From: an uncultured Rhizobiaceae bacterium
Lineage (GTDB): Bacteria; Pseudomonadota; Alphaproteobacteria; Rhizobiales; Rhizobiaceae
Direction: 5' to 3'
Length of the DNA: 64,000 nucleotides
Assembly (NCBI GenBank): GCA_951813045.1
Contig: CATOTF010000002.1
Location: forward strand, 620,001 to 684,000
Shown here: positions 1-64,000 of the stretch, one piece after another
How positions within the stretch are numbered: position 1 is the first letter of the stretch
Layout: each line of letters opens with the position of its first letter
Notes under the pieces: generated by a model
Seen by the model: only the letters and a program-made list of their open reading frames with translations
Told to the model about the DNA's origin: nothing
Databases searched by the model: none
Made by a program: the position numbers and the translations under genes

Positions 1-639
1 CATATGCGTTTCACAAAGCATCGGCTCGTTTGAATAGACAGGGTGAGCCCACACAACAGTTAGAGGCCCTAGGATGCGTTCTGAGAAAAATAAGAAATGG
101 GAAATCACTTCCCGGGTAAGCCCACCTTCATCGCGAAACTTCAACCAGTCAGCTTCTTTTTGCCAGTCACGCGGCCATTCCGCATAGGTAACCACAATGT
201 CAATTCCAACGACATCACCCATATCACCCGAACGAGCCGCTTCGGTTATACCAGACAATGCAACACCAGCAGCTTGAGTGAAATTAACCGCAGCGGGAAC
301 ACCGCTTTTATCCAGCTCAGCAACCAGTTCGCTGCTTTGCAGAATATCTACGCCGAGGGGTTTTTCTAAGAAAACGGCCTTTTTGGCTAACGCTGCTTCG
401 AGCGCATAAGCCTTGCGAGGACCGGGCGGGCAGGCCAGGTACACAAGATCCGCTGCCGCAATAGCTACTTGCGCAGATGTTGTCACCTGAGCTCCTGGCG
501 CAATGATTTGGGCATCGTGACAAGCGTTGGGGTCGGGGTCCCAAAGGGCGACAGGATTATAACCTGCGTGCAGCACCATGTGCTCAAGCATTCTGCGTCC
601 CATGATCCCAAGGCCAATAATTGCCACCGAAATTTTCAA
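1..639 (-). CDS. Gfo/Idh/MocA-family NAD(P)-dependent oxidoreductase (3' end beyond window)
   Basis: The encoded protein begins with a Rossmann nucleotide-binding segment (KISVAIIGLGIMGRRM, glycine pattern GxGxMG) and carries the family signature EKPLG around residue 106, followed by the start of the substrate-binding domain. Members oxidise or reduce sugars, inositols and related polyols. I chose a TTG start because GAAAGGA lies about seven bases upstream, and ATG codons further in would cut into the Rossmann fold. The reading frame is open to the window edge (213 codons seen), so the C-terminus is missing. It follows the flavin oxidoreductase gene on the same strand by 38 bases and may be co-transcribed. 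Substrate unknown. Confidence 0.8.
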   Translation of the reverse strand, partial: MKISVAIIGLGIMGRRMLEHMVLHAGYNPVALWDPDPNACHDAQIIAPGAQVTTSAQVAIAAADLVYLACPPGPRKAYALEAALAKKAVFLEKPLGVDILQSSELVAELDKSGVPAAVNFTQAAGVALSGITEAARSGDMGDVVGIDIVVTYAEWPRDWQKEADWLKFRDEGGLTREVISHFLFFSERILGPLTVVWAHPVYSNEPMLCETHM

Positions 640-677
640 CTGTTTATCCTTTCATTAAACCTAATGGAAAACCGTTT

Positions 678-1667
678 TTAGGTCAGATCTTTCAATACTT
701 CAGCTGCAATTGCGAATGATCGACAACGCGCGACATGATCGTGGATGGACCCTGTAATAATCAACTCGTTGGGTTGATGGTTTGAAATGATTTTAGTCAG
801 TTCTCGGTGAATCGTGTCAGAACTGCCGCTAGCCGAACAAAACAACGATTGGTCCACTTTTACTCTGATATGATCTGGGATTTTATTATCCAAATCGAAG
901 GTCGGGCGGGGTAATTTGCTTCGTTGTCCAGTGAACATCCGCGCAAAAGCCAGCACTTGGCTTGACCTAAGAAAGGCTGCTTCTTCATCAGTATCAGCTG
1001 CACAAACGCTTGCAGCAACGATTGTATAGGGTTTGTCCAGCCACTTTGAGGGTTCAAAGGTTTCTAGATAAATCTTCAAAGCCCCTTCCAGCATCTGCGG
1101 TGCAAAGTGGGAAGCAAAGGCATACGGTAAACCAAGGTGTGCAGCGAGTTGCGCTCCAAAAAGGCTTGATCCTAAAATCCATACTGGAATGTGCGTTCCT
1201 TCACCCGGTATTGCACGGACCATCGCATCGTCAGGGACGTCGTCAAAATAGCTAAGCAATTCCAAAACATCTCGCGGAAACTCATCACCATTTTGCAGAT
1301 GGCGTCGCAACGCTCTGGCCGTATTCATATCTGTACCGGGGGCACGTCCAACACCTAGGTCAATACGCCCCGGGAAGAGCGTAGCCAACGTGCCAAATTG
1401 TTCAGCGATGACGAGTGGCGAATGATTTGGCAGCATTATTCCACCTGCACCCACGCGGATGGTTTTGGTGCGGGCAGCGACTTGGCCAATCACCACAGAT
1501 GTTGCGGCACTGGCAATCCCAGCCATGTTATGATGCTCTGCCAACCAATATCGATGATAGCCTAGGCTTTCCGCTTGTGGAGCAAGGTCTAAAGTATTTG
1601 AAAGAGCTTCAGTCGCGGTAGCACCTTCAGAAATGGGGGATAGATCCAGAACTGAATAGTGTTGCAT
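678..1667 (-). CDS. LLM-class (luciferase-like) flavin-dependent oxidoreductase
   Basis: A 329-residue protein of usual length for the bacterial-luciferase-like monooxygenase family. Recognisable segments are the N-terminal strand [12 protein letters not shown], the WLAEHHN motif near residue 42, the [15 protein letters not shown] stretch near residue 72, and [15 protein letters not shown] near residue 100. These are characteristic of the YhbW-like subgroup, which uses reduced FMN supplied by a separate reductase. No reductase gene is adjacent and the substrate cannot be read from sequence. The only ribosome-binding sequence visible is weak (GGAAT). The Gfo/Idh/MocA gene lies just downstream on the same strand. 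Confidence 0.85.
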
Positions 1668-2203
1668 TTAGGCTGATTCCCGGCGAGCAGCGGTGTGCTG
1701 CAACAATAGGTCATCATCTCCGCACGCGTCCAGGTCAATAGCAATTTGGGGAATGGTTTTTGGCCGCGACCCGACCGTGGACCAAGCCAGTGATTTTAAT
1801 CGACACGCCCCAGAAAAGGCTCTTGTTATACCGGTTCAAGTTAATAGGCGAATGACTGCCCTGCGAACCTTGCGGTCATCGACGCTCTCGGGCCCAGCGG
1901 TTGGTTTTGGTGCTTCTCGACAGGCATCAAATTGCAAGGTTCGCAGTAATCGGCAGTAGAAGCCGACACAATCTTCGGACGAGCCTTCTTTGGACGGTTT
2001 CTTGCTGATTTTAGGCAAAACGGAGTTTTTCAGCACTATCCGGAAAAAGCACTAATTCGCTGCAAGCGATCTAATGGTAACTGTACAAATTTTGCGACAG
2101 AACGATTTTCCTTTTAACCGGTTCGGACAGCTAATTTCCAGCGACTGGCTGTCCCGCCCCCCAACACTAGGTCATTGTTTGTTTAGTTTTGGAGTTCGCG
2201 ATT
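1668..2203. other. Gene-poor stretch between the flavin oxidoreductase and IS remnants
   Basis: I see no credible gene here. Short open frames exist on both strands but lack ribosome-binding sites and recognisable motifs. The stretch holds a 13-bp inverted repeat (listed separately) and leads into decayed transposase sequence, so it is probably scar tissue from past insertions. Confidence 0.5.
1861..1946. repeat. Orphan 13-bp perfect inverted repeat
   Basis: CTGCGAACCTTGC at 1861-1873 is repeated in inverted orientation at 1934-1946, with 60 bases between. A further short match (ACTGCC before the left arm, GGCAGT after the right arm, offset by five bases) suggests the arms were once longer. 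It could be the ends of a small degenerate mobile element or a cruciform; no transposase lies between the arms. No T-run follows, so it is not a simple terminator. Confidence 0.45.
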
Positions 2204-2342
2204 GTGTCGAGGAAGCGTTATTGGGATGAGGACGTTCTGCGTCTATTACGCGAGATTGAATAGAACTTAGCGTCAGGGCACGATGTTGCTTGTGCATGTC
2301 GTTCGGCCGGTGTGAGCGACGCGAAGTATTACAACTGGCGTA
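2204..2342 (+). pseudogene. IS3-family OrfA remnant with internal stop
   Basis: Translation from a GTG preceded by GGAG gives VSRKRYWDEDVLRLLREIE, then a TAG stop, then NLASGHDVACACRSAGVSD and a YYNWR ending. This is the N-terminal helix-turn-helix part of an IS3-family OrfA, where a Lys-Arg-Tyr start, a LLREIE helix and a YY-W-R end are typical. The in-frame stop and the abrupt loss of similarity after the NWR motif show it is dead and truncated. It belongs to a different IS3 subgroup from the intact copy near 48 kb. Confidence 0.7.
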
Positions 2343-2454
2343 TCGAAGCAGCGTCGCGCCACCGGTTCGAGCAAGCTGTGAAGCGTTTGGCGGGATGGTC
2401 AGTCTCAGCTTTCAGAGTTGAAGGCTCTCGAGATTGGAGCACGACAGGAAACGC

Positions 2455-2926
2455 GGGATAAAGTAGTTTACCTCCGATGTGATCGCTTAGCCGCACTTCG
2501 CTCAGCCCCATGATGATTGGACGCCCTTTGCCATCACAGGTGGCATGTAATTTGGAGATCAGTTCACCATTTGTGCGGCAAATACGGCGGGGAACATCCC
2601 CATTTTGTCTGACTGCCAGCAACCCGGTCAGCTTTCAGGTGGGTGGCATCAATAATAAGCGTTTCAGGTTCACCTACCTGGATAATTAAGCTACTGAGAA
2701 TACGATCAAAAACACCCAAACGGCCCCATCGGATGAAACGGTTAAATAGGGTCTGATCCGGCCCATACTCCGGCGGCGCATCGCGCCAACGTAGACCATT
2801 TTTGATCACAAAGATGATCCCGAAAACAACCCGACGATCATCTACCCGTGGTACGCCGTGCGCCAAAGGAAAATACGGTTCCATCTTCGCTAACTTTTCC
2901 TGGGAAAGCAAAAACAAATCTCTCAT
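2455..2926 (-). pseudogene. IS5-family transposase remnant, frameshifted and 3'-truncated
   Basis: The first 120 codons read as the N-terminal half of an IS5 (IS427-like) transposase: LTP-like N-terminus, GIIFVIKNGLRWRDAPPEYG, and the first DDE aspartate in LIIDATHLKADR. The second half (VPRRICRTNGELISKLHATC, DGKGRPIIMGLSEVRLSD) is in another frame. Some IS5 members use programmed frameshifting between two frames, but here similarity stops after SDHIGGKLLYPAFP, so the rest of the catalytic domain is gone. The remnant sits just beyond the 3' end of the catabolic operon, next to the IS3 OrfA scrap. Confidence 0.75.
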
Positions 2927-3014
2927 GACAAATCTTCTTTGCCATGATGATTCATAGTTCAGCTCGAATGGGGATCCCGAAGATTAATAGGGCCTGAACC
3001 TAGAAGTCAGACTT

Positions 3015-3740
3015 TTAAATCGTCATCATGCCGACACTTGCACCGCCGCATACGTAGAGCGTTTGGCCGGTGACAAAGCTGCTGGCTGGATCGCAAAAAA
3101 ACAAAAAGGCATTTGAGACGTCTTCGACATTGCCCAGCCTGCCAACCGGAATTCTATTGGCAAGAGCTTGTTCCTGTTCGCTGCCTTTTTCAACGATGCC
3201 CCAAAAGTTGTCCGTTTGAATGGGTCCCGGTGCTACCACATTGACGGTGATTTGATGCTGGGCCAATTCCAGAGCCCAAGTGCGTGCCATGCCAATCATT
3301 GCAGCCTTACTGGCGCTGTAGGCTGTTCGTGTTGGCGCACCCAATGCGGCACGCGATCCGTTGAACATGACCCGGCCAAATCCGGCCCGTTTCATCGAGG
3401 GTAACGTCGCCTGCAACAGGGTGAGGGCGGAGCCGAGATGAAGTTGAGCCAGGCCGGTGATATCTTCGGGTTTCGCCTCTTCCAAAAGATTGGGCCAGAT
3501 GAGGCCAGCATTATGAACAAGATGCGTGACGTCGAAACTCGTCGTAATTTCATCTGCAGCTTTGGTCACAGCATCCGCATCAAGCAAGTCGGCCTGTACT
3601 GAATGCAGTTTGGGGTGGGTGACATCCGGAGCACGCCGGGCGACGGAAATGACAGTGTAATCTTTTGCCAAAAGCTTTTGAGCAAGATCAGCACCAATGC
3701 CCTTGTTTCCGCCGGTTATAACGGCCGTCAACTTACTCAT
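3015..3740 (-). CDS. SDR-family oxidoreductase, last gene of the dioxygenase operon
   Basis: A 241-residue classical short-chain dehydrogenase/reductase. The cofactor loop TGGNKGIG is near residue 10, the catalytic serine lies in NGSRAALG, and the catalytic YSASK is near residue 141, so it should be an active NAD(P)(H)-dependent alcohol/ketone oxidoreductase. It overlaps the preceding cyclase-family gene by four bases (ATGA), implying translational coupling. In a ring-hydroxylation pathway it could dehydrogenate a cis-diol or oxidise a hydroxyacyl intermediate; that is inference. It differs from the degenerate SDR domain encoded two genes upstream, which lacks these catalytic residues. Confidence 0.88.
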   Translation of the reverse strand: MSKLTAVITGGNKGIGADLAQKLLAKDYTVISVARRAPDVTHPKLHSVQADLLDADAVTKAADEITTSFDVTHLVHNAGLIWPNLLEEAKPEDITGLAQLHLGSALTLLQATLPSMKRAGFGRVMFNGSRAALGAPTRTAYSASKAAMIGMARTWALELAQHQITVNVVAPGPIQTDNFWGIVEKGSEQEQALANRIPVGRLGNVEDVSNAFLFFCDPASSFVTGQTLYVCGGASVGMMTI

Positions 3741-4525
3741 GCGTTTTCTCCCGATACCATGGCCAGAACACGCAAAGGGCTGCCAGTACCATTTCTAATT
3801 TTCAGCGGAGCGGCCATCAAGATGGCTCCAGTGGGTGGCAGCTGGTCAAGGTTTGCCAGACATTGAAGACCGTATTTTCCCGCGCCGTGCAAAAAATAAT
3901 GGGCTGGATAAGGCGGCGTATAATGGCTGCCCTGACCGGCATCTGTGCCAATCGTTTCTGTACCGAAACCACGTATTTCTCGTTTATCTATGAGAAAGCG
4001 AATGCCATCAGGCGTCGGGCCTGGTGAGTGTGGGCCGTCTTCCCGCATGTTCAAGTATGCAGCCCCCGATTTTTTAGACCAATCCGTGCGCATCAAGACC
4101 CATGCCCCTTTGGGGATTTTACCGTGTTTAGTTTCCCAGTCTTGGATTACTTCCGGCGTCAACTCAAAATCATCGTCCTTGGCGGCGTCAACAGAGCAAT
4201 CGATCACACATACCGGTCCGACAAACATTTCAGGTGCGATTTCGTCGACAGAGTTGTTCGGCACATCTCGTCCGGATATCCAGTGAGAGGGGGCATCAAA
4301 ATGGGTTCCGGTGTGTTCAGACAGAGTGATATTATGCCACTTCCATGCGGGGCCGCGGTGGTCATAGGCGCTGATTTCTTCCATGCGAAAACGGGCGCAT
4401 TGTCCGAATTCCGGCGGCAAAATGATAACGGGAAAATCCGGGTCAAGCGTGTGTGTTAAATCAACAATGTGAATATCACCGGCTGCGATTTGGCTCGCCA
4501 GATCGGTTAATGTGCTTTGGCTCAT
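3737..4525 (-). CDS. Cyclase-family (kynurenine formamidase-like) metal hydrolase
   Basis: A 262-residue protein with the signature HTGTHFDAPSH near residue 92, whose histidines and aspartate bind metal in the cyclase/KynB superfamily. The family includes kynurenine formamidase and hydrolases acting on cyclic amides, esters or ring ketones. The C-terminal half keeps the family pattern HYTPPYPAHYFLHGAGKYG. The gene overlaps both neighbours by four bases (ATGA) in the dioxygenase operon. It may open a ring or lactone produced upstream in the pathway, but the substrate is not determinable here. There is no tryptophan-catabolic gene nearby, so a true kynurenine formamidase is unlikely. Confidence 0.85.
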   Translation of the reverse strand: MSQSTLTDLASQIAAGDIHIVDLTHTLDPDFPVIILPPEFGQCARFRMEEISAYDHRGPAWKWHNITLSEHTGTHFDAPSHWISGRDVPNNSVDEIAPEMFVGPVCVIDCSVDAAKDDDFELTPEVIQDWETKHGKIPKGAWVLMRTDWSKKSGAAYLNMREDGPHSPGPTPDGIRFLIDKREIRGFGTETIGTDAGQGSHYTPPYPAHYFLHGAGKYGLQCLANLDQLPPTGAILMAAPLKIRNGTGSPLRVLAMVSGENA

Positions 4526-5778
4526 GCCCCATCTCCACCCATCGTCATCTCGCGTTCCAAGACATTGGGGTTTTGGCGAAAACGTTCATACAGGTCTTTT
4601 GCCACATCGCCGCAATAGGTCTCCTCCAGACCATCCTTTAGCCCTTGCACGACGCTTCGCGCCAAAGCTGAAAGCAACACCTTGGGCGGCGGCAGGGGTT
4701 GATGCCAGTCATCATCGGTTGGTCCGCAATAGACATTCATCACGCGTAGGCCGGAGCTTCTAAATTCAGCCCTCATGCTCTGGCTCAACGACCGTGCTGC
4801 GGCATTGGATGCTGAAAAACATCCGTAATCCGGCGCGTTCGACAGGGCGTGGACGGACAGAATATTGACCCAGGCTACAGCCGAGTTCACACCATCGGAT
4901 GTTCGCGAACACATGCCAGGGCCAAAGGCCTGGGCGAGGCGCATCAGGCCGAGATAATTCACTTCCATCTCATCGCGGGCAAATCCCGTATCACCGCGCG
5001 CGAGTACACCTCCTGGACGAACAAAGCGCGCATTGTTGATGAGAATATCGGTTTTGCCACCTATCTCGCCAGCCAGCCTTTGAACTGATAATGTGTCGGT
5101 CACGTCCAAAGGCAGGATTTCAACTTTGTCGATTGCCGCAAGTTCTTTTTGCTCAGGGTAAGGGCGCCAGCTTTCGCCTTCGCCGATGAAAACCATGGAC
5201 GCGCCAGCTTCGACGATCGCCTTTGCAAGGGTAGGGGAATTGGGATTGCGCGCATCCGTTATCAAAACACGTCGATGTTTTGGGTCGCTTGTCATGGCAC
5301 GCAATTGGGGGTCGTCTTCCATATTGGGGCTCCGTTCCTGCGGCATGGCCAGTAAAACGCCTTGACCGGACCGGTCGAGGCGATTGATCATTTTCACACG
5401 GCCATTGCGTTCACAATCACCGTGGAGATGGCAAATGAGCGTTGGGCCAGCGTCCAGTTTTACACTACCTGTGCGCCAGGGCGCACGTTCGCGAAAATAT
5501 AATTTCGTCGACGTTTGAACTGTGGTTTCAGCCAAAATAGTGCCGTTGGGAGAGATGTTTTTCCAGGGCAGTTCGGTCGACAGGCAGTTGCAACACGCAT
5601 CGCGCGGCGGGTATTGAACTCTGTCGCATTCGCTACAACATTGAAGTGCAAAACGGCCTTCAGCTGCCGCTGCACTTAACCCCATGGCCGCACGGCTTCT
5701 GGTTTCTGGCGGGCGTGTCGGGGAGACTGTTCGCTTCTGCGGGTTTTTTCTGGGTGGCGGTGTAAGAGCGGTACTCAT
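4522..5778 (-). CDS. DUF35 (Zn-ribbon/OB-fold) domain fused to a degenerate SDR domain
   Basis: Residues about 40-150 form a DUF35 unit: a rubredoxin-like zinc ribbon with Cys pairs in CCSECDRVQYPPRDACCNC, then an OB-fold (GTILAETTVQTSTKLYFRER). Residues about 165-410 are an SDR fold, but the cofactor loop reads TDARNPNSPTLAKAI instead of TGxxxGxG, the NNAG motif reads NNAR, and the catalytic YxxxK position reads FSASN. DUF35 proteins partner thiolase-like proteins encoded next door, as here. I infer a non-catalytic or scaffold role for the SDR half. Four-base overlaps on both sides indicate stoichiometric expression with its neighbours. Confidence 0.8.
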   Translation of the reverse strand: MSTALTPPPRKNPQKRTVSPTRPPETRSRAAMGLSAAAAEGRFALQCCSECDRVQYPPRDACCNCLSTELPWKNISPNGTILAETTVQTSTKLYFRERAPWRTGSVKLDAGPTLICHLHGDCERNGRVKMINRLDRSGQGVLLAMPQERSPNMEDDPQLRAMTSDPKHRRVLITDARNPNSPTLAKAIVEAGASMVFIGEGESWRPYPEQKELAAIDKVEILPLDVTDTLSVQRLAGEIGGKTDILINNARFVRPGGVLARGDTGFARDEMEVNYLGLMRLAQAFGPGMCSRTSDGVNSAVAWVNILSVHALSNAPDYGCFSASNAAARSLSQSMRAEFRSSGLRVMNVYCGPTDDDWHQPLPPPKVLLSALARSVVQGLKDGLEETYCGDVAKDLYERFRQNPNVLEREMTMGGDGA

Positions 5779-6962
5779 GGGTCACCCGCCTGTATGATGG
5801 CCGCGGCAGAACATACGCCACGGTCGTAATTGATCATGCCAAATCCAGAAGCCATCGCTCTCTTTGCATCTTTGACCTGTGTTGGTCCCGCTTTCCCCGT
5901 TACCTGTCGGATGGCTTCAACCAACCCGATGAACCCGCCCGCTGCACCTGCCTGCCCGGCAGAAAGCTGCCCGCCGGATGTGTTGTGGGGGAAATCGCCT
6001 TCAATTGTCAGGTCGTGGTCGCGCACAAATTGTGCCGCATCGCCCTTGGGGCAAAATCCAAGGTCCTCAATTTGCATTATGGAGATCACCGGGTAGTCAT
6101 CGTAGGTCTGCAGAAGGTCGATTTGGTCCGGCGTACATTGAGCCGTATCATAGAGTTCATCGATATCCATCGTCCAACCACCGCGCAATTGAATCGGGTC
6201 CTCCGGGTGGGCGTTGTGGCGCTCAATCGCGCCGCTAATTCTGGCAAAAGGCAGATTGCGTTTTACCGCTTCTTCTTCGCTCATCACCAAAAATGCTTCT
6301 GACCCCGCACAGGGCATGACGCAATCAAACAGCGCGATTGGGTCTGAAATGGGTCGCGCATTCATATAATCATCAAGGCTCAATGGTTTCTTCATCACAG
6401 CATTGGGGTTCTTCAGCGCATTGTCCCGTTGGGCCACACATATTCGCCCGAAGTCTTCGCGGGTTGCGCCGTATTCCTGCATATAACGGTCTGTCAGCAG
6501 GGCGAAATTAGCGTTGGGGCCTCCATAACCATAGGGGTATGAGGCATCGGATGCGAAACGGGAGAAGCTCGAAAGCATTTGCCGAAAACTGTCAATATGA
6601 TTGGTATCACCGGATACGCAGGCGACGATATCTGCATCTCCCGTCTGCACCGCTCTGGCCGCCCGGCGCATGGCGACGACGCCACTGGCGCCTCCCATAG
6701 GAATATGGTCCAGCCAACGTGGGCACAGGCCCAGATGTTGGGTCAGGCCCACCGCCGTATCGGGAAACAGGGTGAAACTGGACACCGTGAAACCGTCTAT
6801 TTCTGTCGGTTTTAAGCCTGCTGCATCAAGCGATCCACGCAACGCCTTGGCTATCCACCAATGCGCCGTGTCTATCGAATAGCGCTGATAGGGCGTTGAG
6901 AACGGGGCAACAAGAACGGCTCCATCGTAGGATTGCCTGATACGTTTCGAGGCACGGGTCAT
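5775..6962 (-). CDS. Thiolase-like (SCP2/lipid-transfer type) protein lacking thiolase catalytic residues
   Basis: A 395-residue thiolase-fold protein. The position of the nucleophilic Cys (usually CxSG) reads MGGASGV near residue 92, and the usual C-terminal GHP motif reads AGQAGAAGG after NTSGGQLS. It keeps LLQTYDDYPVISIMQIEDLGFCPKG, typical of thiolase-like proteins that work with DUF35 partners. Such proteins in steroid side-chain degradation (Ltp2 with the ChsH2 DUF35 domain) act as retro-aldolases on acyl-CoAs. By analogy this protein and the adjacent DUF35-SDR fusion may form an aldol-cleaving complex acting on the CoA ester made by the operon ligase. A Claisen-type thiolase is unlikely. 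Confidence 0.82.
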   Translation of the reverse strand: MTRASKRIRQSYDGAVLVAPFSTPYQRYSIDTAHWWIAKALRGSLDAAGLKPTEIDGFTVSSFTLFPDTAVGLTQHLGLCPRWLDHIPMGGASGVVAMRRAARAVQTGDADIVACVSGDTNHIDSFRQMLSSFSRFASDASYPYGYGGPNANFALLTDRYMQEYGATREDFGRICVAQRDNALKNPNAVMKKPLSLDDYMNARPISDPIALFDCVMPCAGSEAFLVMSEEEAVKRNLPFARISGAIERHNAHPEDPIQLRGGWTMDIDELYDTAQCTPDQIDLLQTYDDYPVISIMQIEDLGFCPKGDAAQFVRDHDLTIEGDFPHNTSGGQLSAGQAGAAGGFIGLVEAIRQVTGKAGPTQVKDAKRAMASGFGMINYDRGVCSAAAIIQAGDP

Positions 6963-8593
6963 GCAGCCCGCCGTTTTTTAAGCTTGACCGTGTTGATGGT
7001 CGCCGGATCGTTGAGCAGTTCTGCTGCTTGTTTTTTCAACTCCGCACGTTGAATTTTTTGAGTCGCAGTGAGCGGCAGGCCATCTACAAACGCGATATGG
7101 CCGGGTGCCTTATAATAGGCCATCTGCGTTAGGCACCATTTGGTGATTTCGATGGCCAGTTCTTCGCCTGGACCGTTAATGGGATTATTGACCTGCATAC
7201 AGGCAAACACTTCATCACCACGAATGGCGTCAGGTACTGAGGTCACGCCGACAGCCCTCACAACCGGATGGCGCATGAGGATGGATTCGACTTCCACCGC
7301 GGCGATATTTTCGCCGGACCGTCTGATGACGTTTTTCTTACGATCGACAAAAAAGAACTCGTTCTTCTTGTTTTTCCTCACAACGTCACCGGTGTGGAAC
7401 CAGCCATCCTGCCAGGCTTCCGCAGTAGCCTCTTCGTTTTTGTAGTAGTGGGAGAAGAACCCGTATTTCGGGTCTCCTTCTGCACGGCGTACCAGTAATT
7501 CACCCGGTTCTCCGGTCGGGACTTCATCGCCGTTATCATCAGCAATCTTACAGGCAAGTTCTACGGCTGGTCGCCCCAAACAGGCTTGCCCAACAATGCG
7601 GTCTTTTGTGCTAGCGGCAATAACGGCACCGGCACCCGTCTCCGTCATGGCCCATGCCTCCACCAGGGGAAAGTCAAAGCGTTTTTCGAATTCTGCCTGA
7701 AGTTTCGGGTCGACACCGGCACCAAAACCGAAGCGTACATTGTGTTCAGCATCGCCGGCGTTGGGTTCGACCCCCATAAGCATGGATGGCATCACGCCCA
7801 AATAGTGCAGGCATGTGGCCTTTGAGTCACGAACGTCCTGCCACCAACTGCGGGGGTGAAAGCGATCAAGAACTGTCAGACATCCACCTACAGCCACCAT
7901 GGCCATGAAGGAATATGCCATCGCGTTCATGTGAAAGATCGGGAGCGGCGTAATCATCCGCTCGCGATCCGTGGATAGATCAGCGATACCACCAACACTG
8001 GCATACCACTTGCCAGCCAACAGGAAATAACTGTTGGGGAGCACACAGCCTTTGGGGTTACCTGTGGTACCTGATGTATAAAGAACAGCGGCTTCCTGGG
8101 TTTCTCCACTGTGTAACTCAGCGACAGCGGCCTGCTTGCGCGGAGCAGGTATATTATCCGACGGTTCAATGACTTGCAGCTCGACCTTCGCTTCGCGGGC
8201 GGCATTCGAAAGTTCATCTATCCGGGAAGGTATGGTGATGACCAAGGCCGGTTCAGCATGGCCAATCAAATATTCAAGCTCTGCTGCGCGTAAGTCAGGG
8301 TTAATTGGGACAACGGCGACATCAAGCTTATTGAGGGCGAGCCACAGCATGAAGAACACGGGCCGGTTTTCAAGCAAAAGCGCAACACGCATGCCTTTTG
8401 TGTAACCAGCCTCTTCAAACTTGCTTGCTAAAGTTGTGACCTGAGAATGAGTGTCACTATAACTTAGTCCGCCCGCCTCAATACCATAGATGTCGGCTGT
8501 GGATGGCAAGACATTTAATACTTCACGGTCGGGCCATCTGTTGGCCGCCGCTGCAAAAGCTTCGTAAACGCTGCTGGCTTGAGGATCGATCAT
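6959..8593 (-). CDS. Class I acyl-CoA ligase (AMP-binding, ANL superfamily)
   Basis: A 544-residue adenylate-forming ligase. The P-loop-like motif YTSGTTGNPKGC is near residue 172, the A5 motif appears as EAWAMTETGAG near residue 316, the hinge WFHTGDVVRKNKKNEFFFVDRKK near residue 398, and the adenylation lysine lies in TATQKIQR near residue 515. It should activate a carboxylic acid to its CoA thioester via an acyl-AMP in the cytoplasm. The overall sequence resembles the CaiC-like group, but the substrate is probably a ring-containing acid given the flanking dioxygenase and thiolase-like genes. Overlaps of four bases join it to the genes on either side. Confidence 0.88.
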   Translation of the reverse strand: MIDPQASSVYEAFAAAANRWPDREVLNVLPSTADIYGIEAGGLSYSDTHSQVTTLASKFEEAGYTKGMRVALLLENRPVFFMLWLALNKLDVAVVPINPDLRAAELEYLIGHAEPALVITIPSRIDELSNAAREAKVELQVIEPSDNIPAPRKQAAVAELHSGETQEAAVLYTSGTTGNPKGCVLPNSYFLLAGKWYASVGGIADLSTDRERMITPLPIFHMNAMAYSFMAMVAVGGCLTVLDRFHPRSWWQDVRDSKATCLHYLGVMPSMLMGVEPNAGDAEHNVRFGFGAGVDPKLQAEFEKRFDFPLVEAWAMTETGAGAVIAASTKDRIVGQACLGRPAVELACKIADDNGDEVPTGEPGELLVRRAEGDPKYGFFSHYYKNEEATAEAWQDGWFHTGDVVRKNKKNEFFFVDRKKNVIRRSGENIAAVEVESILMRHPVVRAVGVTSVPDAIRGDEVFACMQVNNPINGPGEELAIEITKWCLTQMAYYKAPGHIAFVDGLPLTATQKIQRAELKKQAAELLNDPATINTVKLKKRRAA

Positions 8594-9072
8594 GGCAACA
8601 ATTGTATGTTGCCAAACGCGGCGTCAGAGTTGAGCAGATCCACCCGCTTGTTGGCAAGGCGGAGTGCACCATCCACAAGCTTCAAACTGTGTGTCGCCGT
8701 GAGAGCCAGCATGAATTGTTCATCCAGTCGTGTCTCCACATAATGCATGGAGGTGTTGGTCACAAATGTGCCTTCTGCTTCATCCATTTCATCGACAAAC
8801 GGGCGCTGGATTACGTGATGGCAACGGCTTTTCGGTTTCTGGCTGAAAGTGCGGGCACCGTTCAACCGCTCCACCCGGAGTTTGAGCATGAACATGTCTT
8901 CGTAGAGCAGCGATGTCACAAGATGCGGGTCAGTCTGTTTATAGTCGAGCGGCATCCAGTAGTGCCCGTCGGGCAACCACAAATCAAGCCACTCGCTGAA
9001 ACGGCCTTCATCCAGCATACGGGCTTCTTCATAGATAAAATCGATTAGCTGATCTTTCGACGGAGCGCTCAT
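8590..9072 (-). CDS. Aromatic-ring-hydroxylating dioxygenase beta subunit
   Basis: A 160-residue protein of the small-subunit family of Rieske non-haem iron oxygenases (cone-shaped NTF2-like fold). Visible family features are the N-terminal IDFIYEEARMLDEGRFSEWL, the WLPDGHYWMPLDY segment, and RCHHVIQRP near the middle. It is a structural subunit of an alpha3beta3 oxygenase and lies directly after the alpha-subunit gene, overlapping by four bases. No catalytic residues are expected in this subunit. Confidence 0.9.
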   Translation of the reverse strand: MSAPSKDQLIDFIYEEARMLDEGRFSEWLDLWLPDGHYWMPLDYKQTDPHLVTSLLYEDMFMLKLRVERLNGARTFSQKPKSRCHHVIQRPFVDEMDEAEGTFVTNTSMHYVETRLDEQFMLALTATHSLKLVDGALRLANKRVDLLNSDAAFGNIQLLP

Positions 9073-10415
9073 TCTGCTGCCTCTGCGTGGCCTTCCATTG
9101 TGGAGGTCATGAACCTGGACCAGGCATCAAACTGATTACGCATCTGCCTTTCGGTGGTGCCGTTTTCGACCGCCTCACTGCTGAAATCTTCATTGCCTTC
9201 GAAGAGCCGTTGGAGATTAACCCATTCCAGCCCGTTGCTCATCAAACCTTCCTGCGCCCGCTCATACATTTCCAAATCATCATGCCCAACAATAGAAGTC
9301 GGAGCATTGATCATGCGATTGTACATGGCGGTGCGCGACAACAATTCATCCGGTGCGCCAACCAAACGATAGATGTAACTCTCCACCAGTGTCTTGTTGG
9401 GCCCCAGTGGAATGAAATTGCGTAATTGCTGGATTGGGCCTTTCACCATAATGCTTGGGAAGTAGATCGTGTTATGGCGATTTTCGTCCAGAATTTCTTT
9501 GGCGCGATCCTCGCCATAGGCTTGGGTCATAGCTTCGAAATAACCGGGAATTGCTGAATAATCAGAGTGGATGGACATGTTCACCCCGGTGTGGCCATGG
9601 CCGTTGGGCCAGGTACGAATGCCCATATCTTCAAAGAACTCATAAGGAGACATAAAAGGCGCGATAATCTGCATTGCCGGTGGGCGTGGTTCCGGGTTGC
9701 CTAACTCGTCCCAGATTTTTACGGCGGTACCCGCTGAACTTTCGTGAGCCACCATTGGATGGCATGTGTCGGTCTGGTTTTCGACAAGCATTTTCCAATT
9801 GCATTTGTGCATATAGCGTAGCGGTGGTCCTGCAACTTCCAACCGGCCCTCGGGAGAACGGTCGACCATATTATCAATCGAGGAAAGACTGTCACCGAAG
9901 AATTCTTCAAAGCCGATACCTTCTTCGGCAAGGCGTGCGAAGATGAAGCCTCGATGATTGTAAACGGCACCAACGGGCTTAATGCCCTTCACGTTTTCGG
10001 TCTGATGCAACCCTGTGTCTTCATAACCCTTTTTCAAAGGGATCGCTAAAAGGCAGCCGTCTGTTTTGAATGACCATGCGTGGTAAGGGCAGCGGAAAAA
10101 CTTGCCTGTATTGCCTTCTCTGTCGATTGCGATTTTGGTGCCCTTGTGCGGGCAGCGGTTGTTCAGAACCTTCACTTCACCATCGGAATGCCGGACTTGA
10201 ATGACCGGCTGATCGCCTATTTGCGTGGTATAGTAGTCGCCCTTTTTCGGGGTTTGGCTTTCATGGCCAACAAACACCCAGGTGTTGGTAAAGAGGTTGC
10301 GCATTTCGAGGCGGTAGACTTTCTCGCTGGTATAAACATCCCGGTGAACCTGATGGCCCTGTACCATGCCTGCAATATCTTGAACGGTAAGTTTAGGTGA
10401 CTGATATGGTGCCAT
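9069..10415 (-). CDS. Aromatic-ring-hydroxylating dioxygenase alpha subunit (Rieske)
   Basis: The catalytic large subunit. The Rieske [2Fe-2S] ligands appear as CPH and CPYH about 20 residues apart (NRCPHKGTK and FRCPYHAWSF, near residues 90-115). The mononuclear iron site is marked by VENQTDTCHPMVAH near residue 215, with Asp bridging the two centres and His ligands. I start at an ATG with AAAGGAGA six bases upstream; the open frame extends 19 codons further but that part overlaps the reductase end. It forms a three-component oxygenase with the beta subunit and the upstream reductase, hydroxylating an aromatic acid or ring. The substrate is unknown; no ring-cleavage dioxygenase gene is in the operon. 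Confidence 0.92.
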   Translation of the reverse strand: MAPYQSPKLTVQDIAGMVQGHQVHRDVYTSEKVYRLEMRNLFTNTWVFVGHESQTPKKGDYYTTQIGDQPVIQVRHSDGEVKVLNNRCPHKGTKIAIDREGNTGKFFRCPYHAWSFKTDGCLLAIPLKKGYEDTGLHQTENVKGIKPVGAVYNHRGFIFARLAEEGIGFEEFFGDSLSSIDNMVDRSPEGRLEVAGPPLRYMHKCNWKMLVENQTDTCHPMVAHESSAGTAVKIWDELGNPEPRPPAMQIIAPFMSPYEFFEDMGIRTWPNGHGHTGVNMSIHSDYSAIPGYFEAMTQAYGEDRAKEILDENRHNTIYFPSIMVKGPIQQLRNFIPLGPNKTLVESYIYRLVGAPDELLSRTAMYNRMINAPTSIVGHDDLEMYERAQEGLMSNGLEWVNLQRLFEGNEDFSSEAVENGTTERQMRNQFDAWSRFMTSTMEGHAEAAE

Positions 10416-10426
10416 TTCTATCTCCT

Positions 10427-11374
10427 TTAGATATCCAGAACGAGACGCGCAGACCTGGCGCGGCTGACACAAATTTGCATGACTTTGCCAGCCTCGCGGT
10501 CGGCATTTGATAATACAACATCGCGATGGTCAGGGGTGCCGTTGATGATGTCGGTTTGACAGATACCACAATCCCCGCGCTGGCAATCGTACATCACATC
10601 TACACCGGCTTCTTCCAAAACCTCGATGATCGTTTTACCAACGGGAATCGCATAAACGTCGCCGGTATCGTGGATCTCCACCTCAAACGGCGTATCTCCC
10701 GATTGGGTGTCAGGAGACGTAAACAGTTCAATATGGACGTTTTCATCGGGTAGACCAACGACAGAAGCAGCCGTTTTCGCTGCTTCAATCATTCCCTTGG
10801 GGCCACAAATATACACATGTGTCTCAGCGCTTTGGGCGGACATGAGGGCGTCTAAATCGATAGGGTTTTCATCATCGCAATATAGGCTCAGTTGCTCTGG
10901 GAATGCGGCTTTCAGGCGGTCGGTAAAGCCCATCGCAGACATGCTGCGACCTGTGTAGTGGAAGGAGAACTGAGCGTTGCGGGAAACCAGTTCCGTCGCC
11001 ATTGAAATGATTGGCGTGATGCCAATGCCGCCTGCCAAGAGCAAAACAGGGTTTTGTGATGCGAAGAGCTCAAAATCGTTTTTGACACCCAAGGCGCTTA
11101 CCACTCGTCCTTCGACAAGAGCATGCATGGCCTTTGAACCGCCTGCACCGTCTTCTTCGCGCTGCACCGCGATTGTATATTCTTTGGGGCTGTTTTTTGA
11201 TCCGCCCCAGTCGATCAATGAATAAGCGCGGTTACCCGCTTCCTGGAGATCAAACTCAATATGTGCACCTGCCGTAAAACTTGGCAGAGCGGCCTCGTCA
11301 TGGGCTTTCAGAACGATAGAACGAATTCTTTCCGTTTCGTCGTGAATGCGATCGACAACAAGGTTTTGCACCAT
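10427..11374 (-). CDS. PDR/VanB-type oxygenase reductase (flavin, NAD, plant-type [2Fe-2S])
   Basis: A 315-residue phthalate-dioxygenase-reductase-like protein: flavin-binding beta-barrel (RAYSLIDWGG near residue 52), NAD-binding domain (LLLAGGIGITPI near residue 110), and a C-terminal ferredoxin domain with CQRGDCGIC and a distal Cys in QICVSRA. It passes electrons from NAD(P)H to the Rieske oxygenase encoded next. It is the first gene of the operon, with GGAGGA nine bases before its ATG and a strong promoter upstream. Its stop codon lies within the ribosome-binding region of the alpha-subunit gene. Confidence 0.9.
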   Translation of the reverse strand: MVQNLVVDRIHDETERIRSIVLKAHDEAALPSFTAGAHIEFDLQEAGNRAYSLIDWGGSKNSPKEYTIAVQREEDGAGGSKAMHALVEGRVVSALGVKNDFELFASQNPVLLLAGGIGITPIISMATELVSRNAQFSFHYTGRSMSAMGFTDRLKAAFPEQLSLYCDDENPIDLDALMSAQSAETHVYICGPKGMIEAAKTAASVVGLPDENVHIELFTSPDTQSGDTPFEVEIHDTGDVYAIPVGKTIIEVLEEAGVDVMYDCQRGDCGICQTDIINGTPDHRDVVLSNADREAGKVMQICVSRARSARLVLDI

Positions 11375-11395
11375 TTATCATTCCTCCAAGTTCAC

Positions 11396-11426
11396 ATTGT
11401 ATGAAATTTCATATAATAATTGTCAA
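11396..11426 (-). promoter_or_regulatory. Promoter of the dioxygenase operon with a palindromic operator
   Basis: On the minus strand TTGACA (11421-11426) and TACAAT (11396-11401) are separated by 19 bases. A perfect 14-bp palindrome, TATGAAATTTCATA (11400-11413), overlaps the -10 end of this spacer. The site sits between the operon and the divergent marR gene, so the natural reading is a MarR-family operator that blocks RNA polymerase until a pathway acid or CoA ester binds. The spacer is longer than the ideal 17, which would suit a regulated promoter. Assignment is inference from position and symmetry. Confidence 0.6.
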
Positions 11427-11490
11427 CCCTTCTCCCGCTGTGTTATCCATCAGATTATGAAGAGAGAAATCTCAAACAGAGCCAACCAAC

Positions 11491-11955
11491 GTGAACAAGC
11501 TAGATTCGACATCAATGGAGGGAGAGCGGGAGACATTTGTGTCTTCCTACCTTTTGTATCTGCTCGCAGCATCAAGTGATGCCGCCAGCACTCAGTTTCA
11601 CCAACGCGTCCGTTCATTGGGTTTGCGCGTCCCGGAATGGCGTGTTTTGGCCTGCCTGACGGATCAAGACGGTATGATGATCACACGATTGGCTGACCTC
11701 GCGTTGGTTGAACAGTCTCGATTGACCCGTATTATTGATCAGATGGAAAAACGGGGATTGGTTGAACGAAAGACCGATGTGCAAGATGGTCGACGGCTCC
11801 TCATCTATCTGACGGCAGAAGGCCGCAAAGTCAGTGCAAAATTGGTTGACGAGGCCAAAGTTCATGAAGCGAAACTGTTGAGCATTTTGGAAGACACGGA
11901 TGCAGCCCGTATCAAGCCGGCTCTTAAGGCGTTGTTGCGCAGTCTTGAAGGCTAA
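11491..11955 (+). CDS. MarR-family transcriptional regulator
   Basis: A 154-residue winged-helix regulator: the recognition region MITRLADLALVEQSRLTRII is near residue 62 and the wing KTDVQDGRRLLIYLT near residue 97, with the DxRR pattern typical of the family. It is divergent from the dioxygenase operon and probably represses it, as MarR proteins of aromatic-acid pathways (HpaR, BadR, CouR types) do. The start may be GTG as given or an ATG eight codons in; neither has a clear ribosome-binding site. Its stop codon abuts an IS3 remnant, so the last residues may have been altered by insertion, though the length is normal. Confidence 0.85.
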   Translation: MNKLDSTSMEGERETFVSSYLLYLLAASSDAASTQFHQRVRSLGLRVPEWRVLACLTDQDGMMITRLADLALVEQSRLTRIIDQMEKRGLVERKTDVQDGRRLLIYLTAEGRKVSAKLVDEAKVHEAKLLSILEDTDAARIKPALKALLRSLEG

Positions 11956-12157
11956 GTTTCGAGAAAACGGGATTAAGGCCTTGCAGAAACGCCGATACAA
12001 GAAAACAACGGACAGCGACCACGCAGGGCTTATTGCGCCCGACATTCTAGAACAGGACTTCGCACGCTATGGCCCGGATCAGAAGTGGGGCGTTGATATA
12101 GGCTATGTATGGACTCGCGAGAGGTGGTCATATCGCGCTATCGTTCTGGGTCTCTAA
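11956..12157 (+). pseudogene. IS3-family OrfB remnant
   Basis: Translation gives KFRENGIKALQKRRYKKTTD, then DSDH, APDILEQDF, DQKWGVDIGYVWTRE and a stop after VLGL. This matches the middle of the intact IS3 OrfB near 48.5 kb ([34 protein letters not shown]), including the first catalytic Asp region, but is diverged and lacks both ends. It begins exactly where marR ends. Together with the IS remnants at 2.2-2.9 kb it brackets the catabolic operon. Confidence 0.75.
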
Positions 12158-12328
12158 ACACCACCAGAGCAAACTCGTATCCCCGAAATGCCGATTGCAG
12201 ACTTTTGGCCAGTCCAGTGCCAATTAACCTGACATACCAGTCTGCATTTACGCCACGTGTCCACATGGCATTGAAATAACGCAACAATAGTTGGTGAATG
12301 TCGAAGCGTCTGCACGGGTTAGTGTGTT

Positions 12329-12402
12329 TGGCTGGGGAACCTGGATTCGAACCAGGACTAACGGAGTCAGAGTCCGTGGGTCTACCGTTAACCTATTCCC
12401 CA
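12329..12402 (-). tRNA. tRNA-Gln (anticodon CTG)
   Basis: A 74-nt cloverleaf including an encoded CCA end. The acceptor stem TGGGGAA pairs with TTCCCCA, the anticodon arm is ACGGA-CTCTGAC-TCCGT giving anticodon CTG (codon CAG), and the T arm is CCTGG-TTCGAAT-CCAGG. It lies 170 bases beyond the IS3 remnant that ends the catabolic region; tRNA genes are common integration sites, but I found no second copy of its 3' end nearby. Confidence 0.95.
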
Positions 12403-12687
12403 GAACTTGAAGTTGAGGCACCATACTGGTCTTCGCATTTCAGCCATGGCGCGGATGGTTGGTAGACAGATCGAGTTGAAGCGTCAAGGCGTGTGACATT
12501 TGTCGACACCAACACAATCGAAATTCACTTCCCTTGCTGGAGGGATTTGCATCCACAAATGTCAAATGAACAACAATTAGGCTTGTCGTTGGCGGGCTTG
12601 TTGATAAAGTGATACCAACTTAAAATATTTAGCTGGCCCTGAAACGTGCACCTGCGCGGTTATGGCAGGCCGGTGAAGGAAAATCCG

Positions 12688-14385
12688 GTGTCCGATGTAA
12701 AGTCGGGGGGAGACTCCCCAACGCGGCCGGGGACGAATGTTGCGGAGATTGGTGTTTCCCAAGCGGGCAAGTTCGCTTCAAAACACCAAGACCGACCTGT
12801 AAGACGCCGAACTAAGCGTCCAAAAGGTAAAAACAGCGCCATTCGGGCCGATAATTTACAAATTGATCCGCCAAACGGCGACGCTCATACACCCGCGCCC
12901 TGTCAGTCAGTGTCTGTGCATTCTAAATCCGAGGGCGTGCTGGGAGAAGCCAAATCTAGCAAACGTCGGCGTCGCCGCCGCAGAAACCGGAAATCAAAGG
13001 ATGGTAGCACTGACATCACGCTTTCTGAGACAACTACTCTCGCCGAATCCGGGGGCACCAAGAACTATCCGCAACAGAATCCAAACATATCGGGAATTGG
13101 TCAGGCCGAAGATAAGAAGGGTAGTGATCAACGGAACGCGGATGCATCTTCGCATAAGCGCAACCGGAGAAACAAAAGGCGGCGCAATTCGCCGCATTCA
13201 AATCAGCGCGAAAACCACAATCCGCCAAATTCCCGCCCCGGACAAGAACATTCTAGACAAGAACAGAGCGTAGCGGGGCTTAGGTCCACGAGCGAGCAGA
13301 GGAATGCGCCTCGCCCTTCCAGAAATAAGCCTCGAAACCAGGTTCCAAAGGCAGGGAAGGCCCGTCGAAACGGCGAACTATACGCGGCACTGGATTTGGG
13401 AACCAATAATTGCCGACTTCTGGTGGCATTGCCGCAACAACCGGGCCGTTTTCGCGTCGTTGACGCGTTTTCTAAAATTGTTCGCCTTGGTGAAGGTTTG
13501 GCAGCAACCGGTGCGTTGAGTGACGATGCGATGGACCGGGCGGTTGGGGCCCTCAAATCCTGCGCGGACAAGCTCACCAATAAAAACATCAAGGGCGTGC
13601 GGCTGATTGCCACCGAAGCCTGTCGCCGTGCGACGAATGGCGAGGATTTCTTAATGCGGGTTGAGCGCGAAGCCGGTCTTAAACTGGAGATCGTAGATCG
13701 TGAAACCGAAGCGCGCCTTGCCGTTGCCGGTTGCGCTTCGTTGGTAGATCGTCAGGCCAAAGGGGTCGTGCTGTTCGATATTGGTGGCGGATCATCGGAG
13801 CTGGCATTGCTCGACCTTCGCCGCCGTAAGAAATATGACCTGTCCCGCGCCATGGTGTCGTGGACTTCGCTTCCCATGGGCGTCGTCACCCTTTCGGAAA
13901 ATCACGGGGGCGGTAAACACGTCACCCGACAGATATTCGATGGAATGGTGGCAGATGTTGCCGACCACTTAAGCCGTTATGAGGGCCGTGATGCTTTGAG
14001 TGAGGCTGCGGAACAGGGTGAAATTCACCTGTTGGGTACGTCGGGAACCGTGACAACGCTTGCCGGTATTCACCTGAAATTACCCCGTTATGATCGCCGT
14101 CAGGTTGATGGCACGTGGATGGCGTCAAAAGATGTTGATGCGATGATTGAGGCGCTCGTTGAGATGGATTTTGAACAACGGGTTGCAAATCCGTGTATAG
14201 GGCGTGACAGAGCTGATCTGGTATTGGCCGGATGCGCAATACTGGTCGCCATTCAGCAATTGTGGCCGTGCCCCCGATTGCGGGTTGCAGACCGTGGATT
14301 GAGAGAAGGCCTGTTGACGGAGATGATGAATGCGGACAATGCATGGGTCAGAAGACCCAAATATTTCCGGCACAAAAGAAACTAG
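12688..14385 (+). CDS. Ppx/GppA-family phosphatase with long basic N-terminal extension
   Basis: The C-terminal ~330 residues are an exopolyphosphatase/guanosine-pentaphosphatase domain of the ASKHA fold: YAALDLGTNNCRLLVA, the catalytic-region TEACRRATNG, and the second phosphate loop VVLFDIGGGSSELAL. It would hydrolyse polyphosphate or pppGpp. The first ~230 residues are low-complexity and rich in Lys, Arg, Asn and Ser, with a run of seven arginines (SKRRRRRRRNRKS), so probably disordered and nucleic-acid binding. I chose a GTG with GAAGGA seven bases upstream; the frame is open 14 codons further to another GTG. rlmE follows by 15 bases, a pairing usual in Hyphomicrobiales. Confidence 0.85.
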   Translation: MSDVKSGGDSPTRPGTNVAEIGVSQAGKFASKHQDRPVRRRTKRPKGKNSAIRADNLQIDPPNGDAHTPAPCQSVSVHSKSEGVLGEAKSSKRRRRRRRNRKSKDGSTDITLSETTTLAESGGTKNYPQQNPNISGIGQAEDKKGSDQRNADASSHKRNRRNKRRRNSPHSNQRENHNPPNSRPGQEHSRQEQSVAGLRSTSEQRNAPRPSRNKPRNQVPKAGKARRNGELYAALDLGTNNCRLLVALPQQPGRFRVVDAFSKIVRLGEGLAATGALSDDAMDRAVGALKSCADKLTNKNIKGVRLIATEACRRATNGEDFLMRVEREAGLKLEIVDRETEARLAVAGCASLVDRQAKGVVLFDIGGGSSELALLDLRRRKKYDLSRAMVSWTSLPMGVVTLSENHGGGKHVTRQIFDGMVADVADHLSRYEGRDALSEAAEQGEIHLLGTSGTVTTLAGIHLKLPRYDRRQVDGTWMASKDVDAMIEALVEMDFEQRVANPCIGRDRADLVLAGCAILVAIQQLWPCPRLRVADRGLREGLLTEMMNADNAWVRRPKYFRHKRN

Positions 14386-14400
14386 ACAAATCCAGGATCG

Positions 14401-15129
14401 ATGGCGAAATCAGGTAAACATGGTGGTGATGGAGGACGCGGCGGGCCCGGCGGCGGGCGCGGTGTTAACTTGCGTAATATGCACACCAAAGTAAAGACGG
14501 CCCGTGGTCGTAAGCTTTCGTCGACGTTGTGGCTCCAACGGCAATTGAATGACCCTTATGTCCAAAAGGCAAAGGCCGAGGGCTTTGCGTCTCGCGCCGC
14601 CTATAAGCTTCTTGAAATTGATGAGCGTTACAACCTGCTTAAACCCGGCCAACGGGTTGTTGATCTTGGCGCAGCCCCCGGCGGCTGGTGTCAGGTCGCC
14701 GTCCAAAAGGTCGGATCAAGCGTCGATGACATTCGAGTAGTGGGTATCGATTATCTCGATATGGACCCCGTGCCCGGTGCGACAATCCTGAAAAAGGATT
14801 TTCTCGATGATGACGCACCTGAGATGCTGATGGATGCGCTTGGGAATGCCAGCCCCGATCTGGTTATCTCTGATATGGCAGCGCCGACAATTGGCCACCG
14901 CCGCACCGACCACATGCGCACCATGGCACTGGTGGAAGTCGCACTTGATTTTGCGTTACAGGTTTTGAAACCGGGTGGGCACTTTTTGTCGAAAACATTT
15001 CAGGGCGGAACTGAACAATCTTTGCTGACATTGATGAAACAGAATTTCACAGCGGTGCATCATGTAAAACCACCCGCGAGCAGGGACGGTTCAGTAGAGC
15101 TTTATCTTTTGGCGACGGGTCGAAAATAG
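14401..15129 (+). CDS. rlmE: 23S rRNA (uridine-2552-2'-O)-methyltransferase
   Basis: A 242-residue RrmJ/FtsJ-type methyltransferase. The SAM-binding motif is [15 protein letters not shown] near residue 85, a catalytic Asp lies in [17 protein letters not shown] near residue 160, and the catalytic Lys in [12 protein letters not shown] near residue 198. Methylation of the A-loop uridine stabilises the large ribosomal subunit. A Gly-rich tail of about 20 residues precedes the domain, as in other alphaproteobacterial homologues. It follows ppx/gppA closely and is probably co-transcribed with it. Confidence 0.95.
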
Positions 15130-15255
15130 TACGCTGATTCGCTGTTCGTGTTTTCCGGAGGATGAGTTTAATTCATGCGTAGCGGCCATTGAAAAAATAC
15201 GAATACCGTCATCTGAGTTAAAAATTGAAATTCATTCGTCCGTAACTGTGTGTGA

Positions 15256-16854
<1,599 letters not shown>

Positions 16855-16862
16855 GATCGATT

Positions 16863-17327
16863 ATGGAAACCTTATCGTTGCTTTGGAGTTTTGCTCCGGA
16901 TATTAAGATAAAACTGCTCTATCTGGCTCTTATTGGGCAAATGATCATCACAATTCTCGCTTATTCACGGATGGCGAAAGCCAGAATTGCGGCTGTGAAG
17001 GCAGAGCGTGTTGATCGTGACATGTATAAGGCAACAACAGATGAGCCAGAGGATGTGCGTGTATTTACCCGCGCGGTGGCCAACCAGTTTGAACTGCCGG
17101 TGCTATTTTACGTAATCGTTCTTGCTATGCTGGTAAGTTCCGTGACGAGTTGGATAACAGTCATTCTTGCTTGGGCATTCATAGTGTTGCGATATGTCCA
17201 TTTTCAGGAGATGACGACTACAAATACTGTTTTAAAACGTCGGAAAACCTTCATCCGTGGCACACAGACGATCATGTTGATGATGGCTGAGCTTGTAGTC
17301 GCAACTCTTATCTTTGTGCAGGCCTGA
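16863..17327 (+). CDS. MAPEG-family membrane protein
   Basis: A 154-residue integral membrane protein with about four hydrophobic helices (near residues 20-38, 78-98, 100-112, 133-153), matching the MAPEG superfamily (membrane-associated eicosanoid and glutathione metabolism). Short conserved segments include NQFELPVLFYV near residue 75 and LRYVHFQ near residue 116. The function of bacterial members is mostly unknown. It lies between guaB and the rRNA methyltransferase gene, only two bases before the latter's start, suggesting one transcript. Confidence 0.85.
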   Translation: METLSLLWSFAPDIKIKLLYLALIGQMIITILAYSRMAKARIAAVKAERVDRDMYKATTDEPEDVRVFTRAVANQFELPVLFYVIVLAMLVSSVTSWITVILAWAFIVLRYVHFQEMTTTNTVLKRRKTFIRGTQTIMLMMAELVVATLIFVQA

Positions 17328-17329
17328 TC

Positions 17330-17623
17330 ATGCGGTTAGGAGGCAGGGCACAAGCCGCAATTGAAGTGCTTTCCGATATGGAAAAGCGTAAAAGACCAGC
17401 GTCCGAGGCGCTAAAAGCCTGGGGTGTGGACCATCGTTTTGCAGGGTCGGGCGACAGAGCGGCAATCGGCAATATCGTTTATGACACATTGCGCAAAAAA
17501 TCTTCAACTCAATATCTGATGGATTCTGACAGCACGCGTAAACTGGTGCTTGGCACTCTGTTGCGCGATTGGGGTTTTGACCCCAAAGGGCTGATTTTGA
17601 TGAAAAAGTCGGCCTTAAAGTAA
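17330..17623 (+). pseudogene. rsmB: N-terminal fragment of RsmB-type rRNA cytosine methyltransferase, cut by IS1182
   Basis: The first 87 codons (to 17592) encode the NusB-like RNA-binding N-terminus: MRLGGRAQAAIEVLSDMEKR and RAAIGNIVYDTLRKK. The frame then reads ten codons into the IS and stops. If the IS and one copy of the GGCT duplication are removed, codon 88 joins directly and in frame to the segment starting at 19117 (FDPKGL-NEAFEGDKFAPV), restoring a 429-residue gene, the normal RsmB length. The insertion is therefore recent, with no secondary damage visible. Confidence 0.9.
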
Positions 17624-19112
17624 TCACCATTGGCTGATTCAGTTTGCCCATTGATTTGGGAGATTGATGCGATGCTGGGACCACGCCAGGAATTTCAATC
17701 GGCTTTGTTTTACGAGTTCAATCTCGAAGACCACGTGCCTGATGATCATCTATTGCGGTCAATTGACCGGTTTGTTGATCTTGGCGATATGCGGTCGCAC
17801 CTGCGCCCATTTTACAGCGACATTGGCCGCCCTTCGGTTGATCCTGAACTGATGATCCGCATGTTGCTGGTCGGATACATCATGGGCATCCGATCTGAGC
17901 GACGGTTGTGCGATGAGGTCCATGTGAATCTTGCCTACAGATGGTTCTGCCGTCTTGATCTAGGCGACCCCGTGCCTGATCAATCGACCTTTTCCAAGAA
18001 CCGCCATGGCCGGTTTCGAGAGAGCGATCTGTTCCGGCAATTGTTTGAGAGCGTTGTTACTCGTTGCATTGCTGAAGGTTTAGTTGGTGGAGAGGTGTTT
18101 GCGACTGATGCCAGCATTATTCGGGCAGATGCCAACAAGCAGAAATCGACACCAAAGGAGGAATGGGACGCATCATCACTCGATCCAGCAACTGTGCCTC
18201 GGGCTGTGAAGGAATATCTAGAGGTGCTGGATGACGCAGCATTCGGTGCCGCCAGTGAGGTCGAACCTAAGTTCACTTCACGTTCTGACCCTGCTTCCCA
18301 ATGGACCGGTGCGCTCAAGGGCCCAGCTTTCTTCGCTTACTCAGACAATTACCTGATCGACACAGATCACGCGATTATCGTGGATGTGGAAGCCAGCCGT
18401 TCAATTAGACAGGCCGAGGTTGGTTCTACACGCACCATGATCGTACGAACGCGGGAAACGTTTGACCTCTACCCCGAGATACTGGTCGCCGACACAGCTT
18501 ATGGTTCCGCAGAAAACCTCAACTGGTTGGTCAACAAAGAAGGTATCCTGCCGCATATTCCAATCATCGATAAGTCGCGACGCAAGGACGGCACTTTTGA
18601 GAAAAGCGAGTTTGTCTACGACCACGAAAAGGACGCTTATATTTGTCCGATCGGATTACCGCTGCGTCCAACCCAACGGGCTTACCGGAATCGAAAATCT
18701 CCTGTAGCGGCGGACAATACGATCCGTTACCGCGCCAGCAAATATGATTGCCAGGAATGCCTGCTGAAGAAATATTGCTGCCCCAACCAACCCGTCCGCA
18801 ATGTCGGCCGCCACATTTATGAAGGTGCTCGTGATTTGGCCCGCGAGCTCTCGCTGACCGACGCTTATGTCGATTCACAACGACGGCGAAAAAAGGTCGA
18901 AATGCTGTTTGCCCACCTCAAACGCATCATGAAACTCGACCGACTGCGCCTGCGGGGACCAAACGGAGCCAAAGATGAATTCCTTCTCGCAGCAACAGCA
19001 CAAAACCTCAGAAAACTAGCCAAGTTGATCCCGCAACCGGTGTGAAACCGGATCGGGAGACGCTCGATCAAACTCCAAAGCCGACTAAAACAAAGCCTTT
19101 TTCATCAAAATC
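17593..19112 (+). mobile_element. Intact IS1182-family insertion sequence (1520 bp)
   Basis: The ends are inverted repeats: GATTTTGATGAAAAAG at 17593-17608 and its reverse complement ending at 19112 (16 identical bases, then partial matches). They are flanked by the 4-bp direct repeat GGCT at 17589-17592 and 19113-19116, a target-site duplication of the length expected for this family. The element carries one transposase gene on the plus strand and splits the rsmB-like gene. Clean ends and duplication mean it moved here as a unit. Confidence 0.93.
17672..19045 (+). CDS. IS1182-family transposase
   Basis: A 457-residue DDE transposase beginning MLGPRQEFQSALFYEFNLED, preceded by GGGAGA. The N-terminal region has VDPELMIRMLLVGYIMGIRS and VPDQSTFSKNRHGRF; the first catalytic Asp is in VFATDASIIRAD; the second in ILVADTAYGSAENL; a Cys-rich zinc-binding-like patch (CQECLLKKYCC) follows; and the catalytic Glu region is RRRKKVEMLFAHLKRIMKL. 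All family landmarks are present and uninterrupted, so it is probably active. The frame is open 14 codons further upstream. Confidence 0.92.
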   Translation: MLGPRQEFQSALFYEFNLEDHVPDDHLLRSIDRFVDLGDMRSHLRPFYSDIGRPSVDPELMIRMLLVGYIMGIRSERRLCDEVHVNLAYRWFCRLDLGDPVPDQSTFSKNRHGRFRESDLFRQLFESVVTRCIAEGLVGGEVFATDASIIRADANKQKSTPKEEWDASSLDPATVPRAVKEYLEVLDDAAFGAASEVEPKFTSRSDPASQWTGALKGPAFFAYSDNYLIDTDHAIIVDVEASRSIRQAEVGSTRTMIVRTRETFDLYPEILVADTAYGSAENLNWLVNKEGILPHIPIIDKSRRKDGTFEKSEFVYDHEKDAYICPIGLPLRPTQRAYRNRKSPVAADNTIRYRASKYDCQECLLKKYCCPNQPVRNVGRHIYEGARDLARELSLTDAYVDSQRRRKKVEMLFAHLKRIMKLDRLRLRGPNGAKDEFLLAATAQNLRKLAKLIPQPV

Positions 19113-19116
19113 GGCT

Positions 19117-20143
19117 CAATGAAGCTTTTGAGGGTGATAAATTTGCTCCGGTGCGCTTAAGCGATGACGAGTTAAACACATTCCTGAAACGCAGTCTAAA
19201 AGACGCGCCGGATCATATACGCGCCGATGTGCCTGAGTGGCTGGAAGGTTCACTTCAGGCAAACTTTGCCGAGGAATGGGTAGCTGAAGCGCAGGCTTTT
19301 ACAAAACGCCCGCCCGTTGATTTGCGGGTTAACACCTTGAAAGCCGGGCGCGAAAAGGTGGCCAAGGCTTTGTCAAAGACAGGCGCTAAACCAAGCGCGA
19401 TTGCGCGTGATGGGCTTCGCATTCGCGCAGGTGACGGGGCGTATCGCCAACCCAACGTACAGGTAGAACCGGCGTTTCAAAAAGGCTGGTTTGAGGTTCA
19501 GGATGAGGGCAGCCAAATTGTGGCTGACTTGGTTTTTGCCCGACCCGGTGAACAGGTGCTCGATTTTTGCGCAGGTGCCGGTGGTAAAACCCTGGCCATG
19601 GCGGCAACCATGGAGAACAAAGGTCAGATTCACGCATATGACGCCAATAAAAACCGTCTGAAACCGATATTTGAACGCGCAAAACGCGCCGGTATCCGCA
19701 ACGCCCAAATTCACGGGCCAGATGATGATATGGCTGATCTCACCGGCAAGATGGACCGAGTGGTGGTCGATGCGCCCTGTACGGGAACCGGAACTTGGCG
19801 GCGACACCCCCATGCGAAATGGAAACTGACCCGCGAAATGTTGGAAACGCGTTTGACGGAGCAGGAAGAGGTACTTTCTCAGGCAGCACCTTTTGTGAAA
19901 CCCGGCGGATTTCTCATCTACATCACCTGCAGTATTCTGCCGGAAGAAAATGAAAACCAGATTGTTGCCTTTTTGGACGACAACCCGCAATTCGAACTCC
20001 TTTCGGTCGGCGAAGTCTGGCAGGACCTTTTCGGGTTCGATAAACCTCAACCCTGGTCGTCGGACATGAAAACCGTGACGTTAACCCCGGCTTCCGTCGA
20101 TACGGATGGGTTTTTTCTTGCGGTGGCTGGCCGGAAGAAATAG
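19117..20143 (+). pseudogene. rsmB: C-terminal fragment of RsmB-type rRNA cytosine methyltransferase (catalytic domain intact)
   Basis: This segment holds the complete SAM-dependent catalytic domain: VLDFCAGAGGKTLAMAA, the motif IV cysteine in DAPCTGTGTWRRHP, and the motif VI cysteine in ITCSILPEENENQ. Both cysteines needed for cytosine-5 methylation are present. A GTG at 19151 could start a 330-residue protein comprising this domain, with transcription perhaps from the IS, but no good ribosome-binding site precedes it. The NusB-like RNA-binding half is physically separated, so full RsmB function at 16S C967 is doubtful. Confidence 0.88.
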
Positions 20144-20281
20144 TTGGTCGAATACGGTCTGCGAATACACTTGTTTCATTCGCGACATGGCTCAGCCCTG
20201 CACCAAAGATACCGTAATGTGCTGTGTCAGAATACACGCGTTGGCGCTTTCATTTGGTGCGTTGTGTGACTAAGAGACGTT

Positions 20282-21013
20282 ATGGAATGGTCAGACTTCT
20301 TTATTGAGCAATTTGCTTCGCCGGGAAAACTGGTGGGCCATTTGTCTTATGTCCTTCTGGTCGTGTCGAAGATGATGCGCTCCATGAAATGGTTGCGCAT
20401 GATCGCGATCAGCGCTGGAGTGGTATCCGCATTCTATGGATATTTCTTCCTGCTCGATTTTGTTACAGTTTTTTGGGAAATCATTTTTGTCAGCGTCAAT
20501 CTTATCCAGTTGTTGCTGCTGGAACTGGCAAACCGTCGTGCTCGTTTTTCTGATGATGAACAGCGGTTTATCAAAGCAGCCCTGCCGCGCGTTGAAAAAG
20601 CCCATGCCCACCGCCTCTTGAAACTGGCCAAACACACCGAGTTTCAAGCTGGCGAATACCTAACGACTGAAGGCGTGCCCGTCGAAAAACTCTATTTTAT
20701 AATCGAAGGGGCGGTGCGTATTGATAAGGAAGGCTCGATGGTCGGGGTCTGCGGCCATGATGACTTTATCGGTGAGATCGGTTTCATGATGGACGGCACT
20801 GCGACGGCAACCGCTGTCGTGACCCATTCGGTTCGTTGCCTGACCTTTGATTATCTGCCGCTAAAGGGCATGCTTGATAAGGAAATGGGCCTTCGACAAT
20901 CACTCGAATCAAGTTTCAATCGTAATCTCGTCGGTAAGCTTGTAAAATCGAATGAGGTCACTGGCGGAAATGACTCGCTCAACACTGTCAATTTACGAAA
21001 CACCAGCACGTGA
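20282..21013 (+). CDS. Popeye-like membrane protein with cyclic-nucleotide-binding domain
   Basis: A 243-residue protein. Residues about 15-85 hold two or three hydrophobic helices with basic loops (GHLSYVLLVVSKMMRSMKWL and a FYGYFFLLDFVTVFWEIIF segment). Residues about 100-225 form a cNMP-binding domain: FQAGEYLTTEGVPVEKLYFI, then a phosphate-binding-cassette region VGVCGHDDFIGEIGFMMDGTATATAVV. The order of membrane helices then cNMP domain, without a helix-turn-helix, matches Popeye-domain (POPDC) proteins rather than CRP regulators. The usual FGE-x-ARTS cassette is altered (IGEIGF, TATATA). Ligand and partner are unknown. It lies between the disrupted rRNA methylase gene and guaA. Confidence 0.75.
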   Translation: MEWSDFFIEQFASPGKLVGHLSYVLLVVSKMMRSMKWLRMIAISAGVVSAFYGYFFLLDFVTVFWEIIFVSVNLIQLLLLELANRRARFSDDEQRFIKAALPRVEKAHAHRLLKLAKHTEFQAGEYLTTEGVPVEKLYFIIEGAVRIDKEGSMVGVCGHDDFIGEIGFMMDGTATATAVVTHSVRCLTFDYLPLKGMLDKEMGLRQSLESSFNRNLVGKLVKSNEVTGGNDSLNTVNLRNTST

Positions 21014-21111
21014 TTGCTAACTAAGTTGGGGGAGATGGGGCGCAACGATTGCGCCTTCATTATACACCGACTATTCACTGCTTTTCATTCGCAACGGGCT
21101 TGATGTTGGTC

Positions 21112-22668
21112 ATGACCACACGCAATCAGACTATTCTCATCATCGATTTTGGTTCGCAGGTAACGCAATTGATCGCGCGTCGTGTGCGCGAAGCCGGGAC
21201 CTATTGCGAGATTGCGCCGTTTAATTCTGCTAACGAAGCCTTTGAGCGGATGAACCCGGCTGGTGTAATATTTTCCGGCGGACCGGCATCCGTCATCGAC
21301 GGCGGCTCGCCCCGTGCGCCTCAATCCGTGTTCGATTCCGGCGTCCCCATCATGGCTATTTGCTATGGCCAGCAAACCATGTGTACCCAATTGGGCGGAA
21401 AAGTTGAAGGCGGACACCATCGGGAATTTGGCCGCGCGGATGTCGAGATTAAAAAAGCAAGCCCGTTATTTGAAGGTATTTGGAACGTGGGTGAACAATA
21501 TCCTGTTTGGATGAGCCACGGGGATCGCGTTACACAACTCCCTGAAGGGTTTGAAGTGATCGGCACCTCTCCAAATGCACCATTCGCAATAGCCGCCGAC
21601 GAGGCGCGCAAATATTACACCACCATGTTCCACCCTGAAGTCGTCCATACGCCGGACGGGGCAAAACTCCTGTCAAATTTCGTGCACAACATTGTTGGGG
21701 TGGCCGGAGACTGGACAATGGCCGCCTATAAGGATCAGGCCATTGAAGCAATCCGCCAGCAGGTTGGTGACAGGCGCGTCATCTGCGGTCTATCCGGCGG
21801 TGTCGATTCTTCTGTTGCAGCACTTCTCATCCATGAGGCGATTGGTGATCAGCTCACTTGCATTCTGGTTGACCACGGCCTGATGCGCATGAATGAGGCT
21901 GCGGAAGTTGTGGCCATGTTCAACGAACATTATGACATCAAGCTCGTTCATGTGGATGCATCCGACATGTTCATCAACGCGCTTGAGGGCGAAAGCGACC
22001 CGGAGAAAAAGCGCAAGACAATTGGTGGGCTTTTCATCGATGTTTTCGAAGCGGAAGCCAAAAAGATCGGAGGCGCGGATTTCCTTGCACAGGGCACGCT
22101 TTATCCGGATGTGATCGAGAGCGTCAGCTTCACCGGCGGCCCCTCGGTCACGATCAAATCGCACCACAATGTTGGCGGCCTTCCTGAGCGCATGAATATG
22201 CAACTCGTGGAGCCTCTGCGTGAACTATTCAAAGATGAAGTCAGACTGTTAGGCGCGGAACTTGGCCTGCCCCAGAGCTTTATCGGTCGCCATCCGTTCC
22301 CGGGGCCGGGGCTGGCAATCAGATGTCCCGGCGCCATTACCCGCGAAAAGCTTGAAATTCTGCGCCAGGCCGACGCCGTTTACCTCGATGAAATACGCAA
22401 GGCTGACCTCTACGATGTTATCTGGCAGGCATTTGCCGTGCTGTTACCGGTACAAACCGTTGGTGTGATGGGGGACGGGCGCACTTATGAATTCGTCTGC
22501 GCCCTGCGCGCCGTAACGTCTGTGGACGGCATGACCGCCGACTTCTACCATTTCGACATGAATTTCCTCGGAAAAGCAGCAACCCGCATCATCAACGAAG
22601 TCCAGGGCATCAACCGCGTGGTTTATGACATAACCAGCAAACCTCCCGGCACGATTGAATGGGAGTGA
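21112..22668 (+). CDS. guaA: GMP synthase (glutamine-hydrolysing)
   Basis: A 518-residue two-domain enzyme: an N-terminal class I glutamine amidotransferase ([20 protein letters not shown]; nucleophile in [11 protein letters not shown]; His-Glu in MFHPEVVHT) and an ATP-pyrophosphatase domain (P-loop [14 protein letters not shown]) with the C-terminal dimerisation part ending KPPGTIEWE. It aminates XMP to GMP. Start ATG gives [15 protein letters not shown]; another in-frame ATG lies three codons earlier. The stop overlaps or abuts the next small VOC gene. Confidence 0.96.
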
Positions 22669-23057
22669 CCCAGGTGGCTGATGTTCCTGATGTTTTCCCT
22701 TGTTTGACGCCTTATTTTACGGTTCAGGATGCCGATGAATTTATCAAATTCGCGTGCAAAGTATTTGGAGCTATCGATTTTAAAGAAAATCGCTACGAGG
22801 ACGGTACTGTCCAGCACACAAGACTGGCAATTGGCGACAGCATGCTCATGGTAAATCAATCAACAGATCAATATGCGCCCAATAAGTCCCAGATGCATCT
22901 TTACGTTGATGATGTGGAAAAAACCTACGGTGTTGCAATGGAAAATGGAGCAAAAAGTCTAATGCTGCCGATGATACGCCCGCACGGTGATCGCATGGCC
23001 GGATTTCATGATCCGCAGGGCAATATCTGGTGGGTGGCGAGTGTAGGGCAGGGCTAA
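22659..23057 (+). CDS. VOC-family (glyoxalase/PhnB-like) protein
   Basis: A 132-residue single-unit vicinal-oxygen-chelate protein of the PhnB-like type: [20 protein letters not shown] near residue 18, [13 protein letters not shown] near residue 53, [10 protein letters not shown] near residue 80, and a terminal [13 protein letters not shown]. Function cannot be assigned. The ATG given overlaps the guaA stop by ten bases; a GTG five codons later, eight bases after GGGAG, is an equally good start. Co-transcription with guaA is likely. Confidence 0.8.
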
Positions 23058-23070
23058 TCTCTTTGACCGA

Positions 23071-23400
23071 TTACCGTGCACACCCAACGCACATTTCGGC
23101 CATCGGGTCGATAGCAAGCCTTCCATCTGGAATTTCTTCGCCGCATTCATCGCAATTGCCGTAATCACCATCGCGCAGGCGCCGTTCTGCTGCTTCGATG
23201 CGTATCAGGTCGTTTTTGCGCTTCTGTTCGGTTGCATTGCTCATTGCCTGTTGTTGCATCGCGTCCATACGCGACAGGCGACCAACCGATTGTTGGTCCA
23301 GTTCGACCGGGTCGCGGGAATCCGCTGATAAGGATGACAATCCATTCAATTCCTCTTTAAGGGCACCAAGACGTTTTTTTGCGGTTTTAAGGTCAGTCAT
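23071..23400 (-). CDS. TraR/DksA-type zinc-finger regulator
   Basis: A 109-residue protein with an N-terminal coiled coil (about residues 1-75, including LKTAKKRLGALKEELN and EAAERRLRDGDYG) and a C-terminal C4 zinc finger: CDECGEEI, a 17-residue spacer region, then CVGCAR. DksA-like proteins bind the RNA polymerase secondary channel and modulate initiation. It is shorter than true DksA (about 140-150 residues) and closer to the YbiI/DksA-like small group. It is convergent with the VOC gene, 13 bases apart, with no evident terminator between. Confidence 0.85.
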   Translation of the reverse strand: MTDLKTAKKRLGALKEELNGLSSLSADSRDPVELDQQSVGRLSRMDAMQQQAMSNATEQKRKNDLIRIEAAERRLRDGDYGNCDECGEEIPDGRLAIDPMAEMCVGCAR

Positions 23401-23615
23401 ATTTGGTGACCGTGATCAATTTTTCCAACATGCATTTGCCAAATTCCGGGATGATGGTCTAACTATGGTTCGAAATCCTAGGGCGATAACGGCACGGAGA
23501 TCAAATCCTGTTGCAACAGCCCTTTCTTCTTGCGCTGGTTCATGTAGAACCCCTCGCAAAGAACACATGATCCCGATGGCGTAATCCGCGCCCTTATCTA
23601 CGAGTACCAAGAAAT

Positions 23616-24290
23616 ATGTCCGACGATTCCTTTATTAGAGAAGTTGATGAAGAACTGCGTTCCGACAAAATGCAGGATTTCTGGAAGCGCTACGGTAAGA
23701 TTCTGATTGGCGGTGCTATTGCCGTTGTCCTGGTGACCGCGGGTAGCCGCTATTATGAATATTACACCAATCAGAAGGCTGCAGAAGCCGGTGATGCCTT
23801 TATCTCAGCAGTTCAACTTGCCGAGCAAGGCAAGCACGACGAGGCACTTACTACGCTTGTTGAGCTCGAATCGAATGATAGCCCTGCTTATAAGGCTATG
23901 GCATTGATGCGTGGCGCATCCGAATTGGCTGCAAAGGGTGATGTCGATGAAGCGATTAAGAAGTATGACGCTGTAGCGGCAAATGCTGATGCAGATGATA
24001 CAATCAAAGCAATAGCAAATTTGCGTGCTGGTTTGCTGTTGGTGGATAGCGGTACTGTTGCGCAGGTTGAAGCACGCGTAGGGCCGCTTTCAGCACCTGG
24101 TGCGCCATTCCGTGCATCCGCCAGAGAGGCGATCGGCCTTGCTCATTTTAAAGCGGGTGACCTGGAAAACGCATTCAAACAGTATGAATCTTTGTCCAAG
24201 GATGTGGAAACGCCACGGGCCCTTGGGCAACGGGTTCGTATTATGCTGGACCTGATTGCATCCCGCGGCGGCCCTCAAATCAAACCTTGA
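23616..24290 (+). CDS. Membrane-anchored tetratricopeptide protein (YfgM-like)
   Basis: A 224-residue protein with a cytoplasmic N-terminus (FIREVDEELRSDKMQDFWKR), one transmembrane helix near residues 31-44 (ILIGGAIAVVLVTAG), and a periplasmic tetratricopeptide-like domain. It matches the YfgM-type ancillary subunit of the SecYEG translocon and, as in many bacteria, lies just upstream of der (36 bases). Function in periplasmic chaperone networks is known only for enteric homologues, so the role here is inference. Confidence 0.85.
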   Translation: MSDDSFIREVDEELRSDKMQDFWKRYGKILIGGAIAVVLVTAGSRYYEYYTNQKAAEAGDAFISAVQLAEQGKHDEALTTLVELESNDSPAYKAMALMRGASELAAKGDVDEAIKKYDAVAANADADDTIKAIANLRAGLLLVDSGTVAQVEARVGPLSAPGAPFRASAREAIGLAHFKAGDLENAFKQYESLSKDVETPRALGQRVRIMLDLIASRGGPQIKP

Positions 24291-24326
24291 TCCAACTTGA
24301 TTGAGGTAGCCTGAAGGGGCGGTTAG

Positions 24327-25784
24327 ATGACATTCTCCGTAGCCATTACAGGCCGTCCCAATGTGGGGAAGTCAACACTGTTCAACCGTATTGTGGGAAA
24401 ACGCCTCGCACTGGTTGACGATCAACCCGGTGTGACCCGCGACCGCCGTATGGGCGACGGTAAAATTGGCGATATCAAATTCAAGATCATCGATACAGCG
24501 GGCCTTGAAGACGCCGTATCTACATCGCTTGAAGGCCGTATGCGTGACCAGACCGAACAGGCTATTCTTGAAGCAGAGGTAACCCTTTTCCTTATCGATG
24601 CCCGTGCGGGTGTAACACCTCTGGATCAGAGTTTTGCAACGATGCTGCGTCGTGCTGGTAAACCGGTTATTCTGGTTGCCAATAAGGTCGAAGGGCGGCA
24701 GGGCGATGCCGGATTTTACGATGCATATTCCATGGGGTTTGGCGAACCGGTGGCAATTTCTGCTGAACATGGCGAAGGCATGGTGGATTTGCGCGACGCT
24801 ATTGTTGAAGCAGTTGGCGAAGACATTGCTTTCAATGAACAGCGCGCCGTTGAGGATGCAGAATTGCTTGACGATGAAATCGATCCAAATTCCGAAGAGT
24901 GGCCAAATATGGAAGATGATCTCGATGATGAGATCGAGCCAGAATACGACAACACCAAGCCTTTGAGCATTTGTGTTGTCGGTCGGCCAAATGCCGGTAA
25001 ATCAACGTTTATCAATCAAATGGTGGGCCAAGACCGCCTGCTAACAGGGCCGGAAGCCGGCATTACCCGCGATTCCATTTCTGTAGACTGGGAATGGCAG
25101 GGCCGCCTGATCAAACTGTTTGATACGGCAGGCATGCGCCGCAAGGCCCGTGTTCAGGAGAAATTGGAAAAGCTTTCGGTCGCTGATGCACTGCGGGCGA
25201 TTCAATTTGCGGAAATCGTGGTGATCGTATTCGACGCCACTATTCCCTTTGAAAAACAGGACCTGCATATCGTTGATCTTGTGGCCCGTGAGGGTAGAGC
25301 ACCCGTGTTGGCTTTTAACAAGTGGGATCTGATCAAAGATAAGCAGGCTGTTCTTAAAGATTTGCACGAGAAAACCGAACGACTGCTGCCCCAATTGCGG
25401 GGCTTGAGAACCGTTACTCTTTCCGGTCAAACCGGTAAAGGTCTCGATCGTTTGATGGAAGCCATTATTGAGACCGACAAAATCTGGAACAGTCGGGTTT
25501 CCACATCCCGGTTGAACCGCTGGCTTGACGAGGTTCAATCCTATCATCCGCCCCCGGCTGTTGCTGGTCGTCGTATCCGCTTTAAATATATCACCCAGGC
25601 GAAAACTCGGCCTCCAACATTTGTTGCCCAATGCACAAGGCCGGAAGGGCTGCCAGCGTCCTATGAACGTTATTTGCTCAATGAGTTGCGCGCGACATTT
25701 AAACTGCCCGGGGTGCCGCTGCGCCTTTACCTGCGCAAGGGGGATAATCCCTACGGTAACAGAAAACGCAATACGTCCAAATAA
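24327..25784 (+). CDS. der: Ribosome-biogenesis GTPase Der (EngA)
   Basis: A 485-residue protein with two tandem G domains and a KH-like C-terminal domain. G1 motifs are GRPNVGKST (near residue 8) and GRPNAGKST (near residue 217); G3 DTAGLE and DTAGMR; G4 NKVE and NKWD. The linker between the domains is acidic ([20 protein letters not shown]). Der is needed for 50S subunit maturation. The stop is followed by a 177-base non-coding gap before the cell-wall hydrolase gene. Confidence 0.96.
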
Positions 25785-25867
25785 AGCCACAGTTTAAGCA
25801 TTTTGACGCCGCGATTGGTACTTATCGGCAGCGCTCATGCTGGCGCGCTTATCACATCCATCAAAAA

Positions 25868-25905
25868 TTAACCCAATATCAAGGTTAACGCTTCACATTA
25901 ACCAT
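25868..25905 (+). promoter_or_regulatory. Cluster of TTAA half-sites, possible CtrA-type box
   Basis: Upstream of the cell-wall hydrolase gene are TTAAC at 25868 and 25885 and TTAACCAT at 25898-25905. TTAACCAT matches one form of the CtrA binding sequence known from Caulobacter, and a septal or cell-cycle hydrolase is a plausible target. The spacings (9 and 13 bases between TTAA cores) do not match the classic TTAA-N7-TTAA, so this is tentative. Confidence 0.3.
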
Positions 25906-25961
25906 GAACTGGCGGGCCTTGCATTTTGTGTTGGCTCAGTACTGCAGTGTGGAGTTAGGTA

Positions 25962-27239
25962 ATGAGTAATACACGGGCAGGCCTTCTAGGTGGGGCACTA
26001 AGTCTGTTCATGGCAAGCGGTTTGGCCAGTGTCGCTATCTTTGCCAGCACAAATACAGTTTCGCTGCAGGATGTCGCCGCTCTGACCGGTGCTCGCACCG
26101 ATGGAGAGAGCCGTTGGTTAACCAGACTTGTTTCCATTCCCAAAGGGTCTGTATATGCCAAGGGCGCCTCAAGGGCCGGATTGGTTCAAACTAATCATGC
26201 TTTGGGTGTTCAAACTGCTGAAGCTCTTCATCTGTTGGACAATGACCACGTTCTGGAAACCGGAGAAATGCCACTCGTCAACCGCGGACTAAAGGGAGAC
26301 CGCGTTGTTGAGATTAAACCGCGGCCCTGGTTTGCAGCCGGGGTTCAAAAAATAATCAGCCCGGATACACTCGCCACCGGTTCTATTGCCAAGATTAATA
26401 CACCTAAAAGCCCGTATCTGGCGCTCGCCCACTCGTTCCGCCAATCGATCAGCCCGGTAAAAGATAAGAAACCACAAAATGTTCAACTTGCATCTTTGTC
26501 TGGTGACGATCTGGACGGCAGATCATTGTGGTCAGGTTCGTTAAATCCAAACCAACTAAGCGAAGCCCGAGCCGTTGCCCGCTTGATGAATAAGGCAATG
26601 GAAAAGGCCAAAAAGCAAAATAAACAAATCGTCGATGATCCACTGGCAAGTGCGGTCGCTACCGCCTACGCACCAGTTGAATCCAAACAGGAAGCTGAGA
26701 TGCAAAGCGCATTTGCGGCAGTTTTGCGCCCTTCTGTTAAAAACCGTTCCAAAAACCCGCTCCGTTTGGTCAGGCTTTCAAAAGGCGACCATAAATGGGC
26801 GGCGAAGTCTCTACCGGCAAAGGCTATTTCTCGCCAGCAGCGGCATTGTCTCGCAGTCGGTGTATATTTTGAAGCGCGTGGCGAACCGACAAAAGGTCAA
26901 CAGGCGGTTGCGCAGGTGATTCTCAACCGTGTGAAAAATCCTGCTTATCCGAATACGATTTGCGGCGTTGTCTACCAAAACAAATGGCGTCGTAATTCGT
27001 GCCAATTCTCTTTTGCATGTGACGGGATCAAGGACCGAATCAAATCGCCCAAACACTGGTCTAAAGCCAAAAAAGTTGCCAAAGACGCTATCGAAGGCAA
27101 TTTTTGGCTAAAAAGCGTCGGATCCGCCAGTCATTATCATGCTGATTACGTCTGGCCGCGCTGGAGGCGCAGCATGCGCAAGATGACAAAAATCGGAAGA
27201 CATATCTTTTATAGAACACGCCGTGGTGGCTGGAGTTAA
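25962..27239 (+). CDS. SleB-type cell-wall hydrolase with N-terminal signal/anchor
   Basis: A 425-residue protein. The N-terminus has a hydrophobic signal or anchor (about residues 7-30). Residues about 300-420 form the Hydrolase_2/SleB domain: CLAVGVYFEARGEPTKGQQ with the catalytic Glu, AVAQVILNRVKNPAYPNTIC, VYQNKWRRNSCQFSFACDG, and SASHYHADYVWPRW. Such enzymes cut peptidoglycan glycan strands as lytic transglycosylase-like hydrolases in the periplasm. The middle ~250 residues are low in recognisable motifs and basic toward the end. It stands alone between der and the ATP synthase genes. Confidence 0.85.
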   Translation: MSNTRAGLLGGALSLFMASGLASVAIFASTNTVSLQDVAALTGARTDGESRWLTRLVSIPKGSVYAKGASRAGLVQTNHALGVQTAEALHLLDNDHVLETGEMPLVNRGLKGDRVVEIKPRPWFAAGVQKIISPDTLATGSIAKINTPKSPYLALAHSFRQSISPVKDKKPQNVQLASLSGDDLDGRSLWSGSLNPNQLSEARAVARLMNKAMEKAKKQNKQIVDDPLASAVATAYAPVESKQEAEMQSAFAAVLRPSVKNRSKNPLRLVRLSKGDHKWAAKSLPAKAISRQQRHCLAVGVYFEARGEPTKGQQAVAQVILNRVKNPAYPNTICGVVYQNKWRRNSCQFSFACDGIKDRIKSPKHWSKAKKVAKDAIEGNFWLKSVGSASHYHADYVWPRWRRSMRKMTKIGRHIFYRTRRGGWS

Positions 27240-27326
27240 TCCAGCACTGAAGTAAAGGCGCCTTGACCTGATCAGTTGCGCCATGGTTGTTGGATTATGT
27301 AATCCTTCCAGCGAACATGTTACAAA

Positions 27327-27743
27327 ATGCCGCGCATCCCGGATAATGACGAAAATAAACCGCCCGATAATCTCGATGAGCGCCTGAATCGGCTGCGAAC
27401 AAAGCTAAATCAGGTCGATAATTCGCGAACATCGACGGATTTTAGTGAAAATTCGCCGGAAAACTCCGGAAATAAGGCCGGTATTGCCCAAGGTCTTCGT
27501 CTCAGTTCTGAGTTTATTGCAGGCGTTGTCGTGGGCGCAGGAATCGGCTATCTGATCGACGCATTCTTTGGCACGTCACCGTTTGGGCTCATCATTTTCT
27601 TGATGCTGGGCTTCGCGGCGGCTGTCTTGAATGTAATGCGGGCCGCTGGCGTTGTTGCGGAGTCTGAATTGCACTTGAAAGCGGTGCGGGAGATGCCAAA
27701 ACGGCAAGAGGACGACACAACAGACAAGGGTTCACAAAAATAA
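27327..27743 (+). CDS. atpI: ATP synthase accessory protein AtpI
   Basis: A 138-residue protein with a polar N-terminal half (DNDENKPPDNLDERLNRLRT) and two transmembrane helices near residues 64-80 and 88-108 (GVVVGAGIGYLIDAFFG, FGLIIFLMLGFAAAVLNVMR). The conserved AtpI/AtpZ motif G-x-G-x-G-Y-L-I-D is visible. It probably assists assembly of the c-ring or Mg2+ uptake and is first in the F0 operon, before atpB. The GC-poor spacer to atpB is about 150 bases. Confidence 0.88.
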   Translation: MPRIPDNDENKPPDNLDERLNRLRTKLNQVDNSRTSTDFSENSPENSGNKAGIAQGLRLSSEFIAGVVVGAGIGYLIDAFFGTSPFGLIIFLMLGFAAAVLNVMRAAGVVAESELHLKAVREMPKRQEDDTTDKGSQK

Positions 27744-27891
27744 TGTAATAATTGGTACTATCAGGCGATTCCGGACTTGAGCCGGAGACCCTTTTTGTGC
27801 CAAACGATCTTCGCTGACGCTGGGATTTTCCGGCGTGATCAATATTGTGGGGCAATATCGCCTCGGTGAACAAACTATAGACGAGGCCGAT

Positions 27892-28641
27892 TTGGCAAAC
27901 GATCCCATTTCCCAGTTTGAGATTTCCAAATTACTACCGTTGGAAATCGCCGGCTACGATATCTCATTTACAAATTCGGCCCTGTTTATGGTGGCAACGG
28001 TTGGTCTGTCCGCCGGATTTTTGATGCTTACGACATCAGGTCGCGGCCTGATCCCGACGCGGATGCAGTCCATTTCAGAAATGCTCTATGAATTTGTCGC
28101 AGGCATGTTGCGTGATAGCGCAGGTTCGGAAGGCATGAAGTTCTTCCCGCTTGTATTCTCGCTTTTTATCTTCATTCTCGTTGCCAACATGTTCGGCATG
28201 TTCCCGTATTTCTTCACGGTGACCAGCCATGTGATTGTTACAGTTATGCTGGCCATGCTGGTTATCAGCACTGTGATTATTTACGGGATTTGGCGCAATG
28301 GCCTTGGATTTTTCAAACTGTTTGTCCCAAGCGGTATTCCACTGGCGGTCATGCCGCTGATTATCCCTATTGAAATCCTATCGTTTATTTCCCGTCCGAT
28401 CAGCTTGAGCATCCGTCTTTTCGCAAACATGCTTGCAGGTCACATCACTTTGAAGGTGTTCGCGGGCTTTATCGTCATGTTGAGCGGTGCAGGAATTGGC
28501 GGTGTGCTTGCCTCCATCTTGCCGCTGGCGTTAACAGTTGCACTCACCGGCCTCGAGTTTCTCGTAGCCTTCCTGCAAGCTTACGTATTCGCCATGCTGA
28601 CCTGCATGTATCTCAACGACGCAATTCATCCGTCTCACTAG
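27892..28641 (+). CDS. atpB: F0F1 ATP synthase subunit a
   Basis: A 249-residue membrane protein that forms the proton half-channels next to the c-ring. The essential Arg lies in [19 protein letters not shown]; about five to six hydrophobic helices are visible. The frame is open to a GTG at 27835, but alphaproteobacterial AtpB proteins begin MANDPI, and here the TTG codon gives (L)[12 protein letters not shown] with GAGG seven bases upstream, so I chose the TTG. The resulting length equals the family's usual ~250 residues. Confidence 0.92.
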
Positions 28642-28699
28642 AGGCGGTTCGTTTAACCATCCCAATTTTGGGAAACGTATTCCATATAGGAGAACTCAA

Positions 28700-28936
28700 A
28701 TGGAACAGGCAATTATTGACGCTGGTAAATATATTGGTGCTGGCCTTGCATGTATCGGTATGGCCGGTGCTGGTATCGGTGTGGGCTCGCTGTTCGGTAA
28801 CTACCTTACAGGCGCTCTGCGTAACCCTTCTGCAGCACAAGGTCAGTTCTCAAACCTGATCTTTGGTTTTGCTGTGACTGAAGCGCTCGGCATCTTTTCA
28901 TTGCTTATCGCGCTTCTGCTGATTTTTGTTGTCTAA
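28700..28936 (+). CDS. atpE: F0F1 ATP synthase subunit c
   Basis: A 78-residue two-helix proteolipid. The polar loop is ALRNPSAAQ and the ion-binding carboxylate is Glu61 in [10 protein letters not shown], which is the proton-type arrangement. GGAGAA sits six bases before the ATG. Many copies per enzyme are needed, and a stable 13-bp hairpin follows the gene (listed separately), which probably protects or enriches this part of the mRNA. Confidence 0.96.
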
Positions 28937-28953
28937 TAAAACACTAAAATGAA

Positions 28954-28983
28954 GTCACCAAATACCGAGCGGTATTTGGTGAC
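28954..28983 (+). promoter_or_regulatory. Stable intercistronic hairpin between atpE and atpF'
   Basis: GTCACCAAATACC (28954-28966) and GGTATTTGGTGAC (28971-28983) form a perfect 13-bp stem closed by the four bases GAGC. Only a short TTTT lies a few bases after it, and the b' gene begins 20 bases beyond, so it is not a full terminator. Likely roles are partial attenuation or a 3'-end block that stabilises the atpE transcript, matching the high copy number of subunit c. Confidence 0.7.
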
Positions 28984-29002
28984 CGATTTTATGGAGTAGT
29001 CG

Positions 29003-29527
29003 ATGGCCACCGATTCAAATGCAGCAAGTGCTGCTGAGAAAGTGTTTCCACCTTTTGATCCGTCCACCATACCTTCACAGGTTTTGTGGTTGGCCATTAC
29101 CTTTGGCGTATTGTATTTTCTGATGTCGAAAATCGCTTTGCCGCGAATTTCGTCAATTCTGGAAGTGCGGAGTGATCGTATCGCTCAGGATCTGGATGAG
29201 GCTAATCGGCTGAAGACAGAATCTGATGAAGCGATTGCAGCTTATGAGCAGGAGTTGGCGGATGCCAAATCACGTGCTCATGGTATTGCGCAAGAGGCCC
29301 GCGACGCGGCCAAAGCCGAATTGGATGCCAAACGTGAATCTGTTGAGGCTGATCTCACCAACAAGGTGAGCGAAGCTGAGAAGCGCATTAATGGCATCAA
29401 AACCAAGGCAATGGGCGAAGTTGGCGCTATTGCCGAGGACATGACTGCCGAGCTTGTCACCCTGTTAACGGGCGGTAAAGCAACTAAGGCTGAGATCGCA
29501 TCTGCGGTTAACAGCGCGAAAAACTAG
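29003..29527 (+). CDS. atpG: F0F1 ATP synthase subunit b'
   Basis: A 174-residue peripheral-stalk subunit: a short polar N-terminus, one membrane helix near residues 29-46 ([20 protein letters not shown]), then a long charged alpha-helical coiled coil rich in Glu, Ala and Lys. It is the divergent b' form found beside b in alphaproteobacteria and photosynthetic bacteria. The b gene follows after nine bases. The symbol varies between databases (atpF2 or atpG). Confidence 0.9.
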
Positions 29528-29536
29528 GAGCGTTCT

Positions 29537-30022
29537 ATGGAATTAGATGCAACCTTCTGGGCCGCAGTAGCGCTGTTCCTGTTCATTCTTGTCATTATGT
29601 ATTTCAAGGTGCCGGGTTTAATGACAGCTGGCCTTGATAAACGAGCCGACGATATCCGGAATAATCTTGAAGAGGCCCGTCGTTTGCGTGAAGAAGCCCA
29701 GCAACTATTGGCTGAATATCAGCGTAAACGTAAGGAAGCTGAGCAGGAAGCGGAAGGTATTGTTTCCGCTGCCAAACGTGAGGCTGAAGCCTTGGCCAAA
29801 GAAGCGGAACGCAAGACGGAAGACTATGTCACCCGTCGTACTGCTCTTGCTGAACAGAAAATCGCGCAGGCTGAATCACAAGCCCTGGCCGAAGTGAAGG
29901 CATCCGCGATTGACGTTGCAATTGAGGCTGCAGAGGGAATTGTTGGCAAGAAAATGACTGGTGCTGCAAGCGGCGACCTTTTTAAAAAGAGCCTTTCCGA
30001 GCTGAAGTCCCGTATGAATTAA
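29537..30022 (+). CDS. atpF: F0F1 ATP synthase subunit b
   Basis: A 161-residue peripheral-stalk subunit: an N-terminal membrane helix (FWAAVALFLFILVIMYF) followed by a coiled coil (EEARRLREEAQQLLAEYQRK and onward). It pairs with b' to hold the F1 head against rotation. Last gene of this F0 operon; an intrinsic terminator follows 23 bases later. The F1 genes are not in this window, as is usual where F0 and F1 are separate operons. Confidence 0.93.
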   Translation: MELDATFWAAVALFLFILVIMYFKVPGLMTAGLDKRADDIRNNLEEARRLREEAQQLLAEYQRKRKEAEQEAEGIVSAAKREAEALAKEAERKTEDYVTRRTALAEQKIAQAESQALAEVKASAIDVAIEAAEGIVGKKMTGAASGDLFKKSLSELKSRMN

Positions 30023-30045
30023 CGACAGCTCTATAAACAGTTATC

Positions 30046-30078
30046 AAGCCCGGAGCTGTTTCAGTTGCCGGGCTTTTT
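30046..30078 (+). terminator. Intrinsic terminator of the ATP synthase F0 operon
   Basis: AAGCCCGG (30046-30053) pairs with CCGGGCTT (30068-30075), leaving a 14-base loop, and the stem runs into TTTTT. It ends the atpI-to-atpF transcript just before the convergent rnhB stop. The reverse strand has no T-run, so it works in one direction only. Confidence 0.8.
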
Positions 30079-30090
30079 GTTGCATGAATG

Positions 30091-30753
30091 TCAGTCCGCG
30101 GCCTCAAGAGCTTTTGCAACAGGGGCAAAGGACGTGCGGTGAATATCGCTTGCTCCCATTTCCATCAGAGCATCTCGATGCGCCTTTGTTGGATAGCCTT
30201 TATGCTGATGGAGCCCATATTCGGGATACAAGCCCGCCGCTCGGACCATCAGCCGATCGCGTGACACCTTTGCCGTAATTGATGCAGCTGCAATGGACAG
30301 GCAGCGTGCGTCTCCTTTGACCAATACTGTAGCGGGGCAGGGGAGCCCTGGGGGAAGTGCATTACCGTCGATAAGCGCATGTTGAGCGCTGGTCTCAAGG
30401 CCTTGAACGGCAAGCACCATGGCGTAGAGCGATGCGTTGCGGATGTTCATACGATCAATTGTTGATGCGCTCACGTGAGAAATGGAAACAATTGCATGGC
30501 ACAGAACCTCGTCGAATAATGCTTCACGTTTCTTTTCGGACAATTTCTTTGAATCATGCAGACCTGCGGGGATTGCATCTGGGTTGAGAATTACCGCTGC
30601 CGCTGTTACCGGCCCGGCCAAAGGCCCTCTGCCGGCTTCATCGACGCCACAAACTGCGGTTAGGCCGGACTGAAGCAGTCTGTTTTCGAATGAAAAATCA
30701 GGGTTGATATCTTTTGGGAAAAGTTGTGGGGAATCGGCGTCTTTAACTTTCAT
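30091..30753 (-). CDS. rnhB: Ribonuclease HII
   Basis: A protein of 220 residues from the chosen ATG that cleaves the RNA strand of RNA-DNA hybrids and removes misincorporated ribonucleotides. The catalytic Asp-Glu pair is in VCGVDEAGRGPLAGPV; other landmarks are DSKKLSEKKRE, ALIDGNALP and a C-terminal HKGYPTKAHRDAL. The frame is open to 30840, but the added 29 residues look unlike the family, and the shorter form has the normal length of about 220. The ribosome-binding site is weak for both. Convergent with the ATP synthase operon. Confidence 0.92.
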   Translation of the reverse strand: MKVKDADSPQLFPKDINPDFSFENRLLQSGLTAVCGVDEAGRGPLAGPVTAAAVILNPDAIPAGLHDSKKLSEKKREALFDEVLCHAIVSISHVSASTIDRMNIRNASLYAMVLAVQGLETSAQHALIDGNALPPGLPCPATVLVKGDARCLSIAAASITAKVSRDRLMVRAAGLYPEYGLHQHKGYPTKAHRDALMEMGASDIHRTSFAPVAKALEAAD

Positions 30754-30900
30754 TGGACTTGGATGCCCATCAAAAGCGTCAACGTCAATTCCCCACAAAG
30801 GAACCCGTGTGCAACGAGGCAAAGTACACACAGGCATCACGTAAAACCGGTTCAGGGGGGAGAAGGCGGCTTCAACGCAAATTCAAAATCAATTACCCAG

Positions 30901-32070
30901 TCAAAAAAGCGATAATTGGGTTCCGGCCAGAATAGGTGGTGTAAACAGGTCATTACGCAGGCTCATACGCATTGATTTCAGCCCGATTTTACGGCTTGCG
31001 ATCTCGAACCGTCGCCCCAACTGCCAGGCATAGGGCCCAACGCCGCGCATCCGCGTTCCAAATTCCGCATTATAGTCTTTACCACCGCGCATCGAGCGCA
31101 TGAGCGATAGAACATGGGTGTAGCGGTCGGGGTAATGGCGCAGCAGCCATTCCTTAAACAGCCCACTCACCTCATGGGGCAACCGCATGAGAATATAGCT
31201 CGCGTCCTGCGCCCCATTGGCGTGAGCTGCATCCAGAATGCGTTCCAATTCGTGATCCGTCAGCGCCGGGACGATGGGCGCAACCATGACGGACGTTGGA
31301 ATTCCAGCTTCTGATAGTTGGCGAATCGTGTCCAGCCGCAGGGAAGGGGTTGCAGCGCGGGGCTCCATCGCCCGCGACAGGCGACGGTCAAGGGATGTAA
31401 CCGATACGGCAACACGGGCCAGACCTTTAGCGGCCATGCGCGATAGAATATCTATATCGCGGGTAACAAGCGCGGACTTTGTGACGATCCCAACGGGATG
31501 GTTGGTCTCTTCCAGAACTTCGAGAACTTCCCGCGTGACGCGCCAGTGTTTTTCGATAGGTTGGTAAGGGTCCGTATTGGTACCCATCGCCATGGATTTC
31601 ACCTCATAGGCGGGTGATGCCAGCTCTTTGCGTAACAGCTTCGCAGCATTGGGTTTGGCAAAGAGCTTGGATTCAAAATCAACACCGGCGGAAAGCCCCA
31701 TATAGGAGTGGGTGGGTCGGGCAAAACAATAGACACAGCCGTGCTCGCACCCGCGGTAGGGATTGATCGACCGGTCAAAGGGCAGGTCAGGCGAATCATT
31801 GCGGGTAATAATCGTGCGCGGGTTTTCAGCAGTTACTTCTGTCTTGAACGGTGGCAACTCGTCCAGCGTTTGCCAGCCGTCATCAAACATATGGCGGCTG
31901 TTTGTTTCAAACCGGCCAGAAGGATTAAGCCCCGCCGCCCTGCCGCGAATACGGGCAGTACCGAGGCGAGACTGGGAGCGGTCCAGAATATTATTAGCAT
32001 CCGCCGCACTGCCGCCGGGCCGGAACGCATAGCGGTCAGCAACCTGAACATTCTCAAGATTAACACTCAT
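30901..32070 (-). CDS. PA0069-family radical SAM protein
   Basis: A 389-residue radical SAM enzyme. The [4Fe-4S] cluster motif CxxxCxxC is seen in YRGCEHGCVYCFARPTHSYM, near residue 75. The length and the ATESIIT-like N-terminal pattern (ITRNDSPDLPFDRSINPYRG) match the PA0069/SplB-related group of unknown function. I start at MSVNLENVQVADRYAF, with GGAG nine bases upstream; the frame is open 44 codons further, but that part is low in similarity to the family. No neighbouring gene hints at its substrate. Confidence 0.88.
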   Translation of the reverse strand: MSVNLENVQVADRYAFRPGGSAADANNILDRSQSRLGTARIRGRAAGLNPSGRFETNSRHMFDDGWQTLDELPPFKTEVTAENPRTIITRNDSPDLPFDRSINPYRGCEHGCVYCFARPTHSYMGLSAGVDFESKLFAKPNAAKLLRKELASPAYEVKSMAMGTNTDPYQPIEKHWRVTREVLEVLEETNHPVGIVTKSALVTRDIDILSRMAAKGLARVAVSVTSLDRRLSRAMEPRAATPSLRLDTIRQLSEAGIPTSVMVAPIVPALTDHELERILDAAHANGAQDASYILMRLPHEVSGLFKEWLLRHYPDRYTHVLSLMRSMRGGKDYNAEFGTRMRGVGPYAWQLGRRFEIASRKIGLKSMRMSLRNDLFTPPILAGTQLSLF

Positions 32071-32376
32071 CACACCGCTCCAATTTGAGTTCTTGAATAT
32101 ATTCCTATTTGAAATTTGAGAACATAGCAAGAACAAAAAAGTGTGATGGTGATTTGAATTGGAAGTGAACCGGGGATAGCCGCTTATGAAAATGTAAATC
32201 ACACCATCAATATAACCCTTGCTACAGGTGCACCCTGATCCGAAGTTATAGCAGCTACTTATGGTTTCGAGCCCACAACGTTCAATGCAGCGCGTCGCTC
32301 AAAAGGTTGCTCTGCGCAAATGAGACGCTGTGACACAACAGCATGCCCGCACCTCCAACCTCCACAATCATCTGTG

Positions 32377-33877
32377 CTACTGACTATTTTTAGCCACTGC
32401 AGTTAGCATTTTATTTGGATGCAGGTTTTGATAGGGCATCTTCTCAAGCTCACAGATAAATGCGCCGGGCGATGAGACAGATCTCACCTCACTGGCGATT
32501 TCATCATATGCAGCACGATAATGCACCGTGCTCTTGACACAGATGGTTTTGTATTCGGCAGGGTTTAGTCCGAAATGGGTAAAATGAGCCAGATCGAGAC
32601 ACTGATTTCTGATGCTTGTGACGACGACATCGATCTGCGCATCAACGCCGATGAGCCTTAATGCAGCACTTTTTCCAAGCGTCGCAACACCGCCGCCATA
32701 CATTTCTCCAGAATAACGGCAAGTTCCATCGCTCAGGGAAAGAACTTCGAACAGGCATTCCAACGGGACCTGCCCTGGCAGGCCTGATTTCCCCCCCCAG
32801 ATCTGCATGAAACCGCGCGGATTTTCCGGCGACATGTGATTTTGCTGCCAGTTCAGGATCGTGAAACAGCCCGCTTAAGACGCTCTTGCTTTTGCCGATC
32901 ATCAAAGCCCTCAACAAGCCGGTGGTGCCCGAGGTGCCTCCCGCTCCGGGATTGTCCTGAACGTCCGCCAGAATGAGCGGTTTATCTCTGCGCTGATGCG
33001 ATATCCAGACCGCCTCGTCCAACGAAAGCAACGAGCGATCCACGCGCGGTTCCAAGGCCAGAAATCGCGAAAGGATTTCTTCTGTTGCGGCCTCAGCCTG
33101 GCCAGCAGTTTCAGCATAGGCAACACAGGACGGACCGGTATCGGGGAAATCTGCAGCCGTAAATCCAAGGGCAATATCTGCATTAATCCCGCGCTGCCTT
33201 AGGTCCGGCAGGCTGTCATAAAGCGTGCTGAAAGGTGGTGCGCCGGTATATTGTGCGTGCAAAGGGATCAAATAGGGCACGGGGCGAAATGCCTTATGTA
33301 GGACCTCGCCGCGCAAAAGACGCGCAAGCATAGGCTGGCACCGCGCACCGGTTTGGGCCATGTCGAGATGCGGATAGGTGCGGAAAATTGCCAGATAGTC
33401 GGCATGTCCGCACATATCTGCGGAAATATTGGCATGCAGGTCGAGGCTGGCCACGAGCGGGATGTTTTCCCCAATCTGCGCGCGCACCCGGCGCAGAAGC
33501 TCTCCTTCGCCGTCCGCGAAACCTTCTGTGACCATAGCGCCGTGCAAATCAAGATACACGCCGTCCAGAGGGCCAGCTTCGCGTAACCCTTCCAAAATCA
33601 TGCCTGTAATTGTCTCGAACGCTGTATCGGTAACCTGAGCCGACGGTTCCGCTGCGCACCACAGGATGGGGATGATCTCATACCCGGCAACTTTCGCAGC
33701 GTCAGCAAATCCGGCAATGGGCAAATTCATGCCCAGCGTCTGAGAAATGACCTGCTGCCCATGCAGCATAGCGGGCCAGGAATCCGACATTTCAAACTCA
33801 GCCAACCCTGCTTTTGTGAGGCTATAGCAATTGGTTTCATGCTGGAAACCGGCAATTGCGATTCTCGGTTTTCTCAT
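32377..33877 (-). pseudogene. M81-family metallopeptidase (MlrC-like), frameshifted in a G8 tract
   Basis: The upstream part encodes an MlrC-type zinc metallopeptidase: KPRIAIAGFQHETNCYS at the N-terminus and YLDLHGAMVTEGFADGEGE near residue 105, with SLDLHANISADM near 150. After FHADLGG the frame is lost; the rest (KSGLPGQVPLE, GGVATLGKSAALRLIG, VKSTVHYRAAYDEIA) lies in another frame. Removing one G from the run of eight (32791-32798) restores LGGKSGLPG and a ~500-residue gene. The cause may be mutation, phase variation or a sequencing error. It starts eight bases after the amidohydrolase stop and is the last gene of the ABC operon. Confidence 0.85.
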
Positions 33878-33884
33878 ATCTGAC

Positions 33885-35522
33885 CTACACGTCGGTTCTG
33901 GCGGCGTGCTGGAACACGACCTTTCCACGACGGATCGTCTTCACAACCGTCGTCTCAGGCAAGCGGGTAGGGACTTCGAGTGGATCGCGGGACAAGATAA
34001 CCAAATCGGCCAGTTTACCGGCCTCAATCGAGCCGCGTTTATCCTCTTGAAAAACTTGCCAAGCGGCATCAATGGTTTGAGCACGCAAGGCTGAGAGAAC
34101 GGATATCTTTTGGTCCGCGTCCAACAAGGCACCTGTTGCTGTTAGTCTGTTTACCGCGCAATGGGCTAAATGGATAGGCCGTGTTGGCGTGACAGAAGCG
34201 TCATTGTGAAGGGTAAATCGTACTCCATATCGTTGGGCTGATCCTGCGGCCGAAATACGCGCAGCGCGGTCGGGACCAAGAAATGTATCCCGGTGACGAT
34301 CACCCCAATAATAGATATGGGCAGAGAAAAAGCTGACGGTCACGCCCAGCCGCGCTATGCGTTCGAATTGATCATCATGCAGCAGTTGGCCGTGGATGAT
34401 CGTGTGGCGGTGATCCTCGCGCGGATTGATCGTTTGGGCCGCTTCCACAGCATCAAGGAATAAATCGGCACCTGCATCGCCATTGCAGTGGCAATGGATC
34501 TGAAAGCCCATGTCGTGTAGCACTTGCACTTGGGCGGTCAATTCGGCCGCGGATGTATAGGGTTGCCCGCGCGGCGCATTCGGAACGCTTGGGCAGTGAT
34601 AATCGGTGCGCAGATAGGCGGTTTGCAACTGAAAGGCCCCATCTGCGAACAGTTTGCGCGGCCCCAGTGTGAAATGTGGATTGGCAAAACCGTCCATGGC
34701 GTCGGAGCCTTGGCTGAGGGACGGTTCAAGCTCGGCAATCGGCAGGATCATCAGGTCAAAACCGGGGTCTTGATCCGCAGGCAAGCTGGAAAATCGCGCC
34801 AGCAAATCCGCATTGGCCCATGCATTTTGACCATAGGTCACGCCGAAAGACAGGTATTCGTCCCGTGCGGTGGCGAATCCTTGCCAGAATTGTATCTCGT
34901 CAATCAGGAACGTCGTGTCCCCCAAAGGCCCCATGGCCGAAAGACCTTCGATCAGACCGGTAAGCGTGCCTGTTGCCGGATCGCGACCAAATCGGCCGCC
35001 AACCGGATCGGGCGTCGCCTCAGTAATCCCTTGTTTAGCAAGTGCGTTTGAATTTGCCACGCCGTTATGCCCTGAGGCATGAATGACCCAGATGGGGTGG
35101 TCACGCGACACGCTATCCAGTTCGGCACGCGTGGGCATACGACTTTCGGCAACCGCAGTATTGTCAAAGCAAACACCCATGATCCATTCGCCACTTGGGG
35201 TGGTCTTGGCCCTGTCGCGTAGCCGCAAAAGCGCGGTATCCATATCTTTGCAGGTTCCAAGGGGTGGCGCGGATAGGTTGACGCGGAACAGTTTTATAAA
35301 CCCTGAATCTGGAAAATGTCCGTGGGGATCAATGAAGGCGGGTATCATCGTTTGACCCTGTAAATCTTCCAAGACGGTGTCCGCGGGCATCTGCGTACGC
35401 ATGTCTGATTCTGAACCGACGGCAGTGATGGTTTCGCCCTCGGTCAGCACCGCTTCGGGCATGCTGTCTTGCGCATCCATGCTCAGGATTGAGCTGTTGA
35501 AATACAAAGCTGACGTTGTCAT
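33885..35522 (-). CDS. Amidohydrolase of the YtcJ-like group
   Basis: A 545-residue metal-dependent amidohydrolase. The first metal-binding segment is MIPAFIDPHGHFPD near residue 62; another is QIHCHCNGDAGADLFLDAVE near residue 320; and the C-terminal closing strand is GSIEAGKLADLVILSRDP. The YtcJ-like group acts on cyclic or N-substituted amides with two-metal chemistry. It sits between the ABC-transporter ATPase genes and the M81 peptidase gene, all on one strand with gaps of about ten bases, so it probably acts on imported compounds. Substrate unknown. Confidence 0.85.
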   Translation of the reverse strand: MTTSALYFNSSILSMDAQDSMPEAVLTEGETITAVGSESDMRTQMPADTVLEDLQGQTMIPAFIDPHGHFPDSGFIKLFRVNLSAPPLGTCKDMDTALLRLRDRAKTTPSGEWIMGVCFDNTAVAESRMPTRAELDSVSRDHPIWVIHASGHNGVANSNALAKQGITEATPDPVGGRFGRDPATGTLTGLIEGLSAMGPLGDTTFLIDEIQFWQGFATARDEYLSFGVTYGQNAWANADLLARFSSLPADQDPGFDLMILPIAELEPSLSQGSDAMDGFANPHFTLGPRKLFADGAFQLQTAYLRTDYHCPSVPNAPRGQPYTSAAELTAQVQVLHDMGFQIHCHCNGDAGADLFLDAVEAAQTINPREDHRHTIIHGQLLHDDQFERIARLGVTVSFFSAHIYYWGDRHRDTFLGPDRAARISAAGSAQRYGVRFTLHNDASVTPTRPIHLAHCAVNRLTATGALLDADQKISVLSALRAQTIDAAWQVFQEDKRGSIEAGKLADLVILSRDPLEVPTRLPETTVVKTIRRGKVVFQHAARTDV

Positions 35523-35532
35523 TTTGGCAGAA

Positions 35533-36462
35533 TCATAGGTGCAAAGGTGTCAGGCACCGGACCGCGTGACCGTCAGTTACCTCAAGACTAGGCACTTGAG
35601 TACAGATGTCGCTGGCTACCGGACAACGGTCGCGGAATTCACAGCCCGATGGGCGTTTGATCAGGCTGGGCGGTTCGCCTTTCAAAGCGATACGTTCAAG
35701 CCGTGCATCCGGGTCAGGTTCAGGGTTCGCGCTAAGCAGGCAGTTGGTATAGGGATGGCGCGGGGCTTCAAAAATCGCCTCGGTCGTGCCTTCTTCGACT
35801 AAACGGCCCAGGTACAAAATACCCATGCGGTCCGAGACATGGCGCACGACATTCAAATTGTGCGTAATGATCACCATCGACAGGCCAAGCCGTTCGCGTA
35901 GATCATTCAACAGGTTTAGCAATTCGCCCTGCACCGAGACATCCGGACCCGCCGTGGGTTCATCGGCCAGGATCAATTTCGGTTCAAGCGCAAGGGCCCG
36001 TGCAACGCCAACACGCCGTGCTTGTCCACCCGATAGTTGGTAGGGATAGCGGTTGGCAAAATGCGATGGCAGGTTGACCAGTTCCAACAGGCGTTTGGCT
36101 TCGGCATCCAGATCGCGGTCTTTCATGCCCTGGATTTTATACGGCTCGGTGATCAGGTTACGGATTGTCAGACGGGGCGAAAGCGACCCTGTCGGGTCTT
36201 GAAACATCATTGCGATATCTTTGCGTAGGGGGCGCAGGTTCTTTTCGCTCATCCCGCGAATTTCCTGACCATCAAACTTCACTGATCCGGCCTGGGCGGG
36301 GGCCAATCCGGCAATGGCGCGGATCACGGTGGTTTTGCCAGAGCCGCTTTCGCCGACCATCGCATAGGTTTCACCCTGCTCAACGCTAAAGCTAACACCG
36401 GCCAGCACGTTCACATGGCCATAGCTGGTTTCCAGGTCTTTGACTTCCAGGATCGGGCTCAT
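35533..36462 (-). CDS. Peptide-type ABC transporter ATP-binding protein (OppF/DppF-like)
   Basis: A 309-residue ATPase: Walker A GESGSGKTT near residue 39, signature YQLSGGQARRVGVARAL near residue 142, Walker B LILADEPTAG, and the C-terminal oligopeptide-transporter Cys patch CEFRDRCPVASDIC near residue 280. One departure from family is TAGPDVSVQ where TSALDVSVQ is usual. Start at MSPILEVKDLE overlaps the preceding ATPase gene by four bases (ATGA). It powers uptake together with the paired ATPase and two permeases of this operon. Confidence 0.9.
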   Translation of the reverse strand: MSPILEVKDLETSYGHVNVLAGVSFSVEQGETYAMVGESGSGKTTVIRAIAGLAPAQAGSVKFDGQEIRGMSEKNLRPLRKDIAMMFQDPTGSLSPRLTIRNLITEPYKIQGMKDRDLDAEAKRLLELVNLPSHFANRYPYQLSGGQARRVGVARALALEPKLILADEPTAGPDVSVQGELLNLLNDLRERLGLSMVIITHNLNVVRHVSDRMGILYLGRLVEEGTTEAIFEAPRHPYTNCLLSANPEPDPDARLERIALKGEPPSLIKRPSGCEFRDRCPVASDICTQVPSLEVTDGHAVRCLTPLHL

Positions 36463-37436
36463 GCTGGCTCCTCCGCATGGTTCAACCAACAGGCTGCGTT
36501 TTGGCCGTCACTCAGCCGGGTCAGCGGCGGCACTTCGGCGCAGCGTTCAAATGCCTGATCGCAACGGTCGCGGAAAATGCAGCCCGTGGGCAGGTTTGCA
36601 AGATCCGGTACCTCACCCGGGATGGTGGGCAAGACGCGGGCGCGTTCCTTGATATGGCCGGGGTCGCATTCAATCAGACGGCGGGTGTAAGGGTGTTTGG
36701 GATGGTGAAAAATCTCACGCACCGTGCCGCTTTCGACGACGGCCCCCGCATACATCACCACCACCCGGTCACAGAGTTCCGCGATGACCCCAAGGTGGTG
36801 CGAGATGAACAGGATCGCGCAGCCGAAATCCCGCTGCAGGTCTTTCAACCGCTCGATGATCTGCACCTCAAGCGTGGCGTCAAGCGCGGTTGTCGGTTCA
36901 TCGGCAATCAACAGATCTGGCTCAGACATCAGCGCCATGGCAATCGCGATCCGTTGGCGCATGCCACCGGAAAACTCATGGGGGAATTGGCTTAGCCGCG
37001 CCTCCGGGTCCGGGATGCCGACCGCGCCCAACATCTTGGCGGCTGTTGCCCGTTTCTCGGCCTTGTTGGCTTTTGACCGGTGCTGGATGTCCACCATCTG
37101 CTGCCCGATTGAGATCACCGGATTATGGGTCTGCATCGGGTCCTGGAAGACGATCGAAATGTCATCCCCGCGAAGGTCACGGATTTTGCGTTCCGAAGCC
37201 GTCAGCAGGTCTTCACCCTTGAACCGCACTTCGCCACTGCGAAACCGCGTGTTGGGCGCAATCAGGCGTAATATGGCTGAAATCAACGTGGATTTTCCAC
37301 AGCCACTTTCCCCGACAATGCCCACGATCTCGCTCTTGTTGACATCAAAGGTGATGTTACGCAACGCCTTGAGGTCCCCGCGAGCGGTCTCATAATCGAC
37401 GCTGAGGTCATCAATTTCCAGCAGTTTTTCGGTCAT
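36459..37436 (-). CDS. Peptide-type ABC transporter ATP-binding protein (OppD/DppD-like)
   Basis: A 325-residue ATPase: Walker A GESGCGKSTL near residue 38, signature EFSGGMRQRIAIAMAL near residue 152, Walker B LLIADEPTTALDATLEVQ, and the C-terminal Cys patch CIFRDRCDQAFERC near residue 292. The ATG giving MTEKLLEIDDLS overlaps the dppC-like stop by four bases. The frame is open 52 codons further upstream inside the permease gene, which I treat as fortuitous. It pairs with the OppF-like ATPase encoded next. Confidence 0.9.
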   Translation of the reverse strand: MTEKLLEIDDLSVDYETARGDLKALRNITFDVNKSEIVGIVGESGCGKSTLISAILRLIAPNTRFRSGEVRFKGEDLLTASERKIRDLRGDDISIVFQDPMQTHNPVISIGQQMVDIQHRSKANKAEKRATAAKMLGAVGIPDPEARLSQFPHEFSGGMRQRIAIAMALMSEPDLLIADEPTTALDATLEVQIIERLKDLQRDFGCAILFISHHLGVIAELCDRVVVMYAGAVVESGTVREIFHHPKHPYTRRLIECDPGHIKERARVLPTIPGEVPDLANLPTGCIFRDRCDQAFERCAEVPPLTRLSDGQNAACWLNHAEEPA

Positions 37437-38311
37437 CGGTTTTTCCTCAGTTTCGGGTCGACAACGTCGCGCAGGCTTTCGCCCAGAAATGTAAATCCAA
37501 GGGTGGCGATTACGATGGGCAAGCCGCCACCTACAACCAACCACGGGGTTTGGCGGATCAATGCATAGCCATCCTTGAGCAGTGCTCCCCAACTGGGTGT
37601 CGGGGGTTTTACCCCCAAGCCTAAAAAGCTCAGCCCTGCCTCAAGTGCGATCACTGTCGGGATGTCCATTGCCACCAAAACGGCCAATACACCAATAATA
37701 TTGGGTAGCATGTGTACACTTAAAATGCGTACGATACTGGCCCCCATAGCGCGTTCAGCCAAAATAAATTCGCTGTTGCGCAGGGTTAGAGTCTGTGTAC
37801 GTGCCACCCGCCCATAGGTTGGGATTGACGTCGCCATGACAACAAAAACAACTGTCTGCAGACTGGGACCAACCAGGGCAACAACCGCAAGCGCAAACAT
37901 CACCGTGGGGAATGAGCGGATCGTGTCAAACAGTAACATCAGGAAATTATCAAGCCATTTAGGCCCGTAACCCGCGATCATACCCAGCGTGAGACCAATC
38001 GCCATAGCACCAAAAATCGCTGGAAGAGCTACTTTAAGCGCGACTTGCCCGCCCATGATTACCCGCGAAAACGTATCACGGCCCAGTTGGTCGGTGCCCA
38101 GTAAATGCGCCGTAGGCGGCCCCTGCATTCGGTCGGGGATGTTCATTGCGATCGGGTCATAGGGCACGATCCACGCGGCGAAAACCGCCGAAAACACGAT
38201 TACACCCACGATGATCAGCCCGATCAACCCCAAAGGGTCGCGCGCGACACCAGCGATGATAATCGCCAGTTCCGATTTGGATTTGGCAGGATTTACAATT
38301 GCATCTGTCAT
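37433..38311 (-). CDS. Peptide-type ABC transporter permease (DppC-like)
   Basis: A 292-residue membrane protein with about six helices. The family N-terminal region ends YDPIAMNIPDRMQGPPTAHL followed by GTDQLGRDTFSRVIMGGQVAL, and the EAA loop is visible as GLSFLGLGVKPPTPSWGALL near residue 230. AGGG lies about ten bases before the ATG. It forms the transmembrane pathway with the DppB-like permease encoded just upstream (13 bases). Confidence 0.9.
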   Translation of the reverse strand: MTDAIVNPAKSKSELAIIIAGVARDPLGLIGLIIVGVIVFSAVFAAWIVPYDPIAMNIPDRMQGPPTAHLLGTDQLGRDTFSRVIMGGQVALKVALPAIFGAMAIGLTLGMIAGYGPKWLDNFLMLLFDTIRSFPTVMFALAVVALVGPSLQTVVFVVMATSIPTYGRVARTQTLTLRNSEFILAERAMGASIVRILSVHMLPNIIGVLAVLVAMDIPTVIALEAGLSFLGLGVKPPTPSWGALLKDGYALIRQTPWLVVGGGLPIVIATLGFTFLGESLRDVVDPKLRKNR

Positions 38312-38324
38312 GATCTGTATCCCT

Positions 38325-39263
38325 TTAGGCATTCGTCCGCGCGCGCGGATCAAGAAGGGCATTGATCAGATCGGCCAATGCGGTTGAGATGACGAACAGC
38401 CCCGTAGACACAAGAACCGCACCCATTACGATAGGGTAATTGCGAGTGGTGATGCTATCGATGACCAGTTTGCCCAAACCGGGCCGGGCAAATACGATTT
38501 CAGTAAAGACAGCGGAACTGAGTAGAAAGCCCATGCCAACGCCGATCACCGTGACAACGGGCAGGATAGCGATGCGCAAAGCATAAATACCGATAATCCG
38601 CCGCTCACTTAGGCCAAAGGCGCGGGCCGTGCGAATGTGGCTTTCGCCCATGACCTCAAGCATCGAGGCGCGCACCAAACGGGCAATATAACCAACCCAA
38701 CTAAGCCCGATGGCGAGCGACGGTAACACCAGATGCCACGCGGTATCCCAAAACCCTTCGCCAACGCCAATGGCCGGGAACCATTGCAATTGCACCGCAA
38801 AGATGAGCAGCGACAGTAGCGCCACGACGAACGCCGGGGCGGCAATGAAGCTGACTGAAACTGTCGCCGCTACGCGGTCGATCCATGTGTTGGGGTGGGC
38901 TGCCGCAAAACATCCCAATGCTATACCCAGGATTGCGGACCATGTGATGGCCGAAAAAATCAATTTTAGCGTGTGCGGCAGCTGTTCGAAAACGATGGTG
39001 GTGACTTCGCGTCCCGAAAACACGTCAACGCCCAGATCACCGCGCAACAAGCCGCCGAAATACAGCAACAATTGTTTGGGGATGGATTGGTCCAACGCCA
39101 TTTCTGCTATCAATCGCGCCTTGAGTTCAGGCGTGGCACGTGGCCCCAGCATGATCGAGACCGGATCACCGGGTACTGCGCGGATCATCAAGAACATGAT
39201 CGTAACAGCCACCACAAGGATGAGCGCCGCAAGGGCAAATCGTTTGAGTGTAAATTGCAACAT
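38325..39263 (-). CDS. Peptide-type ABC transporter permease (DppB-like)
   Basis: A 312-residue membrane protein beginning MLQFTLKRFALAALILVVAV, with the family signature DQSIPKQLLLYFGGLLRGDLG near residue 55 and a C-terminal EAA loop FTEIVFARPGLGKLVIDSI. About six transmembrane helices are predicted by eye. It lies 18 bases after the substrate-binding-protein gene and 13 before the second permease gene. Confidence 0.9.
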   Translation of the reverse strand: MLQFTLKRFALAALILVVAVTIMFLMIRAVPGDPVSIMLGPRATPELKARLIAEMALDQSIPKQLLLYFGGLLRGDLGVDVFSGREVTTIVFEQLPHTLKLIFSAITWSAILGIALGCFAAAHPNTWIDRVAATVSVSFIAAPAFVVALLSLLIFAVQLQWFPAIGVGEGFWDTAWHLVLPSLAIGLSWVGYIARLVRASMLEVMGESHIRTARAFGLSERRIIGIYALRIAILPVVTVIGVGMGFLLSSAVFTEIVFARPGLGKLVIDSITTRNYPIVMGAVLVSTGLFVISTALADLINALLDPRARTNA

Positions 39264-39281
39264 TGCGACGCTCCTTTTCAG

Positions 39282-40844
39282 TTATGCTTTGCCGAAATCG
39301 CGCAGCAACATCAGGCCGTCCGGGCGCAGGCCCGGTTTGATGCGCGATGAGTGGACAACCGGTGTTGCCTCATGGGTAATAAAGCGATACGCGCCGCTTT
39401 CTTCCATCAGATCTTGCGCACGGCGGTACATCTTGTCTCGCTTGGCCACATCCGTTTCTTGCGATGCTTCAGCATGGATTTTGTCGAACTCTTCATTGCG
39501 GAAGCGTTCCCAGTTCCAGATACCGGCCTGTGCGGTGGTGAACCAAGCGGTCGCATAGGATGGATCGGGCGCCATCGAGAAACGGTTCAGCACAAGTTGC
39601 AGGTCTTTGTTGTCACCGCTTGACCAGAATGCGCCGGATTCCAGCAGGTTGATTTCAAGCGTGATACCGATTTGCGCCAAAGTTGCCTGAATGACCTGCG
39701 CTGTCGTGGTGAATTCGGTCTTGTTGAGAACATCCAGGGTCAGGCTGACGTTTGTTTCGCCTGATTCTGCCAAAAGCTCCGCTGCTTTGGCAAAGTCAGC
39801 AGCAGCAGGTACAAGGCTGGCTGGGCGGTTGCCGGCAAGACCCGGCGCGATGATGCCAGTTGATGGTTCAACCGCACCAAAATAGGCCGCTTGCAGGATG
39901 GATGGCACATCAATCGCATGTTGGATGGCCTGTCGCAACTTCTGGTTCTGCAGTTTCGGGTGATCAAGATTTATCCCCAACCATACGTAGAACAGGGATG
40001 GATTTTCAACCAGTGAACCGCCATTTGGAACGCCAGCGCGATACCGCTCAACCGACCCCAGAGATACACGAGTGAGGTCAATCTCCCCCGCATCAAAGGC
40101 AATTTCGGCGGTGCTTTCATCATCAATTGGCAGGACTTCAACGGTGTCCCAAGCAGGAAGTTCGCCTTTCCAGTCGGGATTTCGCTTCAATACTGTCTTT
40201 TCTTTTGCAGCCCAGCTTGCCCGCAGGTAAGGGCCGGACTCAGCAACCGGGTCGACACCGATACGCCCACCAGCGGCTTCGGTCGCGGCCTTGGACACGA
40301 TGCTGCCGGTGATGTAGGGCAGTGCAATTGTCCAAAGCGGAGCAAAAGGTTTGCCGAGGACAATTGTACCTTCACGTTCACCCGTAACTTCAACTTTGCT
40401 GAGCGGTCCCATGTCGGGCTTGTTGGGCGATTCAGTAGCATCAGCGATGATACGTTCAAACGAGAACTTCACGTCCTGCGCCGTCATTGCACCGTGACCG
40501 TTGGTGAAGCCAATGTCATCGCGCAAAGCAAATTTGATGTGCGTTGGATCGGCCTGCTCTATCATGGCAGCAGCGTCCAGTTTCCAGCCCCACTCAGATC
40601 CGGGCGTATATTGAAGCAGCTTGTTATAAACCGCGGCGTGAATTGTTTCATCGACAACACCGACACTATGGGCCGGGTCCATCGTGCTCAAGTCGCCGTA
40701 ATTGCGCACCCGCAACACACTATCCGATTGCGCCATCGCGCGTCCGACATGGCCCATGGGCAGCATGGCAGCAGTCCCCATCGCGGAGATCCCCTTAAGA
40801 AACCTACGGCGGTTAGTTGGTGCTTTTTTCCATTCAATTCTCAT
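39282..40844 (-). CDS. ABC transporter solute-binding protein (family 5), Tat-exported
   Basis: A 520-residue SBP_bac_5 protein. The N-terminus MRIEWKKAPTNRRRFLKGIS followed by a hydrophobic stretch and AMAQ is a twin-arginine (Tat) signal with an AxA-type cleavage site. The mature protein shows the family pattern TLRDDIGFTNGHGAMTAQDV-like segment (FALRDDIGFTNGHG, DVKFSFERI). Tat export suggests folding before export, unusual but known for this family. AAGGAGA lies nine bases before the ATG; the frame is open 45 codons further upstream. It defines the ligand range, probably peptides or related amides. Confidence 0.9.
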   Translation of the reverse strand: MRIEWKKAPTNRRRFLKGISAMGTAAMLPMGHVGRAMAQSDSVLRVRNYGDLSTMDPAHSVGVVDETIHAAVYNKLLQYTPGSEWGWKLDAAAMIEQADPTHIKFALRDDIGFTNGHGAMTAQDVKFSFERIIADATESPNKPDMGPLSKVEVTGEREGTIVLGKPFAPLWTIALPYITGSIVSKAATEAAGGRIGVDPVAESGPYLRASWAAKEKTVLKRNPDWKGELPAWDTVEVLPIDDESTAEIAFDAGEIDLTRVSLGSVERYRAGVPNGGSLVENPSLFYVWLGINLDHPKLQNQKLRQAIQHAIDVPSILQAAYFGAVEPSTGIIAPGLAGNRPASLVPAAADFAKAAELLAESGETNVSLTLDVLNKTEFTTTAQVIQATLAQIGITLEINLLESGAFWSSGDNKDLQLVLNRFSMAPDPSYATAWFTTAQAGIWNWERFRNEEFDKIHAEASQETDVAKRDKMYRRAQDLMEESGAYRFITHEATPVVHSSRIKPGLRPDGLMLLRDFGKA

Positions 40845-40864
40845 GATTTTTCTCCTTTTTATAG

Positions 40865-41806
40865 TCATAAATGTCCGCGCGGGATGGTCCTTGACCATTC
40901 CTTTGCGAGAACCTCGGCCTTTGTTTCGCCCTCTGTGGCGCGTAGTTTGCGGTGCACATAGAAGTTTTGCGCATCGCACGTCATGGTATTTTCAGTATCG
41001 ATTTCGACCTGCCACGCCTCGCGTTTGAACGTGAAATTCCATTCCGACTGAAACTTCGCAGTCGCAGGGTCATCGGGATGAATGGCGTAACGGCTTGTGG
41101 CATGGCTTCCAACTTCCATCCCGTGATCCGGGTCACGAGCCACACCAAAATCATCAAAAGTTTCCTGAACGATAAACCCATCATCTTGTGTGATGGTTGT
41201 GGCGCGCGCATCGGTGGCACGCAGGGTCTCAGCAGGCCAATCCGGGTAAGCCTGAGGGGTGTGCGGCGCACAGGCGGCGGTTTCTTTTGAAACGGAACGC
41301 ACGGGCAGTTCCAACGAACAGGCAACCAGATCAAGCGTTATTGTCGTGGGTGTTGGCGCGGGCCAGATGATCGGCCAATAGCTGTTTGAAAGGGCAAGCC
41401 GTAATGTGTGTCCCGCCCGCAAAAGATGGGCGCATTCGTTCAACGCAATTTCGGCGGTATAACACTGCCCCGGCACAAGTGCTTCAAGGGTCTCATGCTC
41501 ATTATGGTGAGTGAGATTTAATGCACGATAGCTGATCCGCTGTGACACCCCGTCCGGTGCCACATCACATAATCGTGCCACTATTTGCGCGGCTGGAGTG
41601 TCCACCGCGAAGGCGATTTTAAGCACCGCGCGTCCAAGCAGTTCTAACGGGGTCTCAACCCGTAAATCATAGCAAACTGACAGGGCATCATCGCCGCTCT
41701 GGTCGCCTGGAAGTTCATTGTCGATCCGCATGCCGGGACAGAAAACACCACTGGCCCGGCCAACATGTGCTGGTGTCGCAACATCTTGTTTGGTGTCTTT
41801 GGGCAC
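40865..41806 (-). CDS. C-terminal part of CocE/NonD-family hydrolase, separated by in-frame TAG
   Basis: This 313-residue frame encodes the jelly-roll-like C-terminal domain (X-Pro dipeptidyl-peptidase type) of CocE/NonD hydrolases: YDLRVETPLELLGRAVLKIA near residue 47, RLCDVAPDGVSQRISYRALN near residue 78, LNECAHLLRAGHTLRLALSNSYWPIIWP. It continues in the same frame after the TAG that ends the catalytic part; only GAG-AAC lie between that stop and this GTG. AGGAG precedes the GTG by three bases, too close for good initiation. Either two polypeptides are made, some readthrough occurs, or the gene is inactivated. Confidence 0.78.
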   Translation of the reverse strand: MPKDTKQDVATPAHVGRASGVFCPGMRIDNELPGDQSGDDALSVCYDLRVETPLELLGRAVLKIAFAVDTPAAQIVARLCDVAPDGVSQRISYRALNLTHHNEHETLEALVPGQCYTAEIALNECAHLLRAGHTLRLALSNSYWPIIWPAPTPTTITLDLVACSLELPVRSVSKETAACAPHTPQAYPDWPAETLRATDARATTITQDDGFIVQETFDDFGVARDPDHGMEVGSHATSRYAIHPDDPATAKFQSEWNFTFKREAWQVEIDTENTMTCDAQNFYVHRKLRATEGETKAEVLAKEWSRTIPRGHL

Positions 41807-41812
41807 GTTCTC

Positions 41813-42844
41813 CTATTGACCGTCACCAAGCCAGACCGTACGCCCGCTGACATGCGGGGATGGCCAATTCGTTTCTGCCACCCAACGCCCAATGGGTGGC
41901 CTGTTTGCCTGTGTCGGGTTGAAATGTTCTTGTATGAATACACGGTAGTCCGGCAGGTCCTCCGCTCCGTTTTCCTCCCCTTTCAACCAGCGATCAAACC
42001 AGCCGAGAACTTCGGAAAGGAAATCAGACGCATCCAGTCTTGAGATATGCGCATAGCGGTGTTCCCAGGGTCCTACCAGGGCTTTGACAGGCACATTTAG
42101 GTGTTCGGCCAGTTGCGATGGTGCATTCACGTAGGCATCTGCCCAACCAGTCGTCGTTAATACAGGAACCTGAATGCGCCCGTAGTCTTCGCAGACCGAC
42201 CCGTGTTTCCAAAAATCATCGCGCAGAGGATGCTCCAACCAATCAGCGGCCATGAAGGGGAGGTTTTCCATCCGCTCCACCCAAAAGTCGCGCCAGTCCG
42301 GACGTAGCGCGGGATCGGGTGGGCGTGATTGATTGGTAAACAACTGCCCACCCCAATTGACGTTATCACTCAGTAAACAACCGCCCATAAAATGGATGTC
42401 ATCGGCATATCGGTCCGTGGTCGAAGCAACGCTGACAACGGCCTTTAACGCTTCTGGCTGACGATACGCCAGCTGCAACCCGTTAAATCCGCCCCAGGAA
42501 ATACCGATCATTCCGATCTTGCCGTCACACCAATCGCGTGCGGCGATCCATGCGAGGACGGCCTCACCATCGGCGAGTTCTTGCTCAGAATATTCATCAT
42601 CGAACATCCCATCTGAATCGCCGGTTCCCGCGATGTCGACGCGGATACACGCATAACCCGCAGCGGCAAAAACCGGATGGGTGGTGTGATCGCGTGGTGC
42701 GGTGCCGTCGCGCTTGCGGTAGGGCAAATACTCAAGGATAGCCGGAAAAGGTCCAATGCCCTTGGGCATCCAAATACGTGCTGCCAAACGCCGCCCGTCC
42801 GGTAGGATTATCCACTCGTTCTCGATGATCGTAATCTGCGCCAT
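41813..42844 (-). CDS. Catalytic part of CocE/NonD-family alpha/beta hydrolase (ends at in-frame TAG)
   Basis: A 343-residue frame with the alpha/beta-hydrolase core of the X-Pro dipeptidyl-peptidase/cocaine-esterase group: PAILEYLPYRKRDGT, nucleophile elbow GMIGISWGGFNGLQ near residue 130, WADAYVNAP (acid region) and VGPWEHRYAH (catalytic His). It ends RTVWLGDGQ then TAG, after which the same frame continues with the family's C-terminal domain. GGGAG lies four bases before the ATG. First gene of the importer operon. Substrates in this family are esters, amides or proline peptides. Confidence 0.8.
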   Translation of the reverse strand: MAQITIIENEWIILPDGRRLAARIWMPKGIGPFPAILEYLPYRKRDGTAPRDHTTHPVFAAAGYACIRVDIAGTGDSDGMFDDEYSEQELADGEAVLAWIAARDWCDGKIGMIGISWGGFNGLQLAYRQPEALKAVVSVASTTDRYADDIHFMGGCLLSDNVNWGGQLFTNQSRPPDPALRPDWRDFWVERMENLPFMAADWLEHPLRDDFWKHGSVCEDYGRIQVPVLTTTGWADAYVNAPSQLAEHLNVPVKALVGPWEHRYAHISRLDASDFLSEVLGWFDRWLKGEENGAEDLPDYRVFIQEHFNPTQANRPPIGRWVAETNWPSPHVSGRTVWLGDGQ

Positions 42845-42854
42845 TTCACTCCCA

Positions 42855-42899
42855 CTCAAGCGCGTTTCGTTTAATAAGATTCATTGAAACGCGCTTGAG
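42855..42899. repeat. 14-bp perfect inverted repeat in the leader of the importer operon
   Basis: CTCAAGCGCGTTTC (42855-42868) and GAAACGCGCTTGAG (42886-42899) are separated by 17 bases. It lies directly upstream of the ribosome-binding site of the CocE gene, so in the mRNA a hairpin would end one base before TGGGAG. It could be an operator for the divergent XRE-type regulator or a translational control stem. There is no T-run, so it is not an intrinsic terminator. Confidence 0.7.
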
Positions 42900-43114
42900 C
42901 TCATATTTTGTGCGGGTCTGCATCGCTCATTCGTGAGGACGAATAAGCGCGACACGCATTAAGGCCAAATGTGAGGCCAACCAACGGCACAAGGCAATTA
43001 CGCGAGATTGCATTAGTATTAGCATTCTTATACTACTCTACCTAAAGTCGCTAACGGATGGGTTGAGCAATCTCTGAATTCGCAAAAAATCTTCGCCACG
43101 TTTGCGCCGAGAAG

Positions 43115-43849
43115 GTGTCGGTGGCGCAGGTTTGCCGTGAAATCGGAATTAACCCTCAACAATTCAATCGCTACCTTTCCGGGGCGGGCATGCCATCACC
43201 TCATAACTTGCGCCGGATCTGCCTCTATTTCGATCTGGACGAGCAAGATTTGCTGGTCGGCAACGCGACATTCAAGGTGCAACGGGCCCAATCGAACAAG
43301 AACTCGCCAATTCAACGTGAAGACCCTTTTATTAAGGCATTTCCAGGTGACATGATTCGTTTACGGCAGTTTGTCGGGGCCTATCACATCCATTTTTTGT
43401 CGCCCTCATGGCTGGGCAGAGTGATGATCGGGGCGTCATTTCTGGATGAGCACGGAGGCCAGGTCATGACACGCACGATTGAACGCGGTCTCGGCCCGGA
43501 CCGTGAACCGTTGCGGCGGACGCGCTATGATGGCAAAGCGAGTTATCACAGCAGTCGGATATTCGTTGTTGAGTTTGAAAGCGATCAAGAAGGATCAATT
43601 ACCCAAACCATATTATACCCACCACACCGACAGCAGCGCACCTATTTGCGCGGCATGACGATGGGCATTTCCTGGCGGCCTTGCCGAACACCCTATTCCT
43701 CTCGGGTGATCTGGAAACGGGTCAGAACAACTGTATCGGCCAACGAAATTTTAGGTCGATGCGGGGTTTATCCAATTGATCATAAAGTTATTGACCCAAC
43801 AGTACGTAACTTCCTGCTCGAAAAAACAGGCCTCATTGGAGAGGAATAG
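43115..43849 (+). CDS. XRE-type helix-turn-helix regulator, upstream start blocked by TGA
   Basis: From the GTG shown the protein is 244 residues: a helix-turn-helix (VAQVCREIGINPQQFNRYLS, then MPSPHNLRRIC) and a C-terminal ligand-type domain of unknown fold. In-frame sequence upstream of the GTG still reads like the family's first helix (SEFAKNLRHVCAEK), and 19 codons up there is ATG-GGT-TGA, that is, a stop at codon three. So the ancestral start at 43058 appears nonsense-mutated. It is divergent from the importer operon and probably its regulator. Downstream initiation at the GTG would keep most of the DNA-binding domain. Confidence 0.75.
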   Translation: MSVAQVCREIGINPQQFNRYLSGAGMPSPHNLRRICLYFDLDEQDLLVGNATFKVQRAQSNKNSPIQREDPFIKAFPGDMIRLRQFVGAYHIHFLSPSWLGRVMIGASFLDEHGGQVMTRTIERGLGPDREPLRRTRYDGKASYHSSRIFVVEFESDQEGSITQTILYPPHRQQRTYLRGMTMGISWRPCRTPYSSRVIWKRVRTTVSANEILGRCGVYPIDHKVIDPTVRNFLLEKTGLIGEE

Positions 43850-44147
43850 GATTACAAGGGCATGTTCATTTTCAAAAGCGGGCCATTCCAATCCATGGAC
43901 ACACGGTCGAGTTTCTCTGGAATCTGTGTGAAAACTCGAAATCTTATCGAGCCGCTAGAATAGTTTTTCAATATTGAATGTGCTGGACGCGCTCAAGAAA
44001 CTGTCTTTCGTGATTGGCTTTTCGAAAGATTGATGTTTTGGCGAAATTTTCTGCATCAGAGTTTTCAAACACCCTCTCCGCAAAACAGATTGAACAGACG
44101 TCCGTTGAATTGTTTAGGCTTGATAGCTCAGCATATCCAAAATCAAT
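43850..44147. other. Non-coding gap between the XRE regulator and moaB
   Basis: I see no gene, hairpin with T-run or repeat here. The regulator and moaB converge on this stretch. Confidence 0.5.
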
Positions 44148-44696
44148 TCATCCCTTACTACGCTTCAGGTGCTCGTCCAGCCGGGGCATGATTTCTACGA
44201 AATTGCAGGGCATGTGGCGGTAGTCGAGTTGTTTTCCCAAAATTCCGTCCCACGCGTCCTTGCAGGCACCGGGGGAGCCGGGGACGCAGAAGGTGAAGGT
44301 GGTTCCAATCAGCCCGGCGGTGGCGCGGGATTGTACGGTGGACGTGCCTATTTTCTCGTAACTGAGTTGGTGAAAGGCAAATGAAAACCCATCCATTCGC
44401 TTGTCGAACAGTGGTTCCAGCGCGTCGGGCGTGACGTCTCTACCCGTAAAACCAGTGCCGCCCGTTGTGATGATGACATCAATTCCCTCATCGTTGACCC
44501 AGGTTTGAACCTGCGTCTGAATTGTGGATATTTCGTCTTTGACGATGGCGCGATCACCCAATTTATGACCTGCCGCCTGCAGCCGCTCGGCAAGGATATT
44601 ACCGGAACGGTCATCCTCCGGAACCCGCGTATCGGACACGGTCAGCACTGCAATTGATACGGGAATAAAGGTGCGGGCCTCGTCGATGCGGCTCAT
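44148..44696 (-). CDS. moaB: Molybdenum cofactor biosynthesis protein B
   Basis: A 182-residue MoaB/Mog-fold protein: IAVLTVSDTRVPEDDRSGNI near residue 15, the molybdopterin-binding GGTGFTGRDVTPDAL near residue 80, and GTTFTFCVPGSPGACKDAWD near residue 135. MoaB-type proteins adenylylate molybdopterin or bind it in cofactor assembly. AAGGA lies nine bases before the ATG. It follows ispE by 23 bases on the same strand; the pairing has no obvious metabolic logic but shares a transcript. Confidence 0.93.
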   Translation of the reverse strand: MSRIDEARTFIPVSIAVLTVSDTRVPEDDRSGNILAERLQAAGHKLGDRAIVKDEISTIQTQVQTWVNDEGIDVIITTGGTGFTGRDVTPDALEPLFDKRMDGFSFAFHQLSYEKIGTSTVQSRATAGLIGTTFTFCVPGSPGACKDAWDGILGKQLDYRHMPCNFVEIMPRLDEHLKRSKG

Positions 44697-44719
44697 GTGA
44701 TATTTCCTTGTGCTGCAGA

Positions 44720-45568
44720 CTACCCTGCGGTGGTTTTGGTAGCTGCAACCCACCAATTCGCGTGGTTGGATTGAAGTACCCCGGCTGCCCTTTGGGCGTC
44801 CTCTTGCGTATCATACAGGCCAAAACATGTCGCCCCGGATCCGGACATACGCACCAATTGGCAACCTGATGTAGATTTCAACGCGTCCAGACAGGTGTTG
44901 ATGTCCGGAACCAATGCGCAAGCCGCAGGTTCCAGGTCGTTGCGATTAGCTGCAATACGAGCATGCCAGTCAGCATTATTCTCTTCCAGATTGAGGTCAG
45001 GGTTATTTTTATGGGTGAGTTTATTGAATACGGCGGGGGTGGAAACGGGCACCATCCGGTTGACCAAAACACAGTCAAATTCCGGCATCGAAACTGGCTC
45101 AAGAATTTCGCCAATACCTGATGCCCTTAGCGGCTTGCCGTTGAGGCACATGGGGACATCCGCTCCCAGGGACAAGCCCAGCGCTGATAATTTAGCGTCG
45201 TTAACATCAACCTCCCAGAGCTCTCTCAACCCGAGTAATGTGGCCGCAGCATCAGCAGAACCGCCACCGATGCCCGATGCGATTGGCAGATTCTTTTCCA
45301 GATTTATCGCCGCGCCAGCTTGGGGCGCGCCAACGACGCATTGCAATGCCCGTGCCGCCTTTAAAACGAGGTTATCACCGTCGACAGTGAGAGACGCTCC
45401 GTGTGGGCCTGATAGGGTTAACGACAACTCGTCTGAGCGCGCAAACGTCAGCCTGTCGCCCAATTGCGCAAAAGTGACCAGAGAATCAAGCTCGTGATAG
45501 CCATCTGCGCGCAGGCCTGTCACATGCAGGGCAAGGTTGATTTTTGCCGGGGCAATCCGTGTCAGCAT
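44720..45568 (-). CDS. ispE: 4-diphosphocytidyl-2-C-methyl-D-erythritol kinase
   Basis: A 282-residue GHMP kinase of the non-mevalonate isoprenoid pathway. The N-terminal APAKINLALHVTGLRADGYH carries the substrate-binding Lys, and the ATP loop is PIASGIGGGSADAAATLLGL near residue 95. The C-terminal motif MSGSGATCFGLY is also present. It lies between a TPR-protein gene and moaB, all close together. The pathway supplies precursors for the polyprenyl synthase encoded at 55.8 kb. Confidence 0.95.
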   Translation of the reverse strand: MLTRIAPAKINLALHVTGLRADGYHELDSLVTFAQLGDRLTFARSDELSLTLSGPHGASLTVDGDNLVLKAARALQCVVGAPQAGAAINLEKNLPIASGIGGGSADAAATLLGLRELWEVDVNDAKLSALGLSLGADVPMCLNGKPLRASGIGEILEPVSMPEFDCVLVNRMVPVSTPAVFNKLTHKNNPDLNLEENNADWHARIAANRNDLEPAACALVPDINTCLDALKSTSGCQLVRMSGSGATCFGLYDTQEDAQRAAGVLQSNHANWWVAATKTTAG

Positions 45569-45594
45569 GTTTAATACGTAGGCCGGGTTGAACT

Positions 45595-47412
45595 CTAGCC
45601 TTTGTTTGGCTGGTCTTTATTGGCGAGTTCTTTCTTCTCAACTTCGTCGAGCCCCACCTTCAACTTTTCCTCAATGCGGGGAATGTCTTCTTTCATCGGG
45701 TCAAGCGCGAGAGCATGTTGCCACTGGAACGTTGCCTCCAGCTTGCGATTGGCTTTCCAATAGGCGTCACCCATATGGTCGTTGATTGTCGGATCACCGG
45801 GGCGCAATTCCACGGCTCTTTCAAGCTCAACAACAGCTTCCTGAATGCGGTTCAACTTGTAGTAGGCCCACCCCAGGCTATCGACCATATACCCATCGTT
45901 GGGGCGAAGATCGACTGCCTTGCGGATCATATCGAGGCCTTCTTGAAGGTTGATGTCCATATCGATCCAGGAATACCCCAGATAATTCAACACCCTGGGT
46001 TGATTAGGAGAGAGTTTCAGGGATTCCCTGAACGCCGCTTCCGCCTTTGGCCATTGTTTTGTGCGCTCATAGGAGATGCCCAAACGGTAATAGAGGTTCC
46101 AATGGATCCGTGTTGGCGTGTCGATCCGACCCAGTATTTTATTGTAGACGTCGGCTGCGCCCTGATAATCTTCATGCCGTGCAAGCACCGCGCCATATGA
46201 CAAATGCGCGACAAGATCGTCCGGTCCCGACTCTATCAGTTCATCAAGCGCTTTTCGAGCTGGCACACGTTTGTCCAACTCGTCGAGGTTTAGCGCGTAT
46301 TCCAATCTCGCGATTCGGTAATATGCGGACTCTGGCATGATTTTTTCAAATAACTCATTGGCGCGGGCCAAAAGTCCCTGACCATCGAACAGTTCTGCAA
46401 GTTCGACGCGAACTGCATCGTCGTCATGGGCCAGCGTATTGGCTAGTTGCATGTAGATGCGGGCAAATTGTTCCCCGCCCTCGCGGTTAATGGCGGTGCC
46501 GAGGTTCAAGAATACTTCAGCAGCACCCCGCTGGGCCGTTTTAACACTGAATTCGGGGATTTTATCAGCCTTGAGTTCAGATTTCATGCGTTCAAGCAAT
46601 GGGTTCTGAGGTACACGCCGTAGCCCTTGATCGACAATCTCACCGGCACTATCGAAATCACCATTGCGGGCGTGCGCGTGGGCAAGTGCGGTCATGACAC
46701 GTAAATAGGTGTCACCGGCCGCCTGGCCACCGGCGCGATTGTCATAAGCGGTTTTCAAACGCTTTACCGCATCCTTGGTATTCCCATTTGTCAGCGCGAC
46801 CAGACCGCCGTGGTATTGCACGAAAAGGTCGAACCACGCCGGACCGTTCAGCGCATCAATTGTTTTTAACGCGAGCTCCCCGTCGCCGCTGCCCTGTTGG
46901 ACCCAGCCCAGAATCAGGCCGGCCATAAGGCGGTCAACGGCACTGCGCCAATCTTTTGTCAGGTGACGGGAGGCGGATTTCCATGATTTCTTGCGGATTT
47001 CCTCAACCGACATCACGAGGCTGACGATTTCCGGCTCTTTGCCGGATTTGATGATGATATCGCCGAGCGTTACGCCTTCGGCAAAATCCCCGTTGGCAAT
47101 GAACGTCAGGAAGCCCTTGATCATCAGATCGTTGTTATCGGGGTCGAGCCCGATGGCGCGGCGATAAAACGCGGCGGCACTTTCCGTATCCCGATCCGTT
47201 GTCGCAATCCGCGCCGCAAGATAATTCCCGGCTAGACTGTTGCTGACTGTCAAAGGCTGTTCAGGCTTATTTTCCGCATGCACCAAAGATGTGGATACCA
47301 ACAGGGAGAGCCCAAACGCCGCCACACCCAGTGTTCGGCTGCCCAGAGCCCTGAGGCCCATGGCACGAGTGTTCGTTGAACCTGTAATTCCAGAGCGTTG
47401 AAGTCTCATCAT
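45595..47412 (-). CDS. Exported tetratricopeptide-repeat protein
   Basis: A 605-residue protein with a signal peptide (hydrophobic VAAFGLSLLVSTSLVHA ending AxA near residue 47) and tetratricopeptide repeats throughout, clearest at YYRLGISYERTKQWPKAEAA, YYKLNRIQEAVVELERAVEL and DAYWKANRKLEATFQWQHAL. It matches the large periplasmic TPR protein that sits next to ispE in Hyphomicrobiales; function unknown, probably a scaffold in the cell envelope. The start at the ATG giving MMRLQRSG has GGG-rich sequence upstream; the frame is open three codons further to a TTG. Confidence 0.85.
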   Translation of the reverse strand: MMRLQRSGITGSTNTRAMGLRALGSRTLGVAAFGLSLLVSTSLVHAENKPEQPLTVSNSLAGNYLAARIATTDRDTESAAAFYRRAIGLDPDNNDLMIKGFLTFIANGDFAEGVTLGDIIIKSGKEPEIVSLVMSVEEIRKKSWKSASRHLTKDWRSAVDRLMAGLILGWVQQGSGDGELALKTIDALNGPAWFDLFVQYHGGLVALTNGNTKDAVKRLKTAYDNRAGGQAAGDTYLRVMTALAHAHARNGDFDSAGEIVDQGLRRVPQNPLLERMKSELKADKIPEFSVKTAQRGAAEVFLNLGTAINREGGEQFARIYMQLANTLAHDDDAVRVELAELFDGQGLLARANELFEKIMPESAYYRIARLEYALNLDELDKRVPARKALDELIESGPDDLVAHLSYGAVLARHEDYQGAADVYNKILGRIDTPTRIHWNLYYRLGISYERTKQWPKAEAAFRESLKLSPNQPRVLNYLGYSWIDMDINLQEGLDMIRKAVDLRPNDGYMVDSLGWAYYKLNRIQEAVVELERAVELRPGDPTINDHMGDAYWKANRKLEATFQWQHALALDPMKEDIPRIEEKLKVGLDEVEKKELANKDQPNKG

Positions 47413-47890
47413 ATTTCCCAACCCTTATTCACATTCCACACATCAAGTGCAACAAAGTGATTCACGGATAAACATGGCCGTTTTACGGTGCCGTAACAAG
47501 AGTTTCAATGTAACACACTCACGTTACTGAAATGTGGATTTATGGGGAATATTTATGAAATTGAGGAGGACATACATAGGGGTGTGTGGTTGGGAGATTC
47601 CAGTCATTTGGTGAAAACTCTCGTCGCTGCGGAAAAACACGAAACCGGTCGTTGGAATTCAATCAATTTTCACGTCTCAAAATGGATCACTTCGCTGCGA
47701 AGTGCCAACATCGATAATTCGTGACATTTAGAGAAGGGTACCGACTAGCCCTTCCCCGATACTCGCTTGATGTCGCAATTAAATTGTCTATTGATTGCTT
47801 ACTGTTATCGAGATCACTTAGGGTATTCGCATCAGTGACATATGGGTGGATGGAGAAAGCTTAGGTTCTTCCTCCCACTATCAAGTCATC
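47413..47890. other. Intergenic stretch between the TPR gene and the IS3 element
   Basis: It should contain the promoter of the TPR gene, but I cannot define one. A 60-codon open frame (47542-47724, plus strand) has no clear ribosome-binding site or family and I do not call it a gene. Close to the IS, the frame that would continue the kinase gene upstream meets a TAG at 47862, so no missing N-terminus is found here. Confidence 0.5.
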
Positions 47891-47954
47891 TTGGACTTGT
47901 CACGGTTTAGTTCCGTGTCCTTGAATTGGATTAATCCCATCAAGGAGAACTATT

Positions 47955-48230
47955 ATGGCACGAGGCCACACAGACGAATTCAAGCGTGAAGCGGTGCGTA
48001 TTGCGCTGACCAGCGGACTTACCCGGAAACAAGTGGCATCAGATTTGGGGGTCGGCTTTTCGACGTTATCGAAATGGATACAACAATCCCGGCCTGATGA
48101 CCTTCCACCATCGGTTGATATTGATCTGGCCAAAGAGAATGAGCGGCTTCGCAGAGAGGTTCGTCTCCTCACGGAGGAGAGGGAGATATTAAAGAAGGCA
48201 ACAGTGTTCTTCGCGGGTCAAAGCAAGTGA
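47955..48230 (+). CDS. IS3-family OrfA (DNA-binding part of transposase)
   Basis: A 91-residue protein: helix-turn-helix (HTDEFKREAVRIALTSGLTR with KQVASDLGVGFSTLSKWIQQ) and a leucine-zipper-like helix (LAKENERLRREVRLLTEERE, ILKKA). It overlaps orfB by four bases, and orfB is in the -1 frame, so a fused OrfAB transposase is probably produced by programmed frameshifting near the ATTAAAGAAGG stretch, as in other IS3 members. GGAG precedes the ATG. Confidence 0.92.
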   Translation: MARGHTDEFKREAVRIALTSGLTRKQVASDLGVGFSTLSKWIQQSRPDDLPPSVDIDLAKENERLRREVRLLTEEREILKKATVFFAGQSK

Positions 48231-49084
48231 GATTTGCGTTTGTCGAAGAACACAGGAAACACGTTCCGGTGGATCGGCTTTGCCATATTCTGAATGTTAC
48301 ATCGCGTGGTTATCGTGCCTGGCACAACCGCCCTGTTAGTCAACGGCAGCGCGATGACATGGTGGTTCTGGCGCACATCCGTGAACAGCATCACTTGAGC
48401 CTTGGCAGTTATGGTCGCCCGAGAATGACGCAGGAGTTGAAGGAAGCCGGCCTTGCTATTGGTCACCGCCGTGTTGGCCGTTTGATGCGCGACAACGGCA
48501 TTCGAGTGGTCAGAACACGCAAATACAAAGCTACGACCGATAGCAATCACCGCTTCAACATTGCGCCTAACTTGCTGGGGCGGAACTTCCAAGCGGATAA
48601 ACCCAACCAGAAATGGGCAGGTGACATCAGCTACATCTGGACCCGTGAGGGCTGGCTGTATCTGGCAGTGATGATCGATCTACATTCACGCCGTGTGGTG
48701 GGTTGGGCTGTCAGCAACCGGTTGAAGAAAGACTTGGCATTGCAGGCTCTCAACCGGGCTTTGGCCCTTCGAAACCCACCGCCGGGCTGCATTCATCATA
48801 CGGACCGTGGCAGTCAATACTGCTCTCATGATTATCAAAAACGAATGCGTGAACTGAAGTTTAAAGTGTCCATGAGCCGAAAAGGCAATTGCTGGGACAA
48901 CGCCGTGGTCGAGACGTTCTTCAAAACACTCAAAGCCGAACTCATCTGGCGCGGCACATGGCAAACACGACAGCAAGCAACCGACGCCCTGTTCCAATAC
49001 ATCAACGGCTTTTACAACAGCCGCAGAAGACACTCAGCAATAGGAGGAATGTCGCCCATCAAATTTGAACGAAAAACGAGTTAA
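48227..49084 (+). CDS. IS3-family OrfB (integrase-core transposase)
   Basis: A 285-residue rve-type transposase: an N-terminal helix-turn-helix ([20 protein letters not shown]), and the DDE residues in [25 protein letters not shown] and [16 protein letters not shown] with the downstream Lys/Arg. All three acidic residues are intact. The remnant at 11956-12157 is a diverged relative of this protein. Its last codons overlap, in another frame, the apparent start of the kinase gene. Confidence 0.93.
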
Positions 49085-52000
49085 ACGAGAACAGGATGCG
49101 GAATTAATACGGGACAAGTCCAAATCCGTCCGCGAGGCGCGCGTAGTTCACAATGTCGATCTGCGCCTGACAGATCACTATATCAACGGCGATCCATGGC
49201 GCAGGCAATTGGTTGATGAGGAAGGTGTTCGTTCATTCTTGACAGTTCCGTTGATGTCCGCAAACGGCAGTCCTGTAGGGGTCATCGGGATTTATAGAAA
49301 AGAAGTCAGACCCTTTTCGGACGACGAACTCTCACTTGTTGAAAAATTTGCCGCCCAGGCTGTAATCGCTTTAGAAAACACCCGGCAATTCCGCGAAGTA
49401 CAAGAGCGCACCGCCGAGGTGACGGAGGCGCTGGAGTATCAAAAAGCTACGTCCGAAGTGCTTGAGGTTATCTCGCGATCCCCGGATCAGTTGATCACTG
49501 CGCTTGAGGCGATATTAGCCGTCGCTTCGCGTATCTGCCGGTTGCAGGATGCTTTTGTTGCGCTGAAAAATCCCGAAGATGGGAAATTCCACGTGTTTGC
49601 TACCCATGGTGGGACGGACGAGTTCAGAGAATTTATGAGGGCGCATCCATTTGAACCGGGCGACGGTTCCATAACTGCACGAGCGCTGCGAGATGGTCGC
49701 GGCTATTTTATTGAAAATATTCAAGAAGATAAAGGCTATGATCCCACGCTGAGTTCAGCGTTTCGCGACCACGGTTATCGATCAGCACTGGCTGTACCTC
49801 TTTTTCGCGACAAAGACGTGATTGGGGTGATCACATTGGGCAGCAAAGAAACTGCAACCTTTACTGAACAAAACGTCAAACTGATGGAAACCTTCGCCTC
49901 GCAAGCGATCATTGCAATCAACAACGCACGTCTCTTTGACGAGGTACAGCAACGCACCGCCGAGGTGACAGAAGCGTTGGTACGCGAACAGGCCAGCGCT
50001 GAAATCCTGCAGCTCATCAATGAAGCGACCTCGGACCTGCAACCGGTCTTTGATCTGGTAGTCCAGAAATCAGCAGAACTTTGTGGCGCAAACTTCTGTG
50101 TATTGGATCGCTTTGACGGCGAAGAATTCCATTTCTGCGCACAGCACGGCTTCCCTCAGAAGACCTTGAAAGAATTGGTGGCCGACTACCCGGTAAAGTA
50201 TGACGATAGTGAAGGTCATATCACCCCCCGGGTCGTCGCGCAGGGAAAAGTGGTTCACATAAATGACGCGCAGGCCGCAGACTATTTTAATCCTGAATTG
50301 GCCAAGATGGTTGGATTTCGCCGTCTGATGGGTGTGCCGATCAAAGCCGGTGAGGCTGTTTGGGGCGTGATCATTCTGGGCTGGCCTGACACCACTACCC
50401 CCTCCAACGCCAATATCGAACTGGTACAAAGCTTTGCCGCGCAGGCCAGCATCGCCATTGATAATGCTCGCTTACTGCGCGAAACCCAAGAGCGTACGGC
50501 GGAAGTTACAGAGGCATTGGAACAGCAAGAAGCCAGCGCGGAAATCCTCAGCGTTATCAGCCAGTCGGTTGAAGACACGCAGCCGGTATTTGAAAAAATC
50601 CTAGAAAGCTGCAAGGCATTGTTCAAAAGCGAACACCTCGCGGTGATGCTGGTCGATGATCAGGATCAACTGCACATGAACGCTTATCTTGGTCACATGG
50701 AGGAACAAATTGCTGGTGCATTCCCCGTTCCTGTAGAAAAAACCCCAGCTGGTGTCGCAATCCAATCAGGCAAGATCGTGCATTTTAAGAACATTGCCCG
50801 CGATCCTGACGCACCCAAGGGTCTTAAAAGACTCGTAGAAATTCAGGATGTAGATGATTTCTCCGCTGCCTATGCGCCCATGTTCTCCGAAGGAAAGACA
50901 ATCGGAGCAATCGGTGCAGGAAGGTCTGACAGGCCATTTAATGAAAAGGAACTGGCAATCTTTCAGGGCTTCGCCGATCAGGCGGCTATCGCCATCCAAA
51001 ATGCGCGGATGTTCAACGACAAAGAAGCGGCTCTGGTTCGCCAAACAGCCAGCGCCGATATTCTCCGGGTAATCAGCGGCGCTCAAACGAATGTCATGCC
51101 AGTCTTTGAGGCGATCGTGAAATCGGCAGTGCCACTGCTGTCCTGTGACATGGCGTTCGTTTTGATTAGTGATGGAGATACCTATTCTCCCGTTGCGGCG
51201 GCGAGCCCAACTGGCCCCATTGTTGATATGGGGCCAACTCGTGTTCCAATTGACCCGGAACAGAACTACCCTTCACGCGCCATTCATTCCAAGTCGATGC
51301 TCCATCTGCCAGATTGGAGCGTTCTGGAACATCCTCCACACGAACAAATTGTCTACGAACAATTTGGAATTGGCTCCGTCCTCTATCTGCCGCTTTTGCA
51401 CGGAGACGAATACCTGGGAATTCTGGTTTTTGCGCGCACTGAGATAGGCCCATTCAATCAAGATGAAATCGATCTTGGTCAATCTTTTTGCGATCAAGCC
51501 GTGATCGCAATCCAAAACGCGCGGATGTTCAATGAAACGCAGGAGTCGTTGGAGCAGCAGACCGCAACGGCCGAGGTTCTCAAGGTTATCAGCCGCTCTG
51601 CATTCGACCTACAACCTGTGTTCGACACATTGGCAGAAAGCGCGGTTAGACTGTGCGAGGCCGAGAGAGCGGTGATTTTTCGATTCGATGGCGAGTTTCT
51701 TCGGATTGCAGCGACACACAACGTCGGCCCTGAACTCAGAGCGTTCATAGAACAAAACCCGATCGCTCCAGGAAGAAACAGCATCTCTGCGCGTGCTGCT
51801 CTGGAACAGCGAACAGTGCACGTTCCTGATGTTCAGGCGGATCCCGAATATGATTATGCCGTACGAGATTCTGACCCCATCCGAACGCTACTCGCGGTTC
51901 CGATGCTCAAGGGGGATGAGCTGGTGGGCACCATCACGATCTACAAACTAGAAGCAAAACCGTTCACCGAAAAGCAAATCTCGCTCGTTGAGACATTCTC

Positions 52001-54152
52001 CGACCAAGCGGTTATCGCGATTCAAAATACTCGAATGTTCAATGATACGGAAGCAGCACTGGCGCGTCAGACAGCCAGTGCTGATATTCTGCGGGTGATC
52101 AGTGGCTCACCAACAGACGTGACTCCGGTGTTTGAAGCCATTGTTCAAGCCGGGGTGGAATTGGTTTCGTCAGGTTTTGTGACGACATTGATCAAAGACG
52201 GCACTTCGTTTCGGCCGTTGGCTCGGGGCTCAAAGGATGGATTGTCCGATGTAAGTATGAGGGAAAATACCCCAATTGCCCCCAATGAGAACTTTCCATC
52301 GCAAGTAATTTTCTCCAAAGAAGTTATGCACATACCGGACTGGACAATTATTGACCTGCCTCCTTTCGAACAGGAAATGCATGAACAATTCGACATTATG
52401 TCGTCCATTTATTTACCCCTTATTCGAGGAGAAGACTGTCTAGGAGTGCTGGCTTTCATTCGCAACGAGAAGAAAGCTTTCACCAAAAAGGAAATTGATA
52501 TTGCACAATCCTTTTGTGATCAGGCCGTTATTGCGATTGAAAATGTGCGTCTGTTCCAGGAAGCCCAAGACGCCCGTGCAGCTGCGGAGACTGCCAACGA
52601 GGCAAAAAGCTCGTTTCTTGCGACCATGAGCCACGAAATCCGCACGCCCATGAATGCCGTCATCGGAATGAGCGGTTTGCTGATGGACACGTCTCTCGAT
52701 ACTGAACAACAGGATTACGCCAACACAATCCATGACAGCGGGGATGCTCTGCTGGGCATCATCAACGACATTTTGGATTTCTCTAAAATCGAAGCCGGGC
52801 AGATGGATTTGGAACTCCGCCCCGTCGACCTGCGTGATTGTGTCGAATCTGCACTGGATCTGGTCAGTTCCCGGGCTGCTGAGAAAAACCTCGACATTGC
52901 CTATATCCTGGAGGACGAGGTGCCTCTTGCCATCAGCACTGACCTCACACGCTTGCGTCAGATTCTCCTCAATCTCCTGTCGAATGCCATCAAATTCACC
53001 CAAACCGGTGAAGTTGTGCTGACGGTGTCGGCCAAGGCAATCAAGGGAGATCAGGTGGAACTGGCGTTTGAGGTGCGCGACACAGGTATCGGACTGACGG
53101 CTAAGGGTATGAAACGGCTATTCCAGTCTTTCAGTCAGGCGGATTCTTCGACCACCCGTAAATACGGTGGGACAGGCCTCGGCCTTGCTATCTCAAAGCG
53201 ACTGGCTGAATTGATGGGCGGCACTATGTGGGCTGTCAGCGATGGCACAGGCAAAGGATCAACTTTCCACTTCACTCTGCGTGCGGAGAAATCTGAGCTG
53301 CCTGAGACGCAGGCCCGCAATCTTATTGGAATGCAGGCAGAACTTGAGGGAAAAAGCCTGTTGGTGGTGGACGACAATGAAACCAATCGACACATATTGG
53401 CGCTACAAACGAGTAAGTGGGGCTCCAAAACGCACGCTACTGGTTCACCTCTGGAAGCTTTGGAATGGCTAAAAGCTGGAGAGCGGTTCGACCTAGCCAT
53501 CCTGGACATGCATATGCCCGAAATGGACGGGGTGGAATTGGCCCGCGAAATTCAAAAAAGGGGTGTGGCTTTACCAATGGTTCTGTTCAGCTCACTGGGT
53601 ATGAGGGATTCCGAAGTTCAGACGGGACTGTTCGAAGCTTTCTTGGCAAAACCGCTGCGGCAATCACAATTGTTCGACACGCTGGCAACTCTCTTTGAAC
53701 CGGATAAAAAGCATGACGTTATTGATAAGGCACCGGCCAAGCCCAAAATGGACCCCGAACTGGCCAGCCGACATCCGTTGCGAATTCTGTTGGCCGAAGA
53801 TAATTTGGTCAATCAGAAACTCGCGCTGCGTTTACTAGGTCAGATGGGCTATGACGCCGACGTTGCCAACAATGGGTTGGAAGCGGTTGAATGTGTCGGG
53901 AACCAAATTTACGATGTGGTGTTGATGGACGTTCAGATGCCCGAATTGGATGGCCTTGATGCAACTCGTCGTATCGTCAAAAAGCATAAAGAAAATGATC
54001 GCCCCAAAATCGTTGCCATGACTGCGAACGCGATGCAGGGTGATCGCGAAATGTGCCTTGATGCGGGAATGGATGATTATATCACCAAGCCGATCAGAGT
54101 TGATCGACTGATCGAGGCAATTATGAATATCCCTCAACGGGAGAGGAAATAA
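49065..54152 (+). CDS. Multi-GAF hybrid sensor histidine kinase with two receiver domains; N-terminus replaced by IS sequence
   Basis: A 1695-residue frame. Seven GAF domains (first truncated; others about residues 145-290, 320-470, 500-645, 675-820, 845-990, 1015-1160) are joined by repeated linkers of the type [10 protein letters not shown] and [11 protein letters not shown]. Then HisKA with His1190 ([10 protein letters not shown]), HATPase with N1307 and GGTGLGLAI, receiver 1 (VVDDNE, Asp1481) and receiver 2 (LAEDNLVNQ, Asp1622). No membrane segment is seen, so it is cytoplasmic. The first 20 residues come from the IS3 end with a TTG as the only early start; the native N-terminus seems lost. 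An Hpt gene and a receiver-cyclase gene follow directly. Confidence 0.88.
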
Positions 54153-54153
54153 T

Positions 54154-54501
54154 ATGGTCGAAGGTTCGATTGACCTTTCGGTTTTTAATGAGCTTCAGGA
54201 CGCGACCGGGTCTAACTTCATCAAGGAATTGGTTGAAACGTTTATGGAAGAAGCACCAGGCATCTTGGCTGAACTCAAGAGTGCCACAACCACAGGCGAT
54301 CTGGACCAGTTTCGCCGCGCCGCGCATTCCATAAAGTCGAATGCAAACGTTTTTGGCGCTCATGAGCTGGCAGAACTTGCTCGCCAAATGGAATTATCAG
54401 GATTGGGATCTGATCAAGATGCAACCAACAAGGAAATAGCAGCTCTGGATGCGTCTTATGAACGCTCGGCAGTTGATCTGAAAGATTTAATTGATGGCTG
54501 A
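54154..54501 (+). CDS. Hpt-domain phosphotransfer protein
   Basis: A 115-residue four-helix-bundle protein with the phosphorylatable His58 in RRAAHSIKSNANVFGAHEL. It would carry phosphate from the hybrid kinase receiver to the receiver-cyclase encoded next. GAGAGGAAAT precedes the ATG, one base after the kinase stop, and its own end overlaps the cyclase start by eight bases, so all three are translated from one mRNA. Confidence 0.92.
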   Translation: MVEGSIDLSVFNELQDATGSNFIKELVETFMEEAPGILAELKSATTTGDLDQFRRAAHSIKSNANVFGAHELAELARQMELSGLGSDQDATNKEIAALDASYERSAVDLKDLIDG

Positions 54502-55528
54502 AACGCCTGCTCGCCTATTGATAGTTGATGACACTAAAGTTAATCGAATGCTGCTCACGCGCAATGTCGAAATGCTGGGTTATCACGCGTCTGTTGCGGA
54601 AAATGGTAACGTCGCGATGGAACGGCTGCACGAAGAACCGTTTGACCTTTTGCTGCTCGACATCGAAATGCCGGAAATGGATGGGTTCGAAGTGCTGGAA
54701 GCGATCAAACTCATTCCCGCACTGCGGGATTTACCTGTGATCGTGACATCATCTGTAGAGGGCATCGACAACATTGTGCGGTGTATCGAACTCGGCGCTG
54801 ACGACTATTTGCCGAAGCCGGTGAACCAGGTTCTGTTAAAAGCGAGATTGTCTTCCAGCCTTGAGAAAAAACGACTCCGTGACGAACAGAAGATGCTGCT
54901 TCGGCGTTTTGCCACCAGCGAAGTTGTTGAAGACTTGCAGGAATCTGGCTTTGCTTTGGGAGGAAGGCGGGTTCATGTCTCGGTGCTGTTCTGCGATATC
55001 CGCGGCTTTACTCCCCTTTCAGAAAGCCAGCCCCCTGAAGAAACCATCGAGTTGCTCAACGCCTATTATTCCCTGATGTTTGAGGCAATTGATAGCCATG
55101 GGGGCATCGTCACCATGATGATTGGGGACGGCCTTATGGTGTTGTTCGGCGCACCTCAACCACTGGACGACTCCGCTGGAAATGCCGTCGCCGCAGCGCG
55201 TGACATGCTCGATCTCATGGAGGAATTCAATGTTGGCAGAGTGGTGATTGACAAACCAGAAATCAAGATTGGTATTGGTATTGCCACGGGTGAGGTAATC
55301 GCCGGATATGCAGGTACACAGGACCGCGCGACCTACACCTGCATAGGCGACAAAGTGAACCTCGCCGCCCGTTTGGAAGCGCACACAAAGGTTGCCAATT
55401 GTTCAATTTTAATCGATGACGCCACAAGAGATGCATTGGCCGATCAAAAGAACGCGGAAGCCATCGGCGACGTACTGTTGAAAGGTATTTCCGAACCCGT
55501 TGCAGCGTTTTCAGTTCAGCAGGATTGA
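54494..55528 (+). CDS. Response regulator with class III adenylate/guanylate cyclase output
   Basis: A 344-residue protein. Receiver domain residues 7-125: VDDTKVN acidic pair, phosphoacceptor Asp56 (LLLLDIEMPEMDG), and KP in YLPKPVN. A short helix links to a class III cyclase domain (about 150-340) with both metal aspartates, Asp168 in LFCDIRGFT and Asp212 in MIGDGLMVLFG, and the transition-state Asn/Arg in GDKVNLAARLE. All catalytic residues look intact, so phosphorylation probably gates synthesis of cAMP (or cGMP; base specificity is not certain). An unused TTG precedes the ATG. Confidence 0.92.
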   Translation: MAETPARLLIVDDTKVNRMLLTRNVEMLGYHASVAENGNVAMERLHEEPFDLLLLDIEMPEMDGFEVLEAIKLIPALRDLPVIVTSSVEGIDNIVRCIELGADDYLPKPVNQVLLKARLSSSLEKKRLRDEQKMLLRRFATSEVVEDLQESGFALGGRRVHVSVLFCDIRGFTPLSESQPPEETIELLNAYYSLMFEAIDSHGGIVTMMIGDGLMVLFGAPQPLDDSAGNAVAAARDMLDLMEEFNVGRVVIDKPEIKIGIGIATGEVIAGYAGTQDRATYTCIGDKVNLAARLEAHTKVANCSILIDDATRDALADQKNAEAIGDVLLKGISEPVAAFSVQQD

Positions 55529-55792
55529 GCACGATCAATTGTTCCGCACACCAAACATTCAACGATGCTTTTCATGGAAGATTTGCTGGCTTTTTTGCCC
55601 CAAGGGCAACTGTGGTTAAAGTTGGCCAATGAACCAACGCTGACCCGCGATCACTCTGCATAAGGTGCTGACGTCGTCGAAATCTGAATGGCCGCTTCGA
55701 CGATTTGATTTGGCGGCCAGCAATGACTTTCGAAAGGCAGCTCTGTGCCGTTAATACTTAATAGCCTAAGCTTTTCGATGTAACCTTCTGCC

Positions 55793-56809
55793 CTAACTCA
55801 CCCGGCTCACACAAAAGTCCACCACGTCCAACAACGCATTTTTGTGTTCGCTTGGGGGAAGGGGAGCCAAGGCATCGCGGGCGATTTCCCCGTAATGGCG
55901 GGCACGCGCCACGGTGTCGGCAATTGCAGTATGTTTCGTGAGCAGTGTCATCGCTTCTGCGAGTGCATCGGCGTCGGCGGCGTCGCTTTCCATGGCTGTG
56001 CGCCAGAACTCCCGCTCTCCATCACTGCCGCGCCGATAGGCGAGCAGGACGGGCATGGTGATCTTGCCTTCGTGGAAATCATCGCCGACGTTCTTGCCCA
56101 AATCTGCTTTTGAACCACCGTAATCTAACGCATCATCAACAAGCTGGAATGCAAGGCCCAGATTCATGCCGTAGGAACGGAACGCGTCGCGCACGGGTTT
56201 GTCGGAGCCTGCGAGAATGGGTCCAACTTCACTGGCGGCTGAGAATAGGGCTGCGGTCTTGCCTCGGATAACGGCGAGATAATCGTCCTCCGTCGTTTCC
56301 ATGCTTTGCGCTGCAGCAAGTTGCATGACTTCGCCTTCGGCAATGATCATGGACGCGGTGGAAAGCACATCGAGCGCCTCCATGGAACCGGCATCCACCA
56401 TCATGCGAAACGCCTGACCCAAAAGGAAATCGCCAACCAAAACACTCGCCTGATTGCCCCAGACCATGCGTGCGGCCTGTTTGCCGCGCCGCATGTCGCT
56501 TTCGTCAACAACATCATCATGAAGCAAAGTTGCAGTATGCATAAATTCAACACTTGCAGCCAATGTGATGTGGTGGTCGCCCGTGTAACCGCACAACTGG
56601 GCGGCGGAAAGTGTCAGCATCGGGCGCAGGCGTTTGCCACCTGAATCAATCAGATGGTTCGCAACCTCCGGTATCATCTCGACGTCGGAACCGGTTTTTG
56701 ACAGAATTAGCTGATTGACGCGCGCCATATCTGCGGACGTGAGATTAACCAGCGGCTTCACGCTCGCTTTTGGCTGTTTGCCTTCATCAATGGCGACAAC
56801 GACACCCAT
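55793..56809 (-). CDS. ispB: Polyprenyl diphosphate synthase (octaprenyl/decaprenyl type)
   Basis: A 338-residue trans-prenyltransferase making the ubiquinone side chain precursor. The first Asp-rich motif is LLHDDVVDESDMRRG near residue 95 and the second is QLVDDALDYGG near residue 222; GGKRLRPML binds the allylic substrate. Start at MGVVVAIDEGKQ has GGAAT upstream; the frame is open 21 codons more. In related genomes this gene lies next to the TPR-ispE group; here the IS3/kinase block stands between them, suggesting that block was inserted or rearranged. Confidence 0.92.
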   Translation of the reverse strand: MGVVVAIDEGKQPKASVKPLVNLTSADMARVNQLILSKTGSDVEMIPEVANHLIDSGGKRLRPMLTLSAAQLCGYTGDHHITLAASVEFMHTATLLHDDVVDESDMRRGKQAARMVWGNQASVLVGDFLLGQAFRMMVDAGSMEALDVLSTASMIIAEGEVMQLAAAQSMETTEDDYLAVIRGKTAALFSAASEVGPILAGSDKPVRDAFRSYGMNLGLAFQLVDDALDYGGSKADLGKNVGDDFHEGKITMPVLLAYRRGSDGEREFWRTAMESDAADADALAEAMTLLTKHTAIADTVARARHYGEIARDALAPLPPSEHKNALLDVVDFCVSRVS

Positions 56810-56918
56810 ATTTATTCCGTCCAATCGGTTTGTATGCTGGCGTTGGTGGTAAATTGTCTTGCAATCCACCACAAGGTTACATCGCGACCCAGTGGCATCA
56901 GGTCACATCTTTGTAAAT

Positions 56919-57470
56919 TCATCCTGACGTTATCATGCGTTTTAATGTTTCATCACGATCTACGTAGTGATGTTTCAGCGCGCCACCGGCATGGGCGGCA
57001 ATAACCGCCAGCAATCCGTAAGACGCATAGATGTGGAAATCGATCGCGATATCCCGCACCGTATCGGAAACTGTGAAAAGTGCGGGCAGGGTCATGACAA
57101 GGAATATATCAACACCGTCCCCCTTGGACGTGGTGAAGATATAACCGCTAATCGGAATGGTGATTACCGATGCCAATAAAATCCAATGGGCAATCTTTGA
57201 GGCGATCTTTTCATGGGACGCATGGCCTTCTAGAGCCTTTGGATGGGGTGTGATCGAACGCCATATCAGTAGCGCGACCCCCAATAGAAATACAATGATT
57301 CCAAAAGCTTTGTGTAACAGGGGTGCCCAGTAATACCAGGTGCTGTAGTAGCCTAAGTCTATCATCCACCAGCCAACTATGATGAGGCCGATCATGTGAA
57401 TGGCGATAAGCCAGTGCAGGAATTTGGTGATAAGTCCAAACTGCGTGCTGGAGTTGCGCAACGCCATCAT
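56919..57470 (-). CDS. Cytochrome b561-type membrane protein
   Basis: A 183-residue protein with four hydrophobic helices and family histidines: FLHWLIAIHMIGLIIVGWWM in helix 1, LLHKAFGI in helix 2, HEKIASKIAHWIL in helix 3, and DFHIYASYGLLAVIAAHAGG in helix 4. This is the CybB/b561 family, two haems b carrying electrons to or from quinones. It follows yceI with a 67-base spacer holding a strong hairpin; the pair is common in alphaproteobacteria. The ATG may be this or the next codon. Confidence 0.88.
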   Translation of the reverse strand: MMALRNSSTQFGLITKFLHWLIAIHMIGLIIVGWWMIDLGYYSTWYYWAPLLHKAFGIIVFLLGVALLIWRSITPHPKALEGHASHEKIASKIAHWILLASVITIPISGYIFTTSKGDGVDIFLVMTLPALFTVSDTVRDIAIDFHIYASYGLLAVIAAHAGGALKHHYVDRDETLKRMITSG

Positions 57471-57488
57471 TGAATACTCTGTAATTCT

Positions 57489-57522
57489 GGCACCCGGATC
57501 GCCAAGAGACAATCCGGGCGCC
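57489..57522 (-). promoter_or_regulatory. Intercistronic hairpin between yceI and the cytochrome b gene
   Basis: In the minus-strand transcript GGCGCCCGGAT pairs with ATCCGGGTGCC (11 bp with one G-U pair) around a 12-base loop. No T-run follows, so it is probably a processing or stability element rather than a terminator. Confidence 0.5.
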
Positions 57523-57537
57523 AATTATTCGTTAGGA

Positions 57538-58125
57538 TTACTTATCTTTAATCGCTTCGATCATCAAGGAAACTTCAACCTGTTCAGCTTTTGGGCCGAG
57601 GTTGAAATCCATGCCAAAATCTTTGCGGGTCAAAACATACTTACCTTCAAAGCCCGCGCGGTATCCACCCCATGGGTCTTTGCCTTCACCAATTTTACTG
57701 ATTGGGAACTCAATATCTTTCGTGACACCGAGCAATGTAAGCTTGCCTTTCAATGTGCCGCCATTTGCGTCGCCGTCGTAGCCGGTGCTTTCGAAAGTAG
57801 CGACGGCGTTAGAATCTGTATTGAAAAAGTCTTTGCTGCGCAGATGCTTGTCGCGGTCTGCATGGTTAGTGTCGAGGCTTGATGTGTCGATGTTCACCAC
57901 AACCTTTTGAGCCGCTGCACCAGCTGCAGGGTCATAATTCAATGTGCCGCTGATTTTGGAGAACCGGCCTGTAAGCCACGAATAACCAAGGTGTTTGGTG
58001 CGAAACTCGACAAATGAGTGGCCGGGATCAATTGTATAGCTGGCTGCATTGGCGGCTGATGCCATTCCCAGAGCGGCTGTTAGGGCTAAGCCTGCTGCTA
58101 TTTTAGAAATTTTTGTGTTGAACAT
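57538..58125 (-). CDS. YceI-family periplasmic polyisoprenoid-binding protein
   Basis: A 195-residue lipocalin-like protein with a signal peptide (KIAAGLALTAALGMASAANA). Mature landmarks are YTIDPGHSFVEFRTKHLGYS, then TGRFSKISGTLNYDP, TSSLDTNHADRDKHLRSKDF and the C-terminal GPKAEQVEVSLMIEA. YceI proteins bind polyprenyl lipids such as ubiquinone precursors; the polyprenyl synthase gene is two genes away. It is divergent from a LysR-type regulator with symmetrical sites between. Confidence 0.92.
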   Translation of the reverse strand: MFNTKISKIAAGLALTAALGMASAANAASYTIDPGHSFVEFRTKHLGYSWLTGRFSKISGTLNYDPAAGAAAQKVVVNIDTSSLDTNHADRDKHLRSKDFFNTDSNAVATFESTGYDGDANGGTLKGKLTLLGVTKDIEFPISKIGEGKDPWGGYRAGFEGKYVLTRKDFGMDFNLGPKAEQVEVSLMIEAIKDK

Positions 58126-58181
58126 TATTTATATCCTATACTGTACGTTGGAACTTCAGCTCCCGGTAAACGATAAATGCG

Positions 58182-58232
58182 GCAAAATTGCTTTTATATA
58201 GCGAATTTTGCATAGTGAAAATGCAATTTTGC
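58182..58232. promoter_or_regulatory. Repeated GCAAAATT sites between yceI and lysR
   Basis: GCAAAATTGC (58182-58191) and its reverse complement GCAATTTTGC (58223-58232) flank a third related sequence, GAATTTTGC. LysR-type regulators bind such spaced symmetrical sites and control both themselves and the divergent gene, so this is a candidate operator for the adjacent regulator. Assignment by position and symmetry only. Confidence 0.5.
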
Positions 58233-58249
58233 AGCTCTTGGTGCTATTT

Positions 58250-59149
58250 ATGGATTGGGACGACCTTCGTTTTGTGGTTGCAGTTGCAGACATGGGGTCG
58301 GCTGTTGCAGCCGCTCAAAGTCTGGGTGTAAACCCTACAACCGTTCAACGGCGTATCGCACGGTTTGAGCAGATCAATAATGTTCATCTTTTTGTCAGAC
58401 GCCAGTCCGGTTATCAGCCAACACCGGAATGCGAAGCGCTCGTGGAGGCGTCACGTCCAATCGAAGAAAGTGTATCGGCGATTAAACGGGAAATTTTGAC
58501 CCGCGATACCCGTCTTGAAGGCAGGCTGGTGATGACGACTGTTGATTCGCTGATGGATAATTATCTGGCCGGTTATCTCGCCCAATTTCAGGAATTGCAT
58601 CCAAACATCAAAATTGACGTTACCCTGACCAATTCGCATCTCGATCTGTCGCGCCAGGATGCGGATGTGGCGATAAGGCCGTCCAACAACCCACCTGAAC
58701 ATCTGGTCGGGCAAAATGTTGCGACGCTGGCAATCGCAATTTACGGGCCTGCAGGTGGAGAAACGGTGAAAGTCTCCCATTATTTGGATGTGTTATCAAA
58801 ACACCCAAATTGGATAGGAGCGGCGAATACACTGGGCGGTTCCCCGATTGGAGCCTGGATTAACCGAAATGTGCCAGCGTCTTCCCTCACCATGTCCATC
58901 GATACTTTTAAGGGAATCGCAACAGCGATTGAAGCGGGGTGCGGCATTGGCATGGTGCCCTGTGTCATTGGCGATAATCTTCCCGGCCTGACCCGCCTGA
59001 GCGACCCGATTGATGAGGTTGCAGCGTCAGTCTGGCTGTTGACCCACAAGGAAATCAAATCATCAGCCAAGATCAGAGCGTTCATGCAATTTATGGCAAA
59101 GGCAATACGCGCTGACGCAAAAAGGTTTGCAGGCCATCCCGTTGTGTAG
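58250..59149 (+). CDS. LysR-family transcriptional regulator
   Basis: A 299-residue regulator: an N-terminal winged helix (WDDLRFVVAVADMGSAVAAA, then LGVNPTTVQRRIARFE) and a C-terminal effector domain (LEGRLVMTTVDSLMDNYLAG; GCGIGMVPCVIGDNL). The opening is MDWDDLRFV, as in related proteins; the frame runs 14 codons further upstream through the repeat region. It is divergent from yceI-cytochrome b and probably controls it. Effector unknown. Confidence 0.88.
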   Translation: MDWDDLRFVVAVADMGSAVAAAQSLGVNPTTVQRRIARFEQINNVHLFVRRQSGYQPTPECEALVEASRPIEESVSAIKREILTRDTRLEGRLVMTTVDSLMDNYLAGYLAQFQELHPNIKIDVTLTNSHLDLSRQDADVAIRPSNNPPEHLVGQNVATLAIAIYGPAGGETVKVSHYLDVLSKHPNWIGAANTLGGSPIGAWINRNVPASSLTMSIDTFKGIATAIEAGCGIGMVPCVIGDNLPGLTRLSDPIDEVAASVWLLTHKEIKSSAKIRAFMQFMAKAIRADAKRFAGHPVV

Positions 59150-59178
59150 CGCTCTTGTTTTGATGGTGCGAATTGGGC

Positions 59179-59439
59179 ATGAACCCAGCCATGGAAGAAT
59201 TAATGCGAACCAACAATGCTGTTTCAGTCTCATTTGCAGAGGCGCTGCTGACAGAACAAGGTATTGTTCACTTTGTAGCCGATCTGCACATGAGCATTGT
59301 TGACGGATCTCTGGGTATTTTACCCCGCCGGATTATGGTGGACGGGGATCGCCTTGAACAGGCGCGACAGTTGATGCGCGACGCGGGCCTGGGCGAAGAA
59401 TTGCCCGACAAGCCGGTGCGCCCGGTTGATCAGTCTTAG
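59179..59439 (+). CDS. DUF2007-domain protein
   Basis: An 86-residue protein matching the small DUF2007 family: MEELMRTNNAVSVSFAEALL, then EQGIVHFVADLHMS, RRIMVDGDRLEQARQLM. The fold is a PII-like ferredoxin type thought to be a signal transducer, but function is unknown. The start may be this ATG or the one four codons later (MEELM). It is followed two bases later by the methyltransferase gene, an order conserved in Hyphomicrobiales. Confidence 0.85.
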   Translation: MNPAMEELMRTNNAVSVSFAEALLTEQGIVHFVADLHMSIVDGSLGILPRRIMVDGDRLEQARQLMRDAGLGEELPDKPVRPVDQS

Positions 59440-59441
59440 CG

Positions 59442-60245
59442 ATGGGTCGGTCGGCGAAAAACGTCAGAAATTCGCAATTGTCAAAAACCGAATTGGTGGG
59501 TTTTCACGATAATCGCTTTTTCGTCTATCAGCCTGACGACGGGAACCATAAGGCTGGTATGGATGCAATGCTTCTTGCGGCCTGCGTTCCCCGTTTTTTC
59601 AGTGGCTTAGCAGCAGATTATGGTGCCGGTAACGGAGCTGCGGGCATGGCAGTTCTCCAGGCATGTGAAGGCTCTAGTATGGATTTCATCGAACGTGATG
59701 AAAAGCTGTGCGCGTTAATGAAAGCCGCTGCCGAACACCCTAAAAATGCTCATTTAGGTCAACGAATGAACATAATCTGTGCTGATGTGGCAGACACAAA
59801 ACCTATGCGCGCTGCGGTTGACCGGCCATACGGGTGTTACGATGCAATAATCGTCAACCCACCTTATAATGATGCCAGCCATCGGACCTCTCCTAACAAA
59901 AGCCGCGCGCAGGCACATATGATGGGGGAGGGTGGGTTTGATCTATGGGTAAAATCCGCCAACACCATGTTGGGGGCAAAAGGGGTCCTCGCCATGATCA
60001 TCCGCCCCGCTAATTTGGTTGAATTGCTCAACGCGCTGGAAGGACGGTTCGGTGCTGTTCGAGTCAAGCCAATTCACCCAAAGGCGGATAGTCCGGCAAA
60101 CCGCATGCTGGTGACTGCGCAAAAAGGTTCGCGCACCCCCACTGCTTTCCTTCCGCCGCTGGTTGTCCACCATCCTGACGGGCAATTCATGGAACGGGCA
60201 GGTGAAATATTCCGCGGGCAGGTCGGAATTGAAATGTTTACTTGA
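59442..60245 (+). CDS. TrmN6-like N6-adenine methyltransferase
   Basis: A 267-residue class I SAM methyltransferase. The SAM loop reads AADYGAGNGAAGMAVLQ near residue 58 and the catalytic NPPY motif is in IVNPPYNDASH near residue 138, as in tRNA1(Val) m6A37 methyltransferases (TrmN6/YfiC). The target is inferred from similarity; other N6-adenine or glutamine targets are possible. Adjacent to DUF2007 and the S49 peptidase gene, as usual in this order. Confidence 0.85.
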   Translation: MGRSAKNVRNSQLSKTELVGFHDNRFFVYQPDDGNHKAGMDAMLLAACVPRFFSGLAADYGAGNGAAGMAVLQACEGSSMDFIERDEKLCALMKAAAEHPKNAHLGQRMNIICADVADTKPMRAAVDRPYGCYDAIIVNPPYNDASHRTSPNKSRAQAHMMGEGGFDLWVKSANTMLGAKGVLAMIIRPANLVELLNALEGRFGAVRVKPIHPKADSPANRMLVTAQKGSRTPTAFLPPLVVHHPDGQFMERAGEIFRGQVGIEMFT

Positions 60246-60302
60246 AAAACCCGGCCAACAACCTCAAATGGGTCAGAATAATTGTTTTAGGAAATTTCCA
60301 TT

Positions 60303-61202
60303 TTGGCTAACCGCTTCACAAAAATTCTTCCGGCAAAACTTCGGGCCAAATTGGGGAGTGACGATCCCGTCATTCCGGTTGTGAAACTCAGCGGTGCCAT
60401 TATGGCTGGCGGCTCACAATTGCGTCCAGCCCTCAACATATCGAGCTGTGCTGGCCGGCTGCACAAGGCCTTTGGCGATAAAACTGCGCCCGCCGTGGCC
60501 ATTGTCGTCAATTCACCGGGTGGCTCGCCGGTACAATCCAGATTGATCTACAAACGCATCCGTGACCTCGCCGCTGAAAAGAACAAAAAGGTTCATGTTT
60601 TCGTCGAAGACGCAGCCGCATCCGGCGGTTATATGATCGCCTGCGCCGGTGATGACATCACCGCTGACCCTTCCAGCATTGTTGGCTCAATTGGCGTGAT
60701 TTCAGCCGGGTTCGGCTTTGTCGACGCCATTGAAAAGATCGGCGTCAAGCGTCGGGTTCATACCGCTGGGCAGAATAAATCTGTAATGGATCCGTTTTTA
60801 CCGGAAAAGAAAGCCGATATTGACCGCCTCAAGAAGCTTCAACTTGAAATTCACGACGTTTTCATCAATCTGGTAAAAGAAAGTCGCGGTGACAGGCTGG
60901 TCGAAGACAAGAATATGTTCACCGGCGCGTTCTGGACTGGTGAACCGGCCAGGGAACTGGGTTTGATCGACGGAATTGGTGATGTTCGTTCGACGTTGAA
61001 GCAACGTTATGGTGAAAAAACCAAACTTAAACTGATTGAGGATAAAAAAGGACTGCTGGGTGGCCGTGCCGCCTCAGGAATATCACAATCGCTTGGTATG
61101 GAGGCATTAGGTAGCGGGTTAGATACCATAGCTGCAACAATTCCTGACAGCCTCATAAGTGCTGCGGAAGAACGGGCTTTGTGGTCACGTCTGGGACTAT
61201 AA
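60303..61202 (+). CDS. S49-family (SppA-like) serine peptidase
   Basis: A 299-residue ClpP-fold peptidase of short SppA/SohB type. The nucleophile Ser is in EDAAASGGYMIACAGD near residue 110, after VNSPGGSPVQS, and the C-terminal region has FTGAFWTGEPARELGLIDGI with the downstream catalytic-Lys area earlier. No obvious signal peptide or membrane helix is seen, so it may be cytoplasmic or peripheral. I start at TTG (AGGAA upstream); the next Met would remove the first strand. Confidence 0.88.
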   Translation: MANRFTKILPAKLRAKLGSDDPVIPVVKLSGAIMAGGSQLRPALNISSCAGRLHKAFGDKTAPAVAIVVNSPGGSPVQSRLIYKRIRDLAAEKNKKVHVFVEDAAASGGYMIACAGDDITADPSSIVGSIGVISAGFGFVDAIEKIGVKRRVHTAGQNKSVMDPFLPEKKADIDRLKKLQLEIHDVFINLVKESRGDRLVEDKNMFTGAFWTGEPARELGLIDGIGDVRSTLKQRYGEKTKLKLIEDKKGLLGGRAASGISQSLGMEALGSGLDTIAATIPDSLISAAEERALWSRLGL

Positions 61203-61230
61203 TCCGCCAAGATTAGGGGAAGGGGAAATA

Positions 61231-61407
61231 ATGATACAATTAGTAGCCGCTGCGGCAGTTGGTGCTGTGGGTCTGTATGCCTACAAATCGTTCCGAAAAC
61301 ATATGGATGCAATCAAGGCGGAAGAGTTGGAAAAAGCCAGACCGCCCAAGTCCGTTGGTGATCTGGAACACGATCCCGAATCCGGGCGGTATAAGGTGAA
61401 AAAATAA
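61231..61407 (+). CDS. Small membrane-anchored hypothetical protein
   Basis: A 58-residue protein with one N-terminal hydrophobic helix (QLVAAAAVGAVGLYAYKSF), then a charged tail (ELEKARPPKSVGDLEHDPES, GRYKVKK). AGGGGAAATA sits directly before the ATG. I do not recognise a family; similar small proteins occur at this position before glyQ in related bacteria. Probably an inner-membrane protein with a cytoplasmic tail. Function unknown. Confidence 0.7.
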   Translation: MIQLVAAAAVGAVGLYAYKSFRKHMDAIKAEELEKARPPKSVGDLEHDPESGRYKVKK

Positions 61408-61499
61408 CCGACCTCTCCAGTCAATCTTGACCCTGCGATACCGCCATGGCATCGCAGGTGGGCAATTTAATCTTCCAAAATCGTTCCGCGAAATTTTCC

Positions 61500-62426
61500 A
61501 TGGCACATGATCCAAAAAATTCCTTTCAAGGTTTAATCCTGACCCTTCATGAATATTGGGCGGAATATGGCTGTGTCATTCTGCAACCCTATGACATGGA
61601 AGTTGGCGCGGGTACTTTCCACCCGGCAACCACCCTGCGCGCCCTGGGACCAAAGCCCTGGAATGCGGCCTATGTACAGCCGAGCCGCCGCCCTACCGAC
61701 GGGCGTTACGGCGAAAACCCCAACCGGTTGCAACATTATTATCAATATCAGGTATTGCTCAAACCCAGCCCGCCAAACCTTCAGGAACTTTATCTCGGTT
61801 CGCTGGAAGCCATCGGCATCGACACGAAACTCCACGATGTGCGGTTTGTCGAAGACGATTGGGAAAGCCCAACATTGGGTGCATGGGGTCTTGGTTGGGA
61901 AGTCTGGTGCGACGGGATGGAAGTATCGCAGTTCACTTACTTTCAGCAGATTTGCGGACAGGAATGTTCACCGGTTGCCGGGGAACTGACCTACGGGCTG
62001 GAGCGTCTGGCCATGTATGTTCAGGGCGTTGACGATGTCTATGATCTGAATTTCAACGGCGGCGAGGGCGACAAAAAAGTGCCTTACGGCGAGGTTTTCC
62101 AACAAACAGAACGCGAATACAGCCGGTATAACTTTGACATCGCGGGAACCGACGAACTGTTTCAACATTTCAAGGATGCTGAAACCGAATGCCAGCGCAT
62201 TCTGGCGGCCCCCGCTCACGACCCAAAAAAAGGCCGCGAAATCATCATGGCCCACCCGGCCTACGACCAGTGTATCAAGGCCAGCCACGTCTTTAACCTG
62301 CTCGACGCCCGAGGCGTTATCTCGGTGACAGAGCGCCAAAATTACATCGGCAAAGTACGTGACCTGTCAAAAGCCTGCGGTGAAGCATTTTTACAAACGG
62401 AAGCGGGTGGTGTGGAGGCTGCGTAG
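61500..62426 (+). CDS. glyQ: Glycyl-tRNA synthetase alpha subunit
   Basis: A 308-residue class II synthetase subunit of the alpha2beta2 type: [60 protein letters not shown] and [10 protein letters not shown]-like [12 protein letters not shown] are all present. It charges tRNA-Gly together with the beta subunit, whose gene begins 1.27 kb downstream after three small genes. The frame is open 18 codons upstream of the chosen ATG. Confidence 0.96.
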
Positions 62427-62498
62427 AACCTCCCTTTGACAGAACAACGCTGCTGTTTCACACTTCCAATTGGCTGGCTAAACAGGAGAAATTTCGCG

Positions 62499-62882
62499 AT
62501 GACACCGCACGGACATTTTCACTGGAATGAACTGATGAGTAACGACGTGGAAAAGGCAAAAGCCTTTTACCACGACGCACTGGGTTGGGAATATAACGCC
62601 ATGGATATGGGCCCTAACGGTACTTATTGGCTGATTGTGGATGGTGAAATTCCCGTTGGTGGCATGTACCAGATGCAGGGAGAGCATTTTGAAGGCATGA
62701 ATGATCAATGGACGTCCTACATCGCGGTCGATGATATCGATAAACGTGTGGAGGCTGCCGAAAAGGCTGGCGCAACCATTATCCAGCCTCCGTTTGACAT
62801 TCCAGATACTGGACGTATTGCCATGCTTAGCGAGCCAGGCGGCGCTATGGTGGGCTGGATGACGCCATCGGAAAACGGGTAG
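62499..62882 (+). CDS. VOC-family protein (first of two between glyQ and glyS)
   Basis: A 127-residue glyoxalase-fold protein: GHFHWNELMSNDVEKAKAFY, then a middle strand GTYWLIVDGEIPVGGMYQM, and the C-terminal half with DQWTSYIAVDDIDKRVEAAE and SEPGGAMVGWM. The order of motifs is that of the CFP30-like group; function unknown. AGGAGA lies ten bases before the ATG. It is clearly related to the second VOC protein at 63.2 kb, suggesting duplication. Confidence 0.85.
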   Translation: MTPHGHFHWNELMSNDVEKAKAFYHDALGWEYNAMDMGPNGTYWLIVDGEIPVGGMYQMQGEHFEGMNDQWTSYIAVDDIDKRVEAAEKAGATIIQPPFDIPDTGRIAMLSEPGGAMVGWMTPSENG

Positions 62883-62954
62883 TATTTGTCTTTATGGCCG
62901 ATCATATGGTCGGTTGCATCTTTATGCGAACTACAACCATTATCGAGGTTAAAT

Positions 62955-63197
62955 ATGCCCAGTCCAAAACGCGCAGGTGATGCGCCAATGCCAATCGAAG
63001 TGGAAGCCGGGAAAACCTATTTCTGGTGTTCCTGTGGGGAATCCTCCACCCAGCCGTTTTGTGATGGCACGCATAAAGGTTCGGACTTCGCACCAGTCAA
63101 ATGGACGGCGGAAGAAGACGGCAGAAAGATGTTTTGCACCTGCAAAGAGACAGGTAATCAACCATTTTGCGACGGCAGTCATAAACCCACATCGTGA
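62955..63197 (+). CDS. CDGSH-type iron-sulfur protein (two domains)
   Basis: An 80-residue protein with two CDGSH [2Fe-2S] motifs: CSCGESSTQPFCDGTH and CTCKETGNQPFCDGSH, each giving three Cys and one His ligand. Tandem motifs are usual for short bacterial members (mitoNEET relatives). GAGG precedes the ATG by eight bases. Its role in electron or cluster transfer is not established. It lies between two VOC genes. Confidence 0.9.
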   Translation: MPSPKRAGDAPMPIEVEAGKTYFWCSCGESSTQPFCDGTHKGSDFAPVKWTAEEDGRKMFCTCKETGNQPFCDGSHKPTS

Positions 63198-63236
63198 ATT
63201 CAGGAATGAAAGTCGTTCAGCTAAACTGGAGCCAAC

Positions 63237-63617
63237 ATGCCCGAAATCGGACAATTTTTCTGGAATGAACTCAACACGCACGATGTGCTCAACGCGCAGG
63301 CATTTTATGAAAAAACGATGGGTTGGCAGTTTGAGTCGATAGCGACGGAAGATGGTGGCCCCTATTGGCTGGCAAAACATGACGGAGTGCCGGTCGCCGG
63401 CATTCTCCCTCATGTGAATATTGGTCTCGCACCTCAACATGATTTTTGGACACCCTATCTCGCTATGGAAGATGTTGACGCAAAATTGCAGATCGCCACA
63501 GCGCTTGGTGCAGAGATCGTCAGGCCACTATGGGATGTTCCCCAAGTCGGCTGCCGCGTTGTTTTAAGGGAGCCGGGAGGGGCTTTGGTCGCGTGGATCA
63601 CGCCGCTGGTGCAATAG
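63237..63617 (+). CDS. VOC-family protein (second of two between glyQ and glyS)
   Basis: A 126-residue glyoxalase-fold protein: IGQFFWNELNTHDVLNAQAF, GGPYWLAKHDGVPVAGILP, DFWTPYLAMEDVDAKLQIA and REPGGALVAWITP. It matches the VOC protein 740 bases upstream motif for motif. GGAGCC lies just before the ATG. Function unknown. Confidence 0.85.
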   Translation: MPEIGQFFWNELNTHDVLNAQAFYEKTMGWQFESIATEDGGPYWLAKHDGVPVAGILPHVNIGLAPQHDFWTPYLAMEDVDAKLQIATALGAEIVRPLWDVPQVGCRVVLREPGGALVAWITPLVQ

Positions 63618-63692
63618 AATTAAAAACGCGGGTGACAGGGTTAAATCTGCTTGGTATGTCCGGCGCAGCTAGTCTCCCAGCCTTGAAACATC

Positions 63693-64000
63693 ATGCCTGA
63701 TTTATTGCTCGAACTCCGCTCCGAAGAAATCCCTGCCCGCATGCAGCGTAAAGCTGCAGGTGATCTGAAAAAACTTGTCACTGATGCGCTGGTTGATGCG
63801 GGGCTGACTTACGAAGGCGCACGGGAATATTGGACGCCGCGCAGGTTAACGCTTGATTTGCGTGGTCTTACAGCCCGTTCGGCTGATCTGAAAGAAGAAC
63901 GCAAGGGCCCGCGCACGGATGCGCCCGAAAAGGCGATTGAGGGCTTTCTCCGTGGTGCCGGACTGTCTTCCGTCGATGAAGCGGAAGTACGCAATGACCC
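63693..64000 (+). CDS. glyS: Glycyl-tRNA synthetase beta subunit (5' part only)
   Basis: The first 102 codons of Gly[21 protein letters not shown], then [20 protein letters not shown] and [20 protein letters not shown]. The N-terminal HD-like and tRNA-binding regions follow beyond the window. It completes the alpha2beta2 synthetase with glyQ. Confidence 0.95.

Follow-up and report, generated by a model that had tools for sequence, protein, structure and literature searches.

Described relatives of the locus

The iad genes for bacterial auxin degradation are known from Variovorax (PMC12633357, PMC10374108). The available text of PMC9613470 reports degradation of IAA for Variovorax and Ruegeria pomeroyi, the strain of the latter not being named there, and gives a KD of 0.237 uM for binding of IAA by the R. 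pomeroyi MarR protein. The Variovorax proteins IadG and IadH are named a ketothiolase and an alcohol dehydrogenase in PMC12633357, whereas we read them as an aldolase and a partner whose SDR domain appears to be dead. PMC12633357 uses none of the terms DUF35, OB-fold, aldol or zinc anywhere in its text, and in PMC10374108 IadG and IadH each appear by name a single time, in one case within the description of cloning.

Thiolase-fold proteins with DUF35 partners are described from other pathways. The bile-acid aldolase Sal-Shy(DUF35) of Comamonas testosteroni (9MYR; available part of PMC12329534) has in common with IadG the thiolase fold, Gly in place of the nucleophilic Cys, a YDxY motif with the base Tyr, Gln at the position of the GHP His, and a DUF35 partner. 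The two differ in an essential Cys304 of Sal, which is Asp in IadG, in the steroid substrate of Sal, and in the fusion of its DUF35 domain to an active MaoC hydratase rather than to a degenerate SDR. Ltp2-ChsH2(DUF35) (6OK1) is a thiolase-fold retro-aldolase with DUF35 that acts at a ring hydroxyl (C17); it carries YDHF and Tyr344 where IadG has YDDY and Gln337. In ChsH2, the DUF35 domain shares its chain with a MaoC domain that lacks catalytic residues (available text of PMC12329534 and PMC11321319), which parallels the SDR domain of IadH. In benzoylsuccinyl-CoA thiolase BbsAB (7pxp), the thiolase subunit belongs to a complex acting on an arylacyl-CoA, with BbsA as the DUF35 subunit (PMC12329534, same part); unlike our reading of IadG, this enzyme is a thiolase by name. 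The ipfDE genes of ibuprofen degradation, described in the available text of PMC9195938 as splitting an acyl-CoA off an oxidised ring through a retro-aldol step, resemble the present pair by this description. In Sphingopyxis granuli RW412, a plasmid locus (L137) with a separate OB-fold protein next to an Ltp2-like YDHF protein is a candidate ipf locus.

The iad operon of the window

The window, the whole 64,000-nucleotide stretch analysed, from an uncultured Rhizobiaceae bacterium, carries an iad operon at 3015-11955 in the order C-D-E-F-G-H-I-J, with a divergent MarR gene:

3015 to 3740, minus strand: iadJ, SDR with intact motifs (TGGNKGIG, YSASK)
3737 to 4525, minus strand: iadI, isatin hydrolase, 81% identity to PDB 5nnb
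4522 to 5778, minus strand: iadH, 418 aa, N-terminal tail, zinc ribbon, OB fold (DUF35/ChsH2-type) and degenerate SDR; proposed partner subunit of IadG
5775 to 6962, minus strand: iadG, 395 aa, Cys-less thiolase-fold protein; proposed dioxindole-3-acetyl-CoA retro-aldolase
6959 to 8593, minus strand: iadF, AMP-forming acyl-CoA ligase
8590 to 9072, minus strand: iadE, Rieske oxygenase beta subunit
9069 to 10472, minus strand: iadD, Rieske oxygenase alpha subunit (phmmer E 9.7e-171 to PDB 9o71, 1.8e-169 to 7yls)
10427 to 11374, minus strand: iadC, reductase with NAD-binding and 2Fe-2S domains
11396 to 11417, no strand: 22-bp palindrome between iadC and iadR
11491 to 11955, plus strand: iadR, MarR-family regulator, 64% identity to 3CDH, the IAA-binding MarR of R. 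pomeroyi

The iadG and iadH ORFs share an ATGA overlap. The listed iadD ORF starts at a TTG within iadC, and the true start probably lies further in. The palindrome is a candidate operator for IadR.

IadD is homologous to the Variovorax IAA oxygenase, and its closest matches among PDB chains (phmmer) are the Variovorax IadD structures. The operon is collinear with that of Variovorax, and one locus (L128) has the same genes in the same order, an IadD 94% identical to 9o71, and an IadG and an IadH that share 64% and 52% identity with those of the window. A locus of R. pomeroyi (L044) contains the whole iad set and a MarR gene whose product is 99.3% identical to 3CDH; in a second one, on the DSS-3 megaplasmid (L012), no MarR match was found within the fetched stretch. 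All eight iad genes lie on one strand in 60 of the 90 fetched loci, and in 49 of the 62 loci longer than 16 kb. From 221 confirmed matches, the best 80 were taken as genome loci, and the census therefore represents the closer orthologues. Judged by these comparisons, the pair is iadG and iadH of the known auxin-degradation operon, and since the operon is the known iad locus, a substrate and a product can be named for it; for the organism of the window, degradation of IAA is predicted from the genes. Variovorax IadJ is reported to act in the formation of dioxindole-3-acetate (PMC12633357), a role we propose to carry over to IadJ of the window.

The pair is tightly linked to an isatin hydrolase. 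The structure 5nnb (isatin hydrolase A) is 100% identical to the product of the gene directly after iadH in Roseibium aggregatum IAM 12614 (L042), and IadI follows IadH immediately in all 90 loci. Residues His71, His75, Asp77, His81, Asp195, His209 and Gln221 of IadI are retained in 86/86 sequences (the window and 85 of the 90 loci); they correspond to the metal and neighbouring residues of LaIHA in the available text of PMC6117287, mapped with an offset of two. In one locus outside the 90 (L134), IadI was not found nearby, and IadG and IadH are 480 bases apart.

Sequence features of IadG and IadH

IadG displays the motifs MGGASG (89-94), TYDDYP (286-291) and SAGQAG (334-339). Alignment with 7yvy and 6esq, two thiolases of known structure, places G91 at the position of the nucleophilic Cys, Y287 and D289 at the His and the Ala or Cys of HDAF/HDCF, and Q337 at the His of GH(P/A). 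The GG (90-91), YDDYP (287-291) and GQAG (336-339) are each present in 84 of 84 sequences (the window and 83 of the 90 loci), and such conservation indicates that the replacements are not due to chance. All four compared catalytic positions of thiolases are thereby altered throughout, the nucleophilic Cys, HDxF His and GHP His being absent from every sequence (G91, Y287, Q337), while no sequence lacks the Tyr that serves as the base in the aldolases Sal and Ltp2. The original prediction had noted GGASG at the Cys site and AGQAG for GHP in the window, and both replacements recur across the census. Five partial genes (L018, L029, L072, L084, L095) were dropped from the count, two loci beginning at a contig edge (L061, L098) contribute no IadG, and the row of L019 is a second copy, with the same motifs in the main copy. 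Among further loci, one of 12 distinct IadG sequences reads YDDYA; the sequence of L125 ends before the motif.

The AF2 model of IadG (pTM 0.89) finds 9myr and 6ok1 as its first PDB matches by E-value, the top three Foldseek rows belonging to Sal-Shy(DUF35) and Ltp2-ChsH2(DUF35). Fold alone cannot tell an aldolase from a thiolase here, because true thiolases (6esq, TM-score 0.82; 7pxp, 0.81-0.82) equal the aldolase 9myr (0.81). By sequence, the best PDB match is Sal (E 1.6e-66), and BbsAB (7pxp) is weaker (E 8.7e-34). IadG combines the features of Sal/Ltp2-type aldolases: a thiolase fold, the base Tyr of YDxx, a missing nucleophilic Cys and a DUF35 partner encoded alongside. The marks of the individual clades are absent, as Asp289 stands in 84/84 sequences at the Cys304 (YDCY) of Sal, and YDDY and GQAG replace the YDHF and acid Tyr344 of Ltp2. 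In an unrooted tree, the IadG rows separate from all reference sequences with support of 99 (the row own_L011 is a wrong reading frame and carries no meaning).

IadH comprises zf-ChsH2 (36-70, E 5.5e-9), OB_ChsH2_C (72-127, E 3.3e-9) and adh_short (183-360, E 1.4e-17) in Pfam, which bears out the predicted union of a zinc-ribbon/OB-fold DUF35 domain and an SDR in one protein. The DUF35 identity comes from Pfam, since the 50 Foldseek matches listed are all SDRs. The four zinc Cys are retained in 91/91 sequences (the window and 90 of 90 loci). The SDR domain has lost both TGxxxGxG and YxxxK of catalytic classical SDRs, intact in IadJ of the same operon, and carries TDARNPNS (174-181), NNAR (248-251) and FSASN (321-325), the degenerate motifs already pointed out from the window. 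Position 175 is never the first Gly of the cofactor loop and position 325 never the catalytic Lys (0/91 each), the latter varying between Q, N, S, A, H and G; Tyr occurs at 321 in 9/91, and Tyr and Lys together in none. The loss is less complete than described for the window, as Ser308 (81/91) and Asn274 (83/91) are mostly kept. Among 13 further distinct loci (L122 and L135 being one gene), Lys survives in two (L128 and L133, both FSASK), and Tyr and Lys together in none. An intact SDR in close homologues, which would contradict the predicted loss, was looked for and found in none of these 91 and 13 sequences. The SDR-only relatives are intact in 12 of the 12 examined, which are those of the first of two wider searches; the second gave another 12. 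The wider searches gave 17 matches that span both IadH domains (8 and 13, with 4 in common); 14 were inspected, one of them the window. The SDR domain thus appears catalytically dead by its motifs, and its retention may reflect a structural or docking function or the binding of a ligand. Docking of IadJ as its general role is weakened, because the fusion is kept in loci without IadJ: of the 62 loci that exceed 16 kb, nine lack IadD, and in eight of these no IadJ-like gene passes 40% identity although the fusion is present, as it is in L129, L130 and L132.

Proposed reaction and alternative readings

We consider it probable that IadG and IadH form one DOAA-CoA retro-aldolase of the iad pathway, a thiolase-fold subunit with a DUF35 partner that bears a dead SDR. 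IadF would join CoA to dioxindole-3-acetate (DOAA), giving dioxindole-3-acetyl-CoA, whose hydroxyl at C3 is tertiary and lies beta to the thioester. Such a hydroxyl cannot turn into a 3-keto group, and DOAA-CoA is therefore closed to oxidation to a 3-ketoacyl-CoA and to thiolase cleavage. With the DUF35 domain of IadH as its bound partner, IadG would instead cut the C3-CH2 bond by retro-aldol cleavage into isatin and acetyl-CoA. Tyr287 would deprotonate the hydroxyl at C3, isatin would depart, and the acetyl-CoA enolate would be protonated, Asp289 being our guess for the acid; IadI would then open isatin to isatinate. The core of the original prediction, an acyl-CoA retro-aldolase with a DUF35 partner, is favoured by the motif census, the closest relatives and the pathway logic, although the iad operon had gone unrecognised. 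Its suggestion that the SDR serves as an aldehyde channel does not fit, because the proposed product isatin is a ketone; its other suggestion, a scaffold, may hold.

Deletion of iadF, iadG, iadH or iadI in each case leads to accumulation of C10H9NO4, the formula of DOAA, and lowers anthranilate (PMC12633357), which is consistent with the retro-aldolase. For the iadI deletion and for an iadCDEFGH_JK2 strain, the compound reported in the same preprint is C8H7NO2, which has the formula of dioxindole, instead of isatin (C8H5NO2). Since isatin is what a retro-aldol step by itself yields, one has to assume that other enzymes reduce it in a side reaction. According to the available text of PMC11321319, DUF35 is apparently unimportant for the aldolase activity of Ltp2; if this is valid here, the block in the iadH deletion needs another reason. 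As a counter-point to the mechanism, IadG has neither the essential Cys304 of Sal nor the Tyr344 of Ltp2.

The assignment in PMC12633357 (a 2025 preprint), inferred from annotation, treats IadG as a ketothiolase (acetyl-CoA acetyltransferase) and IadH as a functioning alcohol dehydrogenase, which together with IadF would remove the side chain reductively to C8H7NO2; the C8H7NO2 seen downstream of IadF-H speaks for it. This assignment is quite unlikely: a canonical thiolase and an active SDR are rejected on the motifs given above, the tertiary hydroxyl stands against a ketothiolase, and the next enzyme of the operon is an isatin hydrolase. We regard as very improbable that the SDR of IadH still binds a nucleotide or isatin and performs unusual catalysis, for example as an isatin reductase, even though this would account for C8H7NO2 and agrees with the retained Ser308 and Asn274 and the Lys of two further loci. 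The best solved SDR relative, 5u4s, has lost the Tyr (aligned SLSASK) and is titled as a complex with NADP, so Tyr loss alone does not exclude cofactor binding; the missing loop Gly, the failure of Tyr and Lys ever to occur together and the variable residue at the former Lys position argue against activity.

Gene classes had also suggested, as one of two initial hypotheses, an operon for another arylacetic acid, in which CoA ligation, ring dioxygenation and cleavage by a thiolase-like/DUF35 pair succeed one another as for ibuprofen. The ipf genes are of similar classes, with a retro-aldolase step and an ipfDE-encoded thiolase described in the available text of PMC9195938, but the match of IadD to Variovorax IadD, that of the MarR protein to IAA-binding 3CDH, and the isatin hydrolase after IadH in 90 of 90 loci set this pathway back and make it a most unlikely one for the window.

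Beyond the retro-aldolase itself, we tentatively entertain a further, rather doubtful possibility: IadG would represent a third catalytic design among thiolase-fold aldolases, with a Tyr-Asp dyad in the conserved YDDY. In IadH, a fixed pseudo-dehydrogenase on this view, the retained face of helix E and the pocket with Ser and Asn would serve to dock a neighbouring Iad enzyme or to hold the oxindole, and DOAA-CoA would thereby pass through isatin to isatinate within one complex without release. The helix-E core was picked for analysis after its conservation had been seen.

The iad genes and Sal/Ltp2-type DUF35 aldolases were known already; what we add is the reading of IadG and IadH as an aldolase and its dead-SDR partner. 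It offers a chemically sensible identity for side-chain removal in bacterial auxin degradation, previously assigned from annotation alone (PMC12633357). If true, the side chain is removed without a redox step and isatin is the direct product, while DUF35-bound thiolase-fold aldolases extend from steroids to an indole plant hormone, and IadH represents a widespread, conserved pseudo-SDR. The iad genes are being transferred into root bacteria for better plant growth (PMC12633357), where it would be useful to know whether IadG and IadH act as one enzyme.

The iad operon and its neighbourhood

Both reading frames of the predicted aldolase module lie on the minus strand and overlap by ATGA, and the original prediction was correct in their positions and in the residues it named. 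The following features of the window concern this locus or its surroundings:

678-1667: MsnO8-type luciferase-like monooxygenase, near the iad operon
2564-2926: IS4/5-type transposase ORF (120 aa) adjoining iadJ, a possible mobility mark
3015-11955: auxin-degradation operon iadC-D-E-F-G-H-I-J with the divergent MarR gene
4522-5778, minus strand: iadH, DUF35-SDR fusion
5775-6962, minus strand: iadG, thiolase-like protein
11396-11417: 22-bp palindrome ATTGTATGAAA/TTTCATATAAT in the iadC-iadR intergenic region, a candidate binding site (operator) of the MarR protein
17630-19045: DDE transposase beyond the operon, a possible mobility mark
49065-54152: hybrid histidine kinase (1695 aa) with about seven GAF stretches and two receiver domains

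From iadC to iadJ the genes encode a reductase, Rieske alpha and beta subunits, an acyl-CoA ligase, the thiolase-like protein, the DUF35-SDR fusion, a cyclase-family protein and an SDR, with a divergent MarR gene (iadR); ATGA overlaps occur at six junctions, D-E through I-J. The Rieske alpha subunit matches PDB 9o71 and 7yls, taken here as Variovorax IadD, which agrees with how these entries are named and with the paper on the IadD structure (PMC10374108), and the MarR protein matches PDB 3CDH. The cyclase-family protein IadI is 81% identical to PDB 5nnb, retains all seven residues listed for isatin hydrolase in PMC6117287, and by sequence is an isatin hydrolase. The same gene order is found in a Variovorax-type locus (L128), whose IadD is 94% identical to 9o71, and on plasmids of R. 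pomeroyi DSS-3, Roseibium and Sulfitobacter; no MarR match was found within the fetched stretch of the DSS-3 plasmid locus. Because of the isatin hydrolase, IadD and MarR matches and this common order, sequence comparison assigns the pair, as iadG and iadH, to the auxin-degradation locus described in PMC9613470 and PMC12633357. In L128 a second Rieske oxygenase pair (2202-3946), its alpha subunit 58% identical to 9o71, adjoins the main iad genes.

Residues of the IadG and IadH subunits

The thiolase-like protein IadG matches Pfam Thiolase_C_1. Aligned with solved thiolases, it has G91 in place of the nucleophilic cysteine, Y287-D-D-Y in place of HDAF/HDCF and Q337 in place of the GHP histidine; a thiolase encoded at a different locus of this genome retains CATG, HDCF and GHP. 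The GG (90-91), YDDYP and GQAG motifs are invariant in 84/84 IadG sequences, and YDDY recurs in all 12 further distinct loci. According to PMC12329534, the aldolase CtSal requires Tyr302 and Cys304 of its YDCY motif and has glycine in place of the nucleophilic cysteine, the corresponding residues of TcLtp2 being YDHF and Tyr344. Since IadG and Sal have the base tyrosine and the glycine in common but IadG carries Asp at the position of Sal's cysteine, and since a small unrooted tree separates the IadG rows from all references (support 99), the sequences place IadG beside Sal and Ltp2, within neither. An AlphaFold2 model of IadG (mean pLDDT 83.0, pTM 0.89; residues 1-4, 134-146 and 207-213 poor) first matches 9myr (Sal-Shy) and then two chains of 6ok1 (Ltp2-ChsH2) by E-value. 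Thiolases such as 6esq equal these in TM-score; therefore it is the motifs, not the fold, that bear the aldolase argument.

IadH combines zf-ChsH2, OB_ChsH2_C and adh_short domains in one protein (model mean pLDDT 86.9, pTM 0.87). The zinc cysteines are kept in all 91 IadH sequences, whereas the first glycine of TGxxxGxG and the lysine of YxxxK occur in none and the tyrosine in 9; Ser308 is present in 81 and Asn274 in 83. The predicted feature is thus real and conserved. The glycine loop, NNAG and YxxxK are intact in 12/12 SDR-only relatives examined, as are the motifs of IadJ, the SDR of the same operon. A counterpoint to a dead SDR is 5u4s, the best PDB match of this domain, which also lacks the tyrosine (SLSASK) yet was solved with NADP. 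Of the stretches for which conservation was computed, residues 277-289 in the helix E core score highest, with a mean of 0.93 vs 0.74 across the SDR domain. Helix E is the usual SDR dimer face.

Proposed side-chain cleavage

The preprint PMC12633357 shows IadCDE and IadJ converting IAA to C10H9NO4, named there dioxindole-3-acetic acid, which accumulates on deletion of iadF, iadG, iadH or iadI; for the functions of F, G and H it relies on annotation. Joined to CoA, this acid would be a beta-hydroxyacyl-CoA with a tertiary alcohol, and its retro-aldol cleavage would directly give isatin and acetyl-CoA, isatin passing to the next enzyme, isatin hydrolase. For that enzyme PMC6117287 states activity assays, and the protein encoded directly after iadH in R. 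aggregatum shares 100% identity with 5nnb. The route would need no redox step, which fits the dead SDR of IadH. The main point against the retro-aldol reading is the reported C8H7NO2, which would be dioxindole formed from isatin by other reductases; this side reduction is only assumed. Earlier Variovorax work detected both dioxindole and isatin (PMC9613470). The original prediction had guessed the chemistry, aldol cleavage, but did not name the pathway, its substrate and product, or the gene names already in print.

PMC11321319 describes two related architectures: ChsH2, whose Ltp2-binding DUF35 domain is joined to a MaoC domain that lacks the catalytic residues, and Shy, with DUF35 fused to an active MaoC domain. 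IadH parallels them with a different fold, SDR instead of MaoC. Because the same source sees DUF35 as not appearing important for aldolase activity, the domain may serve for tethering in IadH. The SDR domain may not be needed for cleavage itself, since on the Sulfitobacter sp. THAF37 plasmid (L019:9529-11129) the gene after a second IadG copy with YDDYP encodes an IadH-like DUF35 protein that stands alone, lacking the SDR domain. The words DUF35 and aldol are absent from the text of PMC12633357 and PMC9613470, and in the open-licence literature searched we found neither a proposal of the iad side-chain step as retro-aldol nor a description of a DUF35-SDR fusion; subscription papers may have either.

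Distribution of the module

A genome-contig scan gave 221 confirmed IadH relatives, of which the best 80, with 10 plasmid loci, make up 90 loci. IadI lies directly 3' of IadH in 90/90 (counting partial genes at contig ends), and a scripted check places IadG directly 5' in 86/90; among the other four, the main IadG copy of THAF37 is adjacent by annotation, in L057 the two matches overlap each other, and a contig edge truncates both L061 and L098. All eight iad genes share one strand in 60/90 loci. The IadH profile matched 20 of 398 genomes in a phylum sample that included the source genome (8 over both domains, 12 over the SDR part only) and 22 of 199 in an order sample, 11 of these carrying 13 both-domain matches. 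In 14 both-domain loci inspected, IadG is present in 14 and IadI lies beside IadH in 13, the exception being L126/L134. In L134, the one such case among the inspected loci, 480 bases separate IadG and IadH, and isatin hydrolase was not found nearby.

IadD is absent from 9 of the 62 loci longer than 16 kb. Modules of IadG-IadH-IadI with no IadD within the fetched stretch are L016, L017, L020, L021, L051, L060, L066, L076 and L085, and also L129, L130, L132, L133 and L135. Such modules may be fed by another route to dioxindole-3-acetate, by a related substrate, or by genes elsewhere.
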